46,071 nucleotides of DNA from Hydrogenophilales bacterium CG12_big_fil_rev_8_21_14_0_65_61_21. GTDB lineage: Bacteria > Pseudomonadota > Gammaproteobacteria > Burkholderiales > Thiobacillaceae. Made by a program: the position numbers and the translations under genes. Shown here one piece after another: positions 1-46,071 of this stretch. Below the pieces are notes generated by a model that had not been told where the DNA came from, made no database searches, and worked only from the letters and a program-made list of their open reading frames with translations. How positions within the stretch are numbered: position 1 is the first letter of the stretch; each line of letters opens with the position of its first letter. Where the stretch lies: NCBI GenBank assembly GCA_002782005.1, contig PFGT01000055.1, forward strand, positions 1-46,071. Direction: 5' to 3'.

Positions 1-495
1 ATCGACGCCAACGGCATCCTGCACGTCGGCGCCAAGGACAAGGGCACCGGCAAGGAAGCCAAGATCACCATCAAGGCCAACTCCGGTCTCTCCGAGGCCG
101 AGATCCAACAGATGGTGAAGGATGCGGAAGCGAATGCCGCCGAAGACCACAAGGCCTTCGAGCTGGCCACGGCCCGCAACCAGGCCGATGCCATGGTTCA
201 CTCGACGCGGAAAGCGCTGAAGGATTATGGCGACAAGGTCACGGCCGACGAGAAGACCCGGATCGAAGAGGCGATCACCGCCCTCGAAGGTGCGATCAAG
301 AATGGCGACAAGGATGAGATCGACGCCAAGACCCAGGCCCTGGGCGAGGCCAGCCACAAGCTGGCCGAACAGATGTACGCCCAGCAAGGCGACCAGCCCG
401 GCGCCGAAGCCGGCGCCCAGCCTGGTGCGACGGAGAGCAAGGCCGGCGGCGACGACGTGGTCGATGCCGAGTTCGAGGAAGTGAAGGACAAATAA
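1..495 (+). CDS. dnaK: Chaperone DnaK (Hsp70), C-terminal fragment
   Basis: This is the 3' part of dnaK; the 5' part lies outside the window. The visible 164 residues run from the end of the substrate-binding beta-domain (IDANGILHV, then a lysine-rich strand reading [14 protein letters not shown]) through the helical lid. They end in a Gly/Ala-rich linker and the acidic tail [10 protein letters not shown], the EEV-type C-terminus of bacterial DnaK. DnaK is the ATP-driven cytosolic chaperone that works with DnaJ and GrpE, and dnaJ follows 117 bases downstream on the same strand. The ATPase domain cannot be checked here. The family identity is secure from the lid and tail. Confidence 0.96.
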
Positions 496-499
496 GCTC

Positions 500-606
500 G
501 TAGCCGGTAGCTGGTAGCGATGAAGTGACGGGCGGCCTTGCCGCCCGTTGCCTCATAAAAGCTAGCGCCAGCTGCCCACGGCTACCGACTACCAGCTACA
601 GGCTAC
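500..606. repeat. Nested inverted repeats filling the dnaK-dnaJ spacer
   Basis: The outer arms are GTAGCCGGTAGCTGGTAGC at 500-518 and its near-exact reverse complement ending at 606. By hand 17 of 18 positions from 500-606 inward to 517-589 pair, with one mismatch (506/600). Inside lies a perfect hairpin, ACGGGCGGC-CTT-GCCGCCCGT, at 528-548. No U-run follows, so it is not an ordinary terminator. The structure could stabilise the dnaK message or attenuate dnaJ. The right arm ends six bases before the dnaJ start and leaves no recognisable Shine-Dalgarno sequence. Confidence 0.8.
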
Positions 607-612
607 AAGCTA

Positions 613-1734
613 ATGAGCAAACGCGACTACTACCAAGTTCTGGGCGTCTCCAAGACGGCCTCGGACGATGAGATCAAGAAGGCCTTCAAAAAGGCCGCGA
701 TGAAGCATCACCCGGACCGCAACGACGGAAACAAGGAGTCCGAGGAAAAATTCAAGGAGGCCAAGGAGGCCTACGACATCCTTTCCGACCCACAGAAGCG
801 GGCGGTTTACGACCAATATGGCCACGCCGGGGTCGATCCGTCCATGGCCGGGGCCGGTGGCGCTGGTTTCGGCGACTTCGCCGATGCCTTTTCGGACATC
901 TTTGGCGACATCTTTGGTGGCGCCGGTGGTCGTGGTCGGCCCCAGGTCTATCGCGGCTCCGATCTGCGCTATAACCTGGAACTTAGCCTGGAAGAAGCGG
1001 CGCGCGGCGCCGAGACCAAGATACGCATTCCAGTACTGACCGAGTGCGAACAGTGCCACGGTAGCGGCGCCAAACCCGGCACCCAGCCAATTACCTGTCC
1101 CACGTGTGGTGGCCATGGTCAGGTGCGGATGCAGCAGGGTTTCTTCTCGGTTCAGCAGACTTGCCCCCGTTGCCACGGTGCCGGTCGGGTGGTCGCCGAT
1201 CCCTGCACCCATTGTCATGGCGAAGGTCGGATCAAACAGCACAAGACCCTGTCGGTACGCATCCCATCGGGGGTCGACGAGGGCGACCGCATTCGTCTGG
1301 CCGGCGAGGGCGAGTCCGGCATCAATGGCGGCCCGCCGGGCGATTTGTATGTACAGGTCCATTTGCGTCAGCACCCGGTGTTTACCCGCGATCACAATGA
1401 TCTCCATTGCGAGATGCCGATTTCATTCTCGACCGCCGCCTTGGGCGGTGAGATCGGCATCCCGACCCTGGATGGCCAGGCGACCATCAAGATTCCCGCA
1501 GAGACCCAAAGCGGCAAGGTATTCCGCCTGCGCGGCAAGGGCATCAAAGGCGTGCGCAGTAACGCGCCGGGTGATCTGCACTGTCACATGGTGGTGGAAA
1601 CGCCGATCAACCTCACCGACCGGCAGAAGGAACTGCTGCGTGAATTCGAGGAAATTAGTCGTGGTCACGAGGGTAAGCACAACCCCCGTGCCAAGGGCTT
1701 TATGGACAAGGTAAAAGAATTTTTCGGGCAGTGA
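613..1734 (+). CDS. dnaJ: Chaperone DnaJ (Hsp40)
   Basis: DnaJ is the co-chaperone that stimulates DnaK ATPase and delivers unfolded clients. At 373 residues it has the normal length of type I DnaJ. An N-terminal J-domain carries the HPD motif (KHHPDRN, about residues 33-39). It is followed by a Gly/Phe-rich stretch ([14 protein letters not shown]) and then four CxxCxGxG zinc-binding repeats ([32 protein letters not shown]). The C-terminal substrate-binding domain follows. The gene lies after dnaK on the same strand, the standard heat-shock order. Its ATG directly follows the long inverted repeat of the spacer and no clear Shine-Dalgarno is seen, so translation may depend on how that structure folds. 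Confidence 0.98.
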
Positions 1735-1750
1735 TAAGGGGCCGAGGACC

Positions 1751-2299
1751 ATGACCGCACGGGACGAAGTCATCACCGCCACCCGCAACTGGGTGGAAAG
1801 GGCCGTCATTGGCCTCAACCTGTGCCCGTTCGCCCGGTCGGTCTACGTCAAGGATCAGGTCCGCATCGTGGTTAGCGAGGCCCGGCACCTGGATGCCTTC
1901 CTGGAAGAGATGGACCACGAACTGGACCTATTGGCGGCGGCCGATCCGGCCGAGATCGATACCACGTTGCTGGTCCATCCCACGCTATTACCGGACTTTC
2001 TTGAGTTCAACGACTTCATGCAACTGGTTGAGGCGGCCGTGACCGAGCACGATCTGGAGGGCGTCATTCAGATCGCCAGTTTCCACCCGGCCTTCCAGTT
2101 CGCCGACACCGAGCCCGATGACATCAGCAACTACACCAACCGCTCGCCCTATCCGACCATCCACCTGATCCGCGAGGCCAGCATCGCCCGCGCGGTAGAG
2201 ACCATCCCGGATACCGACTCGATCTATGAGCGCAATATCGAGACCATGAACGCGCTCGGTCACGCGGGCCTGAAGCGGGTTCTGGACGGCGAGGCATGA
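1751..2299 (+). CDS. DUF1415 family protein
   Basis: A 182-residue soluble protein. The opening (about residues 10-35, containing NWVERAVIGLNLCPFA) and later segments such as HPAFQFADTEPDDISNYTNR match the conserved pattern of DUF1415, a family widespread in proteobacteria whose biochemical role is unknown to me. No membrane segment or signal peptide is visible. The start is supported by a GAGG Shine-Dalgarno six bases upstream. The stop overlaps the start of the next gene (ATGA), so the two are translationally coupled. Position after dnaKJ suggests a housekeeping role but does not define one. Confidence 0.85.
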   Translation: MTARDEVITATRNWVERAVIGLNLCPFARSVYVKDQVRIVVSEARHLDAFLEEMDHELDLLAAADPAEIDTTLLVHPTLLPDFLEFNDFMQLVEAAVTEHDLEGVIQIASFHPAFQFADTEPDDISNYTNRSPYPTIHLIREASIARAVETIPDTDSIYERNIETMNALGHAGLKRVLDGEA

Positions 2300-3132
2300 A
2301 GGCCGCCGCCTGGCCGCCGATCCCGGAAATCCGTCCGGGCCAGTCGATTGAGCTACTCAAGGAACTGCACATCCTGACCGGCGACGGCCGGCTCAACCAG
2401 GACACCCGGCGCAAGCTCAAGCAGGTCTACCACCTCTACCAGTTTATCGAGCCATTGCTGAATGAGGTGCTGGAGCGACGCGGCGACCTCACCCTGGCCG
2501 ACCATGGCGCGGGTAAGTCCTACCTGGGTTTTATCCTATACGACCTGTTCTTCAAGGATAAGGAGGTCGGCCATCTGTACGGCATCGAGACCCGCCCGGA
2601 ACTGGTCGCCAAGTCGCAGGAACTGGCCGAGCGTTTGGGTTTCGAGCGGATGACCTTTCTCAATCTGACGGTCGAGGAATCAATCGTCAGCCCGGCGCTG
2701 CCCGAGCGCATCGACATCGTCACCGCGCTCCATGCCTGCAATACCGCGACCGATGACGCGATCCGTTTCGCCCTGGAAAAATCGGCCGACCACATCGTCC
2801 TGGCGCCCTGTTGCCAGGCCGAGGTCGCCGCCGTGCTGCGCAAGAACAAAAACACCTCATTCGGCCTCACGCCGCTGTCGGAACTGTGGCGCCACCCCAT
2901 CCACACCCGCGAATTCGGCAGCCAGGTCAGCAATGTGCTGCGCTGTCTATTGCTGGAAGCGCACGGCTATCAGGTGACCGTGACCGAACTGGTCGGCTGG
3001 GAACACTCGATGAAGAACGAACTGATTATCGCCAACCGCAAGGGCGACAGAAAACAAAGCGCCCGAGAGCGGGCGCTGGAAATTCTGAAGACGCTGAACC
3101 TTGAGGAACTGGCTGGGCGATTTGTTTATTAG
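2296..3132 (+). CDS. Class I SAM-dependent methyltransferase
   Basis: A 278-residue protein. The glycine-rich SAM-binding loop is LADHGAGKSYLGF (about residues 66-78), followed by an acidic residue at the end of the second strand (YGIETRPEL) and a later VTALHACNTATDDA segment. The APCCQAEV motif near residue 173 resembles the Methyltransf_25/32 (RRNAD1-like) group. Those proteins are often annotated as rRNA- or protein-associated methyltransferases, but the substrate cannot be told from sequence. The start overlaps the DUF1415 stop by four bases. The gene ends before a dRS3-like palindrome in a convergent spacer. Confidence 0.8.
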   Translation: MKAAAWPPIPEIRPGQSIELLKELHILTGDGRLNQDTRRKLKQVYHLYQFIEPLLNEVLERRGDLTLADHGAGKSYLGFILYDLFFKDKEVGHLYGIETRPELVAKSQELAERLGFERMTFLNLTVEESIVSPALPERIDIVTALHACNTATDDAIRFALEKSADHIVLAPCCQAEVAAVLRKNKNTSFGLTPLSELWRHPIHTREFGSQVSNVLRCLLLEAHGYQVTVTELVGWEHSMKNELIIANRKGDRKQSARERALEILKTLNLEELAGRFVY

Positions 3133-3148
3133 CCTAGGTTAATGCGTC

Positions 3149-3168
3149 ATACCCGCGAAGGCGGGTAT
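3149..3168. repeat. dRS3-like palindromic repeat
   Basis: A perfect 8-bp stem, ATACCCGC-GAAG-GCGGGTAT, sits in the core sequence GTCATACCCGCGAAGGCGGG. This resembles the dispersed GTCAT-CCCGCG-AGGCGGG repeats of many beta- and gamma-proteobacteria (dRS3-type in Neisseria). It lies in the 145-base spacer between two convergent genes and may help end transcription from both sides. A related copy is at 24548-24599. The rest of the spacer (3169-3277) shows nothing else recognisable. Confidence 0.7.
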
Positions 3169-3277
3169 CCAGCGCCTTGATTTAACAGGTTTTTAACCAC
3201 AGCCTGCCCTTGAATCGGTTAGTCGGGGGCGGGGGGTGACGAAAACGAATAAATCAGTGCACCCCTAGCATCCCCGA

Positions 3278-4303
3278 TCAAAAGTCTGTGATGTTGTTTT
3301 CGCTACTCTCCAGCACCTTCGAAGCTGGCCCGACCAGCAGCGGGTCCGGCATATGGGCAACGTGTTCATCCTTGTCGGGATAGGGTAAGCTGGCCAGGAA
3401 GTGGCGCATGCAGTTCAACCGCGCCCGCTTCTTGTCGTCCGACTTGATGACGGTCCAGGGGGCGTCGGCGGTGTCGGTGTGGAAGAACATGGCCTTCTTG
3501 GCCTCGGTGTATTCGTCCCACTTGTCCAGCGATTCGATGTCGATGGGCGATAGCTTCCAGTGTTTGAGCGGGTCGTCGCGGCGGGCGACAAAGCGGCGCA
3601 ATTGTTCGTCGCGGCTGACCGAGAACCAGAACTTGTAGAAGAGGGTGCCGCTGTTGACCAACATCCGTTCCAATTGCGGTACCTGACGCATGAATTCGAG
3701 ATATTCGTGCGCTGTGCAGAAACCCATGACCCGCTCGACGCCGGCGCGGTTGTACCAGGAACGGTCGAAGAAGGCCATCTCGCCGGCGGTCGGCAAGTGC
3801 TGGACGTAGCGCTGAAAATACCATTCGCCGCGTTCCCGGTCGGAGGGTTTTTCCAGGGCGATCACGCGCGTACTGCGTGGGTTCAGATGCTCCATAAAGC
3901 GCTTGATGGTGCCGCCCTTGCCGGCTGCGTCGCGGCCCTCGAACAGGATGACGATCTTCTGGCCGGTTTCCCTCACCCAGTTTTGCACCTTGAGCAGTTC
4001 AATCTGTAGCTGGGCCTTTTGCTCCTCGTATTCCTTGCGCCGCATCCGGGTGCGATAGGGATAGTCGGCGGGCAGCGGCGCGTAGTCGCTTTCCTCGTCG
4101 CTGCCGCGCGGCGCATGGGCCACTGCCTCCGCTACCGGGCCGTGACTGACCGCTTCAATGGCGGCGACGGCAGCGGCGCTGGGCAATTTGCGGGCGCGGG
4201 TTCGTTTGGCTTCGGCTTGCTCTGGCGCGGCGGCGGTCGCTTTGGCTGGGGTACGACGGCTACGGGGTTTGCTGGCAGTTTCGGTCATGATGGTTTTTGA
4301 CAC
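3278..4303 (-). CDS. ppk2: Polyphosphate kinase 2 (PPK2 family)
   Basis: PPK2 enzymes transfer phosphate between polyphosphate and nucleotides, generally favouring NDP phosphorylation in the cytosol. The Walker A motif GRDAAGKGGT lies at about residues 123-132 and the Walker B-like FFDRSWYNR at 178-186, followed by the lid-module arginines. The catalytic domain is typical of the one-domain class. It is preceded by about 75 extra residues rich in Ala, Lys, Arg and Pro with no fold signature. The frame opens with GTG at 4303. An ATG five codons later (4288) is an alternative, and neither has a clear Shine-Dalgarno. Confidence 0.93.
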   Translation of the reverse strand: MSKTIMTETASKPRSRRTPAKATAAAPEQAEAKRTRARKLPSAAAVAAIEAVSHGPVAEAVAHAPRGSDEESDYAPLPADYPYRTRMRRKEYEEQKAQLQIELLKVQNWVRETGQKIVILFEGRDAAGKGGTIKRFMEHLNPRSTRVIALEKPSDRERGEWYFQRYVQHLPTAGEMAFFDRSWYNRAGVERVMGFCTAHEYLEFMRQVPQLERMLVNSGTLFYKFWFSVSRDEQLRRFVARRDDPLKHWKLSPIDIESLDKWDEYTEAKKAMFFHTDTADAPWTVIKSDDKKRARLNCMRHFLASLPYPDKDEHVAHMPDPLLVGPASKVLESSENNITDF

Positions 4304-4377
4304 CTTGGTTATTAGTGGTTAAACCCATTATTTATAGATGCCCCAGTGCACCCTTGCCTAGGGCGCTATCCATACCC

Positions 4378-4393
4378 TGGTATCAAAATACCA
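4378..4393. repeat. Short hairpin between dapD and ppk2
   Basis: TGGTAT-CAAA-ATACCA is a perfect 6-bp stem just after the dapD stop and upstream of ppk2, both on the minus strand. It has no U-run in the direction of transcription. It is therefore at best a weak terminator or processing stem. The remaining spacer bases are AT-richer than the genes and probably carry the ppk2 promoter, which I could not define. Confidence 0.4.
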
Positions 4394-4414
4394 ACTGTAC
4401 AGCCACGGTCGGCC

Positions 4415-5239
4415 TCAGATGCCGCGCAGCAGTTCGTTGATGCCGACCTTTGACAGGGTCTTGGCGTCGACCTTTTTGACGATGACCGCGCAGTAGAGGC
4501 TGTATTGGCCATCCTTCGAGGGCAGGTTGCCGCTGACCACCACGGAACCCGCCGGGATGCGGCCGTAGCTGACCGCGCCGGTCTCGCGGTCGTAGATCTT
4601 GGTGGACTGGCCGATATAGACGCCCATGGAGATGACGCTGTTGTCTTCCACCACGACCCCTTCGACTACTTCCGAACGGGCGCCGATGAAGCAGTTGTCG
4701 CCGATGATGGTGGGGCCGGCCTGGACCGGTTCCAGCACGCCGCCGATGCCGACGCCGCCGGACAGGTGGACGTTCTTGCCGATCTGGGCGCAGGAGCCGA
4801 CGGTGGCCCAGGTATCGATCATGGCGCCTTCATCGACGTAGGCGCCGATGTTGATGTAAGAGGGCATCAGCACCACATTTTTACCAATGAAACTACCCCG
4901 CCGCGCGGCGGCCGGCGGCACCACGCGGAAGCCGCCTTCACGGAAGTCGCGCGAGTTGTATTCGGCGAACTTGGACGGCACCTTGTCGTAGTAGTTGGTG
5001 AAGCCGCCCTTGATGTAGGCGTTGTCTTGCAGCCGGAACGACAGCAGCACGGCCTTCTTGATCCACTGGTGGGTGACCCAGTTTTGGCCGTCTGCCCGCT
5101 CGGCGACCCTGAGCTGGCCGCAGTCGAGCAGGTCGATGACCGACATGACTGCGTCCTTGACCTTGGCCTCGGCGGTGCGCGGAGTGATGTCGGCGCGGCG
5201 CTCGAAGGCCTCTTCGATGATGGCTTGCAGCGTTTGCAT
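4415..5239 (-). CDS. dapD: 2,3,4,5-tetrahydropyridine-2,6-dicarboxylate N-succinyltransferase
   Basis: DapD transfers succinyl from succinyl-CoA to tetrahydrodipicolinate in the succinylase branch of lysine and meso-diaminopimelate synthesis. The 274-residue length is normal. The N-terminal helical domain ([15 protein letters not shown]) is followed by a left-handed beta-helix of hexapeptide repeats, visible as [20 protein letters not shown] and [16 protein letters not shown], and then the C-terminal [12 protein letters not shown] segment. The ATG has a good Shine-Dalgarno (AAAAAGGA, about six bases away). The gene lies 47 bases after hisC on the same strand. dapE is not beside it in this window. 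Confidence 0.97.
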
Positions 5240-5286
5240 GATGATCCTTTTTATCTAGGGCAAATCGTGAATATTGTCTTGCGCGA

Positions 5287-6345
5287 TCAGGCCAGAATTT
5301 CCTGGAGCGCGGCGGCCAGCGACTGACACTGCGCGTCGGCGCCCACGGTGATGCGCAGGAACTGCTCGATGCGCGGTTGTCTGAAATGGCGAACGATGAT
5401 GCCGCGTGTTCTTAGTGCCTGGGCCAGTTCGCCGGCGTTGCGATCCGGGTGGCGGACAAAGATGAAGTTGGCCGCCGAGGGCAGAACCTGGAAACCCAGC
5501 CTTTCCATCTCGCCGATCAGCCAGCCGCGACTTTTGATGACGGCTTGCCGGGTCTGCTCGAACCAGGCCTGGTCTTCGATAGCAGCGACGGCGCCGACGA
5601 TGGCCAGCCGATCCAGGGGGTAGGAGTTGAAGCTGTTTTTTACCCGTTCCAGTGCCTCGATGAGACTGGCGTGGCCCAGCGCGAAGCCGACCCGCAGGCC
5701 TGCCAACGAGCGCGATTTGGATAGGGTCTGGACTACCAGCAGGTTGGGGTGGCGGTCGATCAGCGTCACCGCGCTTGCACAGCCGAAGTCGACGTAGGCC
5801 TCGTCCACTACGACGACCGAATCCGGATGTGCAATCAGCAGATGTTCGATGGCATCGAGCGGCAGCGGTCGTCCGGTGGGCGCATTCGGGTTGGGGAAGA
5901 TGATGCCGCCGTTGGGGCGGGCATAGTCGGCTACATCGATCTCGAAGGTGTCGGTGAGCGGCACGGTCTGGTGGGCGACTCCGTACAGGCCGCAATAGAC
6001 CGGATAGAAACTGTAGGTGATGTCCGGGAACAGGATCGGCCGGTCGTGCTTGAGTAGGGCCAGGAAGACATGGGCCAGGACCTCGTCCGAACCGTTGCCG
6101 ACGAATACCTGGTTGGCTGAGACGCCGTTAATTTTAGCCAACGCCGTCTTGAGTCGGTCGGCATTGGGGTCCGGGTATAGGCGCAAGTTGTCGCCGATCT
6201 CGGCGCGCATGGCCTCCAGCGCCTTGGGTGAGGGACCGTAGGGGTTCTCGTTGGTGTTGAGTTTGATGAGGTTGGCGAGCTTGGGCTGCTCGCCCGGCAC
6301 ATAAGGCGTCAGCTCGTGAACCAGGGTGCTCCAGAAACGGCTCAT
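5287..6345 (-). CDS. hisC: Histidinol-phosphate aminotransferase
   Basis: HisC is the PLP enzyme that aminates imidazole-acetol phosphate in histidine synthesis. It has 352 residues with the conserved [12 protein letters not shown] opening (about 29-40), the aspartate of VDEAYVDF (about 180-187) and the PLP lysine in [13 protein letters not shown] (K210). It resembles the HisC2-type of proteobacteria. Unusually for the betaproteobacterial his cluster, it is divergent from hisBHAFIE, with only 90 bases between the starts, and is paired with dapD. Aminotransferases of this fold can also act as DapC, so a role in lysine synthesis cannot be excluded, but the sequence fits HisC best. Confidence 0.93.
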
Positions 6346-6435
6346 ATTGGATAGTCAGAGTGGAAACAAAGCGGCGAGGGAATGGTATCATGGTCGCCAC
6401 CATTGCCCGTTTGCATTACCTACAAGCTGACTCCC

Positions 6436-7023
6436 ATGCGGAAATCCGAAGTCTCCCGCGACACACTCGAAACCCGGATCACGGTCAATCTAAATCTGGA
6501 TGGCACGGGTATCGCCAAGCTCCAGACCGGCGTCGGGTTTCTCGACCACATGCTGGATCAGGTTGCCCGTCACGGTCTGATCGACCTGGACATCCGGGCC
6601 GAAGGCGACCGCCACATCGACGATCATCACACGGTCGAAGACATCGGCATTACGCTGGGCCAGGCCGTGGCCTCGGCATTGGCTGACAAGAAGGGCATCC
6701 GCCGCTATGGCCATGCCTATGTGCCGCTCGACGAGGCATTGTCGCGCGTGGTGATCGATCTGTCGGGCCGTCCCGGCCTCGAATATCACGTCGATTTCAG
6801 CCGCGCTCGGATCGGCGAGTTCGATGTCGACCTGTTGCGTGAATTTTTCCAGGGCTTCGTTAATCATGCTGGGGTGACCTTGCACATCGATAACCTGCGC
6901 GGCAGCAACGCCCACCATCAGGCAGAGACGGTGTTCAAGGCCTTTGGTCGGGCCCTGCGCATGGCCCTGGAAGCCGATCCGCGCATGGGCGGCGTGCTGC
7001 CTTCGACCAAGGGCGCCTTGTAA
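6436..7023 (+). CDS. hisB: Imidazoleglycerol-phosphate dehydratase
   Basis: HisB removes water from imidazole-glycerol phosphate. The chosen ATG gives 195 residues, the usual monofunctional length. An upstream ATG at 6382 would add 18 non-conserved residues and is rejected. Metal-binding histidine motifs are visible: [24 protein letters not shown] and [14 protein letters not shown]. This is the monofunctional form without the phosphatase domain of the enterobacterial enzyme. It is the first gene of the plus-strand his operon, and its TAA directly abuts the hisH ATG. A convincing promoter in the 90-base divergent spacer could not be assigned. Confidence 0.97.
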
Positions 7024-7674
7024 ATGACCGTGGATATTGCCGTAATCGATTACGGCATGGGTAATCTGCATTCGGTGGCCAAGGCTCTGGAACACGTCGC
7101 CAAGGGCGCCAGGGTGGCGGTGACCGACGATGCCAAAACCATCCTGGCAGCCGGCCGCGTGGTCTTTCCCGGCCAGGGGGCCGCGCCCGACTGTATGCGC
7201 GAGATCGATGCCCGCGGCTTGCGCGAGGTGGTTAAACAGGCCGCCAGCGAGAAGCCTTTTCTGGGTATCTGCATGGGCCTTCAGGTGTTGTTCGAGCACA
7301 GCGACGAGGGGGATACCCCCTGCCTCGGCATCTTCCCCGGCCAAGTCAAACGCTTTGTCCAGGCCAGAATGACGGATGCCCAGGGCAGGCGTCTCAAGGT
7401 GCCGCACATGGGCTGGAACAATGTCCGCCAGCCACGTCCGCACCCGCTTTGGGCGGGCATACCGGACGGCGAGCGTTTCTACTTCGTGCATAGCTATTTT
7501 GTCGTCCCGGCACAGGCCGACCTGGTCGCTGGCTATGCCGACTACCCGGCCGAGTTTGTCTGCGCTTGCGCGCGCGATAACCTGTTCGCGGTACAGTTTC
7601 ACCCCGAAAAGAGTGCGTCGGCCGGTCTGCGCCTGCTGGCCAACTTTGTCTCCTGGAACGGTAAACCTGCTTAA
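7024..7674 (+). CDS. hisH: Imidazole glycerol phosphate synthase, glutaminase subunit
   Basis: HisH hydrolyses glutamine and passes ammonia to HisF for the cyclisation step of histidine synthesis. The 216 residues form a class I glutamine amidotransferase. The N-terminal [11 protein letters not shown], the nucleophile elbow [15 protein letters not shown] (catalytic Cys) and the VQFHPEKS segment (catalytic His and Glu) are all present. Its start follows the hisB stop without a gap and hisA begins 17 bases after it, so translation is probably coupled along the operon. Confidence 0.97.
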
Positions 7675-7691
7675 TCACCGAGAGTTCAGCG

Positions 7692-8435
7692 ATGCTTATT
7701 ATCCCGGCTATAGACCTCAAGGATGGTCATTGTGTGCGTCTGCGCCAAGGCGAGATGGATAGCGCCACGGTGTTTTCCGAAGACCCGGCCGCCATGGCCC
7801 GCAAGTGGCTGGCCAGCGGCGCCCGACGTTTGCATTTGGTGGACCTGAACGGTGCCTTCGCCGGCAAGCCGGTCAACGAAGCGGCGATCAAGGCGATCAC
7901 CGATGCGGTCGGCGATAAGATTCCGGTCCAGTTGGGCGGCGGCATTCGCGATCTGGATACCATCGAGCGCTATCTCGACGATGGCATCACCTATGTCATC
8001 ATCGGCAGCGCAGCAGTCAAAAACCCCGGCTTCCTGCACGATGCCTGTAACGCCTTTCCGGGCCATGTCATCGTCGGCCTGGACGCCAAGGATGGCAAGG
8101 TGGCGGTGGAGGGCTGGTCCAAGGTTACCCACCACGAGGTGGTCGATCTGGCCAAGCGGTTCGAGGATTACGGCGTCGAGGCGGTGGTCTACACCGACAT
8201 CGGTCGCGACGGCATGATGTCCGGCGTCAACATCGACGCCACCGTTTGTTTGGCCAGGACCCTGACCGTGCCGGTCATCGCCAGCGGCGGCATCACCAAC
8301 CTCGACGACATCCGCAAGTTGTGCGCGGTGGAGGGCGAGGGCATCATGGGCGCGATTACCGGCCGCGCCCTCTATGAAGGTTCCCTGGACTTCGTGGCGG
8401 CGCAGAAGCTGGCCGACGAACTTGGCAAAGCCTGA
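7692..8435 (+). CDS. hisA: ProFAR isomerase (phosphoribosylformimino-AICAR-P isomerase)
   Basis: HisA performs the Amadori rearrangement of ProFAR to PRFAR. It is a 247-residue (beta/alpha)8 barrel. The first catalytic aspartate lies in [15 protein letters not shown] and the second half-barrel aspartate in [12 protein letters not shown]. Phosphate-binding loops are visible as VQLGGGIRD and IASGGITN. The gene sits between hisH and hisF, and its TGA shares a base with the hisF ATG (TGATG). Confidence 0.97.
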
Positions 8436-9205
8436 TGGCACTCGCCAAGCGCATCATCCCTTGTTTGGACGTGACCGCCGGCCGGGTGGTGAAGGGGGTT
8501 AATTTTGTTAACCTGCGCGATGCCGGCGATCCGGTCGAGATCGCTCGCCGCTACGACGATCAGGGCGCCGACGAGCTGACCTTTCTGGACATCACGGCCA
8601 GCTCGGATGACCGTGACCTGATTCTCCATATCATCGAGGCGGTGGCGGCGCAGGTGTTCATTCCGCTCACCGTGGGCGGCGGCGTGCGCCAGCCGAACGA
8701 CGTACTGCGCCTGCTCAATGCCGGCGCCGACAAGGTTTCGATCAACACCTCCGCAGTGACCAACCCGCAACTGGTCAAGGACTGCTCGGCCCGCTTCGGC
8801 TCCCAGTGCATCGTGGTCGCCATTGACGCCAAGCAGACCGTCTGGGGCGCGACGCCAAAGTGGCAGGTATTCACCCATGGCGGTCGCAGGGCGACGGGTC
8901 TGGATGCGGTGGAGTGGGGCAAGAAGATGCAGGACCTGGGCGCTGGCGAAATCCTGCTCACCAGCATGGATCGCGACGGCGCCAAGATCGGCTTCGACCT
9001 GAATCTGACCCGCGCCTTTTCTGATGCGCTCGATATCCCGATCATCGCCAGCGGCGGCGTCGGCAACCTGCAACACCTAGTCGATGGCGTGGTCAAGGGC
9101 GGCGCGGACGCCGTGCTGGCCGCCAGCATCTTCCATTTTGGCGAATATACGGTCGAACAAGCCAAGCAGACCATGGCCGAACAGGGCATCGAGGTGCGGC
9201 TGTGA
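8435..9205 (+). CDS. hisF: Imidazole glycerol phosphate synthase, cyclase subunit
   Basis: HisF forms imidazole-glycerol phosphate and AICAR from PRFAR with ammonia delivered by HisH. The 256-residue barrel has the catalytic aspartates in [15 protein letters not shown] and [13 protein letters not shown], and phosphate-binding loops [10 protein letters not shown] and IIASGGVGN. The length is standard. It overlaps hisA upstream by one base and hisI downstream (GTGA), placing it in the middle of a fully compacted operon. Confidence 0.98.
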
Positions 9206-9597
9206 CGGGTTCCGATGCTTGGCTGAACAAGATCAACTGGTCTGAGGATGGTCTGGTACCGGCTATTGCCCAGGATGGCGTCAGCGGTGAAATCTTGATG
9301 CTCGCCTGGATGAACCGGGACGCACTGAAAAAGACCGCCCAATCCGGTGAGGCCGTGTACTGGTCCCGCTCCCGCAAGAAGTTATGGCATAAGGGCGAGG
9401 AATCCGGCCACATCCAGAAGGTGCTGGAAATTCGCACCGATTGCGATGAAGATGTGATCTTGCTCAAGGTTGAACAAACCGGCGGCATTGCCTGCCATAC
9501 CGGGCACAAGAGTTGTTTCTTCCAGAGGTTCGATGGCGCCAAGTGGCAACCGGTCGAGCCGGTACTTAAGGACCCGCACGAGATTTACAAGAAATGA
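9202..9597 (+). CDS. hisI: Phosphoribosyl-AMP cyclohydrolase
   Basis: HisI opens the purine ring of PR-AMP, the third step of histidine synthesis. The 131-residue stand-alone enzyme carries the signature [29 protein letters not shown] and the metal-binding Cys/Asp/His positions in [18 protein letters not shown] and [11 protein letters not shown]. The start is GTG at 9202, overlapping the hisF stop. It is separate from hisE, unlike the fused HisIE of enterobacteria, which is usual in betaproteobacteria. Confidence 0.97.
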
Positions 9598-9920
9598 ATA
9601 GTGACATACTGGCTCGCCTGGCTGATACGCTTGAGGCCCGCAAGCAGGCCGAACCACAGTCGTCCTACGTGGCCAAGCTCTATAGCCAAGGTTTGGATGC
9701 CATTCTCAAAAAAGTGGCGGAGGAAGCGGCCGAAACCATCATGGCGGCCAAGGATGGCGAGCGGGACAAGATCGTTTACGAAACCGCCGATCTCTGGTTT
9801 CATTCGCTGGTGCTGTTGGCGCAACAGGGCATTCGGCCAGAGGCCGTACTGAATGAGCTGGCCCGCCGCGAGGGTCTGTCGGGACTGGTTGAAAAAGCGG
9901 CGCGAAAGGAAAAGGCATGA
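9594..9920 (+). CDS. hisE: Phosphoribosyl-ATP pyrophosphatase
   Basis: HisE hydrolyses PR-ATP to PR-AMP, the second step of histidine synthesis. The 108-residue MazG-like all-helical protein shows the metal-binding acidic motif [15 protein letters not shown], then EELVYE-like [17 protein letters not shown]. The ATG overlaps the hisI stop (ATGA) and its own stop overlaps the HIT gene start. It is the last his gene of the operon; hisG and hisD are not in this window. Confidence 0.96.
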
Positions 9921-10252
9921 GCGATTGCATCTTCTGCAAGATCGTGGCGGGTGAGATACCCAGCCGTAAGGTTTACGAGGACAAGGATGTCCTCGCTTTT
10001 CATGATGTCAACCCGGCCGCGCCGGTGCATTTTTTGATTATCCCCAAGCGCCATGTGGCCAGTCTTGAGACCTGCGACCCAACGCATCGGGATATGTTGG
10101 GCAGCTTGCTGCTGCTGGCGCCGAAATTGGCGCGCGAGCAGGGCCTGGCTAACGGCTTCAAGACTGTAATCAACACCGGGGTGGACGGTGGCCAGTTGGT
10201 TATGCATCTGCATGTTCATGTGTTGGGCGGTGGTAAGCTTCAGCACGTTTGA
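9917..10252 (+). CDS. HIT family protein (HinT-like)
   Basis: The 111-residue protein is a histidine-triad nucleotide-binding protein, a family that hydrolyses adenosine phosphoramidates and aminoacyl-adenylates. It opens with [19 protein letters not shown], in which paired cysteines and a later histidine can bind zinc. It ends with the triad [10 protein letters not shown]. The conserved location between hisE and tatA is standard in betaproteobacteria. The four-base overlap with hisE shows co-transcription with the his genes, although the protein has no known role in histidine synthesis. Confidence 0.95.
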
Positions 10253-10278
10253 TGTGTTTTAGATTGAGGAGTTGAGAC

Positions 10279-10503
10279 ATGGGTTCATTTAGCGTCTGGC
10301 ATTGGCTGATCGTATTGGTCGTGGTTCTGTTGATATTTGGCACCAAAAAACTGAAGAATATCGGCTCTGATCTCGGTGGCGCCGTGAAGGGTTTCAAAGA
10401 AGCGATGAATGAAGAGCAGAAACGGCCAACCGAGTTGCCGCGCAATAGCGAAACGAATGGTGCGAACATCGATGTCGAGGTTAAGGACAGGCAGCAAAAC
10501 TGA
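10279..10503 (+). CDS. tatA: Twin-arginine translocase subunit TatA
   Basis: TatA forms the protein-conducting part of the Tat system, which exports folded and cofactor-containing proteins. The 74 residues contain one N-terminal membrane helix ([19 protein letters not shown]), the FG hinge, and the amphipathic helix [20 protein letters not shown], followed by a polar tail. The Shine-Dalgarno GAGGAG is strong. It starts the tatABC group at the end of the his-HIT operon, and 63 bases separate it from tatB. Confidence 0.96.
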
Positions 10504-10566
10504 CCACCTTGTTGAAGGTATTCAAGCATGTCCTTTCTACTGCGTTCTGAGCTTGGTTTCTGAGCC

Positions 10567-10935
10567 GTGTTTGGCATCGGATTTCCCGAACTTCTATTGA
10601 TTGGTGTCGTGGCCTTAATCGTGATCGGGCCTGAGCGCATGCCCAAGGTGGCGCGTACGGTGGGGGCCTGGGTTGGCCGCCTCAATCGCTATACCGCGCA
10701 GGTCAAGGCCGATATCGACCGCGAGATGCGTCTGGACGAACTGCGCAACATGCAGAAGACCATGGAGGATTCCGTCCAGAAGTATGAAATTATGGCGGAG
10801 GAGACCACTCAGCAGGTCAAGCAGGAAGCTGGCGAGCTTAATAAGGCAGTCCAAGAAGTCGCCGACCAGGCCGCCAGCAATCCGAATAGCCAGGACCCGC
10901 TCGCTCCCCCCGCTGTAGAAAACAAGGCGTCCTGA
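10567..10935 (+). CDS. tatB: Twin-arginine translocase subunit TatB
   Basis: TatB joins TatC in the receptor complex that binds twin-arginine signal peptides. The 122-residue protein starts at GTG with FGIGFPELLLIGVVALIVIG, a typical TatB membrane helix, followed by the conserved PERMP hinge and a long amphipathic, charged helix. The Shine-Dalgarno is weak, so translation may rely on coupling to tatA. The tatC start lies three bases after its stop. Confidence 0.95.
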   Translation: MFGIGFPELLLIGVVALIVIGPERMPKVARTVGAWVGRLNRYTAQVKADIDREMRLDELRNMQKTMEDSVQKYEIMAEETTQQVKQEAGELNKAVQEVADQAASNPNSQDPLAPPAVENKAS

Positions 10936-10938
10936 GGA

Positions 10939-11742
10939 ATGGATTCGGCACAGACCTTTATTTCCCATCTGCTGGAACTGCGAGATCGTCTCATACGTGC
11001 GGTCATTGCCTGGGCCATCTTTTTTATTTGCCTGTTTCCATTTGCCAACAAGCTGTATGCCTTACTGGCCAAGCCATTGTTGTCGCAGTTGCCGCAGGGC
11101 GGCCAGATGATCGCCACCGAGGTGGTCACGCCGTTCTTTGTGCCACTCAAGGTGGCCATGATGACGGCCTTGCTGGGTGCCTTGCCCTATGTGCTGTATC
11201 AGGCCTGGGCCTTCATCGCGCCGGGCCTGTATGCCCGCGAGAAGCGAATCATCCTGCCTCTGGTGTCGGCCAGCGTGGTCTTGTTTGCTTGCGGCATGGC
11301 TTTTGCCTACTTCCTGGTCTTCCCGGTGGTGTTTGGATTTGTCATTGGCAGCGCGCCTCAGGGCGTGGCCGTGATGACCGACATTGACAAGTACCTGGAT
11401 TTCGTCATCACCATGTTCCTGGCCTTCGGCGTCACCTTCGAGGTGCCCATCGTCGTGGTGGCGCTGGCCATGATGGGACTGGTCGAAGTGGCCAAATTCA
11501 AGGAAATCCGGCCCTATGTCGTGGTCGGGGCCTTTGTGATAGGCGCCATCTTCACCCCCCCCGATGTGATTTCCCAGACCATGTTGGCCGTACCGCTGTG
11601 GTTTCTATATGAACTCGGCGTGTTTGTCGCCGGCTGGCTGGTCAAGCACAAACCGCCCGCCGAGACAGCCGACGCAGCTGATGAGTACCGGCCGATGACC
11701 GAGGAAGAGATCGAGACCGAGTTTAATCGTAACGACAGTTGA
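10939..11742 (+). CDS. tatC: Twin-arginine translocase subunit TatC
   Basis: TatC is the six-helix membrane core that recognises the RR signal peptide. The 267 residues begin with the conserved cytosolic FISHLLELRDRLIRAV, and membrane segments follow through FFICLFPFANKLYALL, YVLYQAWAFIAPGLY, VVLFACGMAFAYFLVFPVVFGF, FLAFGVTFEVPIVV and later helices. A TGAGGA Shine-Dalgarno lies in the tatB stop region. The C-terminal tail is acidic. The gene is followed by a hairpin with a T-run that ends the operon. Confidence 0.97.
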   Translation: MDSAQTFISHLLELRDRLIRAVIAWAIFFICLFPFANKLYALLAKPLLSQLPQGGQMIATEVVTPFFVPLKVAMMTALLGALPYVLYQAWAFIAPGLYAREKRIILPLVSASVVLFACGMAFAYFLVFPVVFGFVIGSAPQGVAVMTDIDKYLDFVITMFLAFGVTFEVPIVVVALAMMGLVEVAKFKEIRPYVVVGAFVIGAIFTPPDVISQTMLAVPLWFLYELGVFVAGWLVKHKPPAETADAADEYRPMTEEEIETEFNRNDS

Positions 11743-11753
11743 CGATTCCCGAG

Positions 11754-11772
11754 CAGCACTAAATTAGTGCTG
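11754..11772. promoter_or_regulatory. NtrC-type enhancer site 1 upstream of amt
   Basis: A perfect palindrome, CAGCACTAA-A-TTAGTGCTG, contains GCAC-N7-GTGC at 11756-11770, the classic NtrC recognition pattern. Its centre (11763) lies 31 bp, three helical turns, from the second site (centre 11794) and about 118 bp before the predicted amt transcription start. Paired sites at helical spacing upstream of a -24/-12 promoter resemble the glnA enhancer of enteric bacteria. NtrC itself is not encoded in the window. Confidence 0.75.
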
Positions 11773-11783
11773 ATTGCCAATAT

Positions 11784-11811
11784 AACGCACCTGCATGGTG
11801 CGTTTTTATTT
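11784..11811 (+). terminator. Rho-independent terminator of the his-tat operon (also NtrC site 2)
   Basis: The stem AACGCACC, loop TGCAT, stem GGTGCGTT and following TTTATTT form a good intrinsic terminator 41 bases after tatC. The same bases contain GCAC-N7-GTGC at 11787-11801, and more exactly GCACC-N5-GGTGC, the best form of the NtrC site. The element therefore appears to serve both as terminator RNA for the upstream operon and as enhancer DNA for amt. Confidence 0.8.
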
Positions 11812-11836
11812 GTTCTACACGCCCCAATATGAAGCA

Positions 11837-11849
11837 AATCAATGCACTA
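11837..11849 (+). promoter_or_regulatory. Candidate IHF site upstream of amt
   Basis: AATCAATGCACTA matches the IHF consensus WATCAANNNNTTR with one mismatch (C for the first T). It lies between the NtrC-type enhancer pair and the sigma-54 promoter, where IHF commonly bends DNA so that the activator can contact RNA polymerase. The match is short and would be weak evidence alone; position is what supports it. Confidence 0.5.
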
Positions 11850-11854
11850 AATGA

Positions 11855-11870
11855 AGGCACGCTATTTGCT
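11855..11870 (+). promoter_or_regulatory. Sigma-54 promoter of amt
   Basis: AGGCACG-CTAT-TTGCT matches the -24/-12 consensus TGGCACG-N4-TTGCW at nearly every position, with exactly ten bases between the invariant GG (11856-11857) and GC (11868-11869). The predicted start is near 11881, about 24 bases before the amt ATG. With the NtrC-type enhancers upstream it predicts nitrogen-limited expression. Confidence 0.85.
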
Positions 11871-11904
11871 TTAAGCAGCAGATCGTATTAATGGGGTGAG
11901 TGTC

Positions 11905-13107
11905 ATGGATGCATTCAAGACAAGTTCAGATATGGTGTTCGTACTGCTTGGCGCCATTATGGTGCTGGCCATGCACGCTGGTTTTGCCTTCCTGGAACTG
12001 GGCACGGTGCGCCGGAAGAACCAGGTCAACGCCTTGGCCAAGATACTGAGCGATTTCAGCGTTTCGACGATTGCCTATTTCTTCATCGGTTATGGCATCG
12101 CCTACGGCGTTCATTTCATGAGCGGGGCCGATGTGCTGGCCCAGAAAAGCGGCTACGACCTGGCCAAATTTTTCTTCCTGCTGACCTTTGCAGCCGCTAT
12201 CCCGGCCATCGTTTCCGGCGGCATCGCCGAGCGCGCCCGGTTCTACCCGCAACTCATGGCGACCTTCGTCCTGGTGGGCTTCATTTATCCCTTCTTCGAG
12301 GGCATTGTCTGGAACGGTAATCTGGGTTTGCAGGATTGGTTGCAGACTACTTTTGGCGCAAAGTTTCACGACTTCGCCGGGTCGGTGGTGGTCCATGCCA
12401 TGGGTGGCTGGGTCGCCCTGCCGGCGGTCCTGTTGCTGGGCGCCCGGCGCGGTCGCTACCGTCACGACGGCATGGTTTCCGCGCATCCGCCTTCAAGTAT
12501 TCCCTTCCTGTCGCTCGGCGCCTGGATACTGACCATCGGCTGGTTCGGCTTTAACGTGATGTCGGCCCAGAGCGTAGCGGCCGCTTCTGGTCTGGTAGCG
12601 GTCAATTCGCTGATGGCCCTGGTGGGCGGTACCCTGGCCGCCTTGGCGGTTGGCAAAAACGACCCCGGCTTCATCCATAACGGCCCTTTGGCAGGTCTGG
12701 TGGCGGTCTGCGCCGGGTCAGACCTGATGCACCCGATCGGCGCCCTGGCTACCGGCGCGGTAGCCGGGGGGATGTTCGTCTGGATGTTTACCGTCACCCA
12801 AAACAAATGGAAGATCGACGATGTGCTAGGCGTTTGGCCGCTACACGGCCTATGCGGCGCCTGGGGCGGCATCGCTGCCGGCATCTTCGGTAGCCGGGCG
12901 CTGGGTGGTGTGGGCGGCATCAACGTATGGTCGCAACTGATCGGCACGTTGTCGGGGATTGCCGTCGCCCTGGCCGGCGGCGCACTCGTTTACGGCATCT
13001 TGAGGTATAGCGTTGGCATTCGTCTCGAACCCGAACAGGAGTTCGAAGGCGCCGATCTATCGATCCATAAGATTTCGGCCTCGCCGGAGTACGAAACCAG
13101 TTGGTGA
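11905..13107 (+). CDS. amt: Ammonium transporter (Amt family)
   Basis: Amt proteins are trimeric channels for ammonium uptake under nitrogen limitation. The 400-residue protein has about eleven membrane helices, starting with MVFVLLGAIMVLAMHAGFAFLE. Pore-lining histidines are visible in VVVHAMGGWVALP and WPLHGLCGAWGG, the twin-His pattern of the family. ATG 11905 is preferred because GGGGTG lies six bases upstream. GTG at 11896 would add three residues. No glnK is adjacent, which is unusual because glnK-amtB pairs are common. The gene converges on the FisR-like regulator with only two bases between them. Confidence 0.96.
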   Translation: MDAFKTSSDMVFVLLGAIMVLAMHAGFAFLELGTVRRKNQVNALAKILSDFSVSTIAYFFIGYGIAYGVHFMSGADVLAQKSGYDLAKFFFLLTFAAAIPAIVSGGIAERARFYPQLMATFVLVGFIYPFFEGIVWNGNLGLQDWLQTTFGAKFHDFAGSVVVHAMGGWVALPAVLLLGARRGRYRHDGMVSAHPPSSIPFLSLGAWILTIGWFGFNVMSAQSVAAASGLVAVNSLMALVGGTLAALAVGKNDPGFIHNGPLAGLVAVCAGSDLMHPIGALATGAVAGGMFVWMFTVTQNKWKIDDVLGVWPLHGLCGAWGGIAAGIFGSRALGGVGGINVWSQLIGTLSGIAVALAGGALVYGILRYSVGIRLEPEQEFEGADLSIHKISASPEYETSW

Positions 13108-13109
13108 GC

Positions 13110-14423
13110 TTATTTCAAGGCGTATTGTTTTAATTTCCGATACAGCGTCCGCTCGGTGACGCCCAGCCGCGCGGCCACGGTGCGGCGGTGGCCGTTACAC
13201 TGGGTCAGCAAATCCTGGATGTAGCCCTTTTCTACGCCTTGTAACGACGGCGGCGCCGGATCGACGGATGCAGTGGCGGGCATGGTGACCGTCGTATCGG
13301 CGCCGAACTGAATATCATCGGCGCCGATGATGCCGCCCTGGCAACGCACCATGGCGCGTTGTAGCAGGTTACGTAGTTCCCGCACGTTGCCCGGGAAATC
13401 ATAATGGCGCAGCTTGCTAACGGCGGTGACGTCCAGATGGCAGGGCTGGCGGTTATCGCCCGCCATCCGCGCCAGCAGGGCATCGGCCAAGGCCGGAATG
13501 TCTTCGCGTCGCTCACGCAGCGCGGGCAGCGAGACATCGATGCCGGCTAGCCGGTAGTACAAATCCTGACGGAATAGTTTCTGGTCGATCCGGTTGAGCA
13601 GATTGCGGTTGGTGGCCGATACGATGCGGACATCGGCGTGCAAGGTTTGGGTGCCGCCCACCCGCCGGAACTCGCCGCTTTCCAGTACGCGCAGCAGTTT
13701 GGCTTGCATGGCGGGCGGTATTTCGGCAACCTCATCCAGGAACAAGGTGCCCTTGTCGGCCAGTTCGAACAGCCCCTTTTTTAATCCGGTACTGCCGGTA
13801 AATGCGCCGCGCTCATGGCCGAACAGCTCGGACTCGAACAAGTCCTCCGGCACGGCGGCGCAGTTGATGGCGATGAATGCGCCAGATGCGCGATTGGAAC
13901 GATCGTGGACGAAGCGGGCCGCCAACTCCTTGCCGACGCCGCTTTCGCCAAACAGCAGTACCGAAGCCTCGCATTCGGCCACCCGGACCAGGTTGTCCAC
14001 GCAAGACAGGAAGGCCGCCGAGTGGCCGACCATGCGCATCACCTCGCAGCCCAAATCCGCTTCCACCTCCAGGTGATAAAGGACCTCGCCCAGGTAAGTC
14101 TGGCCATCCTGGCTGCGGATTAGATGGCCGCGGATACGGGTGCGCTCGGTCTGGCCATTGGCATGGTAATGGGTATGCAGAACCACGCTGCCTTGACCCT
14201 TATCGAACAGCGTTTGGTGCGGGCAATCCTCACCGTTTTCGTGACAGGGCCGGTCGGAACGATGGGATATCTCATAACAACGACGGCCGACGATGTGCGC
14301 CAGGTCGGTGCCATATGAATGGCAATAACGTTGATTGGCCGCGACGATGCGGTATTCGTTATCGAGGACCACAAAGGGTTGGTCGTGAGTCTCGATGAGT
14401 TCCTGCAATTCAACTGTAGGCAT
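13110..14423 (-). CDS. fisR: Sigma-54-dependent activator, FisR-like (sulfane-sulfur sensing)
   Basis: An NtrC-family activator of 437 residues from the chosen start. An N-terminal PAS-like sensor (about 5-125) is followed by an AAA+ domain with Walker A GESGVGKE (about 159-166) and GAFTG (about 206-210), the loop that contacts sigma-54. A C-terminal Fis-type helix-turn-helix ends it (GHRRTVAARLGVTERTLYRK). The sensor has cysteines at 49, 60 and 67. Their spacing (11 and 7) equals that of Cys53/64/71 in Cupriavidus FisR, which senses polysulfide and activates sqr. The ATG at 14423 is preferred over upstream ATGs because AAAGGA lies five bases before it and longer forms would read through the DNA repeats. 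It is divergent from the sqr unit. Confidence 0.85.
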   Translation of the reverse strand: MPTVELQELIETHDQPFVVLDNEYRIVAANQRYCHSYGTDLAHIVGRRCYEISHRSDRPCHENGEDCPHQTLFDKGQGSVVLHTHYHANGQTERTRIRGHLIRSQDGQTYLGEVLYHLEVEADLGCEVMRMVGHSAAFLSCVDNLVRVAECEASVLLFGESGVGKELAARFVHDRSNRASGAFIAINCAAVPEDLFESELFGHERGAFTGSTGLKKGLFELADKGTLFLDEVAEIPPAMQAKLLRVLESGEFRRVGGTQTLHADVRIVSATNRNLLNRIDQKLFRQDLYYRLAGIDVSLPALRERREDIPALADALLARMAGDNRQPCHLDVTAVSKLRHYDFPGNVRELRNLLQRAMVRCQGGIIGADDIQFGADTTVTMPATASVDPAPPSLQGVEKGYIQDLLTQCNGHRRTVAARLGVTERTLYRKLKQYALK

Positions 14424-14435
14424 GGCCGTCCTTTT

Positions 14436-14479
14436 TGTCATGACGTAGTCTATCAGTGTCATGACTTTATTGTCATGAA
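14436..14479. promoter_or_regulatory. Three TGTCATGA repeats, probable FisR-binding enhancer
   Basis: Direct copies lie at 14436-14444 (TGTCATGAC), 14457-14465 (TGTCATGAC) and 14471-14479 (TGTCATGAA). Each contains the palindromic core TCATGA. Spacings are 21 and 14 bp. They sit about 89-124 bp before the predicted sqr-unit transcription start, the usual range for sigma-54 activators. The first copy overlaps the leader of the divergent regulator gene, which would also allow autoregulation. Confidence 0.7.
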
Positions 14480-14536
14480 AGTCAGATCACAAAGGTTAAG
14501 CAAAACCTAACTAGCTGATTGAAAAGATATAAATAA

Positions 14537-14553
14537 TTGGCATGGTGATTGCA
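14537..14553 (+). promoter_or_regulatory. Sigma-54 promoter of the small-protein/sqr unit
   Basis: TTGGCATG-GTGA-TTGCA matches the consensus YTGGCACG-N4-TTGCW with one substitution (T for C in CACG). The invariant GG and GC are ten bases apart. The predicted transcription start is near 14564. An ATG at 14542 lies inside this promoter and so cannot be the start of the downstream gene. Confidence 0.85.
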
Positions 14554-14559
14554 TATAAC

Positions 14560-14574
14560 GGTTGTCCAACAACC
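14560..14574 (+). other. Hairpin at the 5' end of the sqr transcript
   Basis: GGTTGT-CCA-ACAACC is a perfect 6-bp stem that coincides with the predicted transcription start. As RNA, all or most of it would form the extreme 5' end of the message and could protect it from decay. As DNA, it could be an operator for a further regulator. Confidence 0.5.
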
Positions 14575-14592
14575 AACTGTATGGAGACGACA

Positions 14593-14799
14593 ATGACCAA
14601 AAAAGAAACGAATTGGCACCTGCAACCCGGCGTCAAGATGAGTCCTGAAGTGGCTGAGGATGTTGCCAAGATCGCCTGCGCACTGAAAAGCCTGTCGGCA
14701 TTCACCACCTTCGTCATTGAGCGGCAAGACTGCCCGGACGATCTAAAACAGATCGTCGAGGAAGGTCTGGATGCCATGTCCCGGGTCTATGTCTGGTAA
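14593..14799 (+). CDS. Uncharacterised 68-residue protein upstream of sqr
   Basis: I do not recognise this family. The start at 14593 is set by GGAG six bases upstream and by the promoter, which excludes earlier ATGs. The protein is soluble-looking, with no signal peptide or membrane helix. It has a polar N-terminus followed by two probable helices (PEVAEDVAKIACALKSLSAF and DDLKQIVEEGLDAMSRV). There are two cysteines (29 and 47) and aromatic residues at the end (VYVW). It is the first gene after the sigma-54 promoter, 34 bases before sqr, so it should be made together with SQR. A role as an SQR partner, sulfur carrier or regulator is only a guess from context. Confidence 0.75.
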   Translation: MTKKETNWHLQPGVKMSPEVAEDVAKIACALKSLSAFTTFVIERQDCPDDLKQIVEEGLDAMSRVYVW

Positions 14800-14833
14800 G
14801 CCAACAAGATAACTAACAACGGAGCAATTACAG

Positions 14834-16102
14834 ATGGCACATATCGTTATTCTCGGCGCCGGCCTCGGCGGCATGACCATGGCCTATGAAATGAAAGAAC
14901 ACGCCCGCGCTCAGGACAAGGTCACGGTCATTTCCAACCATAGCTTTTTCCAGTTCACCCCCTCCAACCCCTGGGTGGCCGTGAACTGGCGGACCCGCGA
15001 CGACATCACCATTCCGGTCGCGCCCTATCTGGAAAAGAAGGGCATCGGGTTCATCCCGGTCGGCGCCCAGCGGCTCCACCCGGACAAGAACCAGGTCGAA
15101 CTGGAAGACGGCAAAACCATCGATTACGACTATCTGATTATCGCCACCGGCCCCAAGCTGGCCTTCGATGAGGTCGAGGGCCTCGGCCCCGAAGGCCATA
15201 CCCAGTCGGTTTGCCATGTGGATCACGCCGTTCAGGCCGGCAAGGCCTGGGAGCATTTCATCAAGGACCCGGGGCCGGTGGTGGTCGGTGCGGTACAGGG
15301 CGCTTCCTGTTATGGCCCGGCATACGAGTTTGCCTTCATCATGGATACCGATCTACGCCGGCGCAAGATCCGCGACAAGGTGCCCATGACCTACGTTACC
15401 GCAGAACCGTATCCTGGCCACTTGGGTCTGGGCGGGGTCGGCGATTCGCAAGGTATGCTCGAATCCGCGCTGCGTCACCGCCATATCAAGTGGATTTGCA
15501 ACGCCAAGGTGACCAAGGTCGAGGCCGGCAAGATGTTTGTCTCCGAGCACAACGCCAAGGGCGAGGTCATCAAGGAGCACGAACTGCCCTTCAAGCATTC
15601 CATGATGTTGCCGGCCTTTAAGGGCATCGATGCGGTATACGGGATCGAAGGCCTGACCAACCCGCGCGGCTTCATCACCATCGACCCATACCAGCGCAAC
15701 GCCAAATTCAAGAATGTATTCAGCGTCGGCGTCTGCGTGGCGATCCCGCCGGTGGAAGCGACCCCGGTGCCAACCGGTGCGCCCAAGACTGGCTACATGA
15801 TCGAGACCATGGTGACGGCGACCGCGCATAACATCCGGGCGCTGCTCGATGGCAAGGAGCCGGACCAGAAGGCCACCTGGAATGCCCTTTGCCTGGCCGA
15901 CTTCGGCGATACCGGCGCGGCCTTCGTCGCCCTACCGCAGATCCCGCCGCGCAATGTCAACTGGTTCAAGGAAGGCAAGTGGGTACACCTGGCCAAGATT
16001 GCGTTCGAGAAGTATTTCATTCGCAAGATGAAGAGCGGCAATACCGAGCCGCTCTATGAGAAATACATGCTGGGCGTGCTGGGCATCAAAAAACTGAAAT
16101 AG
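14834..16102 (+). CDS. sqr: Sulfide:quinone oxidoreductase, type I
   Basis: SQR is a membrane-attached flavoprotein that oxidises sulfide to sulfane sulfur and passes electrons to quinone. The 422 residues open with the FAD motif VILGAGLGGM. They contain the three cysteines of type I enzymes at C127 (SVCHVDHA), C159 (GASCYGPAYE) and C353 (NALCLADFGD), plus the quinone-side motif PVPTGAPKTGYMIE and the C-terminal WVHLAKIAFEKYFIRKMK that anchors the enzyme. From memory the sequence resembles Acidithiobacillus ferrooxidans SQR through its whole length. GGAG lies nine bases before the ATG. It is expected to be induced through the sigma-54 promoter and divergent FisR-like activator. No persulfide dioxygenase gene is adjacent. 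Confidence 0.93.
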   Translation: MAHIVILGAGLGGMTMAYEMKEHARAQDKVTVISNHSFFQFTPSNPWVAVNWRTRDDITIPVAPYLEKKGIGFIPVGAQRLHPDKNQVELEDGKTIDYDYLIIATGPKLAFDEVEGLGPEGHTQSVCHVDHAVQAGKAWEHFIKDPGPVVVGAVQGASCYGPAYEFAFIMDTDLRRRKIRDKVPMTYVTAEPYPGHLGLGGVGDSQGMLESALRHRHIKWICNAKVTKVEAGKMFVSEHNAKGEVIKEHELPFKHSMMLPAFKGIDAVYGIEGLTNPRGFITIDPYQRNAKFKNVFSVGVCVAIPPVEATPVPTGAPKTGYMIETMVTATAHNIRALLDGKEPDQKATWNALCLADFGDTGAAFVALPQIPPRNVNWFKEGKWVHLAKIAFEKYFIRKMKSGNTEPLYEKYMLGVLGIKKLK

Positions 16103-16792
16103 TCAGACCGCGCGATCGGACCTGTTTCCCGGCCCTGGGTTGGGAAACAGGACTCGATGCAATAACCAGGCGGCGAAATAGACCGCGAAGAACGAAAACA
16201 CCACATCGCTGAGGAAGTGTCCGCCTTGGGCCATGCGCATCAGGCCGAGGGCGCCGCCGATGACGGTGGCGGCGATGAACCAGCGCCGTGGATGGTTGGC
16301 TAGAAACGCCAGCGCCAGCAAACTGAAACCCACCGACGAGTCGCCGCACACGAATGAGCAGTTGGCGTTGCACTGATCGCTGGGTATCCAGGCCGGGGTG
16401 AATTGGGCTTGGCCGCCGAAGGGCTCGATCTGCGCCGGTCGGGCGCGGCCCCAGTGGTCCTTGAATACCGTGTTGACCAATAGGCCCGGCCCCAGCACCA
16501 GAACCAGCGCAATGTAGGCGGCCTTCCTGCGCCAGTCCCTGGTTTCGAGAGCGCTATTCACTAGCCGGCCAATCAGCCAGATCAGCCAGCCTGACCCAAA
16601 GGCCAGCCAGCCCAGATGGTTGTGGACGAAATCAGTCAATGGGTAGTTATCCAGAACAAAGCCATGCGCAGGCGCGTAAAACCAGCCACTGGCAATCAAG
16701 TCCAGACGGGGAAAGGTTAGGAACAATGCGGTGCAGGCCAGCGCGGTCAGGGCCATGAAACGGGGCGAAGGCAACTGTTTATCCGGACTCAT
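16103..16792 (-). CDS. PAP2-family membrane phosphatase with altered motif 2
   Basis: A 229-residue integral membrane protein of the PAP2 (lipid phosphatase) superfamily with about five to six helices. Motif 1 KDHWGRARP and motif 3 RMAQGGHFLSD fit the family. Motif 2, normally PSGH, reads CGDSSVGF, so the histidine is replaced by aspartate. A change of this kind occurs in some lipid-phosphatase relatives, but activity is uncertain. It is the last gene of a six-gene minus-strand operon, overlaps the preceding GT39 gene by four bases (ATGA), and its stop abuts the sqr stop. Possible substrates are lipid A phosphate or polyprenyl diphosphate. Confidence 0.82.
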   Translation of the reverse strand: MSPDKQLPSPRFMALTALACTALFLTFPRLDLIASGWFYAPAHGFVLDNYPLTDFVHNHLGWLAFGSGWLIWLIGRLVNSALETRDWRRKAAYIALVLVLGPGLLVNTVFKDHWGRARPAQIEPFGGQAQFTPAWIPSDQCNANCSFVCGDSSVGFSLLALAFLANHPRRWFIAATVIGGALGLMRMAQGGHFLSDVVFSFFAVYFAAWLLHRVLFPNPGPGNRSDRAV

Positions 16793-18342
16793 TGTTGCCG
16801 ATAATCCCGTACCAGCCAGACCCGGTATAACGGGGCGAAATCCGGATACAGTTGCAGATAGATGGCCGGCTGCGGGCTGGCTTCGGCGAACCTCTCCTTT
16901 ACCTGCTGGTCAGTCAAATGCTGACTGACCAGCAGGAATGACCCCTTGGGCTGCTTGCGGATATCGGCGGTCAGGGCGTAGTGGTTGTCGATCCGGTTGC
17001 CGAGGTTCAGATATAGCCCGCCCTTGCTATAGGGGCGGCCGTAGTAGCGGATCAGCGCATAGAGCATCCGGTCGTCGCTCAAAAAGCGCGTGTCGGGGCG
17101 CTCCCTAAGACGTTTGCCGACCTCGATGCCCAAGGCGCGAAAGCCCGTCACCCGGCCGTATGGATCGGTCTTGCGGGTCAACTGGATATCGAGCAGGTGG
17201 GTGATGTCGTGGAAGTTGTAAACCACTACGCCCAAGGCCAGGTTGACGGTCAGCGCGGCAATCAGCCAGGCGCGTCGGCCTTTCATCAACAGGCCGGCGG
17301 CGACGAATGCCGCGCCGGCGACATAGGCGAAGGCCGCCCAGTTGGCGAAGGCCCGCGACAGCAGACTCAGGACCAGGAAGGCAGTCAGTGGCGCCAGGGT
17401 AAAGACGGCCAACAAACGCAGACGGTCATCACCGAACCAGCCGCGCGGCCGAACGGCCAGGACCAGCAAGCTAGCGGCGGTAATCGGCCCGAAGACCAGA
17501 AATTGGCCCACAAAAAACTCCAACAGGGCGTCCGGATGAAACAGCGCCCGGTTCAACTCGGAAATCTCCGCTGTGTGCTGAAAGCTGACGAATTGGTGCT
17601 CGGCATTCCACAGGATGTTGGGTATCAATATCAGCAGGGCCAGGGCCGCTGCGGCATACGGTTTCGGGTCTTTGAATAGGCGCCAACGTGGTCGGCTCAG
17701 CAAGACATAAACGACCAGGCCCAGGCCGTAGAATGCCATGCTGTATTTCGACAGCAGACCGAGGCCGAGCGCCACGCCCAGCAGCAGCCAGTCGCGCCAG
17801 CGGCCAGTCTCCAGCGCCGCGACCGTGAAATATAGGGACAAAGCCCAGAACAGCAAGAGCGGGGCATCCGTGGTCATCAACCAGGCGCCCAGACTGGTCA
17901 TGGGCAAGGTGGCGAACAGCAGTGCGGCCCAGAAGGCCATGGCCTCGGCTGGCGGCGTGGACTGGAACAATTGACGCACCAGACGGCTGATGCCGCCCAA
18001 TCGTTCAGGCGGCTGGTTTGCCGGCTCGGCCTGAACCTGGAACAAGCGACGCACCAGCAGGAAGATCACCCAGGCGGTTAACGGATAAAGCAGCAGTGCG
18101 GCCGAGCGCACCCCGATCTCGCGGTCGCCGAACAGATGCGTACCCAGGTAGATCAACCAAGCCACCATGGGCGGCTTGGAGTAATAGCCCCAGTCCGGCT
18201 GGAGCGACCAGGTCCAGTATTGGGCCTCATCGCCATAAAGCTCGATGCCGGCATGTTGGCCGGCCAGCAGATGCCAGATCGTCAGCCCGGCCAGCCAGGC
18301 CAGTAGCCAGAGTGTGTAGCGGGACGGTTTACGATGTGCCAT
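16789..18342 (-). CDS. GT39/ArnT-like membrane glycosyltransferase (copy 1)
   Basis: A polytopic membrane enzyme of 517 residues related to ArnT and protein O-mannosyltransferases, which use polyprenyl-phosphate sugars in the periplasm. The first periplasmic loop has the catalytic acidic pair in ELYGDEAQYWTW, followed by YYSKPPMVAWLIYL, a hallmark of this GT-C group. The ATG at 18342 is chosen because it begins MAHRKPSRY just before the first helix. Longer forms would extend 101 bases into the upstream PAP2 gene; this one overlaps it by 14 bases. The acceptor (lipid A, other glycolipid or protein) cannot be told. Confidence 0.88.
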   Translation of the reverse strand: MAHRKPSRYTLWLLAWLAGLTIWHLLAGQHAGIELYGDEAQYWTWSLQPDWGYYSKPPMVAWLIYLGTHLFGDREIGVRSAALLLYPLTAWVIFLLVRRLFQVQAEPANQPPERLGGISRLVRQLFQSTPPAEAMAFWAALLFATLPMTSLGAWLMTTDAPLLLFWALSLYFTVAALETGRWRDWLLLGVALGLGLLSKYSMAFYGLGLVVYVLLSRPRWRLFKDPKPYAAAALALLILIPNILWNAEHQFVSFQHTAEISELNRALFHPDALLEFFVGQFLVFGPITAASLLVLAVRPRGWFGDDRLRLLAVFTLAPLTAFLVLSLLSRAFANWAAFAYVAGAAFVAAGLLMKGRRAWLIAALTVNLALGVVVYNFHDITHLLDIQLTRKTDPYGRVTGFRALGIEVGKRLRERPDTRFLSDDRMLYALIRYYGRPYSKGGLYLNLGNRIDNHYALTADIRKQPKGSFLLVSQHLTDQQVKERFAEASPQPAIYLQLYPDFAPLYRVWLVRDYRQQ

Positions 18343-19132
18343 GGCGAGCGCGAGTTGGTGGGTGTTGGGCAAAGGACCAGCCCGGCAATAAATGGTAGAC
18401 CAGCACGCCCAGGGCAAGCGCCTGTTCAAATGGCCGGGCCAGCGGATAGCCGGTGTGATGGAAAAAGAACAGATAAAGGGCGCAGGCGACCAACAGGGCG
18501 CGTAGCGCCTCGCGGACGGCGGCGCGCCCCGGATTGCCGAAGCGCCGAGCCAGATAGAGGCCGATCAGCGCCGAGGCCCAGCCGCATAAGATGCCGCCGG
18601 CCACATCCAGCGGCCAGTGGGCGCCGACCGCGACGCGGGCCAGGCCGACCAGCAGGGCCAGTACCATGACGCCGAGCGCGGCCACGCGGTTAGCCAGTCC
18701 GGCCGTCAGTACCGAGGCCAGGACGAAGGTGGCGGTGGTGTGGCCGGATGGGAATGCGCCGGCGGTCAGATAGGGGCCGATGACATGCACCGCATCGCCC
18801 AGCACGGCATAGGGCCGGGCCATGTCGAAGGCATCCTTCAGAACGTGGGAAATGAGTGTGGCCGGCAGACTGGCCAGTAACGCCGCAAGTACCAGATCGG
18901 GCCGCCGGCGCAGGAACGGCAGAATCAGGCACAGCGCCACCAGGGAATCGCCCAGCACGGTCAGACAGGACCAGAAGGTATCCGGCAGGTGGGCCGCCAG
19001 GCCATTGAGCGTCAGAAACAGGGCGCGATTGTCGGCCGGGTCGGCCAGCCGCCATAACACAGCCAGGGCCAGGATCGGCGGCAGCCAGAAATAGGGGTGG
19101 CGGCTGAATGCGGGCAGGAACGATCGGCTCAT
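18329..19132 (-). CDS. PAP2-family membrane phosphatase with canonical motifs
   Basis: A 267-residue multi-pass membrane protein. All three PAP2 motifs are intact: KDAFDMARP, FPSGHTTA and ARVAVGAHWPLDV. Such enzymes remove phosphate from lipid phosphates such as undecaprenyl diphosphate, phosphatidate or lipid A, acting at the outer face of the inner membrane. It lies between two GT39 genes, two bases after the upstream one and overlapping the downstream one by 14 bases. This copy is likely active, in contrast to the last gene of the operon. Confidence 0.9.
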   Translation of the reverse strand: MSRSFLPAFSRHPYFWLPPILALAVLWRLADPADNRALFLTLNGLAAHLPDTFWSCLTVLGDSLVALCLILPFLRRRPDLVLAALLASLPATLISHVLKDAFDMARPYAVLGDAVHVIGPYLTAGAFPSGHTTATFVLASVLTAGLANRVAALGVMVLALLVGLARVAVGAHWPLDVAGGILCGWASALIGLYLARRFGNPGRAAVREALRALLVACALYLFFFHHTGYPLARPFEQALALGVLVYHLLPGWSFAQHPPTRARHGTS

Positions 19133-19134
19133 GT

Positions 19135-20676
19135 TCAGGGCATCCTGACCAGGATGTAGCTACGCTCGCTGTAGACCACCGTTGCGCCAGGCAGGCGCGG
19201 CAGATCGCTGTGCCGGGTCAGGACCAGGTCGCCCGGTCTGGGTAGGCGTTTTTCCACTTGGCGATTGGCATAGGTCTGCAAGCTGGGCGTGTTGACGCCG
19301 AATAACACCAATGGACCGGGCAAGGTCTGGGCCAATCGTCCGGCATTGCGGATGGGCGCTTGCTGAATTTGGCTGACAACAGGAATCAGGAACACGGTCA
19401 TGGCGATACCGGCCAACAGGCCGGAGAAGCGCAACGCCGCCGCCAGGCTGATATGCCGCGTGCCGAGCAGGATCAGGCTGATCGCCAGGGCGCCGCCGCA
19501 GCAAAGCCAATAGGCCGGACCGAAGGCATCCGGCAAGCTGGCGAGCAGTAGTTGGTCATCGCCCTTGAGACCACCGACCGCCCGTTGCGCCAGGAAGGGC
19601 AGGGCGAGCAGCAGGGCGAAGGTCAGCGGCGCGGGGCCAAGCACCAACCAGCGCCGTACCGGGGCCTCGACCATGGCGGCTAGGACGATCACCAGTCCGC
19701 CATAACCGTAATAGACATAGTGCGGCAGCTTGGTGCCGGAAAACGAAAACAGGGTGAGGGTCAGCAAGAACCAGAGCAGGCCATAGCGCAGCAACGGGTT
19801 GCGCCAGATCGCGTGCAAGCGGGTCAGGGCGGCGAGCAGCAGGCCGGTATGCGGCAGCAGCGACAGCAGAACGACCGGCAGGTAATAGAAAAAATTGCCG
19901 CGATGGCCTTCCATGGCGGTGTCGAAGCGTCCCAGGTTGTGGGTGAGAAAAAAGCCGGTCAGAAAACCGGGGCCTTCGCGCCAGGTCAGCATCATGAACC
20001 AGGGCGCGGCGACCAGTAAAAACAGTGCCAGCGGGCCGGGGGCGAAGGCGAAGCGCAGGAACAAACGCCCATCTCGCTGGCTCAGACACCAGAGTAAGAC
20101 GGCACCAGCCGGGATGACCACGGCAATCGGGCCCTTGGTTAGAAAGCCCAGGGCCATGGCCAGCCAGGCCACATAAAGCCAACGCCGGCCATCGTTTTGC
20201 AACCATAGCCAGGCGGCATAGCCGGCTGAGGCCAGCCACAGGTTGAGCAGGGCGTCGGCGGTGGCGGCGCGGGTAATGACGGTCAGACCGGCGGCGGTGG
20301 CGACAATGAGCGCGGCGGTCAGACCGACCCGGCGGTGGCTAACCCGGGTGACAAACAGATAGGTGACCAGTATCCACAAGCTGGAAGACAGCGCCGATGG
20401 CAGCCGCCAGGCGAACTCGCTGCGCCCGAACAGGGTGACGGACGCCGCCTGGAGCCAATAGATCAGGATAGGTTTGTCATAACGCGGCTCGCCCAGCAGG
20501 TGGCTGGACAGGAAATCGCCGCGCAGGAACATCTCGGTGGTCGACGCGGTGAAGGCGCCCTCGTCCAGGTCGAATAGCGGCGCGGCGCCGAGGGCAACGA
20601 ATGGGAACAGGACCAGGACCGCCAGGATCAGCCACTCGTCCCAGTATTCCGGCCAGAGAGAGGCCCGGGTGTTCAT
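19135..20676 (-). CDS. GT39/ArnT-like membrane glycosyltransferase (copy 2)
   Basis: A 513-residue GT-C membrane glycosyltransferase. The N-terminal periplasmic loop has the acidic motif LFDLDEGAFTAST, then LLGEPRYDKPILIYWLQA, closely fitting ArnT, which transfers aminoarabinose from undecaprenyl phosphate to lipid A. About eleven to twelve membrane helices are followed by a small periplasmic C-terminal domain. It begins two bases after the GT2 gene, which could make its polyprenyl-phosphate sugar donor. The sugar is unknown; no aminoarabinose synthesis genes are in the window. Confidence 0.9.
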   Translation of the reverse strand: MNTRASLWPEYWDEWLILAVLVLFPFVALGAAPLFDLDEGAFTASTTEMFLRGDFLSSHLLGEPRYDKPILIYWLQAASVTLFGRSEFAWRLPSALSSSLWILVTYLFVTRVSHRRVGLTAALIVATAAGLTVITRAATADALLNLWLASAGYAAWLWLQNDGRRWLYVAWLAMALGFLTKGPIAVVIPAGAVLLWCLSQRDGRLFLRFAFAPGPLALFLLVAAPWFMMLTWREGPGFLTGFFLTHNLGRFDTAMEGHRGNFFYYLPVVLLSLLPHTGLLLAALTRLHAIWRNPLLRYGLLWFLLTLTLFSFSGTKLPHYVYYGYGGLVIVLAAMVEAPVRRWLVLGPAPLTFALLLALPFLAQRAVGGLKGDDQLLLASLPDAFGPAYWLCCGGALAISLILLGTRHISLAAALRFSGLLAGIAMTVFLIPVVSQIQQAPIRNAGRLAQTLPGPLVLFGVNTPSLQTYANRQVEKRLPRPGDLVLTRHSDLPRLPGATVVYSERSYILVRMP

Positions 20677-20678
20677 GT

Positions 20679-21644
20679 TTATTGGCTGGGTGGCTCTCGC
20701 AGCAAGTATTGTGCCTTGCCGCCCGGCTCATGCCAGATGCGGGTGAGCATCTCACCCAGGATGCCCATGCCGATGAAGTTGGCGCCCATCAGGGTCAGCA
20801 TCACGCCCATCAATAGCAGCGGTCGGCCGCCGATGTCGGCCCCGGCGAACAGCTTGAGCCCGGCCAGGTAGAGCAGTATCAAAAAGCCGGGGAAAAACAT
20901 CGCCGCGCCGGCGCCGCCGAAGGCATGCATGGGGCGATGCAGGAAGCGCAGCATGAACTTCACCCACATCAGGTCGAGCAGGACGCGGATGGTGCGGTCG
21001 ATGCCGTATTTCGACACGCCCTTGGTGCGTGGAAAGTGGTTGACCTCCGCTTCCATTACCTTGGCTCCGTATTCATGCGCCAGGGCCGGGATGAAACGGT
21101 GCAACTCGCCATAAATCTTGACGTACCGGATCGCCTCGCGCCGATAGAGTTTGAGCGAACAGCCATAGTCGTGCAGACGCACGCCGGTCACCTTGGAGAT
21201 CAGCCGGTTGGCGATCATGGAAGGTATCTTGCGGGAAAACGCCTTGTCCTGTCGGTGTCTGCGCCAGCCGGAAATGATGTCGATCTCCGGGTGCTCGTCG
21301 AGCATCTTTAACAGGCGGGGAATATCGGCCGGATCGTTCTGCATGTCGCCGTCGATAGTCACCAGTATCTCACCCCGCGCGGCATCGAAGCCAGCCTGCA
21401 TGGCGGTCGACTGGCCATAGTTGCGACGCAGGAAAAACGGCCGCAACCAAGGGCGGCTGGTCGCCAGTTTGGCCAATAGTTTGTCGGAACCATCGCGCGA
21501 GCCGTCATCGACACAAACCAGCTCCCAACTGTCTGGCTGCCCGGACATCACCGATTCAACCCGATTCACCAGGTCGGGCAGGTTGTCGTATTCGTTGTAG
21601 ATGGGGGCGAGAATGGAAACGCGGACCGACTCGGGCATGGTCAT
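20679..21644 (-). CDS. GT2 polyprenyl-phosphate glycosyltransferase (ArnC/GtrB-like)
   Basis: A 321-residue enzyme with a cytosolic GT-A domain. The start SILAPIYNEYDNL, the DDGSRDGS loop, the metal-binding TIDGDMQNDP (DxD-type) and the C-terminal pair of membrane helices are those of polyprenyl-phosphate sugar synthases such as ArnC, GtrB and DPM1. It should attach a sugar from a nucleotide donor to undecaprenyl phosphate. An ATG two codons in (21638) is an alternative start. The downstream ArnT-like genes are the natural users of the product. Confidence 0.9.
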   Translation of the reverse strand: MTMPESVRVSILAPIYNEYDNLPDLVNRVESVMSGQPDSWELVCVDDGSRDGSDKLLAKLATSRPWLRPFFLRRNYGQSTAMQAGFDAARGEILVTIDGDMQNDPADIPRLLKMLDEHPEIDIISGWRRHRQDKAFSRKIPSMIANRLISKVTGVRLHDYGCSLKLYRREAIRYVKIYGELHRFIPALAHEYGAKVMEAEVNHFPRTKGVSKYGIDRTIRVLLDLMWVKFMLRFLHRPMHAFGGAGAAMFFPGFLILLYLAGLKLFAGADIGGRPLLLMGVMLTLMGANFIGMGILGEMLTRIWHEPGGKAQYLLREPPSQ

Positions 21645-21664
21645 GGGCTGACAAATCGAATTCG

Positions 21665-22378
21665 CTAGTTTACCGGCAAATCGGGGTCCGCGCCCGTCTC
21701 ACCCAGTTCCCGCTCCAACGCCTCATCGTAATGCCGGCCATGGCGCAGGCGACGAAACAGATACACACCTAGAACGCCGGACCCAATAAACAGCGCGATG
21801 GCCGTCCCGATACGCCAGGCAGGATCGACATTCACGCCGCTGCCGACCAAGGCAAAAATTGCGGTTTGCGGCAAAAATCCTAGCGCCGAGCCGAGCAGAA
21901 ATGGGGCTGCCGGCACACTGGAAACGCCGCCGGCCAAGCTGGTTGCGACATTGCTGCCGACCGGCAGCAGGCGGATCAGCAAGGTCATGGTGAACGGATA
22001 ATCGCGCACGAAATTATCAATCTTGGCGACCCGGCCGGATAAACGTTTGGCCACCAATGATCGGCCAGTAAACCGGGCATAGAAAAATGTTGCAGCGCAG
22101 CCTAGTTCGGTGGCGATCAGACCCAGCCAGGTGCCATACAGAAACCCGAAGGCATAACCAGCCATGAAGGCGATGACCTGTCGTGGCAGGCCGATGGCCG
22201 TGAATAGCATACCGATGGCGAGAAACAATAGCTCGCCAGAGACCCCTTTGCCGCGTACCTCGCGGTCGATCCAGCCCTGATTCAGCAGGTCGCCCAGATG
22301 AGTCTGGTTAATCAGAAAGCCTAGCGCCGCCATGGAAAGCAGAACAGCCAGCCCGCGCAGGATGATTTTTGGGTTCAT
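21665..22378 (-). CDS. VTT/DedA-like membrane protein (TVP38 family)
   Basis: A 237-residue integral membrane protein of the VTT (SNARE-associated/DedA) superfamily. Conserved parts are visible: AFMAGYAFGFLYGTWLG, the central GRSLVAKRL, and RLLPVGSNVATSLAGG with its re-entrant-loop arginine and glycines, followed by the LPQTAIFALVGSG segment. Members act as lipid scramblases, and some bacterial DedA proteins recycle undecaprenyl phosphate. The ATG at 22378 is used because a longer form would run back through the tRNA-Ser gene. It is the first gene of the glycosyltransferase/PAP2 operon, 20 bases before the GT2 gene. Confidence 0.87.
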   Translation of the reverse strand: MNPKIILRGLAVLLSMAALGFLINQTHLGDLLNQGWIDREVRGKGVSGELLFLAIGMLFTAIGLPRQVIAFMAGYAFGFLYGTWLGLIATELGCAATFFYARFTGRSLVAKRLSGRVAKIDNFVRDYPFTMTLLIRLLPVGSNVATSLAGGVSSVPAAPFLLGSALGFLPQTAIFALVGSGVNVDPAWRIGTAIALFIGSGVLGVYLFRRLRHGRHYDEALERELGETGADPDLPVN

Positions 22379-22448
22379 GAAGGTGAAGTTAGTGGGGCGG
22401 ATGGAAAATCGAGAATCTGCGGCAGGCATTCTAGCCCACCCATCGCCC

Positions 22449-22477
22449 TTGCCCGAACGCTGGTTAGCAGGTATTCT
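22449..22477 (+). promoter_or_regulatory. Probable sigma-70 promoter of tRNA-Ser
   Basis: TTGCCC, 17 bases, TATTCT lies so that transcription would begin near 22484, a few bases before the tRNA. The bases after the -10 are GC-rich (GCGCCCC), the discriminator type of stringently controlled stable-RNA promoters. Each hexamer has four of six consensus bases, so position and discriminator carry most of the weight. Confidence 0.5.
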
Positions 22478-22489
22478 TGCGCCCCTTCC

Positions 22490-22580
22490 GGAGAGGTGGA
22501 TGAGCGGTTTAAGTCGCACGCCTGGAAAGCGTGTTTAGGATAATATCCTAACGCGGGTTCGAATCCCGCCCTCTCCGCCA
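22490..22580 (+). tRNA. tRNA-Ser (anticodon GGA)
   Basis: The 91-base gene folds as a class II tRNA. The acceptor GGAGAGG pairs with CCTCTCC, the D-arm starts with TGGATGAGCGG, the anticodon stem CACGC/GCGTG encloses CTGGAAA with GGA at 22524-22526, a long variable arm follows (TTAGGATAATATCCTAA), and the T-arm is GCGGGTTCGAATCCCGC. CCA is encoded. It reads UCC and UCU serine codons. It stands alone, divergent from the VTT gene, and no attachment-site duplication is visible in the window. Confidence 0.97.
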
Positions 22581-22620
22581 GACTCGTGCCTGAATTCCTG
22601 ACCGCCGTTCTGCTCCCGCT

Positions 22621-22875
22621 CTACTTCAAGTTCTTCGAAGAAAACAGCAGCGCCTTGTCGCCGGCAAAACTGACTGCCACTGACTGTTTGTCATCGCCCC
22701 AGTTGCAACTTCTCAAGCCCATCAGGTCATCGCATTTGTCTGGGGCGCCGATCAGCTTGACGACCTCGTCGTAGGGCATGCCAACGGTAATCTTGCTGTA
22801 GTTCTGGACGGTCAGCTTGCTGCAACCGAGCAACGTTGTCAGCAGGATGATCCCGATCAGTGTCTGAATTTTCAT
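22621..22875 (-). CDS. Small SmpA/OmlA-like lipoprotein
   Basis: An 84-residue predicted lipoprotein. The signal peptide MKIQTLIGIILLTTLLGC ends in the lipobox LLGC, so the mature protein would start at Cys18. The rest (KITVGMPYDEVVKLIGAPDKC) matches the short BamE/SmpA-like fold and DUF3862, where a helix pair packs on a three-stranded sheet. Further cysteines at about 48 and 57 (DKC, RSCNW) could form a disulfide in the periplasm. It is monocistronic; 69 bases separate it from the toxin gene upstream. The function is unknown. Confidence 0.82.
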   Translation of the reverse strand: MKIQTLIGIILLTTLLGCSKLTVQNYSKITVGMPYDEVVKLIGAPDKCDDLMGLRSCNWGDDKQSVAVSFAGDKALLFSSKNLK

Positions 22876-22944
22876 TTTGCGATCTCACTTTCTTTGCGTT
22901 ATTAGTGACGGTTATAAAGGGCGTGTTGCATGTGCTGACTATAC

Positions 22945-23241
22945 CTATTCTTGTGCATACCCGCCTTCCCGCTGATGTCGAATTGTCTGAACGATTGCAG
23001 TGTCGTTCGCTACGTCGAAATCGTAGAGCGCCAAGTAGCCGGCCCTGCCACGCGCAATGACCAGTTCACGTAAACCCGCTTCCGCCTTGCGCCCGATAAG
23101 TGGGTGTTCTTTGAGGATCGATAAGCCGCGTAGCAGGGTGGGTATGGTTTCCCGTGCAGTGTCGGCATCGTCGTCTTGAAGAAAATCTGTCAGCCGCTCC
23201 ATATCCAGCAGCGCGCGCGGTGCTATAACCAGTCGCGTCAT
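22945..23241 (-). CDS. ParE/RelE-family toxin
   Basis: A 98-residue protein of the type II toxin ParE/RelE superfamily. The N-terminal two-helix hairpin (APRALLDMERLTDFLQ) is followed by IGRKAEAGLRELVIARGRAGYLALYDF and the final strand TAIVQTIRHQREGGY, the typical beta-sheet core with its conserved arginines. ParE toxins inhibit gyrase and RelE toxins cleave ribosome-bound mRNA; which applies is not clear, though the RHQRE ending is ParE-like. It begins five bases after the antitoxin stop, giving the usual antitoxin-first order. Confidence 0.88.
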   Translation of the reverse strand: MTRLVIAPRALLDMERLTDFLQDDDADTARETIPTLLRGLSILKEHPLIGRKAEAGLRELVIARGRAGYLALYDFDVANDTAIVQTIRHQREGGYAQE

Positions 23242-23246
23242 GCGGT

Positions 23247-23525
23247 TTACAACTGGGTGGGCGAGGGGCGTTTGATCTGTTTTCCGGCTAACCGGGCCTG
23301 GATGTAGCTGAATACTTCATCAGCATCATAGATCAGTCCGTATTGGGCGACCTCTTCTCTGGCCAGAAGTGCCTGGTCAACAAATTGGCGGCGCCTTTCC
23401 ACCAGCTCGATTTGCGCTTGCAGCGATTCGAGCATGAAGGCATGGGGAGTCTTTCCGGCGGCTGCGGCGGCGTTGGCGATACGGGATTTGAGTGCATCCG
23501 GTAGTTTTATTGTGGTGGTAGATAT
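23247..23525 (-). CDS. Ribbon-helix-helix antitoxin with apparent ATA start
   Basis: The 92-residue product (STTTIKLPDALKSRIANAAA...) is a CopG/RHH-type antitoxin: a DNA-binding strand and two helices, then a C-terminal tail that would bind the ParE-like toxin. Homologues of this type start MSTTTIKLPD. Here the codon in that position is ATA, exactly seven bases after a strong Shine-Dalgarno (AAAAGGAG), and no ATG, GTG or TTG is nearby in frame. The next upstream ATG (23747) would add 74 unrelated residues and overlap the start of purU. The start may be a rare ATA initiation, a mutated ATG that lowers antitoxin output, or a sequence error. Confidence 0.7.
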   Translation of the reverse strand: MSTTTIKLPDALKSRIANAAAAAGKTPHAFMLESLQAQIELVERRRQFVDQALLAREEVAQYGLIYDADEVFSYIQARLAGKQIKRPSPTQL

Positions 23526-23685
23526 TTCGATGCTCCTTTTAAGTTGAGTGTTACCAAGGTAGCACTGACATCGGCCTTGGGCAATGCACAGCCTTTGGCG
23601 GCCAGTGAAAATGTGAGGGTACGGTCCGGGGGCGTGGCCCGATGACGTAAAATGCAGCCATTCGATCCCGCCGATTTGATAAAAA

Positions 23686-24540
23686 ATGCGCAATACCGCT
23701 TGTCTGCTGGTGTCCTGCCCCGACCGCAAGGGGCTGGTTGCCGCCATCGCCGATTTTCTCTATGGCCACAATGCCAACATACTGCACGCCGATCAGCATC
23801 AGGATAAAGTGGCTGGGCTATTCCTGATGCGGGTGGAATGGGACCTGGATGGTTTCGAACTTGACCTGGACAAGTTCGACGAGGCCTTCGCGCCCATCGC
23901 CGATCAGTTCCTGATGACCTGGCGGCTTGCCCTGTCTAGCGTCAAGCCGCGCCTGGCGATTTTTGTGTCCAAGTTTGACCACTGTCTGGCCGATCTGCTT
24001 TACCGCCATCATGCTGGCGAGTTGTTTTGCGACATCCCGCTGATCGTCAGCAACCACCCGGATAACCTCTGGTTGGCCGAGGCCTACAAGATTCCCTTCG
24101 TGAACCTCAGTGTGACCAAGGACAACAAGGCGGAGGCGGAACAACAGCAATTGGCCCTGCTGGCGGACCATCGCATCGATTTCATTGTTCTGGCGCGTTA
24201 CATGCAGGTGCTGTCGCCGGAATTCATCCGGCAGTGGGACAACCGGGTGATTAACATCCACCATTCCTTCCTGCCCGCGTTCCACGGCGCCAAGCCCTAT
24301 CAGCGGGCCTTCGAGCGAGGCGTGAAGCTGATCGGCGCGACCAGTCATTACGTTACCGAGGTACTCGACGACGGTCCGATCATCGAGCAGGACGTGATCC
24401 GTATCAGCCACCGTGACGACCAGGAAAACTTGATACGGAAAGGGGCCGACCTGGAAAAAGTGGTGCTGTCACGCGCCGTGAAGTGGCACATCGACAACCG
24501 GATATTGGTCTACGGCAACAAGACCGTGGTGTTCGATTAG
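23686..24540 (+). CDS. purU: Formyltetrahydrofolate deformylase
   Basis: PurU hydrolyses 10-formyl-THF to formate and THF, balancing one-carbon pools. The 284 residues comprise an N-terminal ACT domain (CLLVSCPDRKGLVAAIADFL) and a formyltransferase-type domain. The catalytic region shows INIHHSFLPAFHGAKPY and the aspartate-containing TEVLDDGPIIEQD. The length is standard. It is divergent from the RHH antitoxin, with 160 bases between, and converges on the nitroreductase gene across two dRS3-like hairpins. Confidence 0.97.
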   Translation: MRNTACLLVSCPDRKGLVAAIADFLYGHNANILHADQHQDKVAGLFLMRVEWDLDGFELDLDKFDEAFAPIADQFLMTWRLALSSVKPRLAIFVSKFDHCLADLLYRHHAGELFCDIPLIVSNHPDNLWLAEAYKIPFVNLSVTKDNKAEAEQQQLALLADHRIDFIVLARYMQVLSPEFIRQWDNRVINIHHSFLPAFHGAKPYQRAFERGVKLIGATSHYVTEVLDDGPIIEQDVIRISHRDDQENLIRKGADLEKVVLSRAVKWHIDNRILVYGNKTVVFD

Positions 24541-24547
24541 TAGGATT

Positions 24548-24599
24548 CGTCATGCCCGCGCAGGCGGGCTCCTATATCCCCGCGTTCGCGGGAACGACG
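24548..24599. repeat. Double dRS3-like palindrome between convergent genes
   Basis: Two hairpins lie back to back: GCCCGC-GCAG-GCGGGC at 24554-24569 and CCCGCG-TT-CGCGGG at 24579-24592, framed by CGTCAT and AACGACG. The first half shares the GTCAT-CCCGCG-AGGCGGG core with the element at 3149-3168. Located between the converging purU and nitroreductase genes, it may act as a bidirectional transcription block or be a mobile miniature repeat. Confidence 0.7.
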
Positions 24600-24605
24600 T
24601 TACGG

Positions 24606-25214
24606 TCAACGGTACTCGACCAGTTCCGATAGCGGCAGTCTCTGTTTCTCCGGCGCCAGGTCGGCGCAATAGCCAATCGGTAGAATCAGGGCGATCTCAT
24701 AACGGTCGCTGTTGATGCCTAATAGCGTTTTTATCGCCGCCGGGTCAAAACCGCCGATGGCGCAGGTATCCAGCCCCAGTGTGGCGGCAGCGGTCATCAT
24801 GTTGGCGGCGGCAATGTGACACTGGGCGATACTCCAGGCCTTGACGTCGGTGGCGGCGTGAAAGGCGCGGTAGTTGGCCAGGGCCGGGGCCAGGGCGCGG
24901 CCCGGATATTCACGGGCCATGAGTCTCGCGATGTATTCAGAATCCGGGTTCAGCTCGGCCGTCTTAGCCAGAATCACCACCACGACGCTGGCGCTGCCGA
25001 CCTGTGGTTGGTTGAAGCAGGCGGCCTGCAATGCCATCTTTTCTGTGGTCTTGCTGACCGCCACGAATTTCCACTGCTCCAGCCCGAACGAGGATGGCGA
25101 TAACCGGCCGGCCTCCAGAACGATGTCCAGGTCGGTGCGGGCGATGACCCGATCGGGCAGGAAGGCATGGCAGGCATAACGGCGGTGGAAAATATCGAGT
25201 ATGGTGTTCTTCAT
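24606..25214 (-). CDS. Nitroreductase-family FMN oxidoreductase
   Basis: A 202-residue protein of the NfsB/nitroreductase fold. FMN-binding arginine and serine positions are visible in FHRRYACHAF and AGRLSPSSFGLEQWKFV, and the C-terminal part has LGLDTCAIGGFDPAAIKTLLGI, typical of NAD(P)H-dependent nitro- or enone reductases. Natural substrates of this family are rarely certain from sequence. It is monocistronic, divergent from glyQ with a 181-base spacer that probably holds both promoters; a TAAAAT near 25365 is a possible glyQ -10 but no matching -35 is clear. Confidence 0.88.
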   Translation of the reverse strand: MKNTILDIFHRRYACHAFLPDRVIARTDLDIVLEAGRLSPSSFGLEQWKFVAVSKTTEKMALQAACFNQPQVGSASVVVVILAKTAELNPDSEYIARLMAREYPGRALAPALANYRAFHAATDVKAWSIAQCHIAAANMMTAAATLGLDTCAIGGFDPAAIKTLLGINSDRYEIALILPIGYCADLAPEKQRLPLSELVEYR

Positions 25215-25395
25215 GGCGGCTGAATCCGTGCAAGGTGGCGCATTCTATCCCGGGCCGGATAAAGACTCGACCCTGACTGTCATGGGGTGATTCGGGCGGC
25301 TTGCATTGGGCCTGCTGGCAATCGAATTAACCGATCACAGTGCAAGAAGGGCCGCGTGAACGGTAAAATGCTGGCCTCTCTGAAGAAAGGTCGCC

Positions 25396-26313
25396 ATGCC
25401 CGCATTTCAAGACATCATCATGACCCTCCAACGGTTCTGGGGGGATAAAGGCTGCGCCATACTGCAACCCTATGACCTGGAGGTCGGGGCCGGCACCAGC
25501 CACACCGCCACCTTTCTGCGCGCCCTCGGCCCTGAGCCATGGCGGGCCGCTTATGTGCAGCCTTCGCGCCGGCCCAAGGATGGTCGCTATGGCGAGAACC
25601 CCAACCGGCTGCAACATTACTATCAGTTCCAGGTGGTCTTGAAACCCGCTCCGGAAAACATCCTGGAGCTGTACCTGGGCTCGCTCGAAGCGCTTGGCTT
25701 CGATCTCAAGCAGAACGACATCCGCTTCGTCGAGGACGACTGGGAGAACCCCACCCTGGGCGCCTGGGGCCTGGGCTGGGAGGTCTGGCTGAATGGCATG
25801 GAGGTGACCCAGTTCACTTATTTCCAGCAGGTCGGCGGCATCGAGGTGAAGCCGATCACCGGCGAGATCACCTACGGTCTGGAACGCCTGGCCATGTATC
25901 TGCAAGGGGTCGAGAACGTGTTCGATCTGGACTATGCGCCAGGCGTGAAATATGGCGACGTGTTCCATCAGAACGAGGTCGAGCAATCGACCTATAACTT
26001 CGAGCATAGCGACGTCGAATTCCTGCTCACCGCCTTTAACGCCCACGAACGGCAGGCCAAACACCTTATGGAATCGCAATTGGCCCTGCCGGCCTACGAA
26101 CAAATCCTGAAAGCGGCGCACACCTTCAATCTGCTCGACGCACGCGGCGCCATCTCGGTGACCGAACGCGCCGCTTACATCGGTCGTATCCGTAATCTGG
26201 CCCGTGCCGTGGCGCAGAGTTATCTGGATTCGCGCGCCCGGCTCGGTTTTCCGATGGCGCCCAAGGCATGGGCCGAGGAAGTGCTGGCCCAGATCGAGAA
26301 GAAGGCGGCATGA
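25396..26313 (+). CDS. glyQ: Glycine--tRNA ligase, alpha subunit
   Basis: GlyQ is the catalytic subunit of the alpha2beta2 glycyl-tRNA synthetase. It has 305 residues with the conserved opening [39 protein letters not shown] and [17 protein letters not shown], all class II active-site segments of this bacterial type. The length is normal. The stop overlaps the glyS start (ATGA), coupling production of the two subunits. A long open frame on the opposite strand here is a shadow caused by high GC content. Confidence 0.98.
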
Positions 26314-28421
26314 CCATGACGACAAAGAACCTGCTGGTCGAACTATTCGTCGAGGAACTGCCGCCCAAGGCGTTGAAGCGGCTGGGTGAGGCGTTTGCAT
26401 CTACCCTGTTTGAATCGCTCAAGGCCCAGGGGCTGGCTGCCGTCGATGCCACGGTCACCCCCTACGCCTCGCCGCGCCGTTTGGCTGCCCACATCACTCA
26501 GGTGGCTGCCCAGGCCGCCGACAAGGCGGTATCGCAGAAGCTGATGCCGGTCGGCGTCGGTCTGACCGCCGACGGCCAGGCCACGCCGGCGCTACTGAAA
26601 AAACTGGCCGCACTCGGGCTCGATGCCAGTGTGGTCGGACAACTCAAGTGCGCCCCGGACGGCAAGGGCGAGACGTTGTTTTATGACTCCCTGGTCCAGG
26701 GTGCGACCTTAGCAGGCGGTCTGCAAAAGGCCCTGATTGAGGCCCTGGCCCGGCTGCCCATCCCCAAGGTGATGACCTACCAACTGGCCGACGGCTGGAC
26801 TTCGGTGAACTTCGTTCGACCCGCTCACGGGCTGGTTGCGCTGCATGGCAGCGAGGTGGTGCCGGTGTCGGTGCTCGGCCTGAACGCCGGCCGCGTGACT
26901 CAAGGCCATCGCTTCGAGGCCGCCAATCCGACGATAGAGATCAAGGATGCCGACCGCTACGAGGCCCAGATGGAGACCGAGGGCGCGGTCATTCCGAGCT
27001 TCGAGAAGCGCCGTGCCGAGATCGCCCGCCAGCTTGAAGCGGCGGCGGCCAAGGTCGGCGGTGATGTCCATCCGATCGAGGATGCGGCCCTGCTCGATGA
27101 GGTCACGGCCTTGGTCGAGCGGCCCAATGTCCTGCTCTGCCAGTTCGAGCCGGAGTTCCTGGCGGTGCCGCAGGAGTGTTTGATCCTGACCATGAAGGCG
27201 AACCAGAAGTATTTCCCGCTGCTCGATGCTGAAGACCATCTGACCAACCAGTTCCTGATCGTCTCCAACATTCGTCCAGCCGATCCTTCTCTGGTCATCA
27301 GCGGCAACGAGCGGGTGGTGCGGCCGCGTCTGGCCGATGCCAAGTTCTTCTTCGATCAGGACCGCAAGCGGGCCCTGGCGTCGCGGGTCGAGGCGCTCGA
27401 CCGGGTGGTCTACCACAACAAACTGGGCAGCCAGGGCGCCCGTGTCCGCCGCCTGATGAAGCTGGCCGGCGCCATTGCCCGCGAGCTGGGCGCCGATGAA
27501 ACACTGGCAACGCGCGCCGCCGAGCTGGCCAAGGCCGACCTCTCCACCGACATGGTCGGCGAGTTTCCGGAACTGCAAGGCATCATGGGCAAGTACTACG
27601 CCCTGCACGATGGCGAGGACGCCCAAGTGGCCAAGGCCATCGAGTCGCACTACCAGCCAAAGTTTGCCGGCGACACCCTGCCCGAAGGCAATATCGCCCT
27701 GGCCGTTGCGTTGGCCGAGCGGCTGGATGCCCTGGTCGGCATGTTCGGCATCGGCGCCATCCCGACCGGCGACAAAGACCCGTTCGCCTTGCGCCGCGCC
27801 GCGCTGGGCGCGCTCAGGATGTTGATGGAACGCTATCTGCCGCTCGACCTGATGCAATTGCTCACGCGGGCCCAGGCCCAGTTCGACCCGGAGCAAATCG
27901 CCGCCAGCACGGCGGTCGATGTCTTCCAGTTCATGCAGGAACGGTTGCGGGTCTACCTGAAGGAACGTGGTGCCATGCAGGACGAGGTGGAATCGGTGGT
28001 GGTGCAGGCGCCGACCCGCATCGACCGGGTGCCGGCGCGCCTGGCGGCGGTGGCCGAGTTCCGCAAGCTGCCGGAGGCTGCCGCTCTGGCCGCCGCCAAC
28101 AAACGCATCCGCAACATACTGAAGAAGGCCGATGTGGTTGGCGAGACGGTCGATGTCGCCCTGCTCCAGACCGGCGCCGAGGCCGATTTGCATCAGTCCC
28201 TGGTCGCGGTGATGCCTGGGGTCGATGCCGCCCTGGTCAACCTCGACTATACCGGCGCGCTGACCCGGCTGGCCGGCCTGCGCGCCGCCGTCGACCGCTT
28301 CTTCGACGAGGTCATGGTGATGGCCGACGAGCCGTTGATCCGGGCTAACCGTCTGGCCTTGCTGGGCGCATTCGCGCGCGTCATGAACAGCGTGGCGGAC
28401 ATCTCGGAGTTGACGGCTTGA
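26310..28421 (+). CDS. glyS: Glycine--tRNA ligase, beta subunit
   Basis: GlyS provides tRNA recognition for glycyl-tRNA synthetase. The 703-residue length is standard. It begins [20 protein letters not shown], contains the conserved central [12 protein letters not shown] and [19 protein letters not shown], and has the HD-like [19 protein letters not shown]. The C-terminal anticodon-binding DALR-type region carries KPVDxFFDxVMV-like [25 protein letters not shown] 26310 is chosen because it overlaps the glyQ stop; ATG 26316 is a minor alternative. Confidence 0.97.
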
Positions 28422-28439
28422 CGATAAAACGGGGCTGGC

Positions 28440-29624
28440 GTGGGCGAGGCCGCTGAAGTCCTCCGGATCAACCGGCTGACCGCCGAATTCTTTTATCCTG
28501 AGACCGAGCGGGGGTTCCGGGAGGACATCCGTGCTCGCCGGATCAGGGATACCCGTCTGGCGATCTTACTGGCGGCGGTGTTCTACCTGGTCTTCGCCTC
28601 CACCGATTACCTGGCCATGGGAGTCTGCGAGAATTATTCCGTGGTCTTGGCGACGCGTGCGTCGATTTGTGCGGCTGGCTTGATTACGGCATTTCTGCTA
28701 CCTAAATATTGGCGTCAGTTGGTCAATGGCGTCATTCCCGGTCTGGTGGCGGTCTTTGCCATGGCCGGGTTTATCGCCATTACCTTTCTGCGTCCGTACT
28801 CGGTTGGCTGGCACGGCATGAGCATGATGATTATGTTGCTGGGCGGTTATGTCTTCATCCCCAACCGGTTTCTCGCCATCTTGTCGATTTGTCTGACCGG
28901 TTCGTTGATTTTCTTGCTGCTGGCAGCGATCCATTTTGGTCTACCAGGCGATGAACTGCTCAGGTTATCAACCCTGCTGATAGTGACCAACATAATGGGC
29001 GCCATGGCCAACTATCGGCTGAGTTGGCTGATGCGCGAGGAATATCGCGATCGCGCCATTGTCGAAATGGCCAATCTGAAACTACAGGCCGAGATGGTCG
29101 AGCGCGCCCGGCTGGAAGAGGTTTTGCGACAACGCGCCGAGACCGACGATGTGACCGGCGCGCTCGATCGCGGGGCCTTCTTTGTCCGTGCCGAGATGAT
29201 CTTGCGCCAGGCTGACGTGGACTTGAAACCGCTCGCCGTGTTGTTCATCGACGTGGATTATTTCAAGCAGATCAATGTCACCTATGGCCATATCCGTAGC
29301 GACCAGGTGCTCAAGATATTGGTGCAGGTCTGTAACTCGCTTTTGCGCGAGCCGTATTGCCTGGCCCGCCTGGGCGGCGAGGAGTTCGTGGTTCTGTTGC
29401 CCGGCCTGGACCTGGCTGGCGGCGCCAAATTGGCCGAGCAGATACGGGCCGAATGCCAGAGAACGCCAGTGGCCATGGACGAGGTGGATGTCCATTTCAC
29501 GGTCAGCATCGGCGTGGTGCAACGCCAATCCGGCGAACCTGCCAGGGTGGCACTGATGCGAGCGGATACCGCCATGGCAAGCGCCAAATTCAAGGGCCGG
29601 AACCGGGTCGAGGCGGTGAATTGA
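28440..29624 (+). CDS. Membrane diguanylate cyclase (GGDEF)
   Basis: The 394-residue protein should make cyclic di-GMP from GTP. About six membrane helices (residues 40-200, for example LAILLAAVFYLVFASTDYLA and FLAILSICLTGSLIFLLLA) form a sensor domain without a known ligand. A coiled-coil linker and a C-terminal GGDEF domain follow, with the active-site loop GGEEF. The usual inhibitory-site motif RxxD five residues before it reads REPY, so product inhibition is probably lost. The start is GTG. It separates glyS from gmhB-plsC, which are often closer neighbours in related genomes. Confidence 0.92.
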   Translation: MGEAAEVLRINRLTAEFFYPETERGFREDIRARRIRDTRLAILLAAVFYLVFASTDYLAMGVCENYSVVLATRASICAAGLITAFLLPKYWRQLVNGVIPGLVAVFAMAGFIAITFLRPYSVGWHGMSMMIMLLGGYVFIPNRFLAILSICLTGSLIFLLLAAIHFGLPGDELLRLSTLLIVTNIMGAMANYRLSWLMREEYRDRAIVEMANLKLQAEMVERARLEEVLRQRAETDDVTGALDRGAFFVRAEMILRQADVDLKPLAVLFIDVDYFKQINVTYGHIRSDQVLKILVQVCNSLLREPYCLARLGGEEFVVLLPGLDLAGGAKLAEQIRAECQRTPVAMDEVDVHFTVSIGVVQRQSGEPARVALMRADTAMASAKFKGRNRVEAVN

Positions 29625-29645
29625 ACCTAAAAACGCTGGCCTATC

Positions 29646-29773
29646 GCGGGCTAGCCCGCTGCCGCCCAGTGGGCGCAGCCCGACCTAGGCAACGGGCGCC
29701 GGCGCGGAACCGATAGGGCGGCCCATGGCCGCCTGCCACCCATGGGACCAGCGTTGTCGGGATGAATCCCGAC
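29646..29773. repeat. Cluster of palindromes between the cyclase gene and gmhB
   Basis: Four perfect inverted repeats occur in 128 bases: GCGGGC-TA-GCCCGC (29646-29659), CGCCCA-G-TGGGCG (29663-29675), GGCGGCC-CAT-GGCCGCC (29717-29733) and GTCGGGAT-GA-ATCCCGAC (29756-29773). The last resembles REP-type GTCGGG/CCCGAC repeats of proteobacteria. The 260-base spacer has no gene; bases 29774-29884 hold nothing else recognisable apart from space for a gmhB promoter. Confidence 0.75.
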
Positions 29774-29884
29774 CTACCCCGCTATTTGGGAGAAAGCGAA
29801 CATTACTGCTTGGGGCTAACAGGCCGAGTATTGCGTCGGTTCGCCCTCCACGTGCACAATTAGCCATCCAGACTAGGCGCCGCC

Positions 29885-30430
29885 ATGAAACTTGTCATCC
29901 TCGACCGCGACGGGGTCATCAATCACGACTCCGACCAGTTCATCAAATCACCGGAAGAATGGCGGCCCATCGCCGGCAGCGTGGAGGCCATTGCCCGGCT
30001 CAATCAGGCAGGTTATCGGGTGGTGGTGGCGAGCAATCAGTCCGGTCTTGGTCGTGGTCTGTTTTGCATGGCGACGCTGAACCTGATTCACGCCAAGATG
30101 CATAAACTGGTCGGCCAGGCCGGCGGCCGCATTGATGCCATCTTTCTGTGCCCGCACCCTGCCGATGCCGGCTGCGAATGCCGCAAGCCGCGGGCCGGGT
30201 TGTTCCACGACATCGCCAAGCGCTACCGCACCAACCTGGCCGGCGTGCCGGCCATTGGCGATGCGTTGCGCGATCTGCAAGCCGCAGCCGAGGTCGGCGC
30301 CCGGCCGATCCTGGTACGCACCGGCAAGGGCACCCGGACCCTGGCTGGCGGCGGCGTGCCTGAAGGGACGCCGGTCTATGCCGACCTGGCCGAGGCGGTC
30401 AGCGCTTTAACCCTCAGCGACCCGGCGTGA
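29885..30430 (+). CDS. gmhB: D-glycero-beta-D-manno-heptose-1,7-bisphosphate 7-phosphatase
   Basis: GmhB removes the 7-phosphate in ADP-heptose synthesis for the LPS inner core. The 181-residue HAD-family enzyme has the nucleophile motif VILDRDGVIN, the zinc-binding loop with cysteines in CPHPADAGCECRKP and the C-terminal aspartate motif PAIGDALRDLQAA. The length is typical. Its stop overlaps the plsC GTG start (GTGA), indicating coupled synthesis of two envelope enzymes. Confidence 0.95.
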   Translation: MKLVILDRDGVINHDSDQFIKSPEEWRPIAGSVEAIARLNQAGYRVVVASNQSGLGRGLFCMATLNLIHAKMHKLVGQAGGRIDAIFLCPHPADAGCECRKPRAGLFHDIAKRYRTNLAGVPAIGDALRDLQAAAEVGARPILVRTGKGTRTLAGGGVPEGTPVYADLAEAVSALTLSDPA

Positions 30431-31131
30431 TCTTCCTGCGTTGCCTGCTGTTTTTGCTCCTGCAATCGGTGTTTACCGTGCTATTCGTCGCGCTGGCCGT
30501 TGTCGCTGTACCCTTGCCGCCGCTGCCTCGCTATCGCTTTATCGGTATATGGGCCCGTGTGGTGATCGTTATGGCTCGATACATTCTGGGCATCGACCAT
30601 CGGGTCATCGGCCTGGAAAATCTGCCGTCCGGCGGCCCGGCCATCGTCATGGCCAAGCACCAGTCGGCCTGGGAGACCATCGCCTTCCAGTTGATCTTTC
30701 CGCCGCTGGCCTTTGTCTTGAAGAAGGAACTGCTACGGATCCCGTTCTTCGGCTGGGGTCTGGCCATGATCAGCCCGATCGCCATCGACCGGGCGGCCGG
30801 CCGCAAGGCGCTCAAGGAGCTTGAAGTTCAGGGCGAGGCGCGTCTGGCCAAGGGTTTCTGGGTGCTGGTCTATCCGGAGGGTACCCGGGTCAAACCCGGC
30901 GAAACCGGCAAATACAACATTGGCGGCGCCTGGCTGGCGGCCAAGACCGGGGCGCCGGTCATTCCGGTGGCCCACAACGCTGGCCGCCTGTGGCCCAAGG
31001 GCGCCTTTCTGAAGCGCCCCGGCGAGATCACCGTGGTCATTGGCCCGGCCATCGCCACGGCCGGCAAGAAGGCCGCTGCCATCAACGCCGAGGTCGAGGC
31101 CTGGATCGAGGCCGAGATGGCCAGACTGTGA
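30427..31131 (+). CDS. plsC: 1-acyl-sn-glycerol-3-phosphate acyltransferase
   Basis: PlsC makes phosphatidic acid by acylating lysophosphatidic acid at the inner membrane. The 234-residue protein has an N-terminal hydrophobic anchor (CLLFLLLQSVFTVLFVALAVVAV), the acyltransferase motif KHQSAWET (the HQSxWET variant of HX4D), the GWGLAMISPIAIDR region and the PEGTR motif. The start is GTG at 30427, overlapping gmhB, and the stop overlaps the next gene. Confidence 0.93.
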   Translation: MIFLRCLLFLLLQSVFTVLFVALAVVAVPLPPLPRYRFIGIWARVVIVMARYILGIDHRVIGLENLPSGGPAIVMAKHQSAWETIAFQLIFPPLAFVLKKELLRIPFFGWGLAMISPIAIDRAAGRKALKELEVQGEARLAKGFWVLVYPEGTRVKPGETGKYNIGGAWLAAKTGAPVIPVAHNAGRLWPKGAFLKRPGEITVVIGPAIATAGKKAAAINAEVEAWIEAEMARL

Positions 31132-31835
31132 GGCGCCGCGCCATCCGCCGCGAGGCCGGCGAGGCCGTCATCGAGCTGGCTGGCCGCTCGGTCGGCTACC
31201 TGCTCAAGCGTAGTTCTGCCCGTCGTACCTTGGCGCTGCGGGTGACCGACAGCGGCGGGGTACAGGTCAACGCGCCGCTGGCCTTGTCCCACGGCCACAT
31301 CGAGGCCTTTCTACTGCGCCATGCCGGGTGGCTGACCGAGCAGTTGGCGCGGCGGGCGGTCGCCCATACCTGGCAGTCCGGCGTGGAGCTGCCCTATCTG
31401 GGCGGTGTGTTGCGTCTTGAAATTCATGAAGGCAGCGCAGGGCAGGTGCTAGATCGAGAGGGCGATTGCCTGAATTGCACGGCCGAGCCGGCGCTGGCGG
31501 TGATGGCCTGGTATCGCCGTCAGGCCCTTGAGCTTCTGGGCTCGCGCCTTGCCGCCCTCTGCCGCGGGCAGGGGCGCATCGAGCCGCCTTGGCGGGTGTC
31601 CAATGCCCGTACCCGCTGGGGCAGCCTGTCGCCCAAGGGCGAGGTTGGCCTGAGCTGGCGGCTGGTCAAAGCCAGCCCGGCGGAGATCGATTATGTCATC
31701 TGTCACGAGTTGGCGCACTTCCGCCGCCGTGACCACTCCGCCGCCTTCTGGCGCGAGGTGGAACGTCTGTGTCCAGGTTATGCCTCGGCCCGCGCCCGGC
31801 TGCGGGAAAACGGCCACCGCTATCTGGAATTCTGA
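31128..31835 (+). CDS. YgjP-type M48 metallopeptidase (DUF45/SprT-like)
   Basis: A 235-residue protein with a zinc-protease motif HELAH in VICHELAHFRRRDHSAAFW, preceded by NARTRWGSLSPKGEVGLSW, a signature of the YgjP/DUF45 family. The GTG at 31128 overlaps the plsC TGA and is preferred over an ATG at 30990 that lies deep inside plsC. No signal peptide or membrane helix is seen, so it acts in the cytosol. The physiological substrate is unknown. Convergent with rsmA, three bases apart. Confidence 0.88.
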   Translation: MRRRAIRREAGEAVIELAGRSVGYLLKRSSARRTLALRVTDSGGVQVNAPLALSHGHIEAFLLRHAGWLTEQLARRAVAHTWQSGVELPYLGGVLRLEIHEGSAGQVLDREGDCLNCTAEPALAVMAWYRRQALELLGSRLAALCRGQGRIEPPWRVSNARTRWGSLSPKGEVGLSWRLVKASPAEIDYVICHELAHFRRRDHSAAFWREVERLCPGYASARARLRENGHRYLEF

Positions 31836-31838
31836 GTC

Positions 31839-32600
31839 TTAGCGATTCGCTAGACGGCTGAATTCCTCGACGCTGAGGGTCTCGCCGCGGCGTTGCGGGT
31901 CGATGCTGAGCGCCGCAAAGGCCTCCGGTTCAACCAATCCCTTCAAGGTGTTGCGTAGCGTTTTGCGGCGCTGGCCGAAGGCGCGGGCGACGATCTCGGC
32001 GAAGCGTTCGGCGTCGCGGTAGGGGATCGCCTCGACCGACAGCGGCACCAGCCGGACCACGGCGGAATCGACCTTGGGCGGTGGGTTGAAGGCGCCGGGC
32101 GGGACGTTGAACAGCTTCATGACCTGAAAACGCGCCTGGAGCATGACCGACAGGCGGCCGTAGTCCGGGGTGTCCGGGGCGGCGGCCATGCGGTTAACCA
32201 CCTCCTTTTGCAGCATGAAGTGCAGGTCCTTGATCTTGCCGGCATAGTCGGCGAGGTGAAAGAGCAGGGGCGAGGAGATGTTGTAGGGCAGGTTGCCGAC
32301 CACCCGAAGCGGCGTGCCCAGGCTGGCGAAGTCGAATTTGAGGGCGTCGGCCGTGTGTATGGTCAGACGCTCGGGCGGGAATGCCTGGCTGAGGTGGGCG
32401 ACCAGATCGCGGTCGATCTCGACCACATGCAGGTGGTCGAGCTTTTCTAGCAGCGGCCGGGTGAGCGCGCCCTGGCCGGGGCCGATCTCGACCATCAGGT
32501 CATCGGCCGCCGGGCGGATGGCGGTGACGATGCGGGCGAGATAGCCGGGGTCGTGCAGGAAATGCTGGCCAAGGGATTTCTTGTGGCGATAGGCGGTCAT
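31839..32600 (-). CDS. rsmA: 16S rRNA (adenine1518-N6/adenine1519-N6) dimethyltransferase
   Basis: RsmA (KsgA) dimethylates two adenines near the 3' end of 16S rRNA late in 30S assembly. The 253-residue enzyme opens RHKKSLGQHFLHDP, has the SAM site VEIGPGQGALTRPL and the catalytic NLPYNISSPLLFHL motif. ATG 32600 gives the usual N-terminus; an upstream ATG (32630) would add ten non-conserved residues. It is the last gene of the lptD-surA-pdxA-rsmA operon, a conserved order in proteobacteria. The 81-base gap before it shows no obvious terminator. Confidence 0.97.
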   Translation of the reverse strand: MTAYRHKKSLGQHFLHDPGYLARIVTAIRPAADDLMVEIGPGQGALTRPLLEKLDHLHVVEIDRDLVAHLSQAFPPERLTIHTADALKFDFASLGTPLRVVGNLPYNISSPLLFHLADYAGKIKDLHFMLQKEVVNRMAAAPDTPDYGRLSVMLQARFQVMKLFNVPPGAFNPPPKVDSAVVRLVPLSVEAIPYRDAERFAEIVARAFGQRRKTLRNTLKGLVEPEAFAALSIDPQRRGETLSVEEFSRLANR

Positions 32601-32681
32601 CGGCCAGTGCGGGAAAGGTGTGACGAGCACGGCATGACGAAAACCAGCGCGTCGTCACGTCGTTGGGTCATGTCCTTATGG

Positions 32682-33695
32682 TCACGAATTTGCGTCACGC
32701 TTTACCCTGTTCATGGCCATCTTCCAGGCCAGGTCGATGGCCGCGCGCAGACTGCCGTCGCGTATCTGTCCGGTGCCGGCCAGGTCAAGCGCGGTGCCAT
32801 GATCGACCGAGGTGCGGATGATCGGCAGGCCCAGGGTGACATTGATGCCGTGGCCGAAGCAGGCGTATTTGAGCACCGGCAGGCCCTGGTCGTGGTACAT
32901 GGTCAGCACGGCGTCAGCCTGATCGAGATATTTGGGCTGGAACAGGGTATCGGCCGGCAGGGGGCCGATCAGGTCCATGCCTTCGGCGCGCAGCCTGGCC
33001 AATACCGGCTCGATCAGCTCGATCTCCTCCCTGCCCAGGTGGCCGCCTTCGCCGGCGTGAGGGTTGAGGCCGGCGACCAGGAGGCGCGGCCTTGCAGCGC
33101 CGAAGTCGCGGCGCAGGGCGGCGTGCAGGATGCGCAGGGTCTCAGTCAGGACCGCCGGGGTCATGGCGTTGGCGACCTCCCGCAACGGCAGGTGGGTGGT
33201 GGCCAGGGCAACGCGCAGCGGCCGGCCGTTGGCCTGGTCGCCGGCCAGCATCATGACCACGCGCGGCGTGCCGGTCAGCTCGGCGAGGAACTCGGTGTGG
33301 CCGGTGAAGGTAATGCCGGCGTCGTTGATGATGCCTTTGTGTACCGGGCCGGTGACCAGACCGGCGAACTCGCCTGACTGGCACCCGGCGACGGCCCGAC
33401 GCAGGCAGGCCAATACATAGCCGGCATTGCCGATGTCGAGCCGTCCGGCCGTAACCGGCGCGGCCAGCGGCAAGTGGCATTGGCTTAACGGCGAGGCGCC
33501 ACCGCTGACGTAGTCGGGAACCGCGAACGGCAGGCCGAGTTGCCGGGCGCGGCTGGCCAGCAGGTCACGGTCGGCCAGGATGACCAGCGGGCAGGGCGGC
33601 GGCGACTGAGCCAGCAGGATGGCGAGGTCGGGACCGATGCCGGCCGGCTCGCCGGCAGTCAGCACGAGGGGCGGTTTTCCCCCCTCATGTCTCAC
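32682..33695 (-). CDS. pdxA: 4-hydroxythreonine-4-phosphate dehydrogenase
   Basis: PdxA oxidises 4-phosphohydroxy-L-threonine in pyridoxal phosphate synthesis. The 337-residue form starts with GTG 33695 ([20 protein letters not shown]), with GAGGTGAG just upstream. GTG 33704 adds three residues, while a frame-open extension to 33908 runs far into surA. The metal-binding histidines are visible in [21 protein letters not shown] and [12 protein letters not shown], and the C-terminal [16 protein letters not shown] is present. The gene sits between surA and rsmA. Confidence 0.95.
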
Positions 33696-33705
33696 TTTTC
33701 TCACC

Positions 33706-35037
33706 TCATTCTTCCAGTCTATATTCGACATAGGCGCGGTCGCGCGCCTGCCGCACCCAATCATCGAAGGCCTCTTCGCTCTTGCGTTCGCGGATCGCCT
33801 GGCGGGCGAGTTGCCGTTGCCGTTCCGGGCCGACATCCTGGTCGCGGCGTTCGAGTACCTGGATGAGGTGCAGGCCGAATGGGGTCTTGACTGGCTTGGT
33901 GATTTCACCCGCTTGGGCGGCGTCCATGGCCCGTTCGAACTCCGGCACGGTGTCGCCTGGATTCAGCCAGCCCAGGTCACCGCCTTGGGCGGCGGACGTA
34001 TCGTTGGAATATTGCTTGGCCAGTTTGGCGAAGTCGGCGTCGCCGTTGACCAGCCGGTCGCGCAGTTCCATGAGGCGGCTATAGGCATCCTGGTCGCTAA
34101 TGACCTCATTGGTCTTGATCAGGATGTGCCGGGCGTGGCTCTGGCGAACGATTTGCTTGCCATCGATATCGTGTCGGTCGATCAGTTTGAGGATGTGATA
34201 GCCGTTCGGGCTGCGCAGGGTCGGGGTGACCTCGCCGATCTTGATGCCTTTGACCGCGTCGACGAACAGGCTGGGCAATTTAGCCTCGCCGCGCCAGCCC
34301 ATGGTACCGCCCTGTAGGGCATTCTGGGCATCCGAATAACTGGCTGAAACCTGTGCGAAGTCGGCGCCATTCTTGAGCTCTGCTTGAGCCTTTTCAGCCT
34401 TGGCCTTTAGCTTTTGCAAGGTTTCAGGGCTGGCGCCATCGGGCGCCAGGAATAGTAGATGGCCCAGGTTGTATTCGGCTTGGCGGCTGGGGTCCTGCTT
34501 CTGATTGGCCAGGAAATTATCGACCTCGGCGTCGGTTACCACGATGTGGTTATCGACTTCGCGTTCGCGCAGCCGGGCGATGATCAGTTGCTGGCGAATC
34601 TGCTGCCGGTAGGCCTCGAAATCGATGCCTTCTTTTTCCAGCGCGATTCGGAAGGCCGGCGGTTCCAGGTTGTTTTGGGCGGCGACACGGGCGACGGCGC
34701 GATCCACGCTGTCGCCGTCGACGCGGATGTTGGTTTCGTCGGCCATCTGGAGCAACGTTTTTTCCGTAATCATGCGTTCCAACAGGCGCTTTGCTAAAAC
34801 ATCCTTGGCCGGCGGCGGGGTATTGCGCAAGGCCATCTGATGGAGGGTTTGTTCCATCTGCCGATCCAGTTCGCTTTGGGTGATAACGGCGTTATTGACC
34901 ACGGCGACGATGCGATTTAAAAGCACCGGCGCCGACTGGACGGGCAGCGGCGCAAACATGGCGGCCAGGAGGTATATCGGCAGCGCGACCCAATTTCCGG
35001 TCAGCCGCTTGAGTATATTAGTGTCGTTCAAGTTCAT
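33706..35037 (-). CDS. surA: Periplasmic chaperone/peptidyl-prolyl isomerase SurA
   Basis: SurA escorts outer-membrane proteins, including LptD, to the BAM complex. The 443 residues have a signal peptide (helix [19 protein letters not shown]), an N-terminal chaperone domain with [16 protein letters not shown], and two parvulin domains. The first (about 190-295) includes [16 protein letters not shown]. The second (about 305-410) includes HARHILIKT and [17 protein letters not shown]. The start overlaps the lptD stop by 20 bases, so the two are coupled. Confidence 0.97.
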
Positions 35038-37255
35038 CGCTCTTAGTGTATCCAGGGATGCTGTTTTTCAGGATGTCCAGGGGGTTGGGGCCCAGACGGG
35101 TTAGACCCTGCAATTCCAATTGCAGGAAAAAGGTCGTGCTGGACGTTTGCGCGGTGGTGACCAGTTTTTGTATCACGGCGCGCGCGGACCAGCAGCCGGC
35201 GTTGTATTCAAGACCCGCCAACCCTTCCACCAGACGGCGATCATAGAAGGAATAGTTGATTCGACCAAGACTGTACCATTTGGCCTGTATCGGCCATTGC
35301 CAGGATAGATCGACCTGCTTGAGTTCGGTTCCATAGAGCGGATTGGTGTAGCGCAGGTCGGCGTTGAGCAGCTTGCCGGGACCGGCGTGATAAGTGCTGC
35401 CGATGCTGGCCTGCGCCAACTGGCCGGCGCTTGAGTTGTACTGCAAGCCGGAGTCGATGCGCCAGCGGTCGGTCAGTTGGCCGGAAATCTGGCCCAGTAG
35501 ATTGGTAACATTGGCGCCCCGGGCGCTGAAGCCGGGCATGACGACTCGTTGGTCGTTGAAATAATAGCGTTGTCCTAGCGTTACCTGTAGCCGTTCCAGA
35601 CCGGTATCGGCCTCCAGAAAGCGGCTGGTGACGCCGAGTGTGACCTGATTGGCGTCGTTGATGCGGTCTATGCCGATGAACTGGTTATCGGTGTAGAGCT
35701 GAGGCTGAAGCGGGTCGCCCATGCCGCTGTCGAATACCGGCAGGGCCGTTTGGTCGCGGTAGGGGATCCGAACGTAGTAAAGGCGCGGTTCCAGGGTCTG
35801 TAAATAACGCTCCCCGCGCCAGCTCATGTTGCGGTCCAGATAGGCCCCGCTATCCAGGGAGAAAATCGGCAGACTGCGCGAGGCCGACAGAACGCCGGGG
35901 TAGTCGGGGTTTCGATCCAGGACATAACGGGTCAACTGCCAGCCTAACTTGGGCCGGATATAGCCGTAGGTTTGCTCCAGGTTCATGTCGATGCTGGGAT
36001 ACGCGTTGAACCGGCCCCCGGCCGCCTTGCTGGCCAGATTGTGGTCGAAGCGCACCATCTCCCCAGAAAAGCTGAAGTGGACGCGGCCGCCGAACAGGTC
36101 GTTGCGGTTGGCGTTGGCCAGGATTTGCGGCGCTCGACGATATGGCAGGTCGACTGGCGCGGCCGGGTCCTGCAAGGTTTGATAGTTCTGCACCCGACCC
36201 AGTACGCTCCACCAGTCGCCGTTGTAATTCAGCGTCGCCTCGCGGGGCAGGTTCTGCAGGGCGGTTTGGCTGACCAGGCTGGATAGGTCGGTGAAATAGG
36301 CGTCATCGGAGACGTCTTCGAGGTGCAGCGCGCCGGATAGCCTGGAGTTGAACTGCTGCTTGTGATCGACGAACTCACGGTAACGCCCGGCGCCGGTTTG
36401 ACTATCGTAGGGCAGCGCCTCCACTACCAGCACGCCCTGATAACTTGGCGCCAGATAGCGGTATTCGGCGCCCAGTTGCGCGCCGCGTTTGGTCATGATC
36501 CTGGGCGTGAAGGTGGCGTCCCGATTGGGTGCAATGTTCCAGTACCAGGGGGCGATAACCTCCAGGCCGCGATTGTCCGAAACGCCGAATGAAGGCGACA
36601 GAAAGCCGGACTTGCGGTTTTCGTCCAGGGCGAAATCAAGCGCCGGCGCATACAGGATCGGTACGCCCAGATATTCCACCCGGACATTGCGCGCGCTGCC
36701 GATGCTACGGTCGTAATCCAGTTTGAGGCTGCTGGTGCGCAGATACCAGCCGTCGTTGTTCGCTGGGCAGGTAGTGAAGCTGGCCGGCTCCAGCCGGTAT
36801 TGGTTCGGGCCTTCGAAGAATAACTTGTCGGCATCGGCGCGGCCGGTTTGGCCCTTGTCGCTGACCAGGGAAAAATGTGCTGGTGTGGCCTCACCTAGAC
36901 GGGAGTCGATCTTGAGCGACATCCGTTCGCTGTCGAGCTGGTTCTTGCCGTGTTGAAGTCGAACGTTGCCTTTGGCGTCCATTGCATCCGATTTGGGCTC
37001 GTAGCGCAGCCAATCGGCCTCTATGGTCTCGTTCTGGGTATGGGCGATGACCGCGCCCTCGGCCAGGATGTAGTCCTGGTCCTGGCCATGGACCTGGTCC
37101 GCCTCGAACGAGACCGGACCGCGCTGCGTTTGGACCTTTCCGTGATTGGTCATCGCTTGCGGCGGCGGTTGGTTGGCGAGCGGCGCGTCCTCCGCCCAGC
37201 AGACACAGGCGACGGTCAGTGCGACTGTCAGTGGCAGGAGGCGGTGCGGGGCCAT
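35018..37255 (-). CDS. lptD: LPS-assembly protein LptD
   Basis: LptD is the outer-membrane beta-barrel that inserts LPS into the outer leaflet with LptE. The 745-residue protein has a signal peptide (LLPLTVALTVACVCWAED), an N-terminal OstA-type beta-jellyroll (GPVSFEADQVHGQDQDYILAEG), and a large barrel domain including SPSFGVSDNRGLEVIAPWYWNIAPNRD. Mature-region cysteines are few: C163 (TTCPANND) and C688 (NAGCWSA), giving one possible interdomain disulfide instead of the two of E. coli. Divergent from amgK, 46 bases away, so both promoters share a short spacer. Confidence 0.96.
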   Translation of the reverse strand: MAPHRLLPLTVALTVACVCWAEDAPLANQPPPQAMTNHGKVQTQRGPVSFEADQVHGQDQDYILAEGAVIAHTQNETIEADWLRYEPKSDAMDAKGNVRLQHGKNQLDSERMSLKIDSRLGEATPAHFSLVSDKGQTGRADADKLFFEGPNQYRLEPASFTTCPANNDGWYLRTSSLKLDYDRSIGSARNVRVEYLGVPILYAPALDFALDENRKSGFLSPSFGVSDNRGLEVIAPWYWNIAPNRDATFTPRIMTKRGAQLGAEYRYLAPSYQGVLVVEALPYDSQTGAGRYREFVDHKQQFNSRLSGALHLEDVSDDAYFTDLSSLVSQTALQNLPREATLNYNGDWWSVLGRVQNYQTLQDPAAPVDLPYRRAPQILANANRNDLFGGRVHFSFSGEMVRFDHNLASKAAGGRFNAYPSIDMNLEQTYGYIRPKLGWQLTRYVLDRNPDYPGVLSASRSLPIFSLDSGAYLDRNMSWRGERYLQTLEPRLYYVRIPYRDQTALPVFDSGMGDPLQPQLYTDNQFIGIDRINDANQVTLGVTSRFLEADTGLERLQVTLGQRYYFNDQRVVMPGFSARGANVTNLLGQISGQLTDRWRIDSGLQYNSSAGQLAQASIGSTYHAGPGKLLNADLRYTNPLYGTELKQVDLSWQWPIQAKWYSLGRINYSFYDRRLVEGLAGLEYNAGCWSARAVIQKLVTTAQTSSTTFFLQLELQGLTRLGPNPLDILKNSIPGYTKSDELERH

Positions 37256-37301
37256 GGGTGGGTGATAGAATGACTAGCGTTGTTTGTAGCCGGATTATAA
37301 C

Positions 37302-40340
<3,039 letters not shown>

Positions 40341-40343
<3 letters not shown>

Positions 40344-40369
40344 ACAAGTCCTTTATAGGTGTCTATGAT
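40341..40369 (+). promoter_or_regulatory. Sigma-70 promoter of the Phd/VapC pair
   Basis: TAGACA, 17 bases, TATGAT is close to the consensus TTGACA-N17-TATAAT, five of six bases in each box. The -35 overlaps the pepP stop codon. Transcription would begin near 40376, about 27 bases before the antitoxin ATG. The spacer also has TGTC (40360-40363) and GACA (40384-40387), possible halves of an antitoxin operator, but this is weak. Confidence 0.65.
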
Positions 40370-40402
40370 GACTACCATATGTGGACATAAGTGAGGCGCA
40401 TC

Positions 40403-40699
40403 ATGACCTGGAACATCGCTCAAGCCAAACAGCGTTTTTCGGAAGTGGTTCGGCTTTCGGCTCAAGAGCCGCAGGCCATCTACAATCGCGGGGAACGGGT
40501 CGCGGTGCTGATCGACGCCAAGGAGTTCGCTGCCTATGAAGCGTGGCGCAAGCAGGCCGCGCCGATCACGCTCGGCGCCGAGTTCGCCGAACTGCGCCGG
40601 GTCGTGGCCGAGACCGACTACCAACTCGAAATACCCCTACGTCAGGATCGGGCCAATGCCTTTGCCGACCTACTGGAGGGCGAGGCCCATGCTGGTTGA
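40403..40699 (+). CDS. Phd/YefM-family antitoxin
   Basis: A 98-residue antitoxin. The N-terminal WNIAQAKQRFSEVVRLSAQEPQ and the following RGERVAVLIDAKEFAAYEAWR are the Phd/YefM DNA-binding fold. The C-terminal half would wrap the VapC toxin. ATG 40403 gives the usual MTWNIAQAK start; ATG 40391 is possible but has no better spacing. It overlaps the toxin by 11 bases and has its own promoter just upstream. Confidence 0.92.
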   Translation: MTWNIAQAKQRFSEVVRLSAQEPQAIYNRGERVAVLIDAKEFAAYEAWRKQAAPITLGAEFAELRRVVAETDYQLEIPLRQDRANAFADLLEGEAHAG

Positions 40700-41078
40700 C
40701 ACCAATATCGTCAGCGAACTGGTCCGCCGCCAGCCCAATGCCGGCGTGCTGGCCTGGGCCGATGGCCTGGCCGATTTCGCAATTTCGGTGGTGACCGTGG
40801 ACGAAATCGCCTATGGCCTGTCCTGGCGACCCAATGCCCGGATCGAGGCATGGTTCGACGGTTTCTTGCGTCGTCATCCGATTTTCCCCGTCACCGAGGC
40901 CATCGCCCGCCGCGCCGGCGAGCTGCGTGGCGCCTTTGCCGCGCGGGGCATCAAGCGCAGTCAGGCCGATATGATGATCGCCGCCACCGCTCAGATTCAC
41001 GCCCTTACCCTGGCGACCCGCAACGAGGATGACTTTCGCGGTTGCGGTATCCCGGTCCTGAATCCATTCAGCCCATGA
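40689..41078 (+). CDS. VapC-type PIN-domain toxin
   Basis: A 129-residue PIN-domain ribonuclease. The catalytic acidic residues are visible in MLVDTNIVSELVR, TVDEIAYGL, KRSQADMMIAATA and LATRNEDDF. VapC toxins cleave specific RNAs such as tRNA. The ATG overlaps the antitoxin end and its TGA overlaps the ubiH start (ATGATG), so transcription from the TA promoter will also run into ubiH. Confidence 0.94.
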   Translation: MLVDTNIVSELVRRQPNAGVLAWADGLADFAISVVTVDEIAYGLSWRPNARIEAWFDGFLRRHPIFPVTEAIARRAGELRGAFAARGIKRSQADMMIAATAQIHALTLATRNEDDFRGCGIPVLNPFSP

Positions 41079-42229
41079 TGCCCAGCCATGTTGACATCGC
41101 GATAATCGGCGGCGGTCCAGTCGGCGCCGCGCTGGCTATTGCGCTCAAGGACAGTGGTCTGACTGTCGCGGTGCTGGAGGCTAGGAGCGAATTCGCCGCG
41201 CGCGACCCCCGCGCCCTGGCGTTGTCCCAAGGTACGCGCTTGGTCCTGGAGCGGCTGGGTACGTGGGATCGGCTTGGCGCCAAGGCCACCCCGATCGAGA
41301 CCATCCACGTCTCCCAGCTCGGTCGCTTTGGTCGGGCGGAGCTGGCGGCGAAGGCGATGGGCGTGCCGGCCCTGGGTTACACCGCCGCATACGGCGACCT
41401 TTATGCCGCCCTGGCGGCGGGGTTGCTAGGTTCCGGCGCGCACCTGATTGCCGGCGCCCGGGTCTCGGCTGTGCGGCCGGCCTCCGGCTGCGGTCTGGTG
41501 GAATACCAGCAGGCGGCTGTGGCGCACACCTTGACCGCCCGCTTGCTGGTCCTGGCCGACGGCGGCAAGAGCCTGCCGGGCGAGGTCAAGATTAAGGATT
41601 ACGGTCAGAGCGCCATCGTCTGCACGGTCCGGACCGAGGCGCCGCACGGCGGTCGGGCCTATGAGCGCTTCACCCCGGCCGGGCCGATGGCGCTGTTGCC
41701 GCTCGGCGACAACTACGCCCTGGTTTGGACCACGCCGGCGGATCAGGTGGAGGCCCGGATGCAATGCGACGATGGCGTTTTCCTGACCGAGTTGCAGGCG
41801 GCCTTCGGCGACCGCCAGGGCCGTTTCCTGGCCGCCGGTCCGCGTTCGGCATTCCCACTCCGCCTGGTGACCAGCGCGGCCAAGGATCGGCCCGGTCTGG
41901 TGCGCATCGGCAACGCCGCCCAGACCCTGCACCCGGTGGCCGGACAAGGCTTCAACCTGGGCTTGCGTGATGCCTGGTGGCTGGCGGAAACAATCATGGA
42001 TTCATCCCGCGAGCAGTTGGGCGACAGCGATTTCCTCACGCGCTACCGCGCCTATCGGCGCCGGGACGTGGCCGGCGGCATCGCCATGACCGATCTATTG
42101 GTCGATCTGTTTGCTAATGACCTGCCGCTGCTGTCCCAGGCGCGCGGCCTGGCGCTGACGGCCATGGATGCGCTGCCACCGTTGAAAAACCTGTTCGTCC
42201 GCAAGATGATGTTCGGGGCCCAAGCATGA
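41075..42229 (+). CDS. ubiH: 2-octaprenyl-6-methoxyphenol hydroxylase-like FAD monooxygenase
   Basis: The UbiH-family hydroxylase adds a ring hydroxyl in aerobic ubiquinone synthesis. The 384-residue flavoprotein has the FAD fingerprint AIIGGGPVGAALAIAL, the arginine-containing EARSEFAARDPRALALS, and the second FAD motif RIGNAAQTLHPVAGQGFNLG. The GNAAQ form (not GDAAH) is typical of UbiH. ATG 41075 overlaps the toxin stop; ATG 41078 is an alternative. Its stop overlaps the next hydroxylase. Confidence 0.93.
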   Translation: MMPSHVDIAIIGGGPVGAALAIALKDSGLTVAVLEARSEFAARDPRALALSQGTRLVLERLGTWDRLGAKATPIETIHVSQLGRFGRAELAAKAMGVPALGYTAAYGDLYAALAAGLLGSGAHLIAGARVSAVRPASGCGLVEYQQAAVAHTLTARLLVLADGGKSLPGEVKIKDYGQSAIVCTVRTEAPHGGRAYERFTPAGPMALLPLGDNYALVWTTPADQVEARMQCDDGVFLTELQAAFGDRQGRFLAAGPRSAFPLRLVTSAAKDRPGLVRIGNAAQTLHPVAGQGFNLGLRDAWWLAETIMDSSREQLGDSDFLTRYRAYRRRDVAGGIAMTDLLVDLFANDLPLLSQARGLALTAMDALPPLKNLFVRKMMFGAQA

Positions 42230-43371
42230 TGGACCGTTTTGACATCGTGATTATCGGCGGTGGCCTGACCGGCGCCGCCTTCGCACTGGCCCTGAAGAAT
42301 TCACCCTATCGCGTTGCCTTGGTCGAGCCGCGTCCCCCGCAGGCGCCCACCGAGGACTGGGATGCCCGCATCTACGCCTATAGTCCGGGCAACGTGAACT
42401 GGCTGAAGGCGTTGGCCGGCTGGGCCGAGCCGGTCCGGGCGCAGGCCGTTCAGGCCATGCGCATCTTTGGCGACGAGGGCGGCCGGCTGAACTTCGATGC
42501 CCTGGAGACGGGCCTGCCTGAGCTGGCCTGGATTGCCGAGAACGGCCGTCTGCAATTTGCCCTGTGGCAGGCGCTCAGCCTGGCGCCCAATGTGGAGTTT
42601 ATTGCGGCCGAACCGGAGGCGGTGGCTTGGGGTGAGGGCCGCCATACGCTGCACTTGGCCGGTGGTCAGTATATTGAGGCCGACCTGCTGGTCGGCGCCG
42701 ACGGCGCCAGTTCATGGCTGCGCCAACAGGCCGGCATCGGCTGCACCATAGACGACCAGCATCAGGCCGGCGTGGTGGCCAATTTTGAGACCGAGAAGCC
42801 ACATCGCGGTATTGCCTGGCAATGGTTCCGCCAGGACAGCATATTGGCCTATCTGCCCTTGCCGGGAAGGCGCATCGCCATCGTCTGGTCTACCCATGAA
42901 GACGCCGTGGCAGGGCGGCTGGCGCAATCTGCCGACGAATTCGCCGCCGAGGTGACAGAAGCGGGCCATCGAGTCCTCGGCCGGCTGCGGCAAATCACCC
43001 CCCAGGTCGCCTTCCCGCTGAAGATACGCCGGGCCAAAGAGTGGGTTCGGCCCGGGCTGGTCCTGATTGGCGACGCCGCCCATACGGTCCACCCGCTGGC
43101 TGGCCAGGGCGTCAATCTAGGCTTCCGGGATTGCCGGCGGCTGGCCGAAATGTTAGCTTCCGGCGGGAACCCCGGCGCCATTGGCCGCCTCCAAGCCTAC
43201 TCAGTTCGCCGGCTGGAAGATGTAGCCACCATGCAGTTCACCACCGGCGGTTTGAAACGATTGTTCACTAACGCCGATCCGGTCGTGCGCGCTTTGCGCA
43301 ATACCGGGCTCGGCTTGACCAACGGCCAGGATTGGCTGAAACAGGCGCTGATGCGCCATGCCGTTCAATAA
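42226..43371 (+). CDS. Second ubiquinone-biosynthesis FAD hydroxylase (UbiI/UbiF/Coq6 family)
   Basis: A 381-residue flavin monooxygenase related to UbiF, UbiI and Coq6. It has the FAD motif VIIGGGLTGAAFALAL, the DG motif LLVGADGASSWLRQQ, and LIGDAAHTVHPLAGQGVNLG. Which ring position it hydroxylates cannot be fixed from sequence, because betaproteobacterial UbiF/I/M homologues overlap in specificity. It overlaps ubiH by four bases; together they supply two hydroxylations of the ubiquinone pathway, the quinone that SQR reduces. Confidence 0.9.
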   Translation: MMDRFDIVIIGGGLTGAAFALALKNSPYRVALVEPRPPQAPTEDWDARIYAYSPGNVNWLKALAGWAEPVRAQAVQAMRIFGDEGGRLNFDALETGLPELAWIAENGRLQFALWQALSLAPNVEFIAAEPEAVAWGEGRHTLHLAGGQYIEADLLVGADGASSWLRQQAGIGCTIDDQHQAGVVANFETEKPHRGIAWQWFRQDSILAYLPLPGRRIAIVWSTHEDAVAGRLAQSADEFAAEVTEAGHRVLGRLRQITPQVAFPLKIRRAKEWVRPGLVLIGDAAHTVHPLAGQGVNLGFRDCRRLAEMLASGGNPGAIGRLQAYSVRRLEDVATMQFTTGGLKRLFTNADPVVRALRNTGLGLTNGQDWLKQALMRHAVQ

Positions 43372-43388
43372 CTCGATAGAGAGACCTC

Positions 43389-44099
43389 ATGCGTATTTTT
43401 ATTCCCTTGTTGTTCACCTTGTTGCTGACCTCCGCTTGCGACGCTGGGCAAGGCGAGATCAGAAAAAATCTGGAATCCAGTTTTCCTGGCGTCAAGATCG
43501 ACAGCGTCGGCAAAAGCCCGGTCGCCGGCCTGTATGAGGTGGTGGTGGATGGCAGCCACGTCATCTACGTCGACAAGGATGCGAAGTACGTCTTCGAGGG
43601 GATGCTGGTCGATGCCGCAACCAAGCGTAACCTGACTCAGGAGAAGGTCGATAAGCTGACCCTGGTTGGCTTCGACAGCCTACCGCTGCAACAGGCCATC
43701 AAGGTCGTGAAAGGCGACGGCAAGCGCCGTCTGGCGGTGTTCTCCGATCCGGACTGCCCGTACTGCAAGAAGCTGGAACCGGAACTGGCCAAGCTGACCA
43801 ACGTCACCATCTACACCTTCGCATACCCGCTGCCCATGCACACCGACGCCGCGCGCAAGAGCCGTCTGGTCTGGTGCAGCGCCGACCCGGTCAAGGCCTG
43901 GGAAGACCTGATGCTGAATAACACGGTGCCGGAAGGCAAGGACGACTGTCCGAATCCGGTCGAAGCCAACCTGGCGCTGGGCGACAAGCTCCATATCCAG
44001 GGCACGCCCAATATCATCCTCGGCAACGGCAAGCGCATTCCCGGCCTGGCTACCGCCGACCGGTTAAGCCAGATGCTGGACGAAGCCGGCGGCAAATAG
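43389..44099 (+). CDS. DsbC-family thiol:disulfide isomerase
   Basis: DsbC proteins correct wrong disulfides in the periplasm. The 236-residue protein has a signal peptide (IPLLFTLLLTSA before CDAG), an N-terminal dimerisation domain with IRKNLESSFPGVKIDSV, and a thioredoxin-fold domain with the active site CPYC at about residues 123-126 inside FSDPDCPYCKKLEPEL. The cis-proline loop reads IQGTPNIILGNG. Two further cysteines (about 157 and 182) may form a structural disulfide. The TSAC pattern is a poor lipobox, so a soluble periplasmic protein is more likely than a lipoprotein. Confidence 0.94.
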   Translation: MRIFIPLLFTLLLTSACDAGQGEIRKNLESSFPGVKIDSVGKSPVAGLYEVVVDGSHVIYVDKDAKYVFEGMLVDAATKRNLTQEKVDKLTLVGFDSLPLQQAIKVVKGDGKRRLAVFSDPDCPYCKKLEPELAKLTNVTIYTFAYPLPMHTDAARKSRLVWCSADPVKAWEDLMLNNTVPEGKDDCPNPVEANLALGDKLHIQGTPNIILGNGKRIPGLATADRLSQMLDEAGGK

Positions 44100-44162
44100 A
44101 TTCGTTGACGGCTGCCGGCAAGGCGGCCCGCGCCGATGGACTAGATACCGGCATTAAATAAT

Positions 44163-44879
44163 ATGGCCATTTGGCAGAAAATCCGGCGCCAGCCAATGGC
44201 CCGCATGTTGCTGCTCTCGTTGAGCCTGCATGTGGCCGTGGCCATGCTGGTTCAGCCGCGCGGCTATGCCGAGCATCGAGTGGTGACGGTCATCGATGCC
44301 CAACTGACGGCGGCCCCATTGGCATCGCCGCCGGTTCCCGCGCCAGCGCCGGTCGAACCCATCGTTCAGCCGCTCCCGGAGGTGAAACCGCAGGAGCTGG
44401 CAGCGCCGGAACCAACACGGTCGGAACCGGCGATAGCCGCAGTCCACGATAGCATCAAGCCGGCGCCGGTTGCGGATACCAGGCTGACCGTCGCAACCAC
44501 CGAAGCCAAGGCGACGGTCGCTCGATCCGCCGCCAGCGACGCCCACGCCTTGCCCAGCATCCCGGTCATGATCGACAGCCATTGGTACGATGCCCGGCAA
44601 CTCGATGTTCAGCCCAGGGCTAGTCAGCCGATCAACCCCCTATATCCGCCCGAGGCTCTGCGCCGCAATCAGCAGGGTACGGTCAAGCTGAAACTGAAGA
44701 TCGATGAATTCGGCGTGGTGCGGGATGTCGAAGTCCAGGAAAGCGACCCGCCGGCGGTATTCGACGACTCTTCGCTCGAAGCCTTCAAGCAAGGCCGTTT
44801 CGAACCCGCCCGCAAGGATGGCCGGCCAGTCCGGGCGCTGATCTATATCCGGGTTCGCTACGAGCTGAACAATTACTAG
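44163..44879 (+). CDS. Energy transducer TonB
   Basis: TonB passes proton-motive energy to outer-membrane transporters. The 238-residue protein has an N-terminal membrane helix with the conserved Ser/His face (LLLSLSLHVAVAMLV), a Pro/Ala-rich periplasm-spanning region (about 45-115) and a C-terminal TonB domain (PLYPPEALRRNQQGTVKLKL, FEPARKDGRPVRA). exbB and exbD are not adjacent, so it uses partners encoded elsewhere. No receptor gene is nearby, which leaves the substrate open. The 63 bases upstream hold no clear promoter. Confidence 0.9.
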   Translation: MAIWQKIRRQPMARMLLLSLSLHVAVAMLVQPRGYAEHRVVTVIDAQLTAAPLASPPVPAPAPVEPIVQPLPEVKPQELAAPEPTRSEPAIAAVHDSIKPAPVADTRLTVATTEAKATVARSAASDAHALPSIPVMIDSHWYDARQLDVQPRASQPINPLYPPEALRRNQQGTVKLKLKIDEFGVVRDVEVQESDPPAVFDDSSLEAFKQGRFEPARKDGRPVRALIYIRVRYELNNY

Positions 44880-44896
44880 GAGTCTGTCGGATAACC

Positions 44897-45808
44897 ATGG
44901 AACCGCCAGTTAGAAACCTTGATGACGACACGCCGGCGCGACACGCAGCCAGCAGACGCAGCACGCTGGTCAGCGTGGCTGTCAATATCATGCTCAGCAC
45001 CGGGCAGATTGTGGTCGGTTTTATCTCTGCTTCGCAGGGCTTGATCGCCGATGGCATCCACTCGCTTTCGGACCTCGCCGCCGATTTTGTCGTCTTGCTC
45101 GCCAACCATCATAGTAAAAAGGCCCCGGACGAGGATCACCAATATGGCCACCAGCGCTACGAAAATGCCGCTTCGCTGGTATTGGGCGGCTTGTTGCTGG
45201 CGGTCGGTCTGGGGATGTTGTGGGCGGCGGCCCATAAGCTGGCGACGCCGGAGTCGATTCCCCAGGTTCATGTGGTCGCCCTCTGGGTGGCCTTGTCCGC
45301 CCTGGCCGCGAAGGAATTACTGTTTCGCTACATGTTGAGGGTGGCTGAACGGGTGCGCTCCACCATGCTGATCGCCAATGCCTGGCACGCCCGTTCCGAT
45401 GCCGCCTCGTCCTTGGTGGTGGCCGGCGGCATCGTCGGTAATCTGCTCGGCTATCCGCTGCTCGACCCGGTGGCGGCGTTAGTAGTTGGTTTGATGGTGG
45501 CCAGGATGGGTTGGAATTTTGCCTGGAGCGCGCTGAGCGATTTAATGGACCGGGCGGTTGATGCCGAGACCCTGGCGGGGATGCGGGCGATGATCGAGGA
45601 CACACCGGGGGTGTTGGGTGTGCATGACCTGCGCACACGCAAGATGGCCGACCTCATCGTTGTCGATGTCCATCTGGAGGTGGCTGGCGAGATACCGGTC
45701 CGGGCTGGCCACGACATTGCGGAGGAGGTTGAGCGCCGACTTATGGCCGCCTTTCCGGTGCTGAACGTCATGACCCATGTCGATCCGGTCGAGGCCGGGC
45801 CGTCATGA
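44897..45808 (+). CDS. Cation diffusion facilitator transporter (FieF-like)
   Basis: A 303-residue inner-membrane antiporter that exports divalent metals (Zn, Fe, Cd or Co) using protons. Six membrane helices are visible. Metal-site motifs lie in helix 2 (ADGIHSLSDLAADF) and helix 5 (NAWHARSDAASSLV), with the histidine-rich loop DEDHQYGHQRYE between them. The C-terminal cytosolic domain has VHDLRTRKMADLIVVDVHLEV. The two HxxxD sets fit the FieF/MamM branch. It is 17 bases after tonB and may be co-transcribed with it. Confidence 0.95.
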   Translation: MEPPVRNLDDDTPARHAASRRSTLVSVAVNIMLSTGQIVVGFISASQGLIADGIHSLSDLAADFVVLLANHHSKKAPDEDHQYGHQRYENAASLVLGGLLLAVGLGMLWAAAHKLATPESIPQVHVVALWVALSALAAKELLFRYMLRVAERVRSTMLIANAWHARSDAASSLVVAGGIVGNLLGYPLLDPVAALVVGLMVARMGWNFAWSALSDLMDRAVDAETLAGMRAMIEDTPGVLGVHDLRTRKMADLIVVDVHLEVAGEIPVRAGHDIAEEVERRLMAAFPVLNVMTHVDPVEAGPS

Positions 45809-45809
45809 T

Positions 45810-45976
45810 TTACGCCTTGGGCGCGGTATCCACGAAGGCCGTCCGCTGCATGAGGCGGTCGTAGAGTTCAGATAAGTGCGGTTGCGAGCGGCGCCAGTCG
45901 ATCTCGGGGAAACGCAGATCGAGATAGCCCAGGGTGCAGCCTACGGCGATGTCGGCCAAGGTGAGAAACTCGCCCA
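45810..45976 (-). pseudogene. Glutathione S-transferase, C-terminal remnant cut by an IS
   Basis: The minus strand encodes GEFLTLADIAVGCTLGYLDL, then FPEIDWRRSQPHL, LYDRLMQRTAFVDTAP and KA before the stop. This is the end of the GST C-terminal helical domain (LTLADIAVGxxLGYLDxRFPEIDWR is a strong proteobacterial GST pattern). The frame stops making GST sense at the IS end (about 45977), where a chance ATG occurs. At least three quarters of the gene must lie beyond the insertion or be lost, so the gene is almost surely inactive. It ends one base after the CDF stop, facing it. Confidence 0.88.
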
Positions 45977-46071
45977 TGTTAGCGCAAAGTAATAATGTCC
46001 CCTTTCTCCCAAATAGAAATGTCCCCTGAGTAATTAAACTCAGCTTCTGTAAAAACCAGAGGCGGGCATAT
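45977..46071. mobile_element. End of an insertion sequence (IS21-like termini), cut by the window edge
   Basis: From 45977 the sequence changes abruptly to AT-rich, non-coding DNA beginning TGTTAGCGCAAAG. It contains two copies of AATGTCCCCT (45994-46003 and 46018-46027, 24 bp apart) and a CTGAGT-AATTAA-ACTCAG hairpin (46026-46043). A 5' TG end followed by short repeats is how IS21-family elements look, but no transposase is in view. The family call is from pattern memory. The insertion splits the glutathione S-transferase gene. Confidence 0.7.

Follow-up and report, generated by a model that had tools for sequence, protein, structure and literature searches.

A six-gene operon in a relative of Hydrogenophilus is best read as a system for two-site lipid A remodelling, in which both lipid A phosphates would be removed and sugars put in their place; we give this reading a probability of roughly 0.6. 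The host is Hydrogenophilales bacterium CG12_big_fil_rev_8_21_14_0_65_61_21 (assembly GCA_002782005.1), and the window, the whole 46,071-nt stretch of DNA that was analysed, belongs to contig PFGT01000055.1. The operon was confirmed at 16103-22378 on the minus strand, in the order VTT-GT2-GT39a-PAP2a-GT39b-PAP2b:

22490..22580, plus strand: tRNA-Ser(gga), divergent, the upstream border of the operon (ARAGORN)
21665..22378, minus strand: VTT-domain membrane protein of a 'PRQ' subfamily, 237 aa (Pfam VTT_dom, 64 bits)
20679..21644, minus strand: GT2, probable ArnC-like polyprenyl-phosphate sugar synthase, 321 aa (Pfam Glycos_transf_2, 103 bits)
19135..20676, minus strand: GT39a, ArnT-like glycosyltransferase that pairs with PAP2a, 513 aa (Pfam PMT_2, 72 bits)
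18329..19132, minus strand: PAP2a, LpxE-like phosphatase, 267 aa (Pfam PAP2, 71 bits)
16789..18342, minus strand: GT39b, ArnT-fold glycosyltransferase that pairs with PAP2b, 517 aa from ATG 18342 (PMT_2, 124 bits)
16103..16792, minus strand: PAP2b, predicted LpxF-like lipid A 4'-phosphatase, 229 aa (Pfam PAP2, 64 bits)

The tight packing described in the earlier note held for open reading frames, Pfam domains and spacing alike: from VTT to PAP2b the genes are separated by gaps of 20, 2 and 2 bases and then overlap by 14 and 4 bases. The start of GT39b was taken as ATG 18342, a longer version of this frame beginning at an upstream TTG. All six proteins exceed the curated Pfam cut-offs; every NCBIfam match to them falls under its curated cut-off.

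Since the same gene order recurs in relatives, the arrangement is not a product of chance. The family sample comprised 39 loci with a close GT39a, both GT39s being visible in 32. When the order was sought in these relatives, all six genes were found in sequence at 12 of the 39 loci, and the linkage is conserved. GT39a is followed by PAP2a in all 24 family loci that have both GT39s and PAP2a; likewise, PAP2b comes straight after GT39b in 23 of 23. At one locus (L195) the two GT39-PAP2 pairs are swapped round GT2, each GT39 still standing with its own PAP2. Both PAP2 genes are present in 23 of the 32 loci with both GT39s and neither is present in 8; the one partial locus (L201), which was counted separately, has an intact PAP2a and a PAP2b remnant without the catalytic middle, perhaps an assembly fault. 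On a tree of 28 loci, from which L201 was left out, the PAP2 state changes four times, with at least three of the changes forced, and every change involves both PAP2 genes, though these are non-adjacent. Because both GT39-PAP2 pairs behave as units, two lipid A sites are the best reading, as the earlier note had suggested in proposing two acceptor sites. Two cases of apparently joined genes were seen among the relatives. A GT39b-PAP2b fusion in G088 and G043 was rejected, the two genes being in different frames, and at L193 PAP2a and GT39b lie in one open frame, which is either a fusion or merely a missing stop.

The best solved match of GT2 was ArnC (9bhc, E 2.4e-56), the next type being 5eke (sll0501, E 9.2e-31). 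Because it is ArnC-like, GT2 is likely a polyprenyl-phosphate sugar synthase, the role first ascribed to it. The description of the GT39s as ArnT-like was also supported, for GT39a by sequence (ArnT 5ezm, E 1.2e-21) and for GT39b by fold, ArnT being the best structural match (Z 27.3) of its predicted model (pLDDT 89). Plasmid matches of GT39b are from Rhizobium in 22 of 22 records, and those of GT39a are not rhizobial, coming mostly from Pantoea (93 of 160 records) and Cupriavidus (16 of 160). As for the sugar, the decarboxylase half of ArnA found no match in the genome, K-12 ArnA matching at residues 7-328 and, weakly, 64-176 (formyltransferase half); Ara4N is therefore unlikely. By analogy with Rhizobium and Aquifex, we infer that the transferred sugar may be a uronic acid such as GalA; lipid A of Aquifex pyrophilus carries GalA instead of phosphates at positions 1 and 4', according to a passage of PMC6581854. 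The genome contains a UDP-glucose-dehydrogenase-like gene and, on another contig, a separate GT39-GT2-GtrA cluster.

PAP2b matched the NCBIfam LpxF model NF045633 with an E-value of 1.7e-48, the alignment spanning positions 17-217 of the 217 in the model, and is 41% identical to Francisella philomiragia LpxF. Its score of 165 bits is under the curated cut-off of 400 (F. philomiragia LpxF scores 410), and it is therefore named LpxF-like rather than LpxF. The PAP2 catalytic residues are present (KDHWGRARP, CSFVCGDSS and RMAQGGHFLSD), and the variant second motif parallels CSFVCGDAS of F. philomiragia. Decay of PAP2b, considered on account of the Asp that replaces the His of PSGH in the window, L035 and L036, was rejected since F. 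philomiragia LpxF also carries Asp there; across 104 domain rows, which take in second PAP2 domains of fused proteins, this position is D or E in 29 and H in 75. Of 80 loci with an LpxF-like gene, 38 have a GT39 gene no more than 600 bases from it; among the 62 where 1.5 kb or more of sequence flanks it on each side, 32 do. In 42 of the 80 no GT39 was found within 600 bases, and in 35 none within 5 kb; none is annotated near the two LpxF-like plasmid genes examined, from Labrenzia and Tistrella (2 of 31 records). Long LpxF-like frames continue into a second PAP2 domain in 15 of 16 cases, the sixteenth ending with its contig, and the one second domain compared again had LpxE as its best match. 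In 3 of 80 loci the next gene upstream codes for an LptF/LptG-type permease: it precedes the GT39b-PAP2b pair in L070 and L087, and PAP2b in L111 (called by Pfam for L070 and by similarity to L070 for L087 and L111).

For PAP2a, the best solved match was LpxE (6ebu, E 1.3e-15, aa 30-193), followed by a PgpB (E 5.6e-6). Its K-x6-RP / PSGH / R-x5-H-x3-D residues, which we take to be the PAP2 phosphatase motif, are intact in sequence. The lipid A 1-phosphatase is not the top NCBIfam family model for PAP2a; the undecaprenyl-diphosphatases SepP (49 bits) and BcrC-type (42 bits) are nearer, all far under cut-off. These scores would suit an acceptor other than lipid A, such as LPS core, O-antigen, protein or a glycolipid, with the PAP2s recycling Und-PP or other lipid phosphates, and GT39 enzymes do use many acceptors. 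However, when a GT39 uses Und-P-sugar, the carrier is set free as Und-P and not as Und-PP, and PAP2b is LpxF-like. Neighbours of some related modules, an LptF/G-type permease or a phosphoethanolamine transferase, point to LPS. Although the two PAP2s of the operon are the only ones found in the genome, BacA is encoded elsewhere in it, so that Und-PP recycling need not depend on them. Altogether we regard an acceptor other than lipid A as improbable, and Und-PP recycling as the sole PAP2 role is not preferred, given BacA and the existence of PAP2-free operons. LpxE itself also acts on Und-PP, and Aquifex LpxE is remote from other LpxEs, both as stated in portions of PMC6581854.

In the preferred two-site remodelling, GT2 would load the sugar onto polyprenyl phosphate on the cytoplasmic side and the charged lipid would be flipped outward, the VTT protein being the sole flippase candidate within the operon. 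In the periplasm PAP2a would take off the 1-phosphate of lipid A and PAP2b the 4'-phosphate, and GT39a and GT39b, proposed here as the 1-position and 4'-position transferases, would each transfer sugar to one position, releasing polyprenyl phosphate.

The operon phosphatases are not obligatory, since 8 of the 32 two-GT39 loci have neither. All eight PAP2-free loci keep both GT39s, and GT2 is kept in the seven where it is in view. A single stray PAP2 that is not LpxF-like occurs in each of three of their genomes; a PAP2 was not found in the other five. Completeness is 58-84% for six of the eight assemblies. Such loci suggest ArnT-like decoration, in which the GT39s would add sugar onto the lipid A phosphates and the PAP2s, if present, would only tune phosphate number. 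ArnC and ArnT, the nearest structures of GT2 and the GT39s, have phosphate groups as their targets in the Arn pathway, and on the two plasmids inspected, from Alteromonas and Salinimonas, a related GT2-VTT-GT39 trio adjoins genes for a lipid A phosphoethanolamine transferase and a diacylglycerol kinase. A phosphatase for each lipid A end in the same operon would, however, remove the acceptor, and 23 of the 32 loci retain both PAP2s, with each GT39 beside its own PAP2. Decoration of retained phosphates therefore seems unlikely to us. Missing LpxE or LpxF homologues are, moreover, no proof of missing dephosphorylation; Caulobacter is described as without recognisable lpxF in a section of PMC7663294.

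The VTT gene occupies the slot of GtrA or ArnEF, that is, the position of an Und-P-sugar flippase, and its product is a candidate polyprenyl-phosphate-sugar flippase. The signature PRQ / RLLPVGSN / PQ is common to this protein and 32 other subfamily loci, and PRQ is missing from all 24 other VTT loci that were compared. VTT genes of the PRQ subfamily adjoin GT2/GT39 in 23 of 33 loci, as against none of those 24 others. The arginine of the first conserved segment is specific to the subfamily, and that of the second also occurs in other VTTs. A low-confidence structural model (mean pLDDT 72, six sequences) had no PDB match at E <= 0.001.

According to the earlier note, VTT/DedA proteins can return Und-P, here to the inner leaflet. 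Und-P released by the GT39s must indeed go back, and the DedA proteins DbcA and PA4029 aid Ara4N addition, PA4029 being reported as an Und-P flippase (passages of PMC6849406, PMC7835334 and PMC12893004). Among four E. coli DedA proteins, however, the VTT protein is nearest to YdjX/YdjZ (E 6e-14; 57 and 56 bits) and not to YqjA (19 bits), and it scores only 16 bits with the UptA model, whose cut-off is 250. The DedA proteins tied to Und-P return are the UptA/YqjA group (portions of PMC10127716 and PMC12826051), and part of PMC10127716 considers Und-P flipping improbable for the COG0398 group, an argument that is not strict because PRQ-subfamily residues differ from that group too. With the position of the gene, these results weaken the case for Und-P return, which we consider doubtful as an alternative to outward movement of Und-P-sugar. 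We tentatively suggest that PRQ VTTs might be a further kind of polyprenyl-phosphate-sugar flippase besides GtrA and SMR-like ArnEF, serving GT2-GT39 lipid A modification, with both arginines binding lipid phosphate; in Hydrogenophilus relatives this core would have been joined to two GT39-phosphatase pairs, swapping both lipid A phosphates for sugar. No description of a GT2-VTT-GT39 module was found among the open-licence papers listed for VTT, TVP38 or DedA, or in passages of PMC11127046, PMC12826051, PMC12893004 and PMC10127716. The link of VTT to GT2 and GT39 is the newest element of the operon.

If the operon does exchange both phosphates for sugars, phosphate-poor lipid A is predicted in these betaproteobacteria, and a compact operon would produce it. 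Lipid A phosphates are docking points for polymyxins and TLR4. No lipid A structure for these betaproteobacteria turned up among the open-licence papers listed, none of which names Hydrogenophilus or lipid A in its title or abstract.

Several known systems share parts of this composition. The Arn (L-Ara4N) pathway of ArnC, ArnEF and ArnT has in common with it the ArnC-like GT2 and the ArnT-like or ArnT-fold GT39s, whereas the operon is without ArnE/F, its genome is without a matched ArnA decarboxylase half, and phosphatases are added. The gtrA-gtrB-gtr glycosylation systems share a GT2, a small membrane protein and a GT-C enzyme, but here VTT stands at the GtrA position and PAP2 genes are present. 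The DedA Und-P flippases UptA, YqjA, DbcA and PA4029 belong to the same superfamily (PF09335) as the operon VTT, which is instead YdjX/YdjZ-like with its own PRQ signature. A further one is the LpxE/LpxF plus RgtD/RgtE/RgtF route to lipid A GalA in Rhizobium, Mesorhizobium, Oligotropha and Aquifex, from which two-site exchange of phosphate for sugar is already known piecewise; the operon holds the same gene set together, namely a GT2 donor synthase, two GT39-type transferases and LpxE-like and LpxF-like lipid A phosphatases. A composition thought to be undescribed is not wholly so, because a smaller GT2-PAP2-GT39 set is in print for Oligotropha carboxidovorans, where homologues of rgtE, lpxE and rgtF carry successive locus tags (in a portion of PMC7663294). 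Likened to the Rgt/Lpx route by composition rather than by Rgt sequences, the operon of the Hydrogenophilus relatives differs from it in bringing both sites into one operon and in adding a VTT gene.

The six genes placed here by the earlier note were confirmed by open reading frames and by Pfam matches, all above cut-off, on the minus strand. The operon and the gene abutting its downstream end are as follows:

22378-21665, minus strand, VTT-domain membrane protein (VTT)
21644-20679, minus strand, GT2
20676-19135, minus strand, GT39a
19132-18329, minus strand, PAP2a
18342-16789, minus strand, GT39b
16792-16103, minus strand, PAP2b
14834-16102, convergent oxidoreductase gene

From VTT to PAP2b the genes are separated by 20, 2 and 2 bases and then overlap by 14 and 4. 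A divergent tRNA-Ser forms the upstream border; between 22300 and 22700 no sigma-70-like promoter was detected by a pattern scan. A small ORF (22621-22875, minus strand) carries a lipoprotein-like signal, LLGCSK, as judged by eye. Past the tRNA lies a ParE-type toxin gene (22945-23241, minus strand), and the adjoining ORF just upstream of it (23247-23747, without Pfam match) could be its antitoxin. The window is one of the 126 contigs of the host assembly (2.27 Mb, 99.5% complete).

Conservation of the linkage, a check named in the earlier note, was investigated in 100 genomes of the family Thiobacillaceae. GT39a was present at 43% identity or more in 39, the window's own included (a 31-residue edge fragment in genome G188 was left out), and all 39 neighbourhoods were read; the full six-gene order was kept in 12. 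Both GT39 genes were in view at 32 loci, the stretch stopping early or lacking GT39b at the remaining seven. Both PAP2 genes were found at 23 of the 32 (counting locus L193, where PAP2a was detected within the GT39b frame), neither at eight, and PAP2a with a PAP2b remnant at one (L201). At L193 a single open frame of 826 codons (8469-10949) spans PAP2a and GT39b, reflecting a fusion or a missing stop; the L201 remnant (3400-3620), beside an intact PAP2a, retains both ends but not the catalytic middle, reflecting a true deletion or an assembly fault. Where GT39a and GT39b adjoined with no PAP2a between them, the gap between their matches was only 29-53 bases (L172, L174, L181, L183, L188), so assembly gaps do not explain its absence. 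Four changes of PAP2 state are required on a 28-locus tree, at least three of them forced by well-supported branches, and every change touches two non-neighbouring genes. The order at L195, GT39b-PAP2b-GT2-GT39a-PAP2a, indicates that the GT39-PAP2 pairs hold together through operon rearrangement. Among the eight genomes with PAP2-free operons, one stray PAP2 each was found in G199, G158 and G181 and none elsewhere in the other five; these strays and one of G165 scored 22-25 bits against the PAP2b profile, versus 221-296 bits for operon copies (setting aside the remnant at L201 and, at L197, where the copy is split, its second piece). In genus g96 (L185, L186, L189, L240, L241; assemblies of 1.2-1.7 Mb) GT39b adjoins VTT, with GT39a on the other strand at the first three loci, and a search of five genomes (72-91% complete) revealed no PAP2 in any of them.

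PAP2b matched the NCBIfam LpxF model (E 1.7e-48; 165 bits, under the cut-off of 400) and is 41% identical to F. philomiragia LpxF, with which it shares an unusual second-motif Asp. Asp or Glu also replaces the second-motif His of PAP2 enzymes in other LpxF-like proteins (L075, L112, L113, L115, L121, L134 and others). Among proteins of solved structure PAP2a is closest to Aquifex LpxE (E 1.3e-15), but undecaprenyl-diphosphatases rank first in NCBIfam, with low scores, and the cited part of PMC6581854 describes Aquifex LpxE as multifunctional. Judged by sequence, PAP2a may be LpxE-like, a reading rather than proof. The two PAP2s found in the host genome both lie within the operon; BacA was also found. 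GT2 best matched ArnC (E 2.4e-56), and the proposed likeness to ArnT held for GT39a by sequence (E 1.2e-21) and for GT39b by modelled fold: no PDB sequence match was found for GT39b at E ≤ 0.1, and its predicted structure (pLDDT 89, pTM 0.90) best matched ArnT (Z 27.3; Foldseek E 2.7e-8). Plasmid matches were to Rhizobium only for GT39b (22 of 22 records) and chiefly to Pantoea and Cupriavidus for GT39a. Two NDP-sugar dehydrogenases exceeded cut-off in the host genome, one Ugd-like by eye; nothing there matched the ArnA decarboxylase half.

Under the proposed mechanism, the LpxE-like and LpxF-like phosphatases would strip lipid A of its 1- and 4'-phosphates, and the ArnT-fold transferase of each pair would put a sugar where the phosphate was. 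The pairing of each phosphatase with its own transferase fits such a swap at both positions; which pair serves which end of lipid A, and which sugar, we infer. The view that phosphate removal by these PAP2 enzymes is obligatory is challenged most strongly by the eight PAP2-free loci.

A scan with the PAP2b alignment, one genome per species, returned at least 579 relatives, and the analysis continued with the best 80; among the relatives listed, the closest with a name was a Hydrogenophilus MAG (87% PAP2b identity). The LpxF-like gene had a GT39 no more than 600 bases away at 38 of these 80 loci and no more than 5 kb away at 45, and at 19 a strong ArnC-like GT2 occurred within 6 kb; these are counts of homologues rather than orthologues because the profiles were partly built from these loci. 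With 1.5 kb available on both sides (62 of the 80), an adjacent GT39 was seen in 32, on the same strand in 25 and divergent in seven. The reduced set of GT39b-PAP2b and GT2 occurs in several other families of Burkholderiales (L037, L038, L042, L043), and one genus of that order combines GT2 and GT39 domains in one ORF some 870 aa long (L044, L045, L047, L048). An alphaproteobacterial MAG has GT39a-PAP2a-GT39b-PAP2b (L102). The LpxF-like ORF was long at 16 of the 80 loci, and in 15 of these ORFs a second PAP2 domain follows the LpxF-like one (L064, L065, L067, L072, L073, L076, L079, L084, L090, L093, L094, L099, L100, L122, L123), several beside a divergent GT39; the single second domain tested matched LpxE best among solved proteins (E 1.1e-5). 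At L070 and L087 the GT39b-PAP2b pair directly adjoins an LptF/LptG-type permease gene, as does PAP2b at L111; at L075 and L134 such a gene lies slightly more than 2 kb off. No annotated GT39 was found within about 5 kb of plasmid LpxF-like genes at the two loci read.

The VTT gene is the part of the operon nearest to a surprise. An orthologue was found in 36 of 38 selected family genomes, beside GT2 and/or GT39 in 25 (G208 from coordinates only) and alone in 11. Linked cases took four arrangements: VTT-GT2-GT39a, VTT-GT2-GT39b, GT39b adjoining VTT, and GT2-VTT-GT39 accompanied by a divergent GT39. At L251 (G043) and L255 (G161) the orthologue, with no GT gene in view, adjoins an ORF resembling by eye the window's ammonium-transporter-like ORF (11896-13107). 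The subfamily was cleanly set off in 300 genomes of the order (14 matches of at least 260 bits, the next 77.5), with GT2 and GT39 linkage in 12 of the 14 versus none of 16 weaker VTTs with a locus returned. Across 398 genomes of the phylum, 21 VTT loci above 95 bits were examined (a further strong copy, in G738, had no locus); GT2 lay beside VTT in 12, GT39 being in view in 10 of those, versus none of eight weaker VTTs. Pooled, with two loci common to both samples, linkage was seen in 23 of 33 subfamily loci versus 0 of 24 others; distant linkage would escape, since flanks were read to at most 1.5 kb each side. A P-R-Q signature in the first conserved segment marks all 33 (one as P-R-H), none of the 24 others, and not YdjX/YdjZ. 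On plasmids of Alteromonas macleodii (L310:5254-10545) and Salinimonas iocasae (L311:5254-10547), two of 22 matching records, the PLSDB gene table shows GT2-VTT-GT39 and, behind it, genes for phosphoethanolamine lipid A transferase and then diacylglycerol kinase, neighbours that tie the trio to lipid A on these Alteromonadaceae plasmids; divergent two-component regulator genes lie upstream. Such transferase or kinase neighbours were not found in the short stretches around other trios.

The earlier note had proposed that VTT returns undecaprenyl phosphate. This is possible; the protein is nearest to YdjX/YdjZ, a group described in the cited part of PMC10127716 as without the residues expected of undecaprenyl phosphate flippases. 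We infer that VTT may instead move the lipid-linked sugar outward. Taken together, these findings partly support and sharpen the sugar cycle with two acceptor sites put forward in the earlier note.

Phosphate-to-sugar chemistry at lipid A is already known, piecewise. As described in the cited parts of the sources, GalA takes the place of phosphate at both 1 and 4' in the lipid A of Aquifex pyrophilus (PMC6581854), and two GalA residues are present in that of Oligotropha carboxidovorans, whose rgtE, lpxE and rgtF homologues have consecutive locus tags (PMC7663294). Elsewhere in the host genome, a different contig bears a GT39-GT2-GtrA cluster of its own, so VTT occupies the place of GtrA in this operon.
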